Assembly (NCBI RefSeq): GCF_041381155.1
Contig: NC_091134.1
Location: forward strand, 63,294,902 to 63,358,901
Length of the DNA stretch: 64,000 bases
Direction: 5' to 3'
Source: Argopecten irradians
Taxonomy: Eukaryota > Mollusca > Bivalvia > Pectinida > Pectinidae
Part shown: positions 1 through 64,000 of the stretch, piece after piece
Numbering within the stretch: the stretch's first letter is position 1
Layout: each line of letters starts with the position of its first letter
Translations under genes and position numbers: made by a program
Notes under the pieces: generated by a model
The model's database searches: none
What the model was told of the DNA's origin: nothing
What the model saw: only the letters and a program-made list of their open reading frames with translations

Positions 1-246
1 TTATCTCCAGTAGCGGTTATCAAATTTAATTTGACCGGTTCTACATTGGAGTTCTTTATACCCAATTTTTGGAAGCAGTTATTGCTTAGAATGGTTACAG
101 TTGCACCTGTATCCACTAGTAGCGGAAGTGCAAAGTCTTTGATTTGTGCACAAACAAACAAACCGGTGTGATCATCATTATTTATGCTGCTCACAACAAT
201 ATCTGTGGGTCTCTCCACCTCTTCTACTGAATTCCGACCCTCGAAG

Positions 247-1701
247 TCAGTATCTAGTAGTTTCCCTGAATCGGAGGTGACTGAAAGTTACCACCATTAG
301 ACTGGGAAATGTGGGAGGGGTTGTGAAGTTTGACCTTTGTGTGACATTTGACCTTGACCTCTGTGTTTGGTTCCAATTTGAACCAGTACTTGTGCCATAG
401 TCATGTGTGTCAAATCTGGAACTTTTCCTATTTTGGGAATCAAATCTTTGGTTACCAACATTTGGAACTCTATTTTGATTTGTGTTTTGGGTAAATTGAC
501 CATTTTGTGTTTGTTTTCCATAATATGGATTAAACACTTGGTTGTTACCATTTCCATTCCCATTCCACCTATTCCTAGGTTTAGGATTTTGTCCATTTGG
601 AGTGAAACCTGAGTTTCTTTGATCTACCAAATTTTTGGTAGTTTTGTGTAGGGCTTGTATGGACTTATTTAATGTCGCAATATCAATGCCCTCTTGATCT
701 GCCATTTTAGCAGGATATAGCATTTGGGTGTGGCACACAGTGCGATCTTCCTCAGAGATCATGTGTATTGCCTTACTCCTTTGCTTATCAGCTAACCTAT
801 GAGCCTCGAGCCTGATGGCATGCGTTTCGGCTTCATTAAGGTTCTTTGGTCTCAGTTCCCTGATCCGTAACCGGGTATCAGAGTCTGGTATAGCATCGAT
901 AAAGTAATCCAATGCTAGGATATTTATCATTGATGCATCAGCCATAGGGTATGCTTGGCGAGTCATTTTTCGGATAGACTGAGCCATCTCAGAGAGTGTC
1001 TCATCTTTTCCTTTAACTCTTGTTTGGAGTCTAGCTCTGTAGATTTCAGAGCGTTCCAATGACCCAAACCTTACATTAAGTAACCTAACTAGTGTATCAA
1101 AATCTCGGGTCTCCTTAGCATTGAGCTCTGTGAGGATGGCTCTCGCACTTCCACTTAGGCTCCCAGCTAGATAGAGAGATTTTGTGTTGTAGTCCCACCC
1201 ATTTATTTGTGCTACTATTTCAAATTGGGACAGATATTCTTCTAGATTTTCTCCACCAGAATATTGTTGAGGTTTTAAACTCTGTCTTGTATTGTGTGCA
1301 GTGTTTCTTGTGTTCAAATGAGGTGATCCACGACTATTGTCATTTATGTCAGCCACTGGTGAACTACAAACATTAGCACTCTGGTGTTCATGAGAAGGAT
1401 TTCTTTCCCTATGACTATGATTAATTCTATACTCTAAAGATTCTACATGTTCATGTATACTATTAATTTCTTGTCTAAGCTCTCTATTGAGTTCCCATAA
1501 ATTCCTTCTATTGTCTTCTCTAAAACTATCAAACTGTTTGTTTATATTCTCCATCAGAATATTAGCTAAATCTTTGCTATTTTGTGTATTTTCAGAACTT
1601 TGAACCATTTCTGGAGAAGCTCTATTATCAACCTCTTCATTCTCGGTATCCAGACCATTATTCCTAATCCGGAATGTTACTTCAGAATCTGAATCGGACA
1701 T
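247..1701 (-). CDS. Gag polyprotein of the edge Ty3/gypsy element
   Basis: Open frame of 484 residues. The first 90 residues are acidic and coiled-coil-like. Residues about 145-300 match the retrotransposon gag (capsid) domain, with the block YLSQFEIVAQINGW, then LAGSLSGSARAIL and a helical region ending in LRPKNLNEAETHAIRLEAH. The C-terminal 130 residues are rich in Asn, Gln and Arg, as in nucleic-acid-binding Gag tails; no CCHC knuckle is obvious. Gag forms the particle shell of the element. The start lies about 140 bases inside the LTR, as is usual. The protease follows in another frame toward the left edge. Confidence 0.85.
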   Translation of the reverse strand: MSDSDSEVTFRIRNNGLDTENEEVDNRASPEMVQSSENTQNSKDLANILMENINKQFDSFREDNRRNLWELNRELRQEINSIHEHVESLEYRINHSHRERNPSHEHQSANVCSSPVADINDNSRGSPHLNTRNTAHNTRQSLKPQQYSGGENLEEYLSQFEIVAQINGWDYNTKSLYLAGSLSGSARAILTELNAKETRDFDTLVRLLNVRFGSLERSEIYRARLQTRVKGKDETLSEMAQSIRKMTRQAYPMADASMINILALDYFIDAIPDSDTRLRIRELRPKNLNEAETHAIRLEAHRLADKQRSKAIHMISEEDRTVCHTQMLYPAKMADQEGIDIATLNKSIQALHKTTKNLVDQRNSGFTPNGQNPKPRNRWNGNGNGNNQVFNPYYGKQTQNGQFTQNTNQNRVPNVGNQRFDSQNRKSSRFDTHDYGTSTGSNWNQTQRSRSNVTQRSNFTTPPTFPSLMVVTFSHLRFRETTRY

Positions 1702-1825
1702 CTCTACAGATTTTTATGATTTCAGTAAAGATTAACTCAATATCTCAGATTCAAATTTTGTGATTTTTTTATATACCAATTTTAATGTTCTTTTCATGGA
1801 TCCACTAGACACTGGAACTCAGTTT

Positions 1826-1843
1826 ATCCCACTTCTGACACCA
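1826..1843 (-). other. Primer-binding site, tRNA-Leu type
   Basis: Minus-strand TGGTGTCAGAAGTGGGAT is complementary to the 3' end of a eukaryotic leucine tRNA including CCA. It sits just inside the LTR, where reverse transcription of the element is primed. Confidence 0.8.
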
Positions 1844-1844
1844 A

Positions 1845-2570
1845 TGTAACTTTTCGAGTCGGGTTGCGTATTTCAGCAATCACCAAGTAAAAGTAATATA
1901 TAAGGGATTCGGTTCCAGCCTAGCACTACTCCATAAAAGAACAAAGTCAGGAATAAAAATCAACTTATGATTTATTATAATCACAAATCATCAAAGTACA
2001 GGTACTGGATACATCGAGATTTACAAAGGTTATACAAATATTCTACACTAAACACTGATCTATATCCTTGAATACATTATTGGAATATGGAACATTTCCA
2101 TAGATGGAGGTGCTTCCATCTATACTGGTATAATGCTCCGAATATGGAGAAATAAATACCTACTATATAAAAGCTATTATAATAAACATTAATTATTAGA
2201 TAAGAATATGTAATGAGTCTATAGACAGAGGTGCTTCCGTCTACAAATAGTGTTTCCGAATACGGAGACGTTTCCCCGTTTTCGCCAACGGACAACACTC
2301 ATATTCTGAGAGCTTTGTAACTTAACTCTATAAGAGTTATTCCCCTTGGAACGTTAAGTTCCCTTTACGGAGAAGATCTCAAACATCTTGAACCACTATT
2401 AGGTCATTGGTTTGAGGAGACTCAAGGCTTTCCAAAGTTTAGGGCCAGAAGAGGCGACCACTCGTTTGGGAGCTCAAATGAGTTCTGACTTTCCGTCCGA
2501 TTTCACCCCTTTTTATAGCCTGCGCTGGTGATCATCCGACGAGTCCGAGCCAATCAAAACGCTTGTTACA
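1845..2570 (-). repeat. 5' long terminal repeat of the edge Ty3/gypsy element
   Basis: The 726-bp block is bounded by a perfect 6-bp inverted repeat, TGTAAC at 1845 and GTTACA ending at 2570, the usual TG...CA ends. On the minus strand a TATA box (TATAAAAAGG) lies at about 2509-2518 and an AATAAA-type poly(A) signal at about 1968-1975, in the order expected for U3, R and U5. The primer-binding site abuts the inner edge with a one-base gap. Confidence 0.8.
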
Positions 2571-3761
2571 TAGCGCGTGCGGAATCCGCGAAATCCAACC
2601 ATAACAAATGGCGAAATACACGGAAAGCAGGCTGTCGTTTACAGAGACGTGATTTGGCTAGAATACGACGTTTTATGACATACTAATCTTGCAGCATGGT
2701 TCAGGTGACTTCCATGAACATAACAGAACATATTTATACATGTTTCCTGATAAAAATATATGTACTTTGTGTCATTTTCGTTATCTGTCGAATCTTAATA
2801 CTTTACTCTAACGTTAACGCTACAGATTCAAATCGTCAGATAGTTCGACAGTTATTCGTCGCACAAGTAATTATAATAATACAACATACATTCTATTAAT
2901 CATGTCAATATCAATAATGAATATAATTACGACTCTCTGTCTTTTAATCACGTATATCACATTGAGTGAAGCTGAGTTTATAACCATTCTCAGATCGGGG
3001 CTAGGCCTCCTTTGTTCTGATAGGAAAATTGACGATGTCATGAATTTACATTCCTGTGTATAATATTCGCCGTTACGGATCGTAACAGTTGAAATTCGAA
3101 AATAAATACTAAAATTATCGAGCGGAAACCATAGTTTTATCTGTTTTGACGACTTTAAAGTCCCGTAATTCTTGCAAATATTGAAGGATTTTGACCATTA
3201 TAAAACTCATCCGAGATCACATTAATATATAAAACAATACATAAAATTTGGTTGGAATCGGACAATAGATACTTAGTTATCGCACGGAAACCGTTTCCCG
3301 GACGCCGACGACACCGACGCCGACATAGTGATACCTAAGTGTACGCAAGGGCGACACAAAAATGGATCCAGACGGTTATTTACTCTGACATCTGGTGGTT
3401 CGTAACATACATTGTTTTAGGCTGTGCACAAAATGTGGTAACCCAATCTTTTGTATTAGGTAAAAGTAGTTAGTCAGTTTTACCTATTGTAATTGCAAAG
3501 TTGACTCTGACTGTTACCTGGTCTACATTAGTGTATTATATAGCTGTTTATTGTCCTCCGTTGCTCCATCTGTTGGTGACATTTATACAGGGCTGACTTA
3601 AAATCGTAGACACTGAGCGTATGCACGTATTTCCTATTATTTTGACGAGTTAATGTTTAAGTGCATGTGGTTACCGTAATAAATATTTGTTAAATGGGCT
3701 ACTTAGACATGTGGCAACTTTTATTATTTCTATAAGTCATTGAGTATATATTTGTTCTCAC

Positions 3762-4065
3762 CTTCATTCAACATAAGTTTGATTTCTGTTTCTTTTTGGT
3801 CAACGTAGGTACCAAGTCTAGGATTAACTGTTTTCAGTCTTTTTGTAAAGAATCCATAGTTACCCAAGAATATTTTCTTGTAATTGTGAAGTGCTAAAAA
3901 TAGCTCGGGTATCGTATTAATAGCATGTAAGTCCTTCCGCGAAAGTGGGGCGTCATTAAATAGATTTTTTATTCTATTGAATTCGTCAGACAAGATTTGA
4001 GTATCTAGATAATCTGTCATCTGGTTTTCGATCCAATTAGCTTCCTCTTTCACTTCTGTTTCCAT
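3762..4065 (-). CDS. Orphan death-effector-domain exon (duplicate)
   Basis: First coding exon, 101 codons plus one base, starting METEVKEEANW and ending at a donor GTGAGAA in phase 1. It differs from the exon at 52878-53181 by one residue (Glu for Val near residue 29). Residues about 28-95 fit a DED: hydrophobic spacing as in caspase-8 and FADD, with NLFNDAPLSRKDL, then PELFLALHNYKKI and a C-terminal basic helix. The RxDL motif typical of many DEDs is not present (NPRLGTY instead). An acceptor-like CAG about 26 bases before the ATG suggests an untranslated leader exon. No linker or protease exons follow before the LTR element at 2570, so within the window it is an isolated exon and may be non-functional. 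Confidence 0.65.
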
Positions 4066-5562
4066 TTTGACTGTAGTTTCTCAAAACCTGAAAACAATTG
4101 TTTGGAAATGATGGTAAATCAATCGACACCTAGATCACAGACTCGTTGGTAACGCTAAAAGTAAACGTGCTGGTTATAGGGTAAGGTTAAATCCGGACTT
4201 AGTTGACTCTTCTACTCTAGAGCTGGTGTAACATTGGAAGCACACTTTATTTAGTATCTGCTGGTCGGAGGAAAATTTTAGTTAACGTTCATCTCAAGCT
4301 ATTTCGACCATCCGAGTATCATCATATTCGTGTCAACTTTCCAATAATTATTTTGATTTAGGGCATTATATCTTGTGCAGTAGAAGGTGTAGGTAAAATA
4401 TTGCGTAAGATAAGTTAAAAAAAATTAAACAAATTCAGCTTTGTTTCCAAAATTCGTTGGTTAAGATGACTTCATATTCATGCCATTTATTTATTTAATT
4501 TATTTACCAGATAAGATAGCCAATGAGTTGTAACCACAATGCCGAATATTTCCGGGCAGACACTGCAAAGTATTACTCCCAATATTGACTTTGTGAGAAG
4601 TTAACCATTCCACTTTTTAATGAAGTCAAAGTGGAGCTAACCCTCTATTACTAACACGTTTAGACCTTTTTCATAAAACCTCACATGCAATGAACACTCA
4701 TTAAAGATCGTATATAGGATCTTAAATGAGTTTTCATTGCATATAAGGTTTTGTGAAAAGAGTCTTAGAAGGTTTTATTTTTAAAATTCCAATTTCATAA
4801 AATCTCATATGAAAAGAACAAAACTATAAGATATTTTTATCACATAACTAAAACAAGCTACATTTAGAAGTCACGTCATTGTTTGTTGACGACAAGTCAT
4901 GACGTTACATTGGATTTCTAGTCAATTTCCAGCACAACAGATTACACTATTAACACATGCAAAAATATTACTTAATCGTTACTGGATACCAGAGGGATTT
5001 TTGTACACACTGTCTGAATTCCGTCTTTGCCCCATATATATACTAATATATCTAAGCACAAAACACAGATGAACAATAAAATGACACTTTTCTATCGCTC
5101 GCGCTTTCAGGATTTCCCCTTGTTCAGGCGATGTTTTAATGTCTAAGAGACTAATTTGTGACGTAAAATATGATTGAACAATAAAGAAGGGGGAGATAAT
5201 AACGTTATACAATGGATTTAGTGCCGGTTTAAAAACAATCCCTTAGTTGTAAACTAAGAGATTGTGCAAAACTTTTAAAATCGATACTATTTTTTTTTTG
5301 TATTTTTTTTTTTTTGTATTTTTTTTTTCAAATTTTATAACACATTTGACATGAAAAACAGAGACACTTTCATTTTCCATATATACAATGTACATACACA
5401 CGCCTTATATTATCAAACATATATATATAGAGAGAGACGGAAAACAAAACATCAGAAAAGAAAAAAGGAGAGGAAATTTAAGTGAGAGAGAGAGAGAGAG
5501 AGATGATTTTATATTGTTAATATTTCAGGGTAAAGGAGTATGAATAAAAAGTTAAAGTTTAG

Positions 5563-5753
5563 CTATTTTCCAATCTTTCTCAAAAATAAATTATTGCTCT
5601 TTCTCCTTTTTCTCCTATGAAGACATCTCATTCTATAAATAAACTGTTTTATAACTAGCAGAAATTCCTTGTCAGCTTTGATGGAAATGGAGCTGGAGGA
5701 ATGAAACTAAAAGGAATGAATAAAACTTCCGTGAGTAGAGCTTTGAAATGATC
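5563..5753 (-). mobile_element. LINE 3' tail inside the duplication
   Basis: Minus-strand translation gives the C-terminal tail of a LINE ORF2 (ends FLRKIGK then stop), identical in content to 54719-54934. A 36-bp stretch present in the right copy is missing here. The LINE is cut at the duplication end. Confidence 0.6.
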
Positions 5754-6219
5754 ACTGTGTTTTGACCAATCTTTACAGGTGTAGAATATAGCCACGCCTC
5801 GTGCTCGCAATTTTCACATGTTTCTATTCAATGTCGGAGCAAACATTGTAGCACACACAATACAAAATGCAAAGTCATGTGCGATTTGATTGACAGCTGG
5901 CGATCCGTCAATTACAAATAAGTACAAATGTGTAAGCAATTCTGTATAAATGATTTTTTTTCAATGAATTTTACAGTCATTTCTGTTTTTAAGTATCTAT
6001 GTTATATATAATAATAATTACAGTGTGTAATTGCGGTTGAGTAAGACACAAAACAGAAAAATTGATAGCTACATGTAGCTAACATAACTCTACACACATA
6101 CACGTCATAAAATGCTGTTTTTATGACGTAAACAGACAACATATTTTTACCTTGTAACATTGTGTGAATGAATCTTACAAATGTATACAAGAATTTATAT
6201 ATACTCTTTCTCAGCTTAC

Positions 6220-6787
6220 TTGAATAGAAAAATCCTGCTCCTGACATCATTTCTGGCGACTGTTGAAGTCGTGCTGGCCAGTTTCGGAAAGTCCCTCGTC
6301 GTTTTAACTCATCCGCATAGTCTGGATACTTAAGAACTCTTTTGTTATTTTGCCCACTGTTTCCTATAGCGCTGGCTGATGTCTGACTAGAATTTGATGT
6401 ATTTGCCGTTGCTCCTTGTCCATTAGCAGAATTTGTATTTCTAGAATTATACCCATTTTGAGAGTTTGTATCCAGAGAATTATTACCAATTGGAGAGTTT
6501 GTATTTTGTGGAACATTAAGATTTGGAGAGTTTGTATTTTGTTGGATATTCACACTAGGTGAGTTTGTATTCCTAGTAACATTCTGTTCTTTGCAACTTC
6601 TTTCAAAACTGTTATGTTTTTCATCTTGTAAAAAATCTTTAGAGTTGTCTCCCCTCCCATCATATCCTGTTGCTGCAGCTGATGACATACCCCCTAGCAT
6701 GGTGCCTACAGCGGTCTCAAAATGATCTGTATCAAGTTCACCACTTTCTAGACTTTCAAAGGGGGTAGATGTAACAGAGTCATTCAT
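6220..6787 (-). CDS. BIR-domain (inhibitor-of-apoptosis-like) gene, first coding exon
   Basis: The exon gives 189 residues and ends at donor GTAAGC in phase 1. Residues about 1-60 are acidic and Ser-rich. Residues about 75-135 hold an Asn-rich imperfect repeat built on NTNSP. Residues about 150-189 are the first half of a BIR domain: YADELKRRGTFRNWP, then PEMMSGAGFFYS, where the family has R..TF..WP....P..MA.AGFFY. The split right after GFFY is where the zinc-binding half (CxxC...H...C) should start in the next exon. That exon is not seen between 6219 and the duplication at 5753, nor down to the LTR element, so the gene is either broken here or has a very long intron. An acceptor (TTTTACAG) lies 16 bases before the ATG and a donor-like CTGAG|GTAAGA ends at 7364, suggesting a 5' untranslated exon. 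IAPs bind caspases or act as E3 ligases; here the call rests on half a domain. Confidence 0.75.
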
Positions 6788-7035
6788 TGTGATAATTTAG
6801 CCTCTGTAAAATAAGGAATTGAATCCAATACATGTATATGAGTCATTGTAAATCTCAGAAATGTTCCAAATCCAACATAAAGAAAATTGAAAAACGGATA
6901 ACTTTAATTCAGAAATTTTGAAAATAGTTATTGAAGATAACGAAAACAATGTTGGTAATTATTGATAAGCTCCCAATTAGTTACTATGACAACCAAAAGA
7001 TCACGTCAAGGTCAAATGTCCATGGTGTTACCATG

Positions 7036-7110
7036 CTTAAAGATGCTGCACCGCTGACAAAGAGTATTTCATTTAATATCAAAAGCATATTTAGCATATA
7101 AATACATACT
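7036..7110. repeat. Dispersed repeat, copy 1
   Basis: The motif GATGCTGCACCGCTGACAAA with its AT-rich tail recurs at 58277-58345 (GATGCTCCACCGCTGACAAA). It is a short dispersed repeat of unknown class. Confidence 0.5.
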
Positions 7111-7399
7111 AATAAAATTAGCAGACAGACAGACAGACGGATGTAGCGACGGATGACTGACCACAGAAGAAAAAAAAAATGAATAGCCCACCATTTGATG
7201 ATGGTGACCTAAAAATACCAGCAAGTTAAAAAAGAATGAAAATCAAAATAAATAATCACGCACAGCATATCATCTTGACCTGGTGACTTTTAGTTATTAT
7301 GTGACTTCTTTCACTTTAGTAACGTTTGTGCTCGAAGAAAACACGAAAGAGATAAAATCTTACCTCAGTTTTGAACACAACAACCTTCGCTTCTGATAA

Positions 7400-10300
7400 A
7401 TAATCATCTCATTTGATTATGTTATATTTTAACTCATATTATTAAAATACTTCATTAGATAAGTGTAGTGACATTTTGCATGTGATTTCTTATTCATTTC
7501 AGGTGACATATGATTTCAGTTCACCACTGAAAGACTTAATAGATAATATCATGCATGATTTAGTATACTGTATTTACTATTTTCCATATCAAGAGCACCT
7601 CCTCTAATAAGGGTGCGCCTACGAATTATGCTGAAAAAACAACAACTAATTTTATACATTTTTGGTGGCAGATTGTGACGACTTGTCAGGTGCTAATAAA
7701 ATACTGTTTCACTTCCATTTGATGCTTAATATCATCTTGTATAAGAACTGAATATATTGCATTGGACAACTTAGGATATTTTTGCCGAGTGTTTAAACAT
7801 GTCACTTGAATATCAGAGTCACAGTGTCCACTAAAGACAAACCGAGACAGTCAATTTAGTCAGTTACACATATATACATTACCTGATCAACCAACATATC
7901 AAGAAATCTTCATACTAACTATGATAATGTTGTTATACTTTATATATACCTAAATCAATGGATATATAAAATGACTATGCAACTTTGATAAATTATATTG
8001 GTACATGCATGTATATATAGGGCTTACATGTAAGAAACCAAAACAGTGTGTGCATGACCAGTAGATAACAATGAAATTCTTACAACCCATCCTATAAATG
8101 ATATACACATATAAATACACAAATGGAATTCTGAAAATTATTTTAGACCATAATGACATAAGTGCTATTCTTATATGGTTATATTTATAGGTGCTGTGAA
8201 ATCTTACTTATATCTATTTTTAGCAACTGTAAATGGGATGGAGCATCAACACCAAGGATTCCATGCAAAACTTTTATTTCGTTTACATGTTTCGGATGGC
8301 TAGGCCAACCGTCATCATATCTATTTTTAGACAAGGATGTCCGTTTAAAAAAAAATTTGTAATAAAATGAGGAAACAAACTTGTGCATTTTCCAATTACG
8401 CATGATTTAGCCTCCTTATGATAATTAAAGTCAGAAACACATATTGGTTTCTGGAAAAGGTTTAATATGAATTATCATAAAAATAACAGGAGGTAAGAAA
8501 ATGTGTAACTAATTTAAGTTTATTTAACCTTTAATTGGTACTTTGTCTAGTCTAATACTCAACAATTAAACTTAATAATTGCAATCTAACAAGTTACGAC
8601 ACACGACGCAATGTTAAAAAGTTTCTCGTCGTGTTAACCTCTAACATTGTTCGAGTCTCTGATATCGTCACGTTTATTTACATACATTATCTTATATATA
8701 TATCATCATTAGTAACGAGGCCCTGTGCTCCAGTGACAACTTCGATATTCTTATAAATGCATAATTAATACTTGTATATACAACTCGTATTGAAAAATAA
8801 CGTCACAGAACAATATTCAGTAAAGTTATAAGCATGTGAATGTTCAAATTAATAGAGGCGGGTAAAAATCTTACTTACTTTCGTCGCTCGAAGAAACGTC
8901 TAGAACGCCACATTAGCGTCATCTGGTTATAAATATAACACGGTTTTCCAAATTCTATAAATAGGATATCGTTACTATTTAGAGAAAATGTTTGGAAATT
9001 CCCTTTCTAATATTAGAGTAAAGCATGTTCAGTATAATACATAGAGAATAAATGGCCAGTGCACAGTCTAGGACCTTGAGCTATTAAGCTACATGAAGGT
9101 CACATACAGACTAAGTACAAGGACATATAAACATAACCAAATTAATTTTTTCATAAAATGTTTAACTATGTATGTATGGAATATAGTTTTCTAAACGGCA
9201 AGGTGCGCGAAATAGTTTTAATCCTGTCAAATGTATAATACGTATACATTTGCTACATGGAAACCTGCGTTGCAAAGCATTGGAAAAATGAGAAATCGTC
9301 CATAGACGTTAAAAATCGGCATTAGAAATTACATTTTATTGTGTCGACCCATTGAGGAACCTGTAATTGCTGGCTTAAGAAATCCACAATGTATTCAGCA
9401 TCACTCACTATATGTTTTGCCAGCTAGTTATTACCTCATTCCAATCTAACCCCTCCCCCCGGGAAACGGGTGTACATGTTTACCCAGGCTCTACAACAAG
9501 CATGTACATGTATCTAATTAGAATGGAATGTGTTTCAAACTCATGAACCTATATGATTTTTAAACGGTAAAGTATTTATTTGTCTTAACAAACTTCCATA
9601 GAAACAATTCTCAAATCACATATCATATAAAGATACTGCCCCCATTCTCATAAGGCTGTGCAAACATAGGAGGCAACGATTCTGCCCTCTGGCCATCTAT
9701 CGATGGTCACCTTGAGGCACCTGTATGCTTGACAAATTATAATTATTGGACCATGACGCAATATACGGTCAAGATAACTTGCGGGGTTGGGATCATAAAC
9801 ATATTGTGTGTACCGGTAATTAAGAATCAAAACAAGCTGAATTGGGTACTTGTAGGTAGACTAGCCACCAATTAGTGGAGGACGTCATATAGTTTGAAGT
9901 GGATTTAATTCTGCATGATTGTTTTAAAGACGTGCAGTTTTTAATAAAGAATATGTAATTAAGCTGTTACGTACAATGCTTTTAGAACTTAAAATAGCAA
10001 GAAAAATATTATAAAAGTGTATATATTTTAATTAAAGACGATCCACAAGGGTATCGCTAGACAACTGATTGATAGGCACCAAATCTTTTTATTTAAAAGC
10101 TATGTATTACCAGGTATATGATTGTATTACTGATAGCTTGTTATAAAAGAAAAAGTGTCTCAAAAGCACATTAGGACTGGTTTTTGCTGCAATTCAAAGT
10201 TGTTTTTGACTTGTGAAAATGCTTGTATTTACTATTTCATGTAAATGATATATATATATCTAATGCAATTTACCCATAAAAAAATACTTTTGAAAACGTA

Positions 10301-10550
10301 ATATAGACAATTTAAGATATGAAAAGGAAACTACTGATATAAAATTAAATAGACATATACTTAAAAAAAAATTAATCTGAAAAGGTTTTATTCATGTATA
10401 CTAAAAAAATATCGTATTATATAGTTATGTATACTGTACATTAAATTGTAGATGTTGTAATTAAAAAAAATAAACACTTAAAAATTATAATTATGTATCA
10501 TTTCAAATTGAAGAACTTATTCTTCCCCGATCCCTAACTGTAACACATCA
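7400..10550. other. AT-rich intergenic stretch
   Basis: I see no convincing exon, repeat array or transposon here. Short open frames are AT-biased and lack splice context. A small ORF at 8185-8403 on the minus strand was considered and not accepted. Confidence 0.4.
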
Positions 10551-10620
10551 CCTTGTCTGTCTAGGTCGGAATGTACCTGGACACCATGTCCACCTGAAGT
10601 GGACACCATGTTCACACGTA

Positions 10621-10800
10621 TTGCACTCAGTGTCTACCTGTAGTCTAAATCTTGTGCACTCCGTGTCTACCTGTAGTCTAAATCTTGTGCACTCTGTGTC
10701 TACCTGTAGTCTAAACGTAGTGCACTCTGTGTCTACCTGTAGTCTAAACGTAGTGCACTCCGTGTCTACCTGTAGTCTAAACCTCGTGCACTCCGTGTGC
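10621..10800. repeat. 33-bp tandem repeat, about 5.5 copies
   Basis: The core GTGTCTACCTGTAGTCTAAA recurs every 33 bases. Because 33 is a multiple of three, both strands stay open across it: an 11-residue repeat TECTRFRLQVD on minus and HSVSTCSLNLV on plus. Neither frame has other coding signs, so the ORFs are probably by-products. Confidence 0.85.
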
Positions 10801-10872
10801 ACAAGGGTGTAACCTTTAGTCTACTACCAACTGTATAACACTGCATACGATGTACGGGTATCCATATATATT

Positions 10873-10909
10873 TCTTCTTCTTCTTCTTCTTCTTCTTCTT
10901 CTTCTTCTT
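10873..10909. repeat. (CTT)n microsatellite
   Basis: About 12 CTT triplets in a row. Confidence 0.9.
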
Positions 10910-11635
10910 GCCATTTTTATTATAACAAGTGATAATTTGGTAATCATGATATTAGATGAGCAGCACAGTATCAGTAAGAAATAAAAATAATCTTCATAAC
11001 GATATTCAAACAATGAAAATTCCATTTCATATCGGTAGTCAGACCATTTTCCAGTAGTTCTTGGGAGGGTCGACAACTAATTCCAGTGGGGGTATCAAAG
11101 AGATTGACTTGATAGAAAATGTCTTTTAAATGTTGTTTATTGTGTCTGATTTCACAAAGTGTTGAATTAATGGATATTTAATAATCAAATTACCGTGTAT
11201 GGACATATATTTACTTAATATAATTTTTATATCTAGACTACATTTAAATCGTCTTTATTTCCATATATCAAAAATGGCGAAATATGGACCCCCTACGGCA
11301 AAATGGTACATGTACCTGAAATCGGGAGGTATTTTAACCCTATTCATACAAAAAACTATAGTATTCATACTTTTGTAAGTAATTAAATTTTGTAAGAATA
11401 TGAAGAACCTTTCATTTAGACTGTTAATTTTATCTTTTATACAAACATTAAAAAAATCTACCCTTGGAAAAACAAGTAAAAAACGGTGAAATATTGACAC
11501 CCGCTCAATCTCATCGATCGACGCCCTGTGCACTGACCATGTTTTCTTTAAATCCTGCAAAATTGCAAACCATACATGCATGATGTATGGATATGATTTA
11601 TATATTTAGCAATAATTAATTTCTATTTGTTTTAA

Positions 11636-12150
11636 TACTAAATCCAACTCTCAGATTGTCAGATTCGTTTTCTTCATATACTATGAAGAAAAAAATCGGG
11701 GAATGGCGCGAAAATCCGACGTGATCATGACGTCACAACAGAGACGTCGACGTTGCGTATTGATTTAGATGCTTAAATGTTACATATATTAACATATTTA
11801 TATAATATATACGTGTTCAACAAACATGTCAGACTTTCAAAACAAATTTTATGGATCGGTCGATGGAATCGGAGCACGTGCACCGTTAGCGCCGAATATG
11901 GCAAAAAAAAAAAAAAAAATTAAGAGCATGTAGTATGAAGAAAAAGAATTTGCCAATGAGAAAGTAAGGGTTTAGTATGAAAACCAATGATTAATTTTTA
12001 TTTTTATTCATAATAAATCCGACTTTCTGATTGGCAGACACTTTTTCTCTCCATATACTATAAAGAAAATAATCCGAGAATGGCGCGAAAACCCGACGTT
12101 ATCATGACGTCATAATAGAAATATCGATGTTGCGTATTGATTAAGAGATT
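11636..12150. repeat. Two tandem-related copies of a CRE-bearing dispersed repeat
   Basis: Blocks at about 11636-11770 and 11998-12150 share a 110-130-bp sequence with the landmarks TATACTATGAAGAAAA, GAATGGCGCGAAAA, CCGACGT and TCATGACGTCA, and end in TTGCGTATTGATT. The piece between them (GTGTTCAACAAACATGTC at about 11812) has a relative at about 37150-37170, so parts of it are dispersed. Confidence 0.65.
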
Positions 12151-12533
12151 AATAATAATCTTTTGGCAATACCACTGCCCCTAATGTTACCAATTTACTC
12201 TCGTTGTATTACCTTTATATAGGTATAAACTGATCTTTTTTCGTGTTCCAACTCAAGGATTTCCCCCCATGACTATTAGAATACAGAGAAATGATGCATA
12301 TTCACCTGTTGAAAATACCTTGTATGAATTCTTTTGCAATGTAGTTTGACCTTCATAAGCTATTTTTGTCGTAAAATGACTGGACTACAAGGCTATCGTC
12401 ACTTTTTGTCATTTCTATATTCTTGCCAGCGTTTATATTTTTAAACTATATGTGCATTTACAGTATTTATTCGTCAGTCAAAATCTTTATATGCGGTAGA
12501 CTATCATATTACATATATTGCTTACACCATCAA

Positions 12534-12850
12534 CTATATGATGAAAATATTATAATATTTTCTACCAACCGTTCTATAATATATATGTAATAGGAATGAT
12601 ATTAGTTCTTTTTTTTTCAATAAGTGGGTAATGCCTGGCATTATAATAGAAATAATAATATAACTTGCCCAACTATCTGGTCTGATGCGCCGTGGGAAAC
12701 TTTTTATAAGCTTAGAACACGAAATGGTGGACTGTTTCAAGGCGATTCCATTCGGTTTCAGATAGCGAGAACCAGAGTTCACATCCAATAAAGGCTACCA
12801 TAGACTTAACTAATATCTTGTACAATTTAGCAGCGGTCAATGGGATGCAG
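12534..12850 (-). mobile_element. LINE reverse-transcriptase C-terminal scrap
   Basis: Minus-strand frames give KLYKILVKSMVAFIGCELWF, ETEWNRLETVHHF and then, after one frame change, KLIKSFPRRIRPD. This is the thumb/C-terminal region of non-LTR retrotransposon ORF2 (ALYGCELW...R.E..Q....). It contains a frameshift and is truncated at both ends. Confidence 0.65.
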
Positions 12851-15800
12851 ATAGTGCCTTAGTATGCTTGGGTTAACATCCATACGGTAAATATTGAACT
12901 TTGAAACTTCAATTCTTTTCAGCATTTATGCAGAGCAGATACATGCTTTACTGCAACGAGACTTTTCATGATTGCTGCGTCTCTTTCATGTATATTTTTG
13001 GTATCTGCTGTCGATATTTGGAAACATTTTTCACAAATATTAATTGCAAGACTTCTTGTACCAATTTATTGTAAGATGGGATTTTCCCAGTGAAGCATTA
13101 TTGGAAACATCTCAATAAGGCTGTCCTCGGTCGATAAGTACACCTCACAGTGAGATGCGCATACGCATTAAGCAGGCTAGGCCTAAGAATTTGACTGAGG
13201 CTATACAGTTGTCAGTGGATTTTGAAGCCTACAACCGCTGCGAGAAGAAGTCAACAGAGGGTCAGTCATATCTCCGTAAGACTATATATAGCTACTGCTG
13301 AACCATCTGAACAGTCAGAGATGCTTAAGCTGTTGCAAGATATGCAGAAGAAGTTAGAGTCCTTAGAGAAAGATGTTGGGAAGATAAAAAACTAAGAGCA
13401 AGCCAAACACAAAAACCAATACAGTCAAAAACAGAAGCTGTTTTAATTGTGGTGAGGAGGGACACTTCAGAGAAAACTGTCCTAAACCTAACAAAAAGAA
13501 AGATTTCAATAAAGATCAGAAACAGGCTGGTGCCCAGCAAGTAAGCACTCGCCGTCGACAGCGACAGAAGAAGCCGAGAGCTGGTATAGGGTCCTCAACT
13601 GCAGTGCAAGAGGCAGGCATGTATATAGCTGCCGAAGTGCACGGAACAAAAGTAAATCTTTCGGTTGATACGGGGGCGACAGTCACCATTATATCAGAGC
13701 GCGTCTTTGATCAAGTTCCGGATTCAGCGAAACCCCGACTGAGTCAAGTTCGCCAAGAGGTATTAACAGCCAGTGGTGAAAAAATAAAGGTCAAAGGAAA
13801 GGGCAGTTTTGTTATGAAACTGAACAGCACAAAGAATATTTGTGTTGAAGGCATTGTTGCCAAGATAAGTACCGATGGTATTCTAGGACTTGACGCTATG
13901 CAGAACCGTAATGGTTCCCTTGATTTCACAAGAGGTGTTCTCACTCTTGACGGTGTTGAAATACCGACAACCTATAAGGGCAGTATGGGTTGTTACCGAC
14001 TTTCCTTGGTGGAGAAAGTGACACTCCCCCGCCAACACCGAGGTTGTGGTTCAGGGAAAGGTATGCCTACCAGAGGGCGAAAACCGTAAGTAATCTGCTT
14101 CTAGTTGAGAAACCCGGAACTTTCCTTGAAACGGAAAAGGCATTAGTCGCCAGGGCACTTGTACAGTATGATACCCACTGTAAGATTGATGAATCTGTGT
14201 AACGAAAGTCAACAGTTTTTACCCTGGGACGACGATTGCACATGTCAGCACTGTCGATAAGGTAATGGGAGATGTCGACAAACACAACACCTAAGAAGAC
14301 AGTCGGACTGAGGGCTGACATTCAATCACTATTGGATGAGTCCAAGCCCAATCTTACAGAAGAGCAGTAAAATGCTGCATACGAGTTGGTGATTGCAAAT
14401 CAGGCACTGTTTTTTACTGTCACTGACGACGATCTGGATAGAACAAGTGTAACGCAACATAAGATAAACACAGGGGGCGCCAGACCAATAAAACTATTGT
14501 TTGTTTGCTAAGGAAGTAATTTTCCTAGGCCACAAGATCTCGGAGGAAGGTATCTTTACTGGCCCTGATAAAGTGAAGAAAGTGGCAGAGTGGCCGGTGG
14601 CCGTCAACGTTAAGCAGTTACGATCATTCTTAGGATTCTGTAGTTACTACAGAAAATTTTTCAGGGACTTTTCTGCAATTGCAAAAAGTCTACACAAACT
14701 GACAGAGAAGGGGCGGAAATTTGACTGGACATCCCAGTGTCAAACAGCATTTGACACTCTGAAGAAAGAACTAACCAGCACAAAGACTTAAGCTCATCCT
14801 GATTTTAGTAAGGAGTTCATACTCGACACAGATGCGAGTCATGAAGCAATCGGGGCTGCACTATCACAGATAGTAGATGGTGTGGAGAGGCCAATAGCAT
14901 TTGCAGGTCGTACATTGACCAAGGCGGAGAGGAAGTACTGTGTTACTCGCAAGGAGTTACTGGTAGTTGTTAACTTCACAAAATACTTCAGGCATTACCT
15001 GTATGGCAGAAAATTCACTGTCAGAACAGACCATAGTTCACTTAGGTGGTTACTGAATTTCAAAGACCCAGAGGGGCAAATGACCAGATGGTTGCAATTC
15101 TTAAGCTACTATGATATGCATATCGTCCATCGACCAGGCAAACAACATCAAGATGCAGATGGCCTGAGCAGGGTTCAGTGTCGCCAGTGTAACTATGATC
15201 CGGACTGGGAACAGAAGGCTGACGACATAACATCGTCATGTGCAGCCAACGTAATACAAAGTCAAGATCCCTGTAAGTCGGAGAACAAAGAGATACCACA
15301 GAAGTTCCTTGAGCGAAAAGCAAAAGGAAGATGATGACCTAGGATTGGTTATTGGCTGGGTCAGGGAAAAGGAACAGCCTGATTACAAGTCCATTGGTGG
15401 CAGAAACAAAACAGTAAAATCTCTGTGGCCACAGTTCGAAAACTGTCCATCCAAGATAACCTGTTGGTGAGGAAAACACAGAAGAACATGATTCAGGTTA
15501 TCATACCTAGAGATGAGCGTCGCACGGTTCCTGACCATGCCCATGACAACAGAACAGCTGCTCATCTAGGAATAAGGAAGCCCTTGCAAAGATCCGCCAA
15601 CAGTTTTACCGGCCTGGAATGCAAGATGATGTCAAACGATATGTCACAGGTTGCACACTTTGCGCTAAAAGCAAGAACATGACACAGACAAGAAAGCACC
15701 TATGCAGGTGACAGAGTCTGGCTATCCCATGGAGCGTATAGCCATGGACATTCTGTGCGAGCTGCCTGAGACTGATGATGGCAACAGACACATCTTGGTC

Positions 15801-16648
15801 ACACTAAATGGACAGAGAGTTTCCCTATGCGAGATATGAGCGCTGAGACCGTAGCACGCATACTAGTGGAAGAAATTGTTTGTCGATTCGGAGTCCCAAG
15901 CATAATCCATTCAGGTCAGGGTTCTCAGTTCAAGAGTGCTTTATTTCAGGAAATGTGTCACATATTGCAGATTGAAAAGACCCGTACCACTCCCTACCAC
16001 CCTCAGTCGGACGGTATGGTCGAGAGATTTAATAAGACATTGGTCACCATGTTAAGGGCCTTTGTGAATGAACGACACACTGACTGGGATAGACACTTAC
16101 CTTATGTCATGATGGCATATCGGTCAACCGAACATGAGACTACCTCCCATTCACCAAATTTTATGATGGTTGGAAGAGAGACATCTACTCCACTTGATCT
16201 ACAATATTCCATGCCACGGAACTTGAAAGCCTTGCCACAGAACACGTGGGCCTGGGAACTACAGGAGAAGATGGAAGATGCAAATCAGTTGGTCAGAGGA
16301 AATGTCAAAGGCCAGATGTTGCGACAGAAAAAGCTACATGACCAGAAACTTTCATGGCAACGGTTCAAAGCTGGTGATGATGTCTTTGCTTTCTTCCCTA
16401 ATATCAAGCCAGGGCAAAGCCCCAAACTTGCTTGCCGCTGGAAAGGTCCATTCCGAGTGAATCAAAACTCACTGACGTGACTTATCGCGTACGTTGTGGG
16501 CGTAAGGGAAAGATGCAAGTCATTCATGTGGACCGCATGAAACCAAAGAAAACCCAGCAGTTACGAAATGAAAAGGCTGAAGATTTTGCAAAAGTTAAAG
16601 AGCAGCAGACACAGGTGAATGAGAGTTGTTTCGGGGTTAAACGAGACC

Positions 16649-17106
16649 TAGACTGGTTCCCGCCTCAGTTACCTCCCTTGCGTACGCTTCACTGAGGACC
16701 GGTAACGGGTAGCCATCTTGAGTGGGAATTCCAACTCCAGAGTAGTGCGCATCATTTCTGCGCATGATATGTCATCATGGAGACGGCTACTTCCGTTAAT
16801 AGAAAATAACGTCATTAACGTCGTTCCTATGTACACTCTAAACTCTGTTAGCACGAAATGATTTCTAAACTTAAGATCTTATTTAATTTTGTTTATATAT
16901 CGTTCAAATAAATTATTTATTCTTTACGTTAAGATCCGTCGCTTCGTGCGTAAAGGGGTTTCCCACGCCTAAAAAAAGGTGATGCAGGCTAACCGGATAT
17001 GTAGATTGACCAATCAAAAAAATCATCATGGTTACCCGCTACCGGTCCCTAGTGAGCGGAGCGCAGCCTGGCGGAGAGTAGAGAACTAAGGGAAGGGAAC
17101 CAGTCT
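16649..17106. mobile_element. 458-bp inverted-repeat element (MITE) with 10-bp target-site duplication
   Basis: The element is flanked by AAACGAGACC at 16639-16648 and again at 17107-17116, a clean 10-bp target-site duplication. Its ends are inverted: AGACTGGTTCCC at the left and GGGAACCAGTCT at the right, with imperfect pairing for about 35 bp. A second inverted pair lies inside (GGACCGGTAACGGGTA at 16695; TACCCGCTACCGGTCC ending at 17048), so it may be nested. The right-end sequence GAGAACTAAGGGAACCAGTCT recurs at about 31974-31995, which shows the family is dispersed. No ORF of its own. The superfamily is not clear; a 9-10-bp duplication suits Mutator-like elements. Confidence 0.8.
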
Positions 17107-17395
17107 AAACGAGACCAAATTGGGGAGAATGTGAGTTCCTCTACCCTTGTACCTGAATGTGAGACTGAGTTGGAGTGTGAGGATGAATGTCCGAAGGGTA
17201 CAAAGACAGAATCAGTAGGCATAGGAAAGCACCTGCCAAACACTCCGACTATATCTTGTTTTAGTCATTGGATAGTTTGATATATGTATCAGACCTGGTA
17301 GAAACGATTAATTCATACATTAAAATTAGTTCATTGTTTGTGAATATGTTTGCTATGATTAAGCGTGGAAGCTTCAACCTCGAAGGCGTGGGTAG

Positions 17396-17780
17396 TGTAA
17401 TAAATAATATTAAACACATACCAGGCATCGCTGTTTACAACATGTGTGCGTCCGGGTTTCCTGTTTGTTGTCTCGGTGTATTACACGCTTTGCTAGTCAA
17501 GTTTACGCTAGCGAGTAACGCGTTTGCGAGACCCGGATCGACAAAATCCGAGGGTATAAAAGCCCGCGCTTGCAGTCAAATGTCACGCGTGCCCCGAAAC
17601 GATATATATATACCATTACGGCACGTAAAACTCTTCACTTCGTCAAATGTCAGTCTGGTATCAACACTCAATCTGTGAAGATCGGAGAATAACAGGTATA
17701 GGCTATTACGGTATTCCCATTGATAGAGTGATTTTGCAGCGGCTCGTGACCTGTGATAGGTCAATGACTACGTATACACA
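17396..17780 (+). repeat. Possible 3' LTR of the decayed Ty3/gypsy element
   Basis: Starts TGTAATAAATA after a purine-rich run (GAAGGCGTGGGTAG) and holds a strong TATA box, GGGTATAAAAGCCC, at about 17552-17566. The end is uncertain; TATACA near 17773-17778 is a candidate. The matching 5' LTR was not found, so the call is tentative. Confidence 0.35.
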
Positions 17781-17813
17781 GTATAGTCGGTAGTAGTAAC
17801 CGCGGCGTCGTTA

Positions 17814-18575
17814 GCGACTATATAGGTAGTCAGCGACTACAAGGTAGTCGACGACAACGTAGTTGTCGGGAGTCACAGGACAGTGACTATACGCCTAAAA
17901 CCACAAGTTGATTAGTGACTATAAATGTAGTCAGCGACTACAAGGTAGTCGGCGACAACGTAGTTGTCGGGAGTCACAGGACAGTGACTATACGCCTAAA
18001 ACCACAAGGTGATTAGTGACTATATATATATATATAGGTAGTCAGCGACTACAAGGTAGTCGGCGACAACGTAGTTGTCGGGAGTCACAGTACAGTGACT
18101 ATACGCCTAAAACCACAAGGTGATTAGTGACTATATATATATATATAGGTAGTCAGCGACTACAAGGTAGTCGGCGACAACGTAGTTGTCGGGAGTCACA
18201 GGACAGTGACTATACGCCTAAAACCACAAGGTGATTAGTGACTATATATATATATATAGGTAGTCAGCGACTACAAGGTAGTCGGCGACAACGTAGTTGT
18301 CGGGAGTCACAGGACAGTGACTATACGCCTAAAACCACAAGGTGATTAGTGACTATATATATATATATATAGGTAGTCAGCGACTACAAGGTAGTCGGCG
18401 ACAACGTAGTTGTCGGGAGTCACAGGACAGTGACTATACGCCTAAAACCACAAGGTGATTAGTGACTATATATATATATATAGGTAGTCAGCGACTACAA
18501 GGTAGTCGGCGACAACGTAGTTGTCGGGAGTCACAGGACAGTGACTATACGCCTAAAACCACAACGTAGTATATA
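17814..18575. repeat. Satellite of about 110 bp, seven copies, full of dyads
   Basis: The landmark GGGAGTCACA starts at 17868, 17969, 18080, 18191, 18302, 18415 and 18525, so units are 101-113 bp; the length varies mainly through the (TA)n run at the unit border. Each unit holds several short palindromes: GTAGTCAGCGACTAC, CGACAACGTAGTTGTCG and GTGACT/AGTCAC. It starts just after the decayed LTR element. Confidence 0.92.
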
Positions 18576-19585
18576 ATAGTAATATCTGTATATATTTGCT
18601 TCTGTAGACTAGTCACTAACCAAGATCATTCATTATAAGTGACGAACCCATTTAGAAACGTCACACCAGAACAAGTCTATTTTTTTACCAACTCCTCAGG
18701 GGAAGTTCAGATCTGAATGCTCCTCGACAGTCCACCAGCCACATTGAAATATATTTTTGTTGATGAGGATCGTTGCCTTGCGTCATTTGTTAAAGCGAAT
18801 AGTCGGGCAAAGAATGGCTAAAATCGGTAAAATGGTGTTAATATATCCAGTATAATTTCTTATGAAATAGAAAAATAAAATCTCCCATCAAAATCGCTCT
18901 GTATGCGAAGAAATTAATATTTATTATGGGAATCCTAATGCGTCCTCCCGACCGGCTATCAGTGCAGTTCAATCTTAACGCATGCGCAACATCCACCACT
19001 CTCCGTAGTAAACAAAACATGGCTACCGTAAACCCAACTGACTCACCTAAAATGCGAAAGGAAAGGCAATGGAGCAGCGACAATCCCAATAAATGACTCG
19101 GTAAACATTACGACGCATGGAGAGTGTTAATACAACTTGTTATAGTGAAGAGAACAGTTCAAACGAGCACGCGGCTCCGGACCGCTACTGTACGTACACC
19201 TAGGCCTACTACCGGTACTCCCTGCTCAGCTGATAGTGAGTGAGTCTTCGTATTTTGATCATTATGTAAATAGTCCCTAACAGTATTTTTTCATGAATGA
19301 GTGGTCACATATGGTCACATGTTTCATACCTGTTCCCCAATCGCGTAAAACGTAACCCTGGGGTAAATAGACGGTTCTTTCGTGGGGCCTCTTTAGGGGT
19401 AATGAATGCCCTGTATATTTATGAAATGTACCGTTGTAATGCATGTACAGTTAGAATGTAACCGCTAGTGCATTATCAAGCTAAGATTTGTTTCAATTAA
19501 TCTATTAATATTATGCTAACCGGTCCAATTCATATACAGTTCTGATGTATATATTTATAGATTTTTAATTTGTAAATTATTGTTC
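18576..19585 (+). promoter_or_regulatory. Promoter-like stretch with a 25-codon ORF
   Basis: Around 18940-19020 GC rises and a CGCATGCGCAA (NRF-1-like) motif occurs at about 18980, followed 30 bases later by an ATG in good context. The ORF 19019-19096 reads MATVNPTDSPKM to a stop after 25 codons with no clear donor. It may be the leader of a lost gene or transposon. Nothing else is recognised to 19585. Confidence 0.25.
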
Positions 19586-19888
19586 GGAAAGAGTTCCTTT
19601 TGAACCCCCCTCCAAAAAGTTTTTTCATCGCTTTAGTGAAGTGTCTGAAATGGGTTCTTTTTAAGGGGAACCAAGAAAAATTGGGGCTTGGTCTTTTTGG
19701 GGTTAAAAATTAAAAAAATATAAAAATTAAAAATATATAGTTCTCTCTATATATTTGTATCTATTTTAATCACATTCATGTGATATTTTATGTATTCTGA
19801 AATGTGGTCATATACAAGGTACCATATTCGGTAATGTGGTTAGATATATACAAAGTACATTGATAACAAACACATTTTTAATATTCCT

Positions 19889-19970
19889 TTCCCTGGCGGG
19901 ACTTGAACCCACATAGCTTACCTTTACCTCCAAAGTCCAACGCCTTAACCATTACTCCAACTGGATCAGA
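19889..19970 (-). repeat. tRNA-Ser-like sequence (SINE head or tRNA pseudogene)
   Basis: The minus strand has a perfect B box (GGTTCAAGTCC) and a tRNA-Ser-like A box (GTAATGGTTAAGGCG), then TTGGACTTTGG. The acceptor ends do not pair and the anticodon stem is disrupted, so it is not a working tRNA gene. It lies inside the Merlin-like element. Confidence 0.6.
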
Positions 19971-21059
19971 TGGCGATTCCATGTCAATAAAAGCTATACA
20001 AATTTACTATGGCTTTAAAAGTAATCCGAATCACTTAAATGATTGAAACATATTAGAATACAATGCTAGTTTTGTGGGTTCTTTTAAACACAGATCTACT
20101 TTGTTTATAGAGTAGAATTATGAGTGAAGAAGATGATTCATAGTTTTCCCACCAAACTTACCAATTGTGGACAACTGAGCACGGCTCGAAAGACGATAGC
20201 TTTCATTTTTATGGTATTTCATCTGATTCGGATAGTTCAATACCTGTGGCCAGAGAACTCCAGACAATTAGAGACAGTGTGGTGGAGTCAAATCATGATG
20301 TAAGTGTGGATCTGTTTTCTGATGTCAATGACAATAACCCCCCGGACAACGGTGTTGAATGACAATGCCAATGCTGCTCCCAGTACTAGTGCTTCTGGAG
20401 TGACAACGCATTCCAAAAGAAAAGGGAAATTAAAATTATCATAACTTGTTTTCTTTGGGTGCTATATTAACTGATGATAGTAACTGTATAAAGTTTGTCA
20501 GGATTTCAAGCTGCTATGGCAAGCCGTTTTAACATTTAATCATATTGCCCCTTAAGGTAATTATTTTTCTCTTAAGTGAAATTATTTTTGTCTTAAGATA
20601 AAAAATTGTCCCCTTAAGTGAAAAAAACACATAATGCAAAATTGTTTTTCGCCTTAAGATGAAAAGAATACACTTAAGACAAGTTTCGTTCCACTTAACT
20701 AAATCAATAACATAATGGAAATGAGGGTTTATTCCCTTAATAACATGGAAAGGATATCACTTAAGAGATAAAAAAACAAAAAATGACTTCACATAATGCA
20801 AAAGAATGTGTTTCCTTAAGTGTAATGACATTCGTCTTAAGGTTAATAAAATACCCGCGTCCGTCCTTTACCGCCACCCCGGGCAAAAATGGAACAAACC
20901 ACATTTCCGTCTGCCTCGTTTTCGCAAGTTTAAAAATATCAGAAGATGGCAATATGGCGGGAGACATAAGTGGAGCGTTCTTGAAGCGATCAGCGATAAT
21001 GGGGCTTTTGTCCACTTTATTCAATAACTAGTATAGAGGGGCTTTTGTTTTTATACCTT

Positions 21060-22800
21060 AAGGAACTGGCTATTCACTTAAGACAAAAAGATTGTATATT
21101 TCACTTAATGTGAAAAGATTTTTATTTCCATTATGTGTAATTTCACTTAAGGCGAAAAGCTTGTTATTTCAATTATGTGTCTTTACACTTTAAGACAAAA
21201 ATTTTTTTATTTCCATTATGTGTAATTTCACTTAAGGCGAAAAGATTGTTATTTCAATTATGTGTCTTTACACTTAAGGCGAAAGATTTTTTATTTCCAT
21301 TATGTGTAAGTTCACTTAAGGTGAAAAGATTTTTACTTCCATTATGTGTAATTTCACTTAAGGCGAAAAGATTGTTATTTCAACTATGTGTCTTTAGACT
21401 TAAGGCAAGATTGTTATTTCCATTATGTGTAATTTCACTTAAGGTGAAAGATTGTCCATTATGTGTCCTTTACACTTAAGGCGAAAATATTTTTATTTCC
21501 ATTATGTGTGTAATTTCACTTAAGGTGAACAGATTGTCCATAATGTGTCTTTACACTTAAAGCGAAAAGATTTTTATTTCCATTATGTGTTATTTCACTT
21601 AAGGCGAAAAGATTTTTTATTTGCATTATGTGTTATTTCAGTTAAGGTGAAAAGATTGTTATTTCCATTATGTTTAATTTCACTTAAGGCGAAAAGCTTG
21701 TTATTTCAATTATGTGTCTTTACACTTAAGACGAAAATTTTTTTTATTTCCATTATGTGTAATTTCACTTAAGGTGAAAAGATTTTTATTTCCATTATGT
21801 GTAATTTCACTTAAGGTGAAAAGCTTGTTATTTCAATTATGTGTCTTTACACTTAAGACGAAAAGATTAATATTTCCATTATGTGCAAGTTTACATAAGT
21901 CACTTAAGGCAAAGGTTTTTATTTCCATTATGTGTTATTTCACTTAAGGTGAAAAGATTTTTATTCCATTATGTGTTATTTCACTTGAGGTGAAAAGATT
22001 TTTGTTTCCATTATGTGTTATTTCACTTAAGGCGAAAAGCTTGTTATTTCAATTATGTGTCTTTACACTTAAGACGAAAAGATTTAATATTTCCATTATG
22101 TGCAAGTTTACTTAAGGTGAAAAGATATATATTCATTATGTGTAATTTCACTTAAGGCGAAAAGATTTTTATTTCCATTATGTGTTATTTCACTTAAGGT
22201 GAAAAGATTTTATTTCCATTATGTGCTATTTCACTTAAGGTGAAAAGATTTTTATTTCCATTATGTGTAATTTTCACTTAAGGTGAAAAGCTTGTTATTT
22301 CAATTATGTGTCTTTACACTTAAGACGAAAAGATTAATATTTCCATTATGTGCAAGTTTACATAAGTCACTTAAGGCAAAGGTTTTTATTTCCATTATGT
22401 GTTATTTCACTTAAGGTGAAAAGATTTTTATTTCCATTATGTGTTATTTCACTTGAGGTGAAAAGATTTTTGTTTCCATTATGTGGTTATTTCACTTAAG
22501 GCGAAAAGCTTGTTATTTCAATATGTGTCTTTACACTTAAGACGAAAAGATTAATATTTCCATTATGTGCAAGTTTACTTAAGGTGAAAAGATATATATA
22601 TTCATTATGTGTAATTTCACTTAAGGCGAAAAGATTTTTATTTCCATTATGTGTTATTTCACTTAAGGTGAAAAGATTTTTATTTCCATTATGTGTTATT
22701 TCACTTAAGGTGAAAAGATTTTTATTTCCATTATGTTTCATTTTGATTTGCATAAGGTGCCTTTACACATTATTTCCATTATGTGTTATTTTCCACTTAA
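21060..22800. repeat. 42-bp CTTAAG satellite, about 40 copies
   Basis: Unit: TTATTTCCATTATGTGTAAT followed by TTCACTTAAGGCGAAAAGAT and two T. Variants TTTCAATTATGTGTCTTTAC alternate with the main form, giving a higher-order pattern. Long frames across it, such as 21177-21479, come from the period of 42 being a multiple of three and are not genes. Confidence 0.95.
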
Positions 22801-23094
22801 GTTAAAAAGAATTTTATTTCTATTTTCTGTCTTTTTAGTAAGTAACATAATTGTCACATGCATTTTACGTGTGAAACAAACATGATATACAAACATGGTT
22901 TTTTAAGTCCCAATATTGATAGAGGACACTTAATAATGGAATTTGTACATTTAGTGGAGAATGAACGCAATATAAATATTTTTTTCCTTGGCAGGTGTTA
23001 ATTTTCAACATTACATTGGAATACATAAATATATATACAAGAAGAAACTTTGATAAGGTATTTTGCATGAAGTATCGACTATAATAAAGAATTT

Positions 23095-23400
23095 TATTTA
23101 AGTGTAACAGTATCGATTGAAATTTTATTCAAAAATATTGAAAACATGTGCTCCACCTTCCCTTCGATGCCTTCTTCTGAAATCCTTCTGGTGGTCTCTA
23201 CTATCTCGTCTGGACGAGGAATCGCCCTTTCCACAGCTTCGATGGCGTTTTGTACAACAGCCGCGGCGTCCATGCTGAGTTTGCTTCAAAACCATTTCAT
23301 CTCGCTAGTTTTAGGGTGCCACCATGTTGTTTACAGTAACAACATAACGCCTACAGAAGGTTGGTTTTTGATTGGACAGAAAGTAAACGCTTAGTGGTCA
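23095..23400 (-). promoter_or_regulatory. Captured promoter and first exon-like island inside the TA element
   Basis: Read on minus: a CCAAT box (CTGTCCAATCAAAAA, about 23367-23385), then a YY1-like AACATGGTGGCA, then an ATG-led frame starting MDAAAVVQNAIEAVERAIPR at 23272 that runs 59 codons. GC content is higher than in the repeats around it. It looks like the 5' end of a host gene picked up by the element. No homology is recognised. Confidence 0.3.
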
Positions 23401-23661
23401 ATTTTGGGTCAGTCCAATATTTTGTCCTCATCGATTGATACCCATACGTTATGTGCTAATTTTAAGTGAAAACGACTTAAGTGAAAATGATTTCTATATA
23501 CCCTTAAGTGATTTTTGTTTTATCTTAAGGGAAAATGACACATAATGCAAAAGCATTTATTTACCTTAAGATAAATAGTATTACACTTAAGGGAAATAAA
23601 TTCAAATAATAATTTAAAACTTAAGAGGGAATATGATTAAATGTTAAAACGGCTTGCCATA

Positions 23662-24413
23662 AGCTACTGCCTACGTCAGTGAATTGTCCAAATTGTCGAG
23701 CAAGTTTGACAAAACTATATACCATCGAACGTGTTGGACATCGCCGAGCGACGTACAGGTTCCAGTGTAACCGTAAAAAAATGCAAAACCAGTCACAAAA
23801 ACCAAGTGCCTCTATATAAAAATACATGGTTTTCTGGGTACCATTTGTCTTTGAGGAAAAGTCTGTTACTTATTTACTGTTTCTTGAATAAATTTCCATA
23901 CGACTTAGAAATAGAGGAAACATCGGTAAGTTCGGCATCGGAAAGTGAAATCGAAAGTGTACAAGGCAAAAAACGAAAACTAGAGACGTCGAAAGAAACA
24001 GTGTCGGACTACTATAATTATTGCCGAGAAATTTGTTCATGGGTCGTTGAAAATACCAAGTTTCAGCAAATAGGCGGACCAGATTATGTGATTGAGATTG
24101 ACGAGGCAAAGTTTGGAAAACGTAAATACAACCGTGGTAGGATTGTAGAAGGACAGTGGGTATTGGGGGGTATCTGTCGACAACACAGGCAGATTTTCTT
24201 GCAACCTGTTGACAAACGTGACAAAGACACCCTCATCCCAATTATTCAGAAGAATGTGAAAGTAGGAAGCACCATTATATCAGACTGTTGGGGGCCTACA
24301 ATAGCCTCGGTAACCTCCACCTTCTAGAGTATATGTGGAGGGCTATCGACCCGGAGAGTAATAAATTTGAACGATTTCTAAAGGACATGGCAAAGGTGTA
24401 TGAACTGCATTAG
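23662..24413 (+). pseudogene. Merlin-type (ISXO2-like) transposase relic
   Basis: Main frame ends at 24327. From 23689 one frame gives a zinc-ribbon start, NCPNCRASLTKLYTIERVGH and then YRFQC; after a one-base shift in the A-run near 23780 the next frame goes on with CKTSHKNQVPLYKNTWFSGY and LSLRKSLLLIYCF. The catalytic core shows IDEAKFGKRKYNRGR (first Asp) and STIISDCWG (second Asp). The stretch that should hold the THTNTIE-type third acid residue is deleted, and a C-terminal end, HLLEYMWR to VYELH, follows in another frame to the stop at 24411. The N-terminal part before LLPTS lies on the other side of the nested insertion, ending FQAA at 20514. The family is the DDE transposase of IS1595/ISXO2 and eukaryotic Merlin. 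Inactive. Confidence 0.82.
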
Positions 24414-24599
24414 GTAAGATAAACTGTATATTTTCAAAATGTGTGGGGGGAGGGAAGGTTAAACAGACAAAGAGTTAAAAAAACAATTTACAATATTTTC
24501 TCGCAATATGTCTTTGTCTATCAACTGAACATGGTAAGACGACATTATCAGGAAATTTTCAGGAAGAACAGGAGGGGGGTTCAAAAGGAACTCTTACCA

Positions 24600-27500
24600 A
24601 ATTGGGAAGTATATAAAATGTGACTTTTATTTTAGGAAAATGATATAAGAATAAAAGTAGATAACTAAAGTACTTACTGTGACTTTATGGTACAGGTGTA
24701 GCACAGGTAAATACAGGTAAGTCATTTTCTAAAACAGACTATAACTTACCTGTAATTAGCCCCTATTTTTCTCTATTGTTCCTCCTCCTAATGTTAAAAT
24801 AGGATATGTTGGCTGAGTGGGAAGACACCGTATAGGTTCTGATATACATATGTACATGTAGGTTTTAGCTTGTTCTTTAGATATATTTGGAGGACACATA
24901 CAGTATTATTTCTGGTCATAATAATAAATAGTGTTTGTATATTTATTACAACTGTACCTGGTTCATGTGTATATGACAAACTTTACAGAGTTGAAATGTA
25001 CTGCAGCCATGTATCATTTATAATTATTCTGAATTTTTGTTGGAACTATAGATAATGAATTTTGTATCTTTTTTGAAACAATATGTGATTCTATTAAATG
25101 CATCAGTGACACATTCACAACTTATAAAACGTTTTCTCTAAAATAAAAAAAAAACCTGTAGAATGAACCTACATTTATTCATTTATATATATTTGAAATT
25201 CATCATTTCAATTTTTGTCATATTCAACAGATATAAAAAAATTGTTGGTTCTTTTTTTTCAGGCACCATGCATGCATAGTGACATGAATACAGAAAGTTC
25301 ATCCCTTGGACCTGTATACAAGTGTATGTATACATATACATGTACATACAATTAGCATCATATGAAGACTGAAGAATGTTGATTTGAATGCTCTTGAAAG
25401 TAAACTTTACCAATATGGACCTATAAGATCATGAACAGAACATTTAAACAGTATTAAGTTATTAAATGTTTCTTTCAACTGTAGTCATTAAATAAAATTA
25501 TGATGCAATACTTTTTCATTGTTTAACTTTGTAGAAATATTTGTTTATATTAGTCCTCTAGATCCAGTGATTATAATTCTTGCATCCATATGCCTGCCCA
25601 TTTGTTTGTCAGGGCTTGTGAGATAGCTTTTCAATTACTTTTAAAATATAAGGATTTTTTTACATATAGCAATATAGATACCATTGTCTTAGGATTTCTA
25701 AATTCTACTTTACAAGAGTAGACTCAACATATAAATCAAACCATAAAACTAGCAAGTTATCTGAAATGTTACAAATCTTTTTGTCTGAACCAAATTTCAC
25801 ATTTATTGTCTATGTGTAACTTGTACATAGACCATTTATGTATTAATACTGTAGTAACAGTGATTACAAACACATAGACTAAAATGTAGTATGTAGTACT
25901 ATGTTCATCTGTCTTTGATTTGAGTTCTAAACAAAAAAGTGGTACCTATTGGGAAGTTGTAACTTGGGCGGGGGGGTGAAATACAGAAGAAATAGCTACA
26001 CATGGAAAAAAGAAAGATATACAATACCATATGGATTCAAAGTTGCTCCAAATCAATGAGACTAAATAACCAAAAAAAAAGCCATGTAAACCCCAAATAT
26101 GCAATGACCAGATCAATGATAAAGCACCCTTCCACTTCCAGTTATCTGTAGCTATTTCTTCTATATTTCCACCCCCCCACCCAAGTTACAACTTCCCAAC
26201 CTCATGATTCTTCTGTCTTTTAGCCCCCACCCCACAACACACACATACCTGATTGATTGTCATGTTATTTCAGGTTCCTATTCAGGTATTATTCCTAAAA
26301 ACCAAAAAGGGTATTACACACTGTGTACTCTCAAAGGAGGGGAACCACTTCATTCAAAAATGGAATTTACAATTTCATCTTAATTTTGAAATTTTCAATT
26401 TAATTATTAATTACTGGACTATTAAAACAGTATAGAACCCCTCGGCTACAGACAAAGTACTGTGGTACACATTTCTCTTAATTAATTACTTTTCTTCCAA
26501 CTCAATCATCTTTTTCTCCAGAGCACAAAAAAGAACAGGAAACAACAGAAAAGGAAAGTAACATACATGTAGGCCTATATGTTTTCTGGAAATATATATG
26601 ATGTGTTAATTCTCACAGCATAGGCCTACATGAATGTGAAGAATTAAATATTATCAATATTTGAGAGAATTTCCTAGTTGTAATTCTATAGCAGCTACAT
26701 GGAATGAACGTTTACATATATACATTGTACAATACATATACATCATAAAAGTTTCTTTCCTTCCAGCTGGACATTCATGTCATCTCTCTCCAGAACTCAA
26801 ATATTGTTTACAAAAAAAACCAGAGACATAGATAATTTAATTAAATCTCTGCAAAAAACTACACGAATAATTGAACACATATATTGTACTTGTAAAATAT
26901 CTATGTATGAGCTAATTTATTTTCACATCTTTGACAGCTACATGCATGGACGTTGTATGGAACGTTTTCGTGTGGTTTTAAATGGGAAATTATGTTACGA
27001 TTATTTGTATTTAACCTTCATGATTCGGTTGATGTAAAATACGACGAATGCGATGCTGCAATAATTGCCCCTTGCCGTGGCCCCATCTCTGCATCGGCAG
27101 AATATTTGTGCCGATTTCCATGTATAAAGATGCTTTTATCGAAAAATGATTACAAAGCATTGTCATTAATGTAAGAATACTTCATTTGCACCAAATGTAT
27201 CATCTCAAAACAACAATTTACATACCACATTAGTGGTTTATCACACGAAACGAAACCGAAACGACTGAGAAACACATGTCCATGTTGACATTTCCACGCA
27301 GCCTCGTTTTCAGAGAGTTTGGCGAATTTATATTTAGAACTGTGCTAAATTTACACGGGGCTTCCCCAAAATTTCAATGGTCAAAACTGGACACCGCAAG
27401 CAGAACTTGACCATAATTATGGTATGCAATGACTTTTGGAAGGCCAAAGAACGCATTTAGACTGGTTTCCTTTGCCCGACTATTCACTTTAACTAGTAAG

Positions 27501-28380
27501 AGTATGTCTCAATGCATCCTACACTCTTTGGTATAATTTTTGTCATATTTTGTGATTGTTTTGCACTGTGCCAATTTTCTCCTTAATTACCTAAAGTTTC
27601 TGTTGTTTTCCTGTTAATCATAATATAATACTTTCATTGTAACTCTTCAAATTATGGAGAAATAAAGACATGAATGAACAAGTTTCTGCCCCTTAACGTC
27701 ATGGTTCCGACTTCTGGATTTATAAGTTATAACACATATTGACAAACTGATATCATTTAGTATGGACGAATACACGATAAACGCAACAAAACATGTATTT
27801 TGTATATGTGAATATGATCAAGGTGAATCAGTCCCAATGCTTGGTATGAAACATCAATATTAAATTCTTTGTCGATAAGAGTAAATCAATAAAGTTGTTC
27901 TGAAACTTTGTCAATATATATTTTGATTCATTATACCAGCATTGACTAATATTTCAGAAAATATTTTACACGACTTTAGCACTTTTGGAATGAAAAACCC
28001 CGAATTTCGGTGGATTCTGGGAATTGTGTCAATGTCTATTTATTTTAGTTTTATCATATCGGAGCTTGGCAGGTTCAGGTTGTAATGCTATTGGTATCTA
28101 TAACAGCATGTTGTTGACGTACAATAGTGTAATGGCCGATAAATGTACATTTTCATATTTTACGAAATCAATGTGAACATTTGTAGTTTCTACACCGTTT
28201 GCCGTATTTATTTTATATGTAAGTTTCAATAGCCCCTATTGTGGAGTTCAACTTGGTTTTGAAACATAGGCATATGCTTCATATAAAAAAAACCACACAC
28301 ACACGTGTGGCCGAAGTTAGAAAAATAATGTATGTCTAATTAAAATCTACACCTTTTTAAAGCCAAAGGAAAAACAACGA
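24600..28380. other. AT-rich stretch with no recognised gene
   Basis: No convincing exon. A motif related to the 458-bp element's end (TTAGACTGGTTTCCTTTGCC) is at about 27460-27480. A dyad of opposed stretches at 25950-25990 and 26150-26195 (GAAATACAGAAGAAATAGCTAC / GTAGCTATTTCTTCTATATT) forms a loose inverted repeat. Nothing else is seen. Confidence 0.4.
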
Positions 28381-28409
28381 AAGTCATATTTGTGTGGTAT
28401 GCGTCTTTA

Positions 28410-29771
28410 TCAATCCAGTTTCCAACCTGAGAAGGTAGATTCTCCAAAGTTTGTTCGGCTCAGAATGTTTCCGTGTCCATAGGTACTTCCCATACGGATC
28501 AGGACTCTATCTCCCTGATGTAAGGCGACAACAACAACAGCCGTCGTTTGGTGGACGTCGTTTACTACCTCAGCATCTGTCCACGACGATCCCGCGTACG
28601 CTCCATTCACCGCCAGGACGGTTTGGAATTGCTGATTCCCATAACAAAGTGACGTCCACGTTATTACGTAAGTTCCGGATTCTGGCACGGTATATATACC
28701 GTCGAAAGGATTGTAGCCGTTTCCATGGTCTAGTTTCTTGTGATCGTAGACCACTGTATTATCCTCGTGGTATTTCCGGTCTGTAGCTAGGCTGGAGTGG
28801 AACGCAACGCGTTGTCCTGGAGACTGACTAGATGGGGTGATACCTGCAAAACAGTGTAATGCTGAATAAAGGATCGAAAGTTTCCTCTCCAAGAATGAAA
28901 TATTTGGACAGATTGGTCACATGAATGGATCAATGGTCAGCTTAATATCGTCACACTAGTTTGATAAATTCAAATAAATGATTTCATTGGCGAATACGTG
29001 TTATTATACCAACACAGACATTACAATCAATTTGAAACATAAGATAACTTTTTAATGGAAAGTGAAGTATATGAGACGCGACAAACCATATATATTTTTA
29101 ATAGTTCTTGTTCCTGAACAACACAGCATAACAAGTATAAGCTTACGTTTATGAAACATTCTTGGAATTGCCGCCTTTGAGATATTCTGCTTACTAGTTT
29201 TCTGAGAGACTCTGGATCTAGAGGAAGACTTTTCATCTTGACGAAGCAAAGATTCGTAAGTTTCGTTGACGGAGAGATGAAATGAGTCCTGATTGTGAAG
29301 AGTGTTAGCAGTTGCATTTGCGAGAGATTGATAATTATCTGGAATTTTATCTCTCAATAGATTAAAATCCGTGTTCACATTTGCAAATCCAGTTGATTTT
29401 GTTTTATATGGGACAGTGTCATTGATATACATTTCCACATCTGTCACCCTGCCTTCCAATCTATCAACCATGGTGTCTTTGTATACCATTTCACGCTCGA
29501 GAGAAACCACTTTTTGTCTAAGCTGGGTGATTTCATTCTTCTGGTAAACCAAGTCTGATCTTAGCTGTTCTACATGCTTGTCTTTTTCGGTCAACATACG
29601 TTCCATTCCGTCAATTTTCTGGTACACAAAGGTCACAAGGTCATGCCATTGATTATCGTATTGGTCAAGGGTTGCTTCTTTTAGTGACCCAAAACAACCA
29701 GCTATGCACACAATTAAAATCAACTTCACAGAGGTAGAGGACATTTTGGCGTTAATTGAAACCATTGCCAT
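28410..29771 (-). CDS. Secreted coiled-coil C1q-domain protein, gene 1
   Basis: Two exons: 29147-29771 and 28410-28843, joined in phase 1 (donor GTAAGC, acceptor TTTGCAG), give 352 residues; the ATG at 29744 (MSSTSVKLILIV) places a signal peptide at the N-terminus and may be the true start. After the signal (cleavage near GCFG), residues about 45-120 form a heptad coiled coil (MERMLTEKDKHVEQLRSDLV). A Ser/Thr-rich link follows. Exon 2 is the C1q domain: RVAFHSSL, GIYTVPESGTYVITW, ALHQGDRVLIRM and the C-terminal FSGWKL, which are standard C1q positions. No collagen repeat is present, as in most bivalve C1q-like proteins. Expected role: secreted trimeric recognition lectin or opsonin. The neighbour at 34303-38627 has the same architecture and strand, indicating tandem duplication. 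Confidence 0.9.
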
Positions 29772-30254
29772 AGAGCTTCAATCTACTGATCTGGCCTATA
29801 TTTCTATCTCGTTTCTATTTCTGGATTACGTGACGATAAGATAATAATACTAGTTCTACATTAGTGATCCAAGTGTCCACTAGCGTACTAGCGTACCATG
29901 TAGGAAGTCGGGCATGTACTAGTTATAGTTTTCAAATGGGAACAACTTCAAGCACAACAAAGATAAGTGAACTTAAAAATGCTATATCACTAATAATTAC
30001 CGCATTCAATAGACGCTAACATAAAGATTGTAATCAGTGTATATTCCCTTTCTATAGTGGCTGGTGTTCGGCTGTGTCGCACTGTTACATTTGCGACCAC
30101 GCCAGGCAAAGAACAACAGTTGGCACACCCTGGCAGTTCTCACCAAATTACTGATGTGTATGTATACACACATCATATACAGCTGGGGGAATAAAATATT
30201 TGTACTGTGAAGAAAAAAAAACAAAAAAAAAAACAAAAAAAAAACAAAAAAAAA

Positions 30255-30645
30255 ACAGTGGGCCATGCGAAGAGCGACAACGCGACAGTGTACCAAGTGA
30301 ACAGTAACAGTGTGTCAAGCGAGGAGTGACAGTACGCCAAGTAAAGACCGACAGTGCGACAATGTGTCAAACTAAAAGCGAACGTGTGCAAAGCAAAGAA
30401 CGACAATGCGCAATGCAAAGAGCGATGGTTACCAAGCGAAGAGCAACCAACAATGTGCCAATCGAAGTGTAACGAACACACTCTTTGTTGCTCTTTGAAT
30501 GGCACACAGTCGCTCTTCTCTTGGCGCATTGTTGCACTGTCGCTCTTTGGATGGCACACAGTCGCTCTTCTCTTGGCGCATTGTTGCACTGTCGCTCTTG
30601 GCTTGCTCATTGTCACTCTTCGTTTGTCGCTGTGCTCATGGCAGG
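30255..30645. repeat. Two facing arrays of a 27-30-bp unit (foldback satellite)
   Basis: Left half (30255-30465) repeats variants of GCGAAGAGCGACAGTGCGAC; right half (30480-30640) repeats the reverse complement, GTCGCTCTTCTCTTGGCGCA, with a 57-bp block duplicated exactly but for one or two bases. An A-rich (A8C)n run precedes it at 30210-30257. Together they can fold into one large imperfect hairpin. Confidence 0.8.
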
Positions 30646-31144
30646 GTGTTTGTCAATAACAGATCCAAAAGATCCTTCATTTCAATGATAATGTTTCAAC
30701 GTCAATTTATGATATTCTATCGAAAAAGATATCTAAAAGTTTACATAACATACAGATCGTATTACCAGTTTTGTTTCTTGTGTGTCCTGATGATGGCTAA
30801 GGTCGTTCAATTAAGCTCTATATAATAAGTTAAATTGTTGTTGTGTTTTGTACGATTTGGATGACTTTACTACACTGTGTCTGTCTCTTTGAAGGGGTGG
30901 TATTGCCCAGTTTATAATGCTGTATCTCTGATCCATGAGCTGTATATTCTATCATCCACCCAGCAGGACATATCTAATAGTTATATAAAATTACTATCAG
31001 GTTTTCACTTCCATAATGCTACGAAGTTTGGTATGTCTCGACCACGAGACGGAACAAAAAACATCGCTAACAGAGATAGAGTTCTATTACGTAACGTGTC
31101 TTTTTCTCGCGTTTCCATTGGCTCAGCCCCCAGGCACTATTTAG

Positions 31145-31164
31145 CCATAGTCCCGGGACTATGG
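31145..31164. repeat. Perfect 20-bp palindrome of the ATAGT-CCC hairpin family
   Basis: CCATAGTCCCGGGACTATGG is a perfect palindrome. Related hairpins lie at 31595-31631, 33573-33602 and 33710-33760. Confidence 0.8.
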
Positions 31165-31594
31165 TTTCCTGGGTGACTATGGTTTGGCGCTGTTTTTTTA
31201 TTACGAACGTCTTATTGACAAAAATGACGTCACTGACGCTATCTGCACTGTTCGCTGTTCAACAAGCTGTGTGAGGACGACGTTTTGCAAAACATAATTG
31301 TCACGGAGACTTGAATGCTGACGAATTTACCAAAGAACAAAATAGCAAATTGAATTGAGCAAGCAACGAAATATGCAGTGAATATTTTCAAAGATTTCTG
31401 CCTGGAAAAATGTATTTAAACGCCCCCGAACATGGCATTTCTTAACGTTACACGTGGCCGCAATCGTTTAATTAAATTGTTATTGGTGATCATACATAAT
31501 TGTTTGTCTTATATTTTTTTTTCAATTCGTTATGTACTAAAACATTATTGCCTTCTTTTGAAGGCACTATGGTGTTATAGTGTATTCATGTGAT

Positions 31595-31700
31595 GGCATA
31601 GTACCCTCGCCTCCATCTCGGGTACTATGTCATCCCTCGGCATCATAAGAGCGCAGCTCTCTGCGCGGCCGAAGGCCGCGTAGAGCGAAGCTCTACTAAC
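31595..31700. repeat. Hairpin pair, GGCATAGTACCC type and GC-rich type
   Basis: First hairpin: GGCATAGTACC at 31595 against GGTACTATGTC ending at 31631. Second hairpin at about 31648-31695: GCGCGGCC GAA GGCCGCG with outer AGAGC...GCTCT arms. Neither has coding content. Confidence 0.7.
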
Positions 31701-32399
31701 CATAACACGTGTGTGAGCATATAGATTCCAATACATTTCAGTACCCCTTGGACTTTGAAATCGTGTCCCGCGGGAAAAGTCTCGCGCCACCATGCAGGCA
31801 GCCATGTTTTAATTCTCGTTATCAACACGACGAGATTTTAAATTTTCTCTGTAGACAAAACTTATGACCAGGACACACTTTGAAATTACTGTAAGTAGTT
31901 TTAGATAACTACACAAGGATAAGAACGACACAATAAATGTACTGGTCAAAATGCTATACTGGCGGAGATTAGAGAACTAAGGGAACCAGTCTACTGTCTG
32001 TGTGTTGTCAAGCGCACGGCACCGTTAGCCGTGACGTCAGGAAGCTTGGTGCTAAAGCTGACGCCACATATTCCCGCGCATTTTTGATACATGGCATGTT
32101 GCCAAGTTTTTCGCATTGGAAAGACACAAGAACGAAAAATAATCCAGTTGAATATTTCTTTCTGACCTGAATATGATGACTGCTAGACACAAATATTGAA
32201 GAATAGTATTTTTTTAAAATTACAAGTTTAAACAGTTTTTTTTATCTCATTCTGAGGTTATAATCCTAACTGTATGTAGCTGCGCTCTTCTGAGGCTTTG
32301 CCTTAAATTCATATTAATTTATCTATTATGGCCTGGTTGAGAGGGCTATTCACCTTACCGAGAATCCGCCGCTAAGCCCCACCACCTTAGATACCGTAA

Positions 32400-32560
32400 C
32401 TAAGTCCCACAAACATCATCCAATATGGCGGCCGATTATTTTGTGTAACGGAGATAATTTTTTCCGGTGCAGTGATTGGTCAATTAATTTTCGCGTCGGA
32501 AAGGTGAAGCCTCATAGGTAGCAGTGAACAGTAAGACCGAATGGCCATGGGTGAGATTTT
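32400..32560 (+). promoter_or_regulatory. Promoter-like block with YY1 and CCAAT motifs
   Basis: A consensus YY1 site (AATATGGCGGCC at about 32422), an inverted CCAAT box (GATTGGTCAATT at about 32473) and a GC-rich leader precede ATGGCCATGG at 32541, at once followed by a donor GTGAGA. This is a common layout for a first exon that codes only two residues. No downstream plus-strand exon could be joined with confidence. Confidence 0.35.
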
Positions 32561-33572
32561 TATTAAGCAGAAACCCCTGTTTTATTATATGCATAAAAAA
32601 TAAAAAAAATGTATATATCCTAAAATTGGTGAATTCAATCTAGAGAATTATATGCAGGCTTCATATTTGCATAAAGGAATTCCCCAAAATGGGTTCGAGA
32701 TTAATGGTTTAGAGGGAATCCGGATGTGCGTCTCAGATGGAAAAACTCAATACTGTAGCAGCAGAAATTGATAGACGGGGTACGAGGAAAGATTGCTCAA
32801 AAGTTTAATGATATACCTATGTCGAAATAGGCTCACATCCGCTATCACGGCAGTGATGCTTGGTTTTAAACTGTGTCCAAGAAAAAAAATTCTCATAGAG
32901 GGGGTGTAATTTTGGGTTGAAAATCCCAATTTTTTGCATTTAAAAAAAATACAAATTTGGTTACCATGGTTTTACAAGCTCACAAAACCACAAAAAGCAG
33001 ACCTGTCCAAAAATGAACTCTGCATAACAATTGCAAATGTTGTGTAGATTAAAAATATATATACTTTTATATAGATGTCATTTAAGGTTAAAAAGCTGTG
33101 TGTACAAAATTAAAGCCTGCACTTTATTTTGCTGAATTTTTCAAATCTACTGTACACTGCCACCATAGTATTGTCATGAGAATGGAATAGTGCCCGAGCC
33201 GAAGGCCATAATGGGTTTAGTACATCACCCTGACATGAGACCGTTTTTCATGTCATCGTAATAGAAGCACGTCAAGCGATACCTCACAATGCTATATTCA
33301 TGTCCACACCACGTTGTTACATTAAAAGTACAACATATGAGTTGTTGCAGAAATATGGGAGTCTATAAAAACGGGATTCAGCTTCACAAAGATTAAAAGT
33401 AGATCAATATAGAACATTAGTGAACTGTCTTCTGTATAAAAACACCTTTTACTTCCATTCCCGCACACAACAGCATGTCCGCCATCTTGACGTCTTGGTC
33501 GAAGCGCAACGTTATAATGACGTCGTGAAATGATGACGTCACAATACGTCAACGTTCAATTTCGCGCCACTT

Positions 33573-33602
33573 CAATAGTGCCCGCTTGCCCGGGCACTAT
33601 TG
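33573..33602. repeat. Hairpin with ATAGTGCCC/GGGCACTAT arms
   Basis: CAATAGTGCCCG, a four-base loop, then CCGGGCACTATTG. Same family as 31145-31164. Confidence 0.8.
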
Positions 33603-33674
33603 CAAATAGAACTCATGTGTGTAGCCAATCAGAATCCAGTATTCTGTCACGTGATGTACTAATATTCTATTATG

Positions 33675-33796
33675 GCCCTTTCCCTCGGGAACTGTTCTTC
33701 TATAGTGTTGTCTGGCGAGGTATAGTCCCCGAGTCGAAGACGAGGGGACTATACCTCGCCAGACAACACTTTAGAACTGTTCCCGAGGGAAAGGGC
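33675..33796. repeat. 122-bp near-perfect hairpin
   Basis: Arms of about 55 bp pair almost completely: GCCCTTTCCCTCGGGAACTG at 33675 against CAGTTCCCGAGGGAAAGGGC ending at 33796 (read as its complement), and inner GGCGAGGTATAGTCCCC against GGGGACTATACCTCGCC. The loop is about 13 bases (GAGTCGAAGACGA). The small gap GTTCT-TCTATAGTG versus CACTTTAGAAC holds the only mismatches. Confidence 0.92.
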
Positions 33797-34302
33797 AATA
33801 CTAGATTTAGTACGTCACATGACATTCATTATGACGTCATATATTTGGTCGCGTGTTCATTCCCGGGGGAAGATACTTTGATATAGTTCCCGTAGTCGGT
33901 ACAGTCTCCCGTAGTCAAGAAGGACAGGGAACTGCAAAAAAGATCATTGCTGTTATCCAATCGCATTTCTAGTAATTATCATGTGATGTTCTAAATATAA
34001 ATATGATTTTGACCTGTGAGTTGATAAAATCATGAAACGGAAGACGATCTTGTGAGAAGTCAATACTAAAGCATCTTCGGGAATACGTTGTTACTATACC
34101 ATGATATTTATCCCATCGTGAATATTTAGATTTGAAGTTTATCCACATTGTGTAATGATAAAATGTTTTGCAAAGATACCCACGTCTGAGCGATGATTAG
34201 ATTATCGACCACGTAAAGAAGTCATAAGTAACCTCTTTATAGATTGTAAAAGGACTTTATTTATAGTGACATAACAGAACAACTGGCAGACTGTCCCCCC
34301 TT

Positions 34303-37300
34303 TTACTCCAGTTTCCAGCCAGAGAATGTAGGCTTCCCAATATCGGTTCGACTCAAAAGCGATCCGTGTCCCCAATGTGCTCCCATCCTTATAAAGATGT
34401 GATCTGCTTCAGACAGCAATAGGACAACCACAGCGGTACTCTGATCATATATCTCGTTGTGCGAAGCATCTGTAAATGATGACCCCATTATTGCGCCATT
34501 GACCACAATAACAGTTTGAAAATATTGCTGTTTTTCACAGATAGACTTCCAAGAGAATACATACGTTCCTGACTCCGGAACTGTAAAAATACCGTCCCCT
34601 GAATTGTAGCCATTGCCATTGTTCACTTTCACCAGATCATATACGATTGTGTTGTCTTCATGCAAATTTCTGTAGCCGGAAAGTTCAACGTGAAATGCAA
34701 CGCGCTGTGTTAGGGAAGGGCCGACACCTGCAACACAAATGTGGCACGCAAGATAATGCAAAATTCGTAAATGAACTTTTCATTATTAACCATATATATA
34801 TTTTGGAAATATTACTTTATATACATAAAAATAAGTCCTATTGTAGTAGGGTCATATTTTATGTGAATTTATGTATTAAATAAAAGTGGTATAAAAGTGT
34901 ATTTAAAAGATGTTCCAATATTTACAAATATACAATTTGTAGTGAATAATAATATTAATATATATCTTTGCCGTGCTGTGTTTTACTCGCGTGCGTAATA
35001 TAACATATATATTCGCGAGCGCTGCGTTTGTCTATATGTGTTGTTATGTATGACACTAAATACATGTAGTTATTAGATAAGGGAGATAACTCCTATAGCT
35101 TTATTATTGATACATCCTATAAAGTTCATATATCTAACTAAAAACAGTGGAAATAGATCAATCTAGATCCCTACTTATAATCAACATGTTTACAAACAAG
35201 TATGTTTATACATGATATTATTCTAGAAAGTTCTAGAGCCTAAATTAATGATATGAACTTTATAGGATGTATCAATAATAAAGCTATAGGAGTTATCTCC
35301 CTTATCTAATAACTACATGTATTTAGTGTCATACATAACACACTCCTCCTTAAAGAAAAGAAAGTTTTCTTGGAAAGGAAACTTTCTTAAAATATCAAGT
35401 TATATTTAAATCCTTGATAAAGCATCAGCCAGAATATTGTCTTTTCCTTTGATATGTTTGATGTCAAGATTGTACTCTTGCAAAGTCAAACTCCTCCTGA
35501 GAATTCTTTGATTTTTGTTTTTCATTTTCCCAATGAAAGTCAAAGGGTTATGGTCGGTGAAGACCAACACAGGCACAACTGTAGTGCAGAGATATACATC
35601 AAATTGGTTCAATGCCAAAATCAACGCTAAACATTCTTTCTCAATGGCGGAATAATTTCTCAAACTTCTTCGAGAAATAACAAATTGGATGGTCAATTTG
35701 TTCAGAACCTTCTTGCATCAAAACAGCACCAACACCTACATCGCTGGCGTCAACAAACAGTTTAAACTGTTTATTAAAATCTGGAGCAGTCAGAACTGGT
35801 GAGTTTGATAGTATGGCTTTCAATTTCTCAAAGGCAGACTTACATTCGTTAGACCAGACAAATTTGACATTTTCCTTGAACAAAGCAGTAAGTGGAGCTG
35901 CTATAACAGAGAAATTTTGACAAAATTTTCTGTAGTATCCAGCCATACCAAGAAATCTCATCAGCTCTCTCTTGCTTCCAGGAGATGGAAAATCTATAAT
36001 TGATTCTACTTTGGCCTGAACAGGTTTAACCTGCCCCTGTCCTACAACATGGCCTACAAATTCAACTGTTGCATGACAAAATTCACATTTCAATAAGTTT
36101 ACAGTCATGGTAGTGAGTCTCTCGAAGAATTCACGAATCCCGCGTAGATGGTCTTCCCACGTGTCGTGGTAGTTGATGACGTCATCAATGTATCCATCAC
36201 AGCCTTCCAGGTCTGATATCACGCTGTTAAGAAGACGTTGAAATGTTGCTGGGGCATTCTTCATACCAAACGGCATAACTTTGTACTGGTACAAACCTTG
36301 TGAGGTTTCAAATGCCGACACTTCTTTAGCTCTTTCTGTTAATGGCACCTGCCAATATCCTTTCAACAGGTCAACTTGCTTACGTACTTGGCTTTGCCAA
36401 CATTGTCAATACACGAGTCAATCCTTGGAATTGGATAAGAGTCTGTTTTACTGACAGAGTTTACTTTTCTGAAGTCAGTACAGAATCGGTATGTCTTGTC
36501 TGGCTTTGGCACCAGAACACATAGAGAGCTCCATTCACTTTTGCTTGGTTCAATAATATCATTGTCCAACATGTTTTGAATTTCTTTCTTTAAATGTTCT
36601 TCTTTCAAAGGATTGACACGGTAAGGATGTTGCTTGACAGGTGGCGCATCACCTACATCCACGTCATGATAGATAGCATCTGTATCCGGAAACAAATGTT
36701 TATACTCAAGTATCAAATCTTTCAGTTCATTGCGTTCCTTCTGTACAAACTGGATTTATTCCTGATATTATAAAGCTTTTGAAAAATTATACTCTTCAAT
36801 GTCATCTTATAACATATGTAAAGGCAGCACAATTTCCCTCCAAAATTATGTGGAAAAGGATAGTTAACTCATCGATATCTAACAGTGAAAATATGTTATT
36901 AAGAGAGCGAATGCACGCGGAAGGAGATTTCCTAAGATTCCAATATATACATTGATTGATTATTATAAGCTGCATTTCGCCGAGAGTAAAGAAGTCGAGC
37001 CACTTTTGTCTTTCTGTCACGAGCCAAAATTACAGCTTATATGTTAAGACACTGACCACGTATTCTTTTTATCCTGGAAATTTACCAAAATGCATAATTT
37101 TATTTTTATATATATAACAGTGTTACATTTATTAACATATTCGTATCACAATGTTCAACAAACGTGTCCTACTTTCATACAATGGATCAACCAGTAGGAG
37201 GTCAATTCTCACCCTTCTCGTATACATTTGAACTTGATAACCGATTAAAAAAATCTTTCAAATTTTCTTAATCAAAGAGTAAAAGCTCAAAGCGGTGAAA

Positions 37301-38627
37301 AAAAGGCGTCCAGAAATCCTGCATGACGACAACCGTGAATGACTGTTGGGAAATGTATATTCGCGCCAAACGGCAATCTGTGACGCCACGAAAACCTCAC
37401 AATATTAAATGTCGCTTATGTAGTCGCTTATGTGCTATTGGTGTATTGGTACTTGACTGACATTTGTTTTCTAGTGATACCGTCCGAATCTCAACTGATT
37501 TGATCATCTGACAGAAAACTTCAAAAGGGAGTAACAAAAGAAAATCTTAGTCATAGGATAAATATAATCTATCATTTGTTTCCCTTCGTATTAGATTTAT
37601 GATAAGAGTTTCGAGATTTTCATTTTTTGCTCGCCACAGGCTCGCAAAAAATGAAAAATTCTAAAGTCGTATCATAAATATGATATGAAGGAAAACGAAT
37701 GGCAGAACCTCTATATATATATTTGTTAATCGTACCGTATTCAAAAATAACTTTTTAATAATTTACATAGCTAATCAAAAAGCATTCAATTTGACCAGAA
37801 ACAATGCGTTATTATTTGTTGTTTGTTTTTAAACTCAAGAACAAGTTTTTAAAATTACATTGTATACTTTATTCTTTAAGCAGTCCTTGGCCATATAGGA
37901 TATGTGATTTTAAGACTGGATTTATACGGAAGCCTGTAAGTGCCAAATTAGAGCAAGATATGACAAAACTTACTGAGAGCTACTTTTGCGAATAAACACA
38001 ATACTTTTGTGGAAAAAAGTAATGCTTTTCTTGGTAATACTTCTTTATTTTTCATATCTTATTTGCCACAAATCACCTTCCTTAGTATTTACTTAGGTTT
38101 TGTTTTTATTCTTGGAGAAATGACCTTTGCATTGTCAGTGGGCAATTCCAACGAATCACTTGATGACCTATGAAATGAAGATTCGCGAGTCTCATGTTAG
38201 TCATAAGCATGTTTATACTGCCCGATATGGATGAGTCCTTGTTCAAGTGTTGCTGCGGTACTTTGTCCTCCCCTAATATGGGTAATGGTTGGTTCATGTC
38301 TGCAATCCTTTCCACTAAACTGTCGATGATTGTATCCTTATGAAGTATTGCCCGGTCCAGTAATTCAACCCGCCGCCTAAGTTTGCAGTCCAGTAATTCA
38401 ACCCGCCGCCTAAGTTCTGCCATTTCAGACTCCTGATTGGTAAGGACTGTTTCAAGTCGGTCAAACCTGGCACCCATTTCGGTCAGCAGTCGTTCCATTA
38501 CTCCGATCTTTTGGTAAACGGACTTTTCTAGCTCCAGCAATGGTTGCTTGTTTGGACTGATGTAGTTTGCATAAAGAGGATAAAAATAATTCATTACGCA
38601 CAGTATGAAAGCGAATTTTACGATCAT
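34303..38627 (-). CDS. Secreted coiled-coil C1q-domain protein, gene 2
   Basis: Exon 1 is 38168-38627, exon 2 is 34303-34727; the phase-1 join gives 294 residues and an exact stop. Exon 1: signal peptide MIVKFAFILCVMNYFYPLYA, then a coiled coil (residues about 35-110) with a 15-residue internal tandem repeat (ELRRRVELLD twice). Exon 2: C1q domain with RVAFHVEL, GIFTVPESGTYVFSW, DHIFIRM and FSGWKLE. The exon 1 donor (ATAG|GTCATC) is weak, so the exact join is less sure than in gene 1. The 3.4-kb intron hosts a Ty3/gypsy fragment and a 299-bp inverted-repeat block. Same role expected as gene 1. Upstream, a 92-bp unit is tandemly duplicated. Confidence 0.85.
35042..35340. repeat. 299-bp block with ~91-bp inverted ends
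   Basis: The first 91 bases (TGTTATGTATGACAC...) and the last 91 are reverse complements with practically no mismatch; the spacer is about 117 bp. The arms contain AAGGGAGATAACTCC. No target-site duplication is evident. It is either an LTR with extreme inverted ends or a MITE/foldback element next to the pol fragment. Confidence 0.85.
35042..36745 (-). mobile_element. Ty3/gypsy pol fragment with terminal block, in a C1q intron
   Basis: Fossil on the minus strand. Parts seen: RT (36716 down to about 35860, with FCTDFRKVN, MPFGMKNAPATFQRLL and YIDDV), RNase H (about 35800-35406, ending ILADALSRI), a polypurine run (AAGGAGGAGTG at about 35341-35352) and a 299-bp terminal block 35042-35340 starting TGTTATGTATGACAC. 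It is truncated at its 5' side and broken, by eye about two times. Its position after the purine tract suggests the terminal block is the 3' LTR. Confidence 0.8.
37610..37660. repeat. Hairpin TTTCATTTTTTGC / GCAAAAAATGAAA
   Basis: Arms of 14-15 bp around TCGCCACAGGCTC. Outer arms extend weakly (TTATGATA / TATCATAA). Confidence 0.7.
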
Positions 38628-38670
38628 GACTGCTGCATGTCCTGATGCTACTGAAAGTGTGATTGTCTTA

Positions 38671-38853
38671 TCTTCTTTGACACACGACCCGACCCCATAG
38701 ACAGATTAGAAAACATGACAGACAGTGTTCCTTCAACAGTATACATTTATAACACCGTCTATCTTCTTAGAAACACGACCCGATCCTATAGACAAATCCG
38801 GATAACATGACAATGTTCCTTCAACAGTATTCATTTAGAATACCGTCTATCTT
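38671..38853. repeat. 92-bp tandem duplication upstream of C1q gene 2
   Basis: Two copies starting TCTTCTTTGACACACGACCC at 38671 and TCTTCTTAGAAACACGACCC at about 38762, each ending in ACCGTCTATCTTCT. They lie 45-230 bases upstream of the start codon, so they may duplicate promoter elements. Confidence 0.75.
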
Positions 38854-38859
38854 CTGTTT

Positions 38860-41800
38860 GTTGTTTTAGTTGGGCATACATTAATTATTTTATTATATTT
38901 CCTTATAGTTATCTCTATTTCGTCTTACTTCCGCGTACTTACCAACTTTATACACCGATGGATATGTATGCAAATATACGACAACAGTTGGCAATAATAA
39001 AGTTTAATAGTCAGTATGTGATGAACTTAAAAGTGTTTTTTCGACCAGATAACAACTTGAAGCTTGGGAATCTAAACATATCTCGGTTTTTTTATCGTGT
39101 TCTATATTGTTGGCACCAATGAATTGATACCTTAGTCTTCATATCGTCTACTTTCTAGAATAACATTTTTGTTGACACCGTCATAACGGTTAGGAATTAT
39201 CGTAAAGGTTGAAATCCCGAGCTTGTCGGGCACACTTCGTACATGGGTAAATGACACATGTTTTATCTTTGACCTTGGGTATGTTTGGCAATACACTGGA
39301 AGATGATGTTGAGTAGCAACACAAATGGATAGTCGTTATATTTTATGGAAATTTTGAAGACAATCAATTCAAAGATCAATCACAACATGTTAATCATTTA
39401 CAAATGACCAATTTATAGTTTTGCCGTATAAAAAGCCATAAGCTTATACTTTTATTTATATACATATATTTATATGTATTCGATTAACAAATATTTTTGT
39501 ACACATCCATACAATGCACACTACACAGGCTACATCACGGTTACTTCCAGCGACATCTGAGTGGTATCATTTTTTATCTATGCTTAGTCCCTTTAACTTT
39601 TACATATCTTAATAAATTCAAACATATTTAAACAAAACTAAACGAAGATATTTGATGTTTATTATGTAGAACTGTCACCTCTCTTGTCAAAAACACCACG
39701 GTGCATCGTAGAACACAGATAATATAATATATCATGCATCGAACTGGAAATTAAGTCTGGACCCTGTAATGTAAAACCACACTGTGATTATGTGAAGGTT
39801 CGAATTATTCAGCCTGGACGTGTATTTATTTAGTACAGATTAATTACACTTAGAGCTCAAACAAGTGTCAAATAGGTAAGTCTAATACCTTAAATGGGTA
39901 ATCATCCAACATGCAGCCAAGTTAATACCGCATAACATGGCAAACGTCCTATGGGAACTCCCAGAAATGTCTCATGTACAGTCTATCCACTTCTAAGTAT
40001 TAGTCCATGCATTAACAAGGGTACAGTGTTTGATCTGTCTTAGAAAGGTACAGATGTCTCAAGTATGAGTCTCCAGGATCTATTTGAAGTGCCAACCCAT
40101 AGGCCTCGATATGTCGAGTACTCAACGACGTAAGTTACAAACGTTTTTATTGTCACAATTTGAGAAAAGAACATAATTTATATAGGCTCATCTGTAATTT
40201 AATTCATTTGCCTATATCATCTTAAAAGCAATAAGATAAAAAGCTGAAATGGAAATGACATTTTAAGAAGTCGGGGTTTCAACAAATTATTGTGGAGGAA
40301 TGGAAACACAAAACATAAAGCATAAGTGTGGGAATTGTCGATAAATAGATGATTGAAATAATGGTAACGTTCTTAAACCCGTAATCATATCCAAATATTG
40401 ACACGTGCTTTTGAGGACATAATTGTTCTAAATGTTCGAAAATTGAACATATTTTTTAATGCACTTTTATCCATACATGTATTTAAGATCATGCGAACTA
40501 ACTATTCAACAATGATAATTCTCTTAATAATCCAAGAACATACTTTGAAATTAGTTGCAAATAGACAAATTGTTCACAATACCCTAAAAGTACCGTAATT
40601 ATAACAATTGAAATCATACCTGACATTTTAAGTAATAATATTTAAATAATTAAATTACAGAAATAAATTTAAATGTTGGTTAAGAGAAATTGGATGGAAT
40701 GACGTACTTTAGGCTTAAATAAACTTTGAAAACAAAAGCATTTAAATAATGTAGTATGTTGCTAAACTTTATAAGAAATAATCTTTAAATAACCACTTTT
40801 ATCAATGATAAAGCATTATTTGTCAACTTAAATGAGAAATTTGGAGAAAGCATTAACCGTGGACATACACTTATATAATGTAGCACGTATTGTCTATTTT
40901 TAAAAGACATACGGTTGGCAAATGTTGTCAACTGCGTGTAATTTGGAATACGCTAAACGCTAAATAATGTACAAAATAATAAACAATTGACATATGTTGA
41001 TAGATGATGAAACAGAATATCGGCAAAGATAAAATTAAAAAAGAATACATTTATTTTGAAAAATATAATAAAGATATTGATAAAAATAAAAATAAATTTC
41101 TTTATATTTCTGAAACATTCAAAGTAAATATCTTAATTATGGTAAAATATAGTGAGAAAAAATTATTTGTACGACAAAAACATAATGTGATTGCCAAGAA
41201 AAGCATTTTGCATTGCGTATATTGTAGATGATACATGGGATCATAGCTTTTAAAAATCCAATTACTACTATTTGACGGCTAAATAGCTGGAATAGGCGGA
41301 CAGTTACATTGTCATGCAGGGAGACCTGTTTACAATTAACATCTAAAACGGTATCGTGATATCCATTCACAATGTCGAATAACATCAAATGCACATCTGA
41401 ACTAATTGTTTTATTAATAAGATTTATTAAACTTGAACAACGTGGTATTATATTCATGAGTCGTTCAGCATTTAGTAATATCGATCGTAACATACTGCAC
41501 AGAATAAAAGAGAAGTTTAAATTACCTCTCTAACACAATCATGAGCCGAGGTACACAGCTTGATCTCGGATTTGTACGATGATCCGGATTATCGGGCAAT
41601 ACATACTTGACCAAGAGAAACTTTAATATCTTGTGGATGGATTAACGAAGTAACATGGTTAGAACACGGTAACATATTTTAGTTGGACAGGAAAGGATTT
41701 GTTTTTGGAAACAAAATGGCGTTTATTCTGATGTAGAATAATAATGAATGTCTTGTTGATCGGTCGGTAAGTAAGTGTTTAAATGTTTATGTAGTTTTTG

Positions 41801-42200
41801 TAAATCACAAAGTTTGAAGTACGGCTCGGTTTTATATTTATGTAGTTTTGATATACTTAATATTTAGTGAAAATACCAACAAGTCTGAAGTATGACTCGT
41901 TTTTTTCAACATAAAACAAATAACTGTAAAACATATTGTGAAATGGCACATGTGTATAATACTTAACAGAACCGCGCGCATGAATTTTAGCTTTTAATGA
42001 TATATATTAGTATGTTCTCAAAATCATGTTTTAATCCAGCACCCTGCCACTTTTCAAAATAAAACATCATCTACGCAACTGTGAGAATACATTACTATCT
42101 AGTACAAAGGCATTACAAAAACTATCCGATTTTTAAGGTCTTTGTTAACCATTTGTTCCTAATGACAACATCATTTAATAGTTTACGTGATTGTTTCCCT
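38860..42200. other. AT-rich intergenic stretch
   Basis: No exon, transposon or array is recognised. Small frames, for example at 41004-41231, are Lys/Ile/Asn-rich and look like AT-bias artefacts. Confidence 0.4.
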
Positions 42201-42212
42201 AGACAAAACGAT

Positions 42213-45200
42213 ATGGATACGGAGGAAATGGAAGAGGACAATGATATCCTTCCGGACTTACCCGAAGGAGCACTTCGTGGGGCCGGGAGAAGAAGATCAT
42301 CGGTAGGTAGTTTACTGAACTATAGTAATAAGTAAAACGATCTGTTTGAAATCAACTTGAGATGAAACGTTCTGTATGAAAATCAGTTTTAAAAAGACTA
42401 AGAAGAAAGTAAAATCTTTCGAGAGAAACTACAGCATCAGTAGTACAGGAAATGTGTAAAACAATCACCAAACACTGCCACACAAAACAATCACCAACAA
42501 CTGCCACACAAAACAATCACCAAGCACTGCCACACAAAACACTCATCAAACACTGCCACACAAAACAATCCTCAAAACCTGCCACACAAAACAATCACCA
42601 AGCACTGCCACACAAAACACTCACCAAACACTACCACACAAACCAACACCAAACACTACCACACAAAACAATCACCAAAAACTGTCACACAAAACAATCA
42701 CTAAACACTGTCACACAAAACAATCACCAAGACCTGCTACACAAAACAATCACTAAAAACTGCCACACAAAACAATCACCAAACACTACCACACAAACCA
42801 ACACCAAACACTACCAAACAAAATAATCACCAAAAACTGCCACACAAAACAATCATAAAACACTGTCACACAAAGTAATCACCAAACACTACCACACAAA
42901 ACAATCACCAAACACTGTCACACAAAACAATCACCAAGACCTGCAACACAAAACAATCACCAAAAATTGCCACACAAAACAATCATAAAACACTGTCACA
43001 AAAAACAATCATCAAACACTGTCACACAAAACAATCACCAAACACTACCACACAAAACAATCACCAAACACCGCCACACAAAACAATCACCAAACACTAC
43101 CACACAAAACAATCACAAAACACTACCAAACAAAATAATCACCAAAAACTGACACACAAAACAATCATCAAACACTACCTCACAAACCAACACCAAACAC
43201 TACCACTCAAAACAATCACCAAACACTGTCACACAAAACAATCACCAAACACTGTCACACAAAACAATCACCAATACCTGCAACACAAAACAATCACCAA
43301 AAACTGCCACACAAAACAATCATAAAACACTGTCACAAAAACAATCATCAAACACTGTCACACAAAACAATCACCAAACACTACCACACAAAACAATCAC
43401 CAAACACCGCCACACAAAACAATCACCAAAAACTGCCACACAAAACAATCATAAAACACTGTCACAAAAAAACAATCACCACAAACACCGCCACACAAAA
43501 CAATCACCAAACACTGCCACACAAAACAATCACTAAAATCTACCACACAAAAACAATCACCAAACACTGTCACACAAAACAGTCACCAAAAACTGCCACA
43601 CAAAACAATCATCAAACACTATCACACAAAACAATCACCAAACACAGCCACACAAAACAATCATCAAACACTGTCACACAAAACAATCATCAAACACTAT
43701 CACACAAAACAATCATCAAAAAAATGCCACACAAAACAATCACCAAAAACTACCACACAAAACAATCACCAAACACAGCCACACAAAACAATCACCAAAC
43801 ACAGCCACACAAAACAATCACCAAACACTGCCACACAAAACAATCATCAAACACTGTCACACAAAACAATCATCAAACACTGTCACACAAAACAATTACC
43901 AAACACAGCCACACAAAACAATCATCAAAATCTACCACACAAAACAATCACCAATACTGCCACACAAAACAATCACCAAACACTGCCACACAACAATCAT
44001 CAAAACTTGCCACACCCGACATACATTTACCTCGCTGGAAATCTACCACCAATGAATATAAACAAGAGCCATTTGAAACCTGTCAGATAATACATTAATA
44101 GATTTCTTTTATGTCTAGTGGTATATTGATATGCAGTAATTAAAGTAAATAAATGTCATCTCTATTGTACCGAGGTTTTCCAATTACAGTAAGGGATGCA
44201 TATATCGAAATCATTTTACATTCATAAATATGTTCCTCCAGCTCCATGTTGAGGATGAGTACCTTGAGGGAGGTCGGAGGCTCTCCATAGAAGGATACTT
44301 AAAGGGCAGGAGGCGATCTTCCATTCGTAGAGGAAGTAATAGTCTAGATCTAACACAATTCCAGAAGAAACACACTCAGAAAAAACATCCTTTTGAGATC
44401 TACTCCTCCGAACCATTGTGGGAACAAGTGGATGATGAACCAGATATACCAGAAAGATGGAAGGGGAACCTTATCGATAAAGGGTAAGTGTCTGGTTATT
44501 GTGTGAGACACTCGAGAACTTCTGTCAATGAGAGACAATATTTTTCTATATGAGGCATCGCTATGGTGTTTTTGATTCCGTATTTAGGGGGATAAGGATT
44601 ATTCTGGATATAGTTTCCGGCCATTGTCAATTCATTTAACTTTGAGCGCATGTTGAAACCAAATACAAACGAATCAATTTAATTGTTATTTGTATATCTG
44701 ATGTTTATCAGTGATTTATGTGTTCAAAAAAATCAATTAATGAGTTTTACAAGTTTTATCATCTGTATCATTTCTGCAGGTCTCTGTATTCATTAAAGAA
44801 AGAAAATATTGCTGGTAGAGATTTACCATTTCTGGTGAAACCACCAAGAAAGAATGACGACGAGATCGTCCTAAACAACACGGAACAAAAGCGAGAGAGG
44901 GACTATATTTCTCGGAGTCATCTGACAGATAACAGCCAGACTAAATTCAATCGTGCAGTAATCCAGCACTTTTACAAGGCTCCAGCTCCACGTGCTCATC
45001 CGGGTTATGGTATGCCAAGACCGGAAACGACCGAAAATAGTCCGTTTCGACTTTTAATGAAGGACTTGGAACGAGATCCGAGTGTTGTTGCTATAAATAA
45101 CTATCCGTCCTTAACAGTTCCTCCTTCTTGTTCTAAATCACCAGGCTTTTGTGAAATCCTTGGACCAAGTGCATGTGCATTGTGTATAGAAGGATCGAAT

Positions 45201-45518
45201 AGATTTATTGGTGATGAACTTCAGAAAATTATCTTTCCGGAAATAGAAATGACTTCTGCTAAGTTGGTACAACCAAAACTCGCCAAAATCATGCGTGAAG
45301 GTCATCTGAATAATTTAAGGAAACTTAAATTACGTGAGATTCCTTTCCCAAAATTCATGCTACCATTGAAAAGACAGGAGAGCAATCTTCTCGGAAAGAA
45401 AATGTCTGCCTTAAGACGAGAACGGTCTAAGCTGAGTTCTGGGCCTTCCAAACACAGCTCCTATAGTGTTTCCTCCCGAACCACCCATCTTACAGCGGTT
45501 CACGAAGATAATTCTTAA
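42213..45518 (+). CDS. Unrecognised basic protein, three coding exons
   Basis: Exons 42213-42302, 44242-44483 and 44780-45518 join in phases 0 and 2 (donors TCATCG|GTAGGT and AAAGG|GTAAGT; acceptors TTCCTCCAG and TTTCTGCAG) to give 356 residues. Exon 1 is acidic (MDTEEMEEDNDILPDLPEG) and ends in RRRSS; exon 2 repeats the basic motif GRRLSI and GRRRSSIRRGS, which look like kinase sites of the RRxS type; exon 3 has PGYGMPRPETTENSPFRLL, a Cys cluster (CSKSPGFCEILGPSACALC) and a basic Ser-rich tail. No signal peptide or membrane segment. An acceptor-like TTCCCTAG ends at 42202, so exon 1 could be preceded by another exon. I do not recognise the family; conserved-looking exon borders and codon use argue it is a real gene. 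The first intron is mostly minisatellite. It converges with the DED-protease gene. Confidence 0.75.
42452..44020. repeat. 26-bp minisatellite in an intron, about 60 copies
   Basis: Unit CACTGCCACACAAAACAATC followed by ACCAAA, with variants (CTACC, CTGTC, CAGCC for CTGCC). It fills about four fifths of intron 1 of the gene at 42213-45518. Frames across it (TKQSPNTATQNNHQ) are artefacts. Confidence 0.95.
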
Positions 45519-47511
45519 ACAACTCTATTTGTGACAATAACGACTGTAACTGTCGTGAAAACCATTACTTATTATTTCGGCAGGCACCAACATAGGTTCC
45601 AACATCGATAATTATCCCACAGCAACAACAGAAAGTGTTATATCAATAGGTTATATTAAGGATATTTTGACGTATATGTTGAATTGTCACAGGGCTCCAG
45701 ATTGAGACAATAGTGCTTTGAAAATATTACTGACAGAATTGATAATATCGGAAAAATACCGGCCAGTACTGAAGAAAACAGACAGATGTTTGAAAAGAAT
45801 CGTTTGAAATGGCGACTACTACACTATTGCATTGGTATATGTATTTGTTACCTGAAATATTAAATTATTAGATTAATTGTCCAAATATATCCATGTTAGG
45901 AAATAACGAGTTTAAATTACTATTGTTACATTACAATGATCCCAAGCTGATACTTCAAGGTGGTGTGCTCGGGTTATCGATCTTCTTACAATCAACATAC
46001 ATGCACGTATCAAATGATTCAATTAAACCAGATTCTTCAATTAATTAAACATAAAAGACCTTTGAGCGATGAAATCGGATGTGCAATTCGAATCCTCCCA
46101 TTCAGACCTGCATATTACTATTTGCAATAATAAGTTGGCACCTGAATAACACCTGTTCTTATGGAAATGACATTAATGGTTCAGAATCCAAAGATAAGCT
46201 ATAGACATTACGAAGACGTCCTCCTCAAATTTAACCATAAAACTTAAATTTATACTGCATAGTATTACATACATCAGCGTAGAATACGAATATGTGTTAT
46301 CTATGCACTATCCCAAAGGGATGGAAACGAAACCGAATGTTGGATGAAGCAATTGTATATTTTTTAATACACATCAATGTAAAAAAAACTTCCTGACAAT
46401 ATATCACAGATGTTCAGAAACACAAAAAATATCACTGTAATTACTCAAAGATGGCACTATTAGTGTCTGATGCCTTGAGATTGTTTATTTATGATAATGA
46501 AGATGCAATGCCATTGTAACAGTCAAATGACATGTCGGCTTTTATCGACCTACAGACTTGTTTTGTATAAAAATAAAATTAATGGAAATACGTATCAATG
46601 ACATTCCAAAGTGGATGTTTGAAGTTATACATGGACATATTACCTTCAAAAACGTTTGTGTAAGATATCACATACGCTGTAACAAAGGGTTTACATTTTT
46701 AGTAACCTTAGTAAATACTAATGCTTCCATAGATACGCTGTTAGTATAAAGCTAAGCTCTCTTTACTACCTTCATCAATCTCGTTTTTACTTTTCATTTT
46801 ATTTGCTTTGTTTTTGTTTTTTGTTTATGTTTTTTTTGTTTCCACACAGAAAGACAAAAGACTGCTGTAGTCAATAGATTCAATAATTCAGAAATTTCAT
46901 ATATGTATACCGAGTTGAATTTGATTCAATTCAAAACAAAACAAAAACAATGACGTGCAATATACAATCATCTCTAATGATATCACAATACATACTGTTG
47001 GTGGGATAATGAAGTCCATTTGGTTTGTCATAACCTGATTGCCATTGTAGTAATCAAAGTTCATCTAATACAAATATACTCGCACGAAATCAAGACATGC
47101 AAGAAAACTAATAATTCACCTTCATGTAAATATGTATCAAGATAATAATATGGGATAAAGAAGTAATTCCAATGACACGGGATCCCATCAAACGTAAGTA
47201 TAGATGATACGAATTACTTCAAATGGTAAATATGGGATAAAGAAGTAATTCCAACCGTGTGGAAAAAAAACACATGTAAAATTTTCGAGGCGATCTGCCC
47301 CTTTATCAAGACACACAAAACGAACACAATTTCATAATATGATATGAACAGTAAACAGTATTACTGTTTTTATTATTTTATGTAATCGTATTCGTTGTGC
47401 GTGTCTATACCAAGGACGTTTCATTCTCGTGGGCATTTCCATTCATATGGCATTGCCTACCAGTATCCTTTTGTATTAAGTCAATCTTTTGTTGTTGCAT
47501 TGTGTGTAGAT
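45519..47511. other. Intergenic stretch between convergent genes
   Basis: No exon recognised. A 30-bp direct repeat (AATATGGGATAAAGAAGTAATTCCAA) occurs at about 47146 and 47227 with a partial inverted copy (GAATTACTTC) between. Confidence 0.4.
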
Positions 47512-50500
47512 TTAATCTTCTAAGACCTCTGGACAACAATCGATCAGAAGCCTTGTTATAACCGGCATGGCTACACCTGCCTCAAACAGGTACTGTGGCG
47601 GAGGGAAATTCTTATCCTTGTAGCAGAACTCTGGATAGCCTCTTAAGTACATCATTTGTACAACGCATCTGTCATCAATGATCGCAACAGCAGGAGATCC
47701 TGAGGATCTGCGTTCGAACTCCTTGGATGTGTGGAGAAACATCTTGCCAGTGACTGTGCAATTCATTCCATCGCCATAACGACATACAGCGTAATCACCG
47801 TGAACCGAACGGTTTCTGTGATCCTCCCACCACTTAATAGCTTTCGTGACATCCGATCTTAGTCCTTGATCGTCAACATAAACGCTACATTTGATGTCAG
47901 AGCGTAGGTCAACCTCTGTCTGCCCTTTCGGATACCCAATTAGATGTACGATATCTCTAACACTATCCTTCTCTAGCTGAAGCGGAGGCGGGGGAATGCT
48001 CTCTCCTGTCTGCATCTTCAGAACAATGACGTCATGGTCAACATCAGCAAACGGAATGTCGTATTCGAAACGGAATTCTCCGGCAGTTGTTTTACCATCT
48101 CTAATTCCAAACATTACCTTGGTAGCTTGCCTAAACAACTTATCGAACACTGCAATCGTAAAATAAATCACTCTCAGTAAAGACTAAAATCATATATACT
48201 GTTTTGTTTCCGACGAGACGTTTCTTGTGCTTGGAAATAAGACTATACAGTAAAACACGCTTACAACAAATTCATGATCATAACGTAGTTATTGTCATTC
48301 ACCGTTGAGGTTCTTATAAGATGTCTGTAATAAATGTTTAATGAATTATGCATATAACGAAATAATTTTGTTGATCCTCAGTGATTCGTTTCAGCCGTGT
48401 TTTACTGTATATATTTTAGGAAGAATAATACACTTTGAAAGAAAATGAACTTTTGTATTACATAAGCTTTATATCAGTTTTGACATAAAATATTATCAAC
48501 ATCACATTATTTCAAAACATTTTATTGTTTGTTTCAGTTTTACGGCCAATCGACAACCAAGGTCATTCAGGGTCAAACCACAAGTCAGACACCAATATTG
48601 TGATATAAAAATGACTGTATATAAAAGATCAGGATAAGACAAAGGCAAGCAAGAACCAAAACACAAATTGTAAATGTTGATTTAATAAAAAAAAAAGGAG
48701 TTGCGTGGGATAAAATAATTTTAGCTAAAACACATGCACAGTGTTGATGAAACGATGAGTTGATAAGATGATGCATGTAAAAGTAAAATGACATCGATAC
48801 CGTTATCTGAATGGCACTTAACTAGAAAGATACTTAATCATATTCCATACCTTCTATCTGTACTTCGTGATCTTTAAGAAATTCGAACAACTGTCCAAAT
48901 GGTAACGGTTGCTTCCTGGGATTTAAATATCCAGACTGGAACCCAAACAGGTCTTGGAGTTTCTTTTTAACAGATTCTTTCTTATCACTTTGTTCTGCCT
49001 TTTTTAATATCCGCTCCCAGACGATTTCTTCAAAATAAAAAATACAAATCATGACTTTATTCTACAACTAATCGGCAAATTGCACATGAACAATATTGGT
49101 TACGTATAACTATGTGTCATGTCGTGTTTTAGGGAGAGGACGTGTATAAGATATGTTGTCTGTCGTCTAATTCTTATTGTCTTTAATATTTGACAATAAA
49201 ATATTCTGAAATGAAATCTTAAAACAAAACTTGACAGTTGTTGTTGTTGAAAGTAACGTTTTCTAAAGAAATAGTTACGCTAAATGCAACAGTATTGATC
49301 CCAATTTTTAGCCTAGGTTGACAAATCAGCTCGTTGAATCGACTTGTTTTCCGGTAGATTTATTGATTTGTCAACAAATAAATGTGATATAATCACCGTA
49401 TCCATCCTATAGCAGGTCGAAATTAATATTAATTTAATTTATGTTATAGGCAACACATCTGTTTTGATATATATACGTTTAATTGCCATTTTGAACGTTC
49501 ATCCCATTACCTGTGTCCTTTACTATGATACATATCCGACGGGTTTCTGAAATTGGTGTTCAAATACTGAGAAAGCAGTGATTTTGTTGACGCCGTGGCT
49601 AGCCATGTAACACAGCCTCAGGCGACACGAGTGTTGTAAGGTTAGTAGAAGTTTCTTACTTACTTATTATCTCCTTAAAAACATGATATGCAGTCATGAG
49701 ATAGTTTTTTCCAACACGAAACCCTGTGGTCGATTCCAATAAGCAGCCGTCTTTCTTTAAAGTGATGAGTCCAATAGACTTCCTCAAACCAGGTATACCC
49801 ATCGCCTCTATGGTGGAATGTGATAGTGTCGCGTTCTCACTCTTATGGAAGTTACCTGCAGTACCTGGTAAACGTTAGAACATGGCAAGTTTGAATTGTG
49901 ACTAACAAAGGATATCAATCATACTGAGAACAATCGTTTTAGCATTTGATAATATTTTCCATGCTTTATATGCTTCTATTTATTAGCTGAATATTGAAAG
50001 ATGGATGAAAACGTGATAAACGTTACACAAAATCACGCTGACTTACCTCCATCTGTTTCTTTTACAGGAACAACTTCACGGACAAGCTGGGTATGGCCTG
50101 GAAAGGAATTTCGAGTATAATGACATGTCATGTACATACATTTAACACCAACAGCATTACATTTCAATTTTATTATTTACATGGCAGCGTGAGAACGATG
50201 ATGTTCTAGTAAATCATGAAAACAACATTCCGAACATCTACTCCTTTGAGATAGCCTATAAATCTTTTGAGTCGGTACAACATCATTCGCTCTTAATTGC
50301 ATGCACTTATATTGAATGGATGTTCCTTTGAAAGTGTCTGTTTCCTGGTCACTCAGATGTTTGAATAATTTGTGCATTGTCTCTTCAAACGCGTTAGCGT
50401 CTTACTAACCTTTACAACAACACAAAATATCAAGTTTTTCCGCCACCACGTGCAGACAGGGAGATACTTAGAGATAGAGACTGAGGGACACATACTTTTT

Positions 50501-53181
50501 AATAGGACGTGTTCCTATTTCAGTCTGTTTTTGCCGATGTAAGCAACTCTTTTAAAGACTTTGCATTCGATCTCACATTAAAAAATGGCGACATGACAGG
50601 TGATTTGACTTGATAGCTTACGAAGGAAAAACGTTAATCAAGCATGGCAATTAATGATGGCAATCGTTATGACTTAGTAACAGCTAGGTGACGATAAGTC
50701 TGCTATTCGGTCAAAATCGGTAGTAAATAACACATTTTACTGGGATCTAAACTTAGTGTTACTTGCTTATGTTTCATTTTGATTTCTACTACAATACACC
50801 ATACGTTCGAATTCATTTTTGTGTTGATATGTTATAAGTACATGTATGTTTGCGTTTTATTAACACAAACGTTTCATGAGAAAATTATAATAAAAATGAA
50901 ATTAGAATATTTCTTTTATGATATGAATGCTGATATTCATGTCGTGAAACTTTTGAGCCATACTGTTAGAAAATTTTGTACTGTTAAGTTATTTTAAGAC
51001 TACTGGAAATGTTTCTGTTTGGTATATTAAATGAGAATTCCTCACGCTAAAGATGACGGAATGCTCGTAAGAATTAATTACTATTCCACATTGTTCATAA
51101 AATAAACCGGTTTTGTAAGCTCCTGTTTTAATTGTGACAATTTTCGAAGAAAGTAAATGCGTTATTGATAATTAAACTTCTTTATCAGACGAAGCCATTG
51201 AAAACGTTCATAATTGCCTCAGCTGACTGACTCATGACCGTATTATGTTTTTTACATGTGTTGTATAATAGAACAGCTGTGGATATCACACGACAATCAT
51301 TATATTAGAAACGGTGAAGTTTACAATTACCCTGATATGTGCTTTTGATTGCTTTCATAATGAATAGCAATCACTAAACTGTCGTATTCGAAATGGAATC
51401 ATCCGGCAGTCGTTTCCCCATCTCTTACTCCAAACTGTGCCGTGACTTCTTGTTTGAATAATGTATCTATCCTGACAAATGATTTCCAATGATACTCTAT
51501 AATATGTTTTATTAGAATTTCATATTCTGAATATTTTTGCTGATGATTCAGATGAAATAACACCGAGCACTGATACAAAGGAATGTAAGAGCCTCACCTG
51601 TTTCTTGTTCTGGAACAACTTCTTGTGGGGGCTGGATATGTCCTTAAAATGTCAAAATAAAACATAAATCTTATGCACCAGTTACACACCAATAAGAGAG
51701 AATAGTTCTTTTTAAACTGGTTTAAGTTACATCAAAACGGTGTGAATCGGTAAATAAAACTTTTCTATGGAAACGCTCCACTCTCTTGTATCATTGAAAT
51801 TGTAATAACATATTTACATATCACTTTTAGTTTTGATAGTATTTAAACATTATGAAATAAAATGCCATTAGATTTATTCCAACAATATGCACTATTTTAT
51901 ATAGTTACATTCTTATTACTAATATACACAATAAACCTGTACTATGACTGTCAACCCCTGTACTCTCCTGGAGACAATCTCGTGTACCTACAAGTAAATC
52001 ATAGAAATATAGAATAGATAAGAATTCCACGGAAGAGGATGTGTCGCCTGAACAGCATCACAAAAAATGTTATTTACAGTTGAAAATATTGTTAATAATT
52101 AAGTGAAGTTATCAAGTCCAAAACTCTTGTAAATATTGATGCATTTTGACCAGTATTAAACCACTCTTAGATCTCATTAATATAAAGCAATATACCACAT
52201 TTGGTTGAAATTCGAAAATAAATACTAAAATTATCGAGCGGAAACCATAGTTTTATCTGTTTTGACGATTTTAAAGTCCCGTAATTCTTGCAAATATTGA
52301 AGGATTTTGACCATTATAAAACTCATCCGAGATCACATTAATATATAAAACAATACATAAAATTTGGTTGGAATCGGACAATAGATACTTAGTTATCGCA
52401 CGGAAACCGTTTCCCGGACGCCGACGACACCGACGCCGACATAGTGATACCTAAGTGTACGCAAGGGCGACACAAAAATGGATCCAGACGGTTATTTACT
52501 CTGACATCTGGTGGTTCGTAACATACATTGTTTTAGGCTGTGCACAAAATGTGGTAACCCAATCTTTTGTATTAGGTAAAAGTAGTTAGTCAGTTTTACC
52601 TATTGTAATTGCAAAGTTGACTCTGACTGTTACCTGGTCTACATTAGTGTATTATATAGCTGTTTATTGTCCTCCGTTGCTCCATCTGTTGGTGACATTT
52701 ATACAGGGCTGACTTAAAATCGTAGACACTGAGCGTATGCACGTATTTCCTATTATTTTGACGAGTTAATGTTTAAGTGCATGTGGTTACCGTAATAAAT
52801 ATTTGTTAAATGGGCTACTTAGACATGTGGCAACTTTTATTATTTCTATAAGTCATTGAGTATATATTTGTTCTCACCTTCATTCAACATAAGTTTGATT
52901 TCTGTTTCTTTTTGGTCAACGTAGGTACCAAGTCTAGGATTAACTGTTTTCAGTCTTTTTGTAAAGAATCCATAGTTACCCAAGAATATTTTCTTGTAAT
53001 TGTGAAGTGCTAAAAATAGCTCGGGTATCGTATTAATAGCATGTAAGTCCTTCCGCGAAAGTGGGGCGTCATTAAATAGATTTTTTATTCTATTGAATAC
53101 GTCAGACAAGATTTGAGTATCTAGATAATCTGTCATCTGGTTTTCGATCCAATTAGCTTCCTCTTTCACTTCTGTTTCCAT
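47512..53181 (-). CDS. Death-effector-domain/trypsin-like serine protease fusion
   Basis: Six exons, all joined in phase 1: 52878-53181, 51598-51642, 50047-50097, 49664-49855, 48851-49027 and 47512-48149; predicted 468 residues. Residues 28-95 are a DED (NLFNDAPLSRKDL, PELFLALHNYKKI) without a clear RxDL motif. Exons 2 and 3 are paralogous short linkers (GHIQPPQEVVPEQET; GHTQLVREVVPVKET). Residues about 150-468 are a chymotrypsin-fold protease: TGFRVGKNYLMTAYH (His191), DVDHDVIVLKM (Asp296) and RRSSGSPAV (Ser406, where trypsin has GDSGGP). The S-G-S-P form resembles FAM111 and HtrA-type proteases. No signal peptide, so intracellular. DEDs pair with other DEDs in caspase-8/FADD-type platforms; I infer a protease recruited or activated by DED clustering. 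An acceptor-like TTTTCAG lies 26 bases before the ATG, so a leader exon is likely. The DED exon is duplicated at 3762-4065; a decayed protease exon lies in intron 2. Confidence 0.82.
48524..48590. repeat. Short dispersed repeat, mollusc-type
   Basis: GTTTTACGGCCAATCGACAA then CCAAGGTCATTCAGGGTCAA resembles a degenerate form of a short repeat I recall as common in mollusc DNA (…ACGTCCTATTAACAGCCAGGGTCAT…). From memory only, so tentative. Confidence 0.25.
51355..51475 (-). pseudogene. Decayed protease exon, paralogue of exon 6 of the DED-protease gene
   Basis: Minus-strand translation gives RIDTLFKQEVTAQFGVRDGE, TTAG, a stop, then FHFEYDS. The functional exon reads VFDKLFRQATKVMFGIRDGK, TTAGEFRFEYDI at its start, so the match covers about 35 residues with one stop at the Glu position. 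An acceptor-like GTCAG precedes it. Homology ends about 120 bp in; the rest, including the catalytic Asp and Ser, is gone. It lies between linker exons 2 and 3, which shows that linker plus protease was once duplicated in tandem. Confidence 0.78.
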
Positions 53182-54592
53182 TTTGACTGTAGTTTCTCAA
53201 AACCTGAAAACAATTGTTTGGAAATGATGGTAAATCAATCGACACCTAGATCACAGACTCGTTGGTAACGCTAAAAGTAAACGTGCTGATTATAGGGTAA
53301 GGTTAAATCCGGACTTAGTTGACTCTTCTACTCTAGAGCTGGTGTAATTGGAAGCACACTTTATTTAGTATCTGCTGGTCGGAGGAAAATTTTAGTTAAC
53401 GTTCATCTCAAGCTATTTCGACCATCCGAGTATCATCATATTCGTGTCAACTTTCCAATAATTATTTTGATTTAGGGCATGTATATCTTGTGCAGTAGAA
53501 GGTGTAGGTAAAATATTGCGTAAGATAAGTTAAAAAAAAATTAAACAAATTCAGCTTTGTTTCCAAAATTCGTTGGTTAAGATGACTTCATATTCATGCC
53601 ATTTATTTGTTTAATTTATTTACCAGATAAGATAGCCAATGAGTTGTAACCACAATGCCGAATATTTCCGGGCAGACACTGCAAAGTATTACTCCCAATA
53701 TTGACTTTGTGAGAAGTTAACCATTCCACTTTTTAATGAAGTCAAAGTGGAGCTAACCCTCTATTACTAACACGTTTAGACCTTTTTCATAAAACCTCAC
53801 ATGCAATGAACACTCATTAAAGATCGTATATAGGATCTTAAATGAGTTTTCATTGCATATAAGGTTTTGTGAAAAGAGTCTTAGAAGGTTTTATTTTTAA
53901 AATTCCAATTTCATAAAATCTCATATGAAAAGAACAAAACTATAAGATATTTTTATCACATAACTAAAACAAGCTACATTTAGAAGTCACGTCATTGTTT
54001 GTTGACGACAAGTCATGACGTTACATTGGATTTCTAGTCAATTTCCAGCACAACAGATTACACTATTAACACATGCAAAAATATTACTTAATCGTTACTG
54101 GATACCAGAGGCATTTTTGTCCACACTGTCTGAATTCCGTCTTTGCCCCATATATATACTAATATATCTAAGCACAAAACACAGATGAACAATAAAATGA
54201 CACTTTTCTATCGCTCGCGCTTTCAGGATTTCCCCTTGTTCAGGCGATGTTTTAATGTCTAAGAGACTAATTTGTGACGTAAAATATGATTGAACAATAA
54301 AGAAGGGGGAGATAATAACGTTATACAATGGATTTAGTGCCGGTTTAAAAACAATCCCTTAGTTGTAAACTAAGAGATTGTGCAAAACTTTTAAAATCGA
54401 TACTATTTTTTTTTTGTATTTGTTTTTGTATTTTTTTTTTCAAATTTTGTAACACATTTGACATGAAAAACAGAGACACTTTCATTTTCCATATATACAA
54501 CGTACATACACACGCCTTATATTATCAAACATATATATATAGAGAGAGACGGAAAGCAAAACATCAGAAAAGAAAAAAGGAGAGGAAATTTA

Positions 54593-54663
<71 letters not shown>

Positions 54664-54934
54664 TTTATATTGTTAATATTTCAGGGTAAAGGAGTATGAA
54701 TAAAAAGTTAAAGTTTAGCTATTTTCCAATCTTTCTCAAAAATAAATTATTGCTCTTTCTCCTTTTTCTCCTATGAAGACATCTCATTCTATAAATAAAC
54801 TGTTTTATAACTAGCAGAAATTCCTTGTCAGCTTTGATGGAAATGGAGCTGGAGGAATATAGACCGAAAATAAAAGTTTGTTTATTGAAACCAAAAGGAA
54901 TGAATAAAACTTCCAGTAGAGCTTTGAAATGATC
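52204..54934. repeat. Segmental duplication, right copy (partner 3088-5753)
   Basis: Near-identical to 3088-5753. It contains the first exon and upstream region of the DED-protease gene and ends inside a LINE that continues only here. Just left of it, 52110-52203 is a diverged version of the block's own first 100 bases (CTCTTGTAAATATTGATGCATTTTGACC against ATTCTTGCAAATATTGAAGG), an older tandem repeat. Confidence 0.9.
54594..54658. repeat. (GA)n microsatellite
   Basis: About 32 GA units; the same site in the left duplicate (5483-5503) has only about 10, the largest difference between the copies. Confidence 0.95.
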
Positions 54935-55740
54935 TAAAAGAGTTTGTGCTTCTTTACACTTCCATAGAATATGAGTTATTGTTCATTTTCAGAATTATAA
55001 AAGTGTTTGTTGTTAAGATGTGGTAATTTATTCTGATCTGAAACCATTGTAACTTTGTGTTTTTAGTAATATAGAACTGAATTTTGTAAATTTGAGACCA
55101 AGTTGCCTCATCAAGATCAAAGTCTTTGTTCCACTTAACTTTACCAGAAGGCACGGATTCGTTGTGTATCAAAATCTTGACCTGAAATTGACCAGAAATT
55201 CATATGAAATTGAGGTCAATTTCACATGAAGAATTTTCCCGAAATTGACCTGAATTCAGGTGAAGAATTTGACTTGAATTCACATGAAGATTTCTTCAGG
55301 TCAATTTCAGGTGAAATTGACCTGAAATTGACTTGAAAAAATCTTCATGTGAAATTGACCTCAATTTCATGTGAATTTCATGTGAATTTCTGGTCAACTT
55401 CAGGTCAAGATTTTTTCAGGTCAAATTTACCTGAAGACATATTGCCTGTGTATTACAATATTTTAACATATTTAGGAGGAATATACACTCTTGAAACTTT
55501 CATTATTAAGCCTATTGCTTATGTTATTTACTTCTTGAAATAATGGCGGCTACCTGGCAGCATGCTTTTTCCAATAAAGAGAAATAACTTTCTTAAAAAA
55601 TAAAAACCTCCAAATCTTAAGGTTGCATAACACCAAATAAAATTCAAACTAATAACCGTTCCGGTACAAAAACCATCAATACCAGGACTTTTGTTATTTT
55701 TCAAAGTTATCCCCTTCATGTAAAGTAATTAATCCATTCC
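54719..55740 (-). mobile_element. LINE ORF2 fragments split by a palindromic block
   Basis: Minus-strand order 5' to 3': RT motif NNKSPGIDGF at about 55690 (55528-55719); then, after a gap filled by the palindrome at 55170-55430, KWNKDFDLDEATWSQIYK and TKLQWFQIRINYHILTTNTF (54954-55172); then HILWKCKEAQTLLDHF and a tail to a stop at 54719 after a frameshift. These are L1/Tx1-type LINE ORF2 signatures. Most of the RT is missing. Confidence 0.75.
55170..55430. repeat. 260-bp imperfect palindrome of CAGGTCAATTTC motifs
   Basis: Left half reads CTTGACCTGAAATTGACCAG then CATATGAAATTGAGGTCAAT; right half is its reverse complement, ending CTTCAGGTCAAG. In the middle further GAATTCAGGT/ACTTGAATTC and TCAGGTCAATTTCAGG units fold back on themselves. 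It sits between two LINE fragments, so it is probably an inserted foldback element. Confidence 0.82.
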
Positions 55741-55789
55741 AATCGGTACTATCAGTTAGTGCCCTAGTTATAATATGCAGTGTATAACG

Positions 55790-55960
55790 TTGTTAATTAA
55801 TGTCGTCTCTAAGACATTAAAACATCGCCTGAATATGGGACATTCCTGAAAGCGCCAGCGATAGAAAAGTGACTTTTTTTCGCATTCTTGATATTTTGTG
55901 TTTAGATATTTAATTGATACACAATGTTTTAACATATGAACTATAATACTATATAATAAT
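55790..55960. repeat. Inverted partner of 54150-54340 (and 5040-5215)
   Basis: Reverse complement of this block (CACTTTTCTATCGCTGGCGC, TTTCAGGA, CAGGCGATGTTTTAATGTCT) matches 54195-54275 (CACTTTTCTATCGCTCGCGC …) at about 80 percent by eye, extending over roughly 160 bp. The two face each other around the LINE. Confidence 0.7.
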
Positions 55961-57049
55961 CTTTGTACCATATTTACTACTTACATACTAAGTAATTCGT
56001 ATGATACAGACATTTGTTGATAAGGACCAGTGTTATCTGGAATACAACCGTTGATATTACTTCTTTGAAAATAAGAAAAATAACAAAACGACGAAACCTG
56101 TTGCATGTAGATTCAGCCTAGTTTATGGGATATTGATGTATGATCATTAAGATCACATTGCCGACATTTTCATTCATACAAAAGGAAATATATCACAACT
56201 AATACCGTGTTTGATCAGTCTTGGTACATTAACATATAACACAGGTACCCTAGGCAGGGTTTCAGTGATCAAGCTATATTATAGTCAACCTATATGTACG
56301 TGTAGTCACACAAAGCTAACATTAAACTGGGTCAACAGGATAAATATCTAGGAAGGTGGTAATCTAAATACACTTAAATCTAAACCTGCCTTATGTATAT
56401 GTATTCACAATGGATATTACAGAATACAACACGACAAACCGAAATAAGCCTATTGGTTATTTCCGTAAAATGTATATGAAGATGTTCAGTTGTTGCACAT
56501 AGTGTAGTCGTTATACTTTGATATTAGTAATGAATTCAACACTTACATGTTCTTCCTTGTGACGTGAAAAATCTCAATATTCTTAAAATAATTATTTTAC
56601 TTCTGGAACAAAAACGAAAGTAAAGATGAGGATTTCTCAGTATTCTTAAAATAGTGTCACGTGATTTGTTATTTCATCCATCTGACGTCATATCACGAGG
56701 AGTTTATGAATAGACTGTAGAGAGAGTGTTAGGGTTAAATATGAGCCAGCATTTCATTTACCTGGTAAAATGTACAGTTATTGTAAGCTTTGAAGCCTGA
56801 AGACAGCTCCGTTTTTAAAATGTCCAGCTCGCTATAGAAATCAGTGACCACCTCATGTACATATTGTCCTGGTGTAGTCTATAGTAAACAGTAACTCCAT
56901 GTACATTGTACAAACACCGTATAGGAAAGGTGGTATCTGCAAACTCAAACCACAATCTACAGGCATCAAATCAATTTTAATAAATGAAAAAATATGTATG
57001 GTAATTATTTATTATATACATGTAACCCTGGACAATACTAGTCGCAATA

Positions 57050-57133
57050 TACCACTCGGCTAGACAGAACTTCTCTAGTTGAGCGTCAGACTAGTATTCA
57101 AGAGGTCCCGAGTTCGATCCCTGACAGAGGCAG
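57050..57133 (+). repeat. tRNA-derived SINE head
   Basis: CTAGTTGAGCGTCAGACTAG, then CCCGAGTTCGATCCCTGAC gives a tRNA-like A-box end and a good B box (GAGTTCGATCC). The 5' half is scrambled and the acceptor stem does not close, so it is a SINE rather than a tRNA. Confidence 0.6.
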
Positions 57134-58276
57134 GTATTAAATTTATTGTAAATCATGCCCCCTGTTACTTATATATCGTTCTACTATTGTTTTACACATG
57201 GGCCTTTAGTAATATCACTAAAGTAATATCTGTAAATTAGTAGGATGATTTTGAAACATTGGAATTGTATTGATTCAGATGGTAATCCATGACATTTAAA
57301 AGGTCATAAACTCTATAATTAGGAAGAGGACAATGGAAAGAATACGTGAAAACAAAAGAAACAAAAGTAGATGGAGAAAAAATAAAAAGATTTTTTGAGA
57401 TTGGATGAGAATATAGGTGTTGATAATTGTTGTCAATAAAAGTTTAAAAACAAATAAGAAGACTGTTGATGTAAACAATATTTCTTCAATAATTTCTTTA
57501 CTTATTGTCGAGACTTACCGTTTTGTTCATGTATAAAATTCCTTAAAATATATCATACGAAATATTGGAAATATATATCTGAAAGGCGTTGATGTAGTTG
57601 ACATAGATGCTTCACATTATTTACAAAGAATCGCATTGAGTGAAGAAGAAATTTGTTAACGACATATGCACATAGATAACCAAACATTACAGTATGTAAT
57701 AATTCATCAATTTATTTCCATCTGTCGGTTGTAATGACAAGAGACTCTACCCTGATAAATGTTTGTTAGATAATTGGTAGTTCGTGTTAAATCATTTTTA
57801 TCCCTTTCATCATCATTCTGGTTTCTGGGCATCACAGACAGGACATAAAATAACAAACCCGCCAATTGATTCAAATTAATTGATTCAAAGATCCCGGGTC
57901 GTAGATTAAGTGCCCTTTTCTCCAGACTGTCCAAATTTAAACTTTTCTTCTGTTAGACTGTTCACGCACATGATCGTTCTCGGGTGGTAGCACAATAGGT
58001 ACGTTGTTATCTGGATCTGTTAGCAAGACAAATAAAGTATTACGTTTGTTACAGTTACAGTTATAGTAGCTGTATACCTTAAACATGGCGGGCGCAATGT
58101 TCTCAGATTTATCTTAAGATGCAGTGTCTTTCTAATGTATATGTTCTATAAAGACCGAAATTCTTACAAATTAATGAATAACTAAAAAATTCCCCCTAAA
58201 TATCACCTAAATTAAAGATATCAATGAGAACACAAGAATCTAAGTAGTAACAATAAATGTGTTACGATAATAGTTA

Positions 58277-58345
58277 AAGATGCTCCACCGCTGACAAATG
58301 GTATTTTTTCTCTATCAAAAACAGGAGCAGACGAATTAGAATTGT
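58277..58345. repeat. Dispersed repeat, copy 2
   Basis: GATGCTCCACCGCTGACAAA plus a T-rich tail and TATCAAAAA, the partner of 7036-7110. Confidence 0.5.
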
Positions 58346-58708
58346 TCTTCAGTTACAAAAGTTACTTACGTTACACCATTATCACCATTGAAAATTTTGA
58401 ACTTCTGATTTTACTTCAAGATAAAAAAAAACCATTAAGAATAATGAATTGCGTCCCGAAAAAAATCCGTGGCACTATAGCCTATATGGAATGAAGTACT
58501 GATTGCGCATGCACCAACAGCAAAATGAATGATTTTATATTATTTTTGAGTTGTGTTTATTAGACATATATATTGCGATTAGATACCAATTATTGTTCAA
58601 ATGATGAGTATCGTTTAAGCTCTGTCGGCGGTGGAACATTTTTTAACGGGATTACTTGTATTAGCAGTAAACGTGTTCCCAAAGTTGTTTGTGTTATAAA
58701 GATCTTAC

Positions 58709-59013
58709 CCGTTATTCATCAAACGTTGAATATCTTTCTCTTTCTTCTCCACTTCTTTAGCGAGTCTCAGATGAACCTTCCTCAGTCTTTCAGTAAAATA
58801 TACATAATCCCCTACCGCTATTTTATTTTCTCTGCGAAGTACTTGGAATAATTCGGGCATTTCTTTAATGTCCTGTAATTCTCTGCGTGTAAGTGGAGCA
58901 TCACAAAAAAGAAACTTTAATGTTTTCAATTCTGTGTCCAGAAGCTGATTGGCAAGATAATTCGCCAATTCATTGTGGGCCAACATGGCTTCCTCGTTCC
59001 CGTCTGTTTCCAT
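58709..59013 (-). CDS. Third death-effector-domain exon (diverged paralogue)
   Basis: Starts METDGNEEAMLAHNELANYL and ends RLMNNG at donor GTAAGA. Residues about 28-95 match the DED exon at 52878-53181 position for position (LKFLFCDAPLTRRELQDI, PELFQVLRRENKI, then YFTERLRKV); LKFLFCDAPL is very close to the helix-2 motif of caspase-8/FLIP DEDs. The exon border is at the same place in the alignment, but the donor as written leaves phase 2 instead of phase 1. No linker or protease exon could be joined within 53181-58708, so this may be a DED-only gene, a broken copy, or a gene whose other exons I cannot see. It lies upstream of and on the same strand as the DED-protease gene. Confidence 0.68.
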
Positions 59014-60480
59014 TTCCCACGCCAGTTATTTCTTGAAACAATTAAAACAATAATAATATAGTACAAATTCATTGGCAATTTGAATTATATAACTATAGTC
59101 ATAGACCCTATAGATGAACTTGTTGAACTTGTTTTTGGTTCTATGTGGGCCAATACGAAGTGTCATTTCTGTCACAAAGAGCTGACTTTCAATTGTAGGC
59201 AATGGGTATACATGTATTTGCTTGTTCATCCTTTTGCCAGTGACAAGTTGATATTTAAGCTGCAAATGGTTACGGTTGATGGACGGTGGACAGTAGATAC
59301 ACAGTTCTAATTTATTACCACTAATATACAACCTCTAGGTGGTAAGTTGGAAACATCCCCAAGTTACCAGTTACTCATTGTTATTTCTCCAATTCTCATT
59401 CTTCTCCTTAACCTGATACGTCCGTAAATGACTCTGGCTGTTAATATAACGTAAAATAACCTTCTACAGATACATGTCAGTCCACACATGCCGAGCAAGC
59501 ACATATAACAACGAGAACCGATATTTGTGACCATCTCAGTGTATTTATTAGTATCTAATTACTTTGTCAATGTAAGCACATTGGATAGTGATTGTCTACG
59601 ATGTAGACACACACCCTGATCTTGGTCAAGAGGGGATCTGGACAAAATTCTAAACAATTCAACAGGACGTCATGTCTATACATATTAGCAATTCGAAAGA
59701 AATTAAAATACATGTACATAATGGATACGAAAGGCCAATAACTCAAACCGAAATGAACTAGGTCACATATATACTGATAACTTGGTTGATGTTGAACGTA
59801 CACACTATAGTAATGAATTCAACACTTACATGATCTTCCTTATGATATGTATCACTTTCAATACCGAAAGTGAACAATTTCCAGTATTTTTAACTTCTGG
59901 AACAAAACGAAAGTAAGGAAAAATTCCCAGTAATCTTAAAATAGTATACCTGACGTTATCCCTCTGGAATATAACCCATATATATGATCTAAGGTGTTCC
60001 GAATGACGGCGTCTCTGGCCTAGACCAGGTCAGTAATATGATGCCAACCCATACTGGTACAATATGACAGGCAGTTTTCGTCTTATAAAGCAGCTGTTTA
60101 TATTAAGTAGTAGACGTACTGGCCCTGATTTCTTTTTATATCGTCACAAGGATTGTTAATAGATAATTAGATAGACTAACAAAGATATATTTTATGCTGA
60201 GGATATACCGTGAAGTCTAACCTCTCATTTTCTCATTAGTTTTGTTAATTTCCCTCACAGAAAATTTAATTACTTACAGAACACCACACCCTACATTTAG
60301 TAGTAAACACTCTATCCACCATTCTAAGGTTTAACGATAGAATCACTAAAAGATATGTTGTAAATGTGGTATTAAAACGAAGTTAATACTGATTGCATTA
60401 AGCCTTATTATATAGAATCTTTTTTGGGACGCATATCATGGTCATAAAAGATATGTAAATTGTAAATTGATCTGTCTCTT
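59014..60480. other. AT-rich stretch with no recognised gene
   Basis: A 30-bp motif (AATTCAACACTTACATG.TCTTCCTT) near 59816 recurs at about 56530, followed in both places by CTTCTGGAACAAAA.CGAAAGTAA, so a 130-bp block is dispersed or locally duplicated. Nothing else is seen. Confidence 0.4.
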
Positions 60481-63400
60481 GCTATAGTTATTATGTATTG
60501 GAAGGTGTAGTTATTATGTATTGGAAGGTGTAGTTATTATGTATTGGAAGGTGTAGTTATTATGTATTGGAAGGTGTAGTTATTATGTTGGAAGGTGTAG
60601 TTATTATGTATTGGAAGGTGTAGTTATTATGTATTGGAAGGTGTAGTTATTATGTATTGGAAGGTGTAGTTATTATGTATTGGAAGGTGTAGTTATTATG
60701 TATTGGAAGGTGTAGTTATTATGTATTGGAAGGTGTAGTTATTATGTTATGGAAGGTGTAGTTATTATGTATGAAGTGTAGTTATTAGTTGAAGGTGTAG
60801 TTATTATGTATTGGAAGGTGTAGTTATTATGTATTGGAAGGTGTAGTTATTATGTATTGGAAGGTGTAGTTATTATGTATTGGAAGGTGTAGTTTATTGG
60901 AAGGTGTAGTTATTATGTATTGGAAGGTGTAGTTATTATGTATTGGAAGGTGTAGTTATTTATGTATTGGAAGGTGTAGTTATTATGTATTGGAAGGTGT
61001 TAGTTATTATGTATTGGAAGGTGTAGTTATTATGTATTGGAAGGTGTAGTTATTATGTATTGGAAGGTGTAGTTATTATGTATTGGAAGGTGTAGTTATT
61101 ATGTATTGGAAGGTGTAGTTATTATGTATTGGAAGGTGTAGTTATTATGTATTGGAAGGTGTAGTTATTATGTATTGGAAGGTGTAGTTATTTGAAGTGT
61201 ATTATTATGTATTGGAAGGTGTAGTTATTATGTATTGGAAGGTGTAGTTATTATGTATTGGAAGGTGTAGTTATTATGTATGTGTAGGTGTATTATGTAT
61301 TGGAAGGTGTAGTTATTATGTATTGGAAGGTGTATTATTATGATTGGAAGGTGTAGTTATTATGTATTGGAAGGTGTAGTTATTATGTATTGGAAGGTGT
61401 AGTTATTATGTATTGGAAGGTGTAGTTATTATGTATTGGAAGGTGTAGTTATTATGTATTGGAAGGTGTAGTTATTATGTATTGGAAGGTGTAGTTTATG
61501 TATTGGAAGGTGTAGTTATTATGTATTGGAAGGTGTAGTTATTATGTATTGGAAGGTGTAGTTATTAGAAGTTATTATTGGAAGGTGTAGTTGGAAGGTG
61601 TAGTTATTATGTATTGGAAGGTGTAGTTATTATGTATTGGAAGGTGTATTATTATGTATTGGAAGGTGTAGTTATTATGTATTGGAAGGTGTAGTTATTA
61701 TGTATTGGAAGGTGTAGTTATTATGTATTGGAAGGTGTAGTTATTATGTATTGGAAGGTGTAGTTATTATGTATTGGAAGGTGTAGTTATTATGTATTGG
61801 AAGGTGTAGTTATTATTGTATTATGTTGGAAGGTGTAGTTATTATGTTATTGGAAGGTGTAGTTATTATGTATTGGAAGGTGTAGTTATTATGTATTGGA
61901 AGGTGTAGTTATTATGTATTGGAAGGTGTAGTTATTATGTATTGGAAGGTGTAGTTATTATGTATTGGAAGGTGTAGTTATTATGTATTGGAAGTGTAGT
62001 TATTTGATGGAAGGTGTAGTTATTATGTATTGGAAGGTGTAGTTATTATGTATTGGAAGGTGTAGTTATTATGTATTGGAAGGTGTGTATTGTTTGAGGT
62101 GTAGTTATTATGTATTGGAAGGTGTAGTTATTATGTATTGGAAGGTGTAGTTTATTATTGGAGGTGTAGTTATTATGTATTGGAAGGTGTAGTTATTGTT
62201 ATGTTGAAGGTGTAGTTATTATGTATTGGAAGGTGTAGTTATTATGTATTGGAAGGTGTAGTTATTATGTATTGGAAGGTGTAGTTATTATGTATTGGAA
62301 GGTGTAGTTATTATGTATTGGAAGGTGTAGTTATTATGTATTGGAAGGTGTAGTTATATGTATTGGAAGGTGTAGTTATTATGTATTGGAAGGTGTAGTT
62401 ATATGTATTGGAAGGTTATTATATGTATTGGAAGGTGTAGTTATTATGTATTGGAAGGTGTAGTTTATTATGTATTGGAAGGTGTAGTTATTATGTATTG
62501 GAAGGTGTAGTTATTATGTATTGGAAGGTGTAGTTATTATGTATTGGAAGGTGTAGTTATTATGTATTGGAAGGTGTAGTTATTATGTATTGGAAGGTGT
62601 AGTTATTATGTATTGGAAGGTGTAGTTATTATGTATTGGAAGGTGTAGTTATTATGTATTGGAAGGTGTAGTTATTATGTATTGGAAGGTGTAGTTATTA
62701 TGTATTGGAAGGTGTAGTTATTATGTATTGGAAGGTGTAGTTATTATGTATTGGAAGGTGTAGTTATTATGTATTGGAAGGTGTAGTTATTATGTATTGG
62801 AAGGTGTAGTTATTATGTATTGGAAGGTGTAGTTATTATGTATTGGAAGGTGTAGTTATTATGTATTGGAAGGTGTAGTTATTATGTATTGGAAGGTGTA
62901 GTTATTATGTATTGGAAGGTGTAGTTATTATAGGTGTATTGGAAGGTGTAGTTATTATGTATTGGAAGGTGTAGTTATTATGTATTGGAAGGTGTAGTTA
63001 TTATGTATTGGAAGGTGTAGTTATTTATTATTGGAAGGTGTAGTTATTATGTATTGGAAGGTGTAGTTATTATGTATTGGAAGGTGTAGTTATTATGTAT
63101 TGGAAGGTGTAGTTATTATGTATTGGAAGGTGTAGTTATTATGTATTGGAAGGTGTAGTTATTATGTATTGGAAGGTGTAGTTATTATGTATTGGAAGGT
63201 GTAGTTATTATGTATTGGAAGGTGTAGTTATTATGTATTGGAAGGTGTAGTTTATTATGTATTGGAAGGTGTAGTTATTATGTATTGGAAGGTGTAGTTA
63301 TTATGTATTGGAAGGTGTAGTTATTATGTATTGGAAGGTGTAGTTATTATGTATTGGAAGGTGTAGTTATTATGTATTGGAAGGTGTAGTTATTATGTAT

Positions 63401-63562
63401 TGGAAGGTGTAGTTATTATGTATTGGAAGGTGTAGTTATTATGTATTGGAAGGTGTAGTTATTATTGTATTGGAAGGTGTAGTTATTATGTATTGGAAGG
63501 TGTAGTTATTATGTATTGGAAGGTGTAGTTATTATGTATTGGAAGGTGTAGTTATTATGTAT
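60480..63562. repeat. 23-bp minisatellite, about 130 copies
   Basis: Unit TTATTATGTATTGGAAGGTG plus TAG. Most units are identical; the exceptions are short deletions and insertions clustered at 60760-60790, 61185-61335, 61560-61600, 61980-62220 and 62340-62420, which look like either unequal exchange scars or sequencing/assembly noise. Confidence 0.97.
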
Positions 63563-64000
63563 AACACTTACACTCTGACCTAGACATGGGAAGGTTTTGC
63601 ACTTATACTCTTACCCCTGTCTGACCTGGGAATGTGTTGGTAAACGACTTACCCATTGTCTGACTGGGAAGGTGTTATTATGGACTTACGCCTGTCTGAC
63701 TGGGAAGGAGTTGTTATACAGACACTACCCCTGTCTAACTGGAAGAGTGTTGTTATACAACTTACCCCTGGTCTGACTGGGACGGGAATGTTTATGGGTT
63801 TATTGGGGGACTAAGGAAGGGTGTTATAGACTACTCCCTGTCATGCCATGGGAAGGTAGTTTTTCATACACTTAACCCTTCTGACTGGGAAGGTTGTTTG
63901 TTTTATAACACTTACACCCTGTCTAACCATGGGAAAGGTGTTGTTATACACTTTACCCCTTGTCTGACTGGAAGGTGTTGTTGTCATATGGGGAACCTGG
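63563..64000. repeat. Noisy 36-40-bp repeat at the window end
   Basis: Units of the form CTGACTGGGAAGGTGTTGTT followed by ATACACTTACCCCTGT, about 11 copies, with many indels. It shares GGAAGGTGT with the 23-bp array, so one may have grown out of the other. It runs to the window edge. Confidence 0.85.

Follow-up and report, generated by a model that had tools for sequence, protein, structure and literature searches.

Gene structure

Direct reading of the minus strand from 53181 to 47512 of the window, i.e. the whole 64,000-nucleotide stretch of Argopecten irradians DNA that was analysed, gave six exons with GT/AG borders and phase-1 introns throughout, which together encode 471 residues when spliced (Table 1, without exon 51987–51937). 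A first-pass annotation made from the DNA letters had described this gene as six exons in uniform phase 1, joining an N-terminal death effector domain (DED) to a trypsin-like protease. All six exons and their phase were recovered, but the public A. irradians gene model adds a seventh. With exon 51987–51937 included, the spliced window DNA is identical, letter for letter, to P0001, an uncharacterized A. irradians protein of 488 residues and the best of seven family members (P0001–P0007) obtained by searching approximately 5.8 billion proteins. The fourth exon of the six-exon model, initially delimited as 49664–49855, is real, except that P0001 begins it at 49864, and position 49855 corresponds to an alternative AG nine bases on. 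The junction between the DED and the protease, as first proposed, is present in this public gene model, which is itself a prediction. Inspection by eye of the N-terminus revealed no hydrophobic stretch, which is consistent with an intracellular protein.

Table 1. Features of the gene and of related segments in the window.
Feature	Position	Strand	Evidence or remark
Exon 1: start codon and predicted diverged DED, 101 aa, ends in phase 1	52878..53181	-	Equals P0001 residues 1–101
Extra linker exon, 51 nt, phase 1	51937..51987	-	Public model; needed for identity with P0001
Linker exon, 45 nt, phase 1	51598..51642	-	Duplicate of linker exon 50047..50097
Linker exon, 51 nt, phase 1	50047..50097	-	By eye like the only linker in Pecten homologue P0002
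Protease exon with catalytic His211, motif MTAYHVF	49664..49864	-	Pfam Trypsin_2; His invariant in 7/7 family members
Exon between His and Asp, probable helical insertion	48851..49027	-	Aligned in homologues; P0002 model
Last protease exon: Asp316, Ser426 (SSGSP), stop codon	47512..48149	-	Alignment; identity with P0001
DED-only frame of 102 aa; TAA at the position of the exon 1 donor site	58705..59013	-	Pfam DED; 42% identity to exon 1
Copy of exon 1 differing in one residue	3760..4065	-	Within duplicated segment 3088–5702 / 52204–54858
Relic: start of last protease exon, with in-frame stop	51380..51467	-	tblastn and DNA identity

Protease domain

The protease was assigned to the Pfam family Trypsin_2 (PF13365), with 37.6 bits and an E-value of 4.7e-9 in the six-exon model and 37.4 bits in P0001, above the gathering cut-off of 27.6. 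This cut-off was reached by four of the seven family members (P0001–P0004) and missed by P0005 (20.9) and P0006 (17.7), and P0007 gave no match. In the alignment of the seven proteins, the catalytic His211, Asp316 and Ser426 follow one another in this order, the Asp within the motif HDVIVL, and are invariant in all seven sequences, P0001 included. The reading as a trypsin-like protease with a complete triad in its sequence is supported. Its residues had been listed as His191, Asp296 and Ser406; the order and the spacings of 105 (His–Asp) and 110 (Asp–Ser) residues held, and only the numbering changed in P0001. The His and Asp residues are separated by exon 49027–48851, and the insertion that it contributes is probably helical, judging from helices at 185–200 and 205–216 in a predicted model of P0002, which was built on an alignment containing the P0001 N-terminus as a badly placed row.

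No caspase family appeared in the Pfam listing at an E-value of 10, which gave a serine protease domain instead. Searches of the PDB with phmmer returned no match to the protease half at an E-value of 1, and a profile of the seven-protein family gave five weak matches (best E-value 0.025), four of them to S1-type proteases and the fifth to a Sel1-repeat protein. NCBIfam yielded one chance match among the four of the seven family proteins that were submitted. When the protease half of the P0002 model was compared by Foldseek, FAM111A (8s9k and 8s9l) ranked first, with poor TM-scores and no match at an E-value of 0.001. An earlier suggestion of FAM111 agrees with this ranking, weak as it is.

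Diverged death effector domain of exon 1

Pfam returned the DED family (PF01335) for exon 1 alone with 20.1 bits (E-value 7.9e-4) and within the whole protein with 16.1 bits (E-value 0.014), both below the cut-off of 35.9. A DED-only copy at 59013–58708, located 5.8 kb upstream of exon 1 in the direction of the gene, scored 36.6 bits (E-value 5.3e-9) as a 102-residue domain, just above the cut-off, and 35.8 bits in a longer version whose tail was later dropped. Exon 1 and this copy are identical at 42 of 100 residues (z 36), and no death-fold family besides the DED was listed by Pfam for exon 1 and its copies. Because its own score lies below the cut-off, exon 1 is here termed a diverged DED, short of Pfam confirmation, on the basis of sequence comparison. 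The N-terminal DED of the first-pass annotation thus stands as a family assignment, backed by a paralogue that passes the cut-off, but not as a domain that passes on its own score.

A profile of the three DED copies of the window had a single PDB match, 7lxc, with a chain named DED1ch (E-value 0.42), and phmmer with exon 1 gave two PDB matches (E-values 0.43 and 0.64), both to one viral protein. RxDL, a charge motif of DEDs, appeared by eye to be absent from exon 1 and from the 59013 paralogue. Structure prediction, which had been proposed for both halves, gave a mixed outcome. The model of exon 1, derived from only three sequences, was weak (mean pLDDT 66.7), and DEDs occurred in none of its 16 Foldseek rows and none of its 25 VIA rows. 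The N-terminus of the Pecten homologue P0002, on the other hand, was predicted to adopt the six-helix fold of a DED, as found by structure comparison of its model, with PEA-15 among the best fold matches and with further matches to entries titled as FADD/caspase-8/cFLIP-type assemblies, including a FADD DED filament.

Copies and duplications at the locus

Two more copies of exon 1, which the first-pass annotation had overlooked together with the protease relic described below, were found within the window, one 99% and the other 42% identical. The former is contained in a duplicated segment of 2.6 kb, which by inspection ends at the start of retroelement-like sequence. For the latter, i.e. the neighbour at 59013, a two-exon version was considered and rejected, as its junction has no GT donor and the frame ends in TAA.

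The relic 51467–51380 (62% identity over 29 residues, E-value 1e-6 in tblastn; 56 bp at 85.7% DNA identity, E-value 9e-14) is placed in the intron between linker exons 51642–51598 and 50097–50047. The former of these exons matches positions 50077–50050 over 28 bp at 85.7% identity (E-value 5e-4). Given this relic and the duplicated linker exons, the locus probably underwent a tandem duplication followed by decay of one of the units. It is possible that the DED exon came from this decayed unit and is now joined by splicing to the protease that survived, or that the prediction program chained the two.

Relatives in scallops and proposed exchange of the DED

Six of the family members have a named source, in each case a scallop. 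The same layout, with another N-terminus than that of P0001, is found in P0002 (Pecten), P0004, P0005 and P0006, and these sequences support the view that the architecture of DED plus trypsin-like protease, which the first-pass annotation had proposed for this single gene, recurs in other scallops. As these relatives share the layout, the case for it is stronger than could be seen from the window DNA alone. A search of the protein collection with the family profile retrieved five proteins from 6079 candidates, all among P0001–P0007; its reach is limited, as it missed P0005 and P0007, both of which are in the profile. With residues 1–102 as the query, P0001 was the sole match among 24 candidates of limited lengths, a range that leaves short DED-only proteins outside its scope. 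One scan of prokaryotes (genome_contigs) and one of viruses (viral_contigs) produced 22 and 44 stretches, respectively, that fit the pattern, none of which was confirmed as a relative of the protease.

The relatedness of the proteases and that of the DEDs disagree. The proteases of P0001 (Argopecten) and P0002 (Pecten) are 57% identical (187/329), whereas their N-termini align no better than shuffled sequences (z 0.2; 116 of 300 shuffles as good). Conversely, the protease of P0002 is only 35–36% identical to those of the deeper relatives P0005 and P0006, yet its N-terminus is clearly related to theirs (z 28.6 and 26.9). Alignment of the N-termini of P0001 and P0004 gave z -0.2 (167 of 300 shuffles as good), and the values for P0005 (z 2.4; 11/300) and P0006 (z 1.8; 21/300) are weak and were not counted as homology. 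The sequence that the Argopecten DED does resemble is the DED-only frame at 59013.

Profile-profile comparison of the four relatives' N-termini (A3) with the DEDs of the window (A4) gave a probability of 1.1%, and the five PDB matches of the former profile, at E-values of 0.28 or worse, included no death fold. Joint alignments holding both DED types (A1, A2, A5, A6 and A8) produced no sensible matching between the types; of these, the seven-protein alignment A1 was used for the protease columns, the PDB profile search and the scans, and A6 was the input for the P0002 model. A six-frame profile search of the window at an E-value of 1 did not find an N-terminal exon of the Pecten type. In view of the mismatch between DED and protease relatedness, these sequences are most simply read as an exon exchange in A. 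irradians, in which another DED exon, identical in phase, took the place of the ancestral one. Alternatively, a single DED may have diverged very rapidly, but such a change would have had to stay within one domain of one lineage.

Comparison with known systems

DEDs in animals are known chiefly for recruiting caspases, and they self-assemble in the FADD/caspase-8/cFLIP system. Caspase-8, caspase-10 and cFLIP resemble the scallop gene in carrying an N-terminal DED before the protease, with recruitment presumably through DED contacts, but only a single DED was found in the scallop protein, which contains a serine protease rather than a caspase. The active site of human FAM111A is SSGSP-like, as in the scallop protease; the two differ in the long insertion that separates His from Asp in the scallop family. 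The published domain scheme of FAM111A comprises PIP, UBL, ssDNA-binding and protease segments, with no DED (PMC10920703). The same source reports that substrate cleavage by the human enzyme requires dimerization, which orders the oxyanion hole, and that autocleavage does not (PMC10920703).

In bacterial conflict systems, death-like domains (bDLD1 and bDLD3) or EAD are described as fusion partners of trypsin-like peptidases in Kaur et al. 2021 (PMC8195603). Those fusions are bacterial, and because the prokaryote and viral scans confirmed no relative of the protease, the likeness is one of design and not of descent, as far as seen. Large expansions of proteins combining DED and TRADD-N domains are described for Crassostrea oysters (PMC8195603), and death-fold modules have been exchanged before the protease in amphioxus, for example DED and DD replacing CARD (PMC3196919), which is a similar exchange except that the amphioxus proteins are caspases. 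Within the open-licence PMC literature, no description of an animal DED–trypsin fusion was found in the texts retrieved. The gene would fit a kind of system already known, the DED-recruited protease, with a serine protease where the caspase would be, and this functional reading is plausible.

Proposed mechanism and alternative explanations

We consider it fairly probable that the gene belongs to a scallop family of intracellular proteases other than caspases, whose N-terminal DED would bring the C-terminal serine protease, trypsin-like and perhaps similar to FAM111A, into a death-fold assembly, and that the DED was exchanged in Argopecten. Homotypic DED contacts would gather the protease domains; the partners could be adaptors resembling FADD or DED-only proteins, of which the neighbour at 59013, a possible adaptor or decoy, is an example. 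Once closely packed, the protease domains would acquire an ordered active site, in the way that FAM111A does on dimerization, and cleavage of proteins of the cell or of a pathogen would follow. Given the dimerization requirement of FAM111A and the self-assembly of DEDs, enforced proximity on a DED assembly would be the most likely mechanism of activation. The first-pass annotation had likewise proposed a non-caspase initiator protease activated by DED clustering, an interpretation that is supported in part, on the side of the domain architecture. Exchange of phase-1 exons would swap the DED and thereby link this protease to another upstream partner. The proposed role is in cell death or immunity. 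A broader version, to which we give somewhat less than even credence, is that scallops possess a caspase-independent initiator system, in which DED platforms would activate FAM111A-like proteases by proximity and DED exons would be exchanged between lineages to rewire sensors, as an independent animal counterpart of the bacterial death-like-domain/trypsin effectors.

The joined gene might instead be a chimera of the gene model, which we regard as rather unlikely. The DED exon and the first linkers would then derive from a decayed upstream paralogue or a DED-only gene, the intact protease downstream would use an unseen first exon, and the prediction would have joined the two because all introns are in phase 1. 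The stop-bearing relic and the duplicated linker do lie between DED and protease; exon 1, if read beyond its donor site, encodes a 111-residue DED-only product, the 59013 neighbour being DED-only too; and the four relatives with a preserved N-terminus carry another DED type. Nevertheless, the joined model stands in the public annotation, albeit also as a prediction, the window holds no detectable first exon of the Pecten type, and the same architecture with another N-terminus in P0002, P0004, P0005 and P0006 means that a DED is expected at the start of the gene. That exon 1 is an unrelated helical domain appears very improbable: its score below the Pfam cut-off, its poor model with no DED in the fold comparisons and its missing profile match to the relatives' N-termini would fit this explanation, but its 42%-identical paralogue scores above the DED cut-off with no other death-fold family listed, the sole PDB match of the three-copy profile is named as a DED (E-value 0.42), and the Pecten homologue has a predicted DED fold at the same place.

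Finally, the DED could serve only to localise or inhibit a constitutive housekeeping protease, for instance one that removes protein obstacles like FAM111A, which we judge improbable. The DED fold matches include, near the top, the ERK2-binding DED PEA-15, and the protease half has FAM111A, which works at replication obstacles (PMC10920703), as its top Foldseek match. The restriction of the six members of named source to scallops, the changing DED beside a kept protease and the DED duplicates nearby speak against this role and look more like a conflict gene than a housekeeping one.

Significance

If a DED indeed recruits a serine protease in scallops, the principle of DED assembly would not be tied to caspases, and invertebrate cell death or immunity would have a proteolytic arm without caspases that is amenable to testing. 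With the protease conserved and the DED exchanged, the family would provide a clean natural case for the rewiring of death-fold circuits, in parallel to the bacterial systems, and through the exchange of DED exons between lineages one executioner would be rewired to different upstream sensors.

Sequence features around the predicted DED-protease gene

The first exon of the gene, which carries the start codon and the diverged death effector domain (DED), lies within a duplicated segment, the two copies of which are about 99.3% identical and separated by 49 kb. One end of the duplication coincides with the start of retroelement-like sequence. The segment could have been duplicated recently, or the second copy could be an artefact of assembly. 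Three of the retroelement-like frames were searched against Pfam, which returned a gag-type aspartic protease with a zinc knuckle (13388-14089), a reverse transcriptase with RNase H (35641-36405) and no match (247-1713); the others were assigned by eye. The stop codon of the DED-only frame is found at the position equivalent to the splice donor of exon 1, and its product is possibly a DED-only adaptor or decoy.

Features of the window
Feature	Position	Strand	Remarks
Duplication with DED exon	3088-5702 and 52204-54858		2.6 kb; same orientation
DED-only frame	58705-59013	minus	102 aa
Last protease exon relic	51380-51467		intronic; stop in frame
C1q-domain frame	28410-28916	minus	Pfam C1q, 44.8 bits
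C1q-domain frame	34303-34779	minus	Pfam C1q, 56.5 bits
Retroelement-like frames	1-3087, 13388-16480, 35641-36755
Open frame	44715-45518	plus	267 aa
Tandem repeat, 23-base unit	60485-63562		about 136 copies; strong GC skew
Tandem repeat, 26-base unit	42458-44015		60 copies; strong skew
Tandem arrays, 42-base and 111-base units	21093-22743 and 17811-18564

The plus-strand open frame gave no Pfam match at E 0.01. Several plus-strand frames are open in the 26-base repeat.

Upstream of the C1q frames, two further frames (29052-29777 and 38106-38705) gave only weak coiled-coil-type matches, below the cut-off. The two C1q frames probably represent C1q-domain immune genes that share the neighbourhood of the DED-protease gene.
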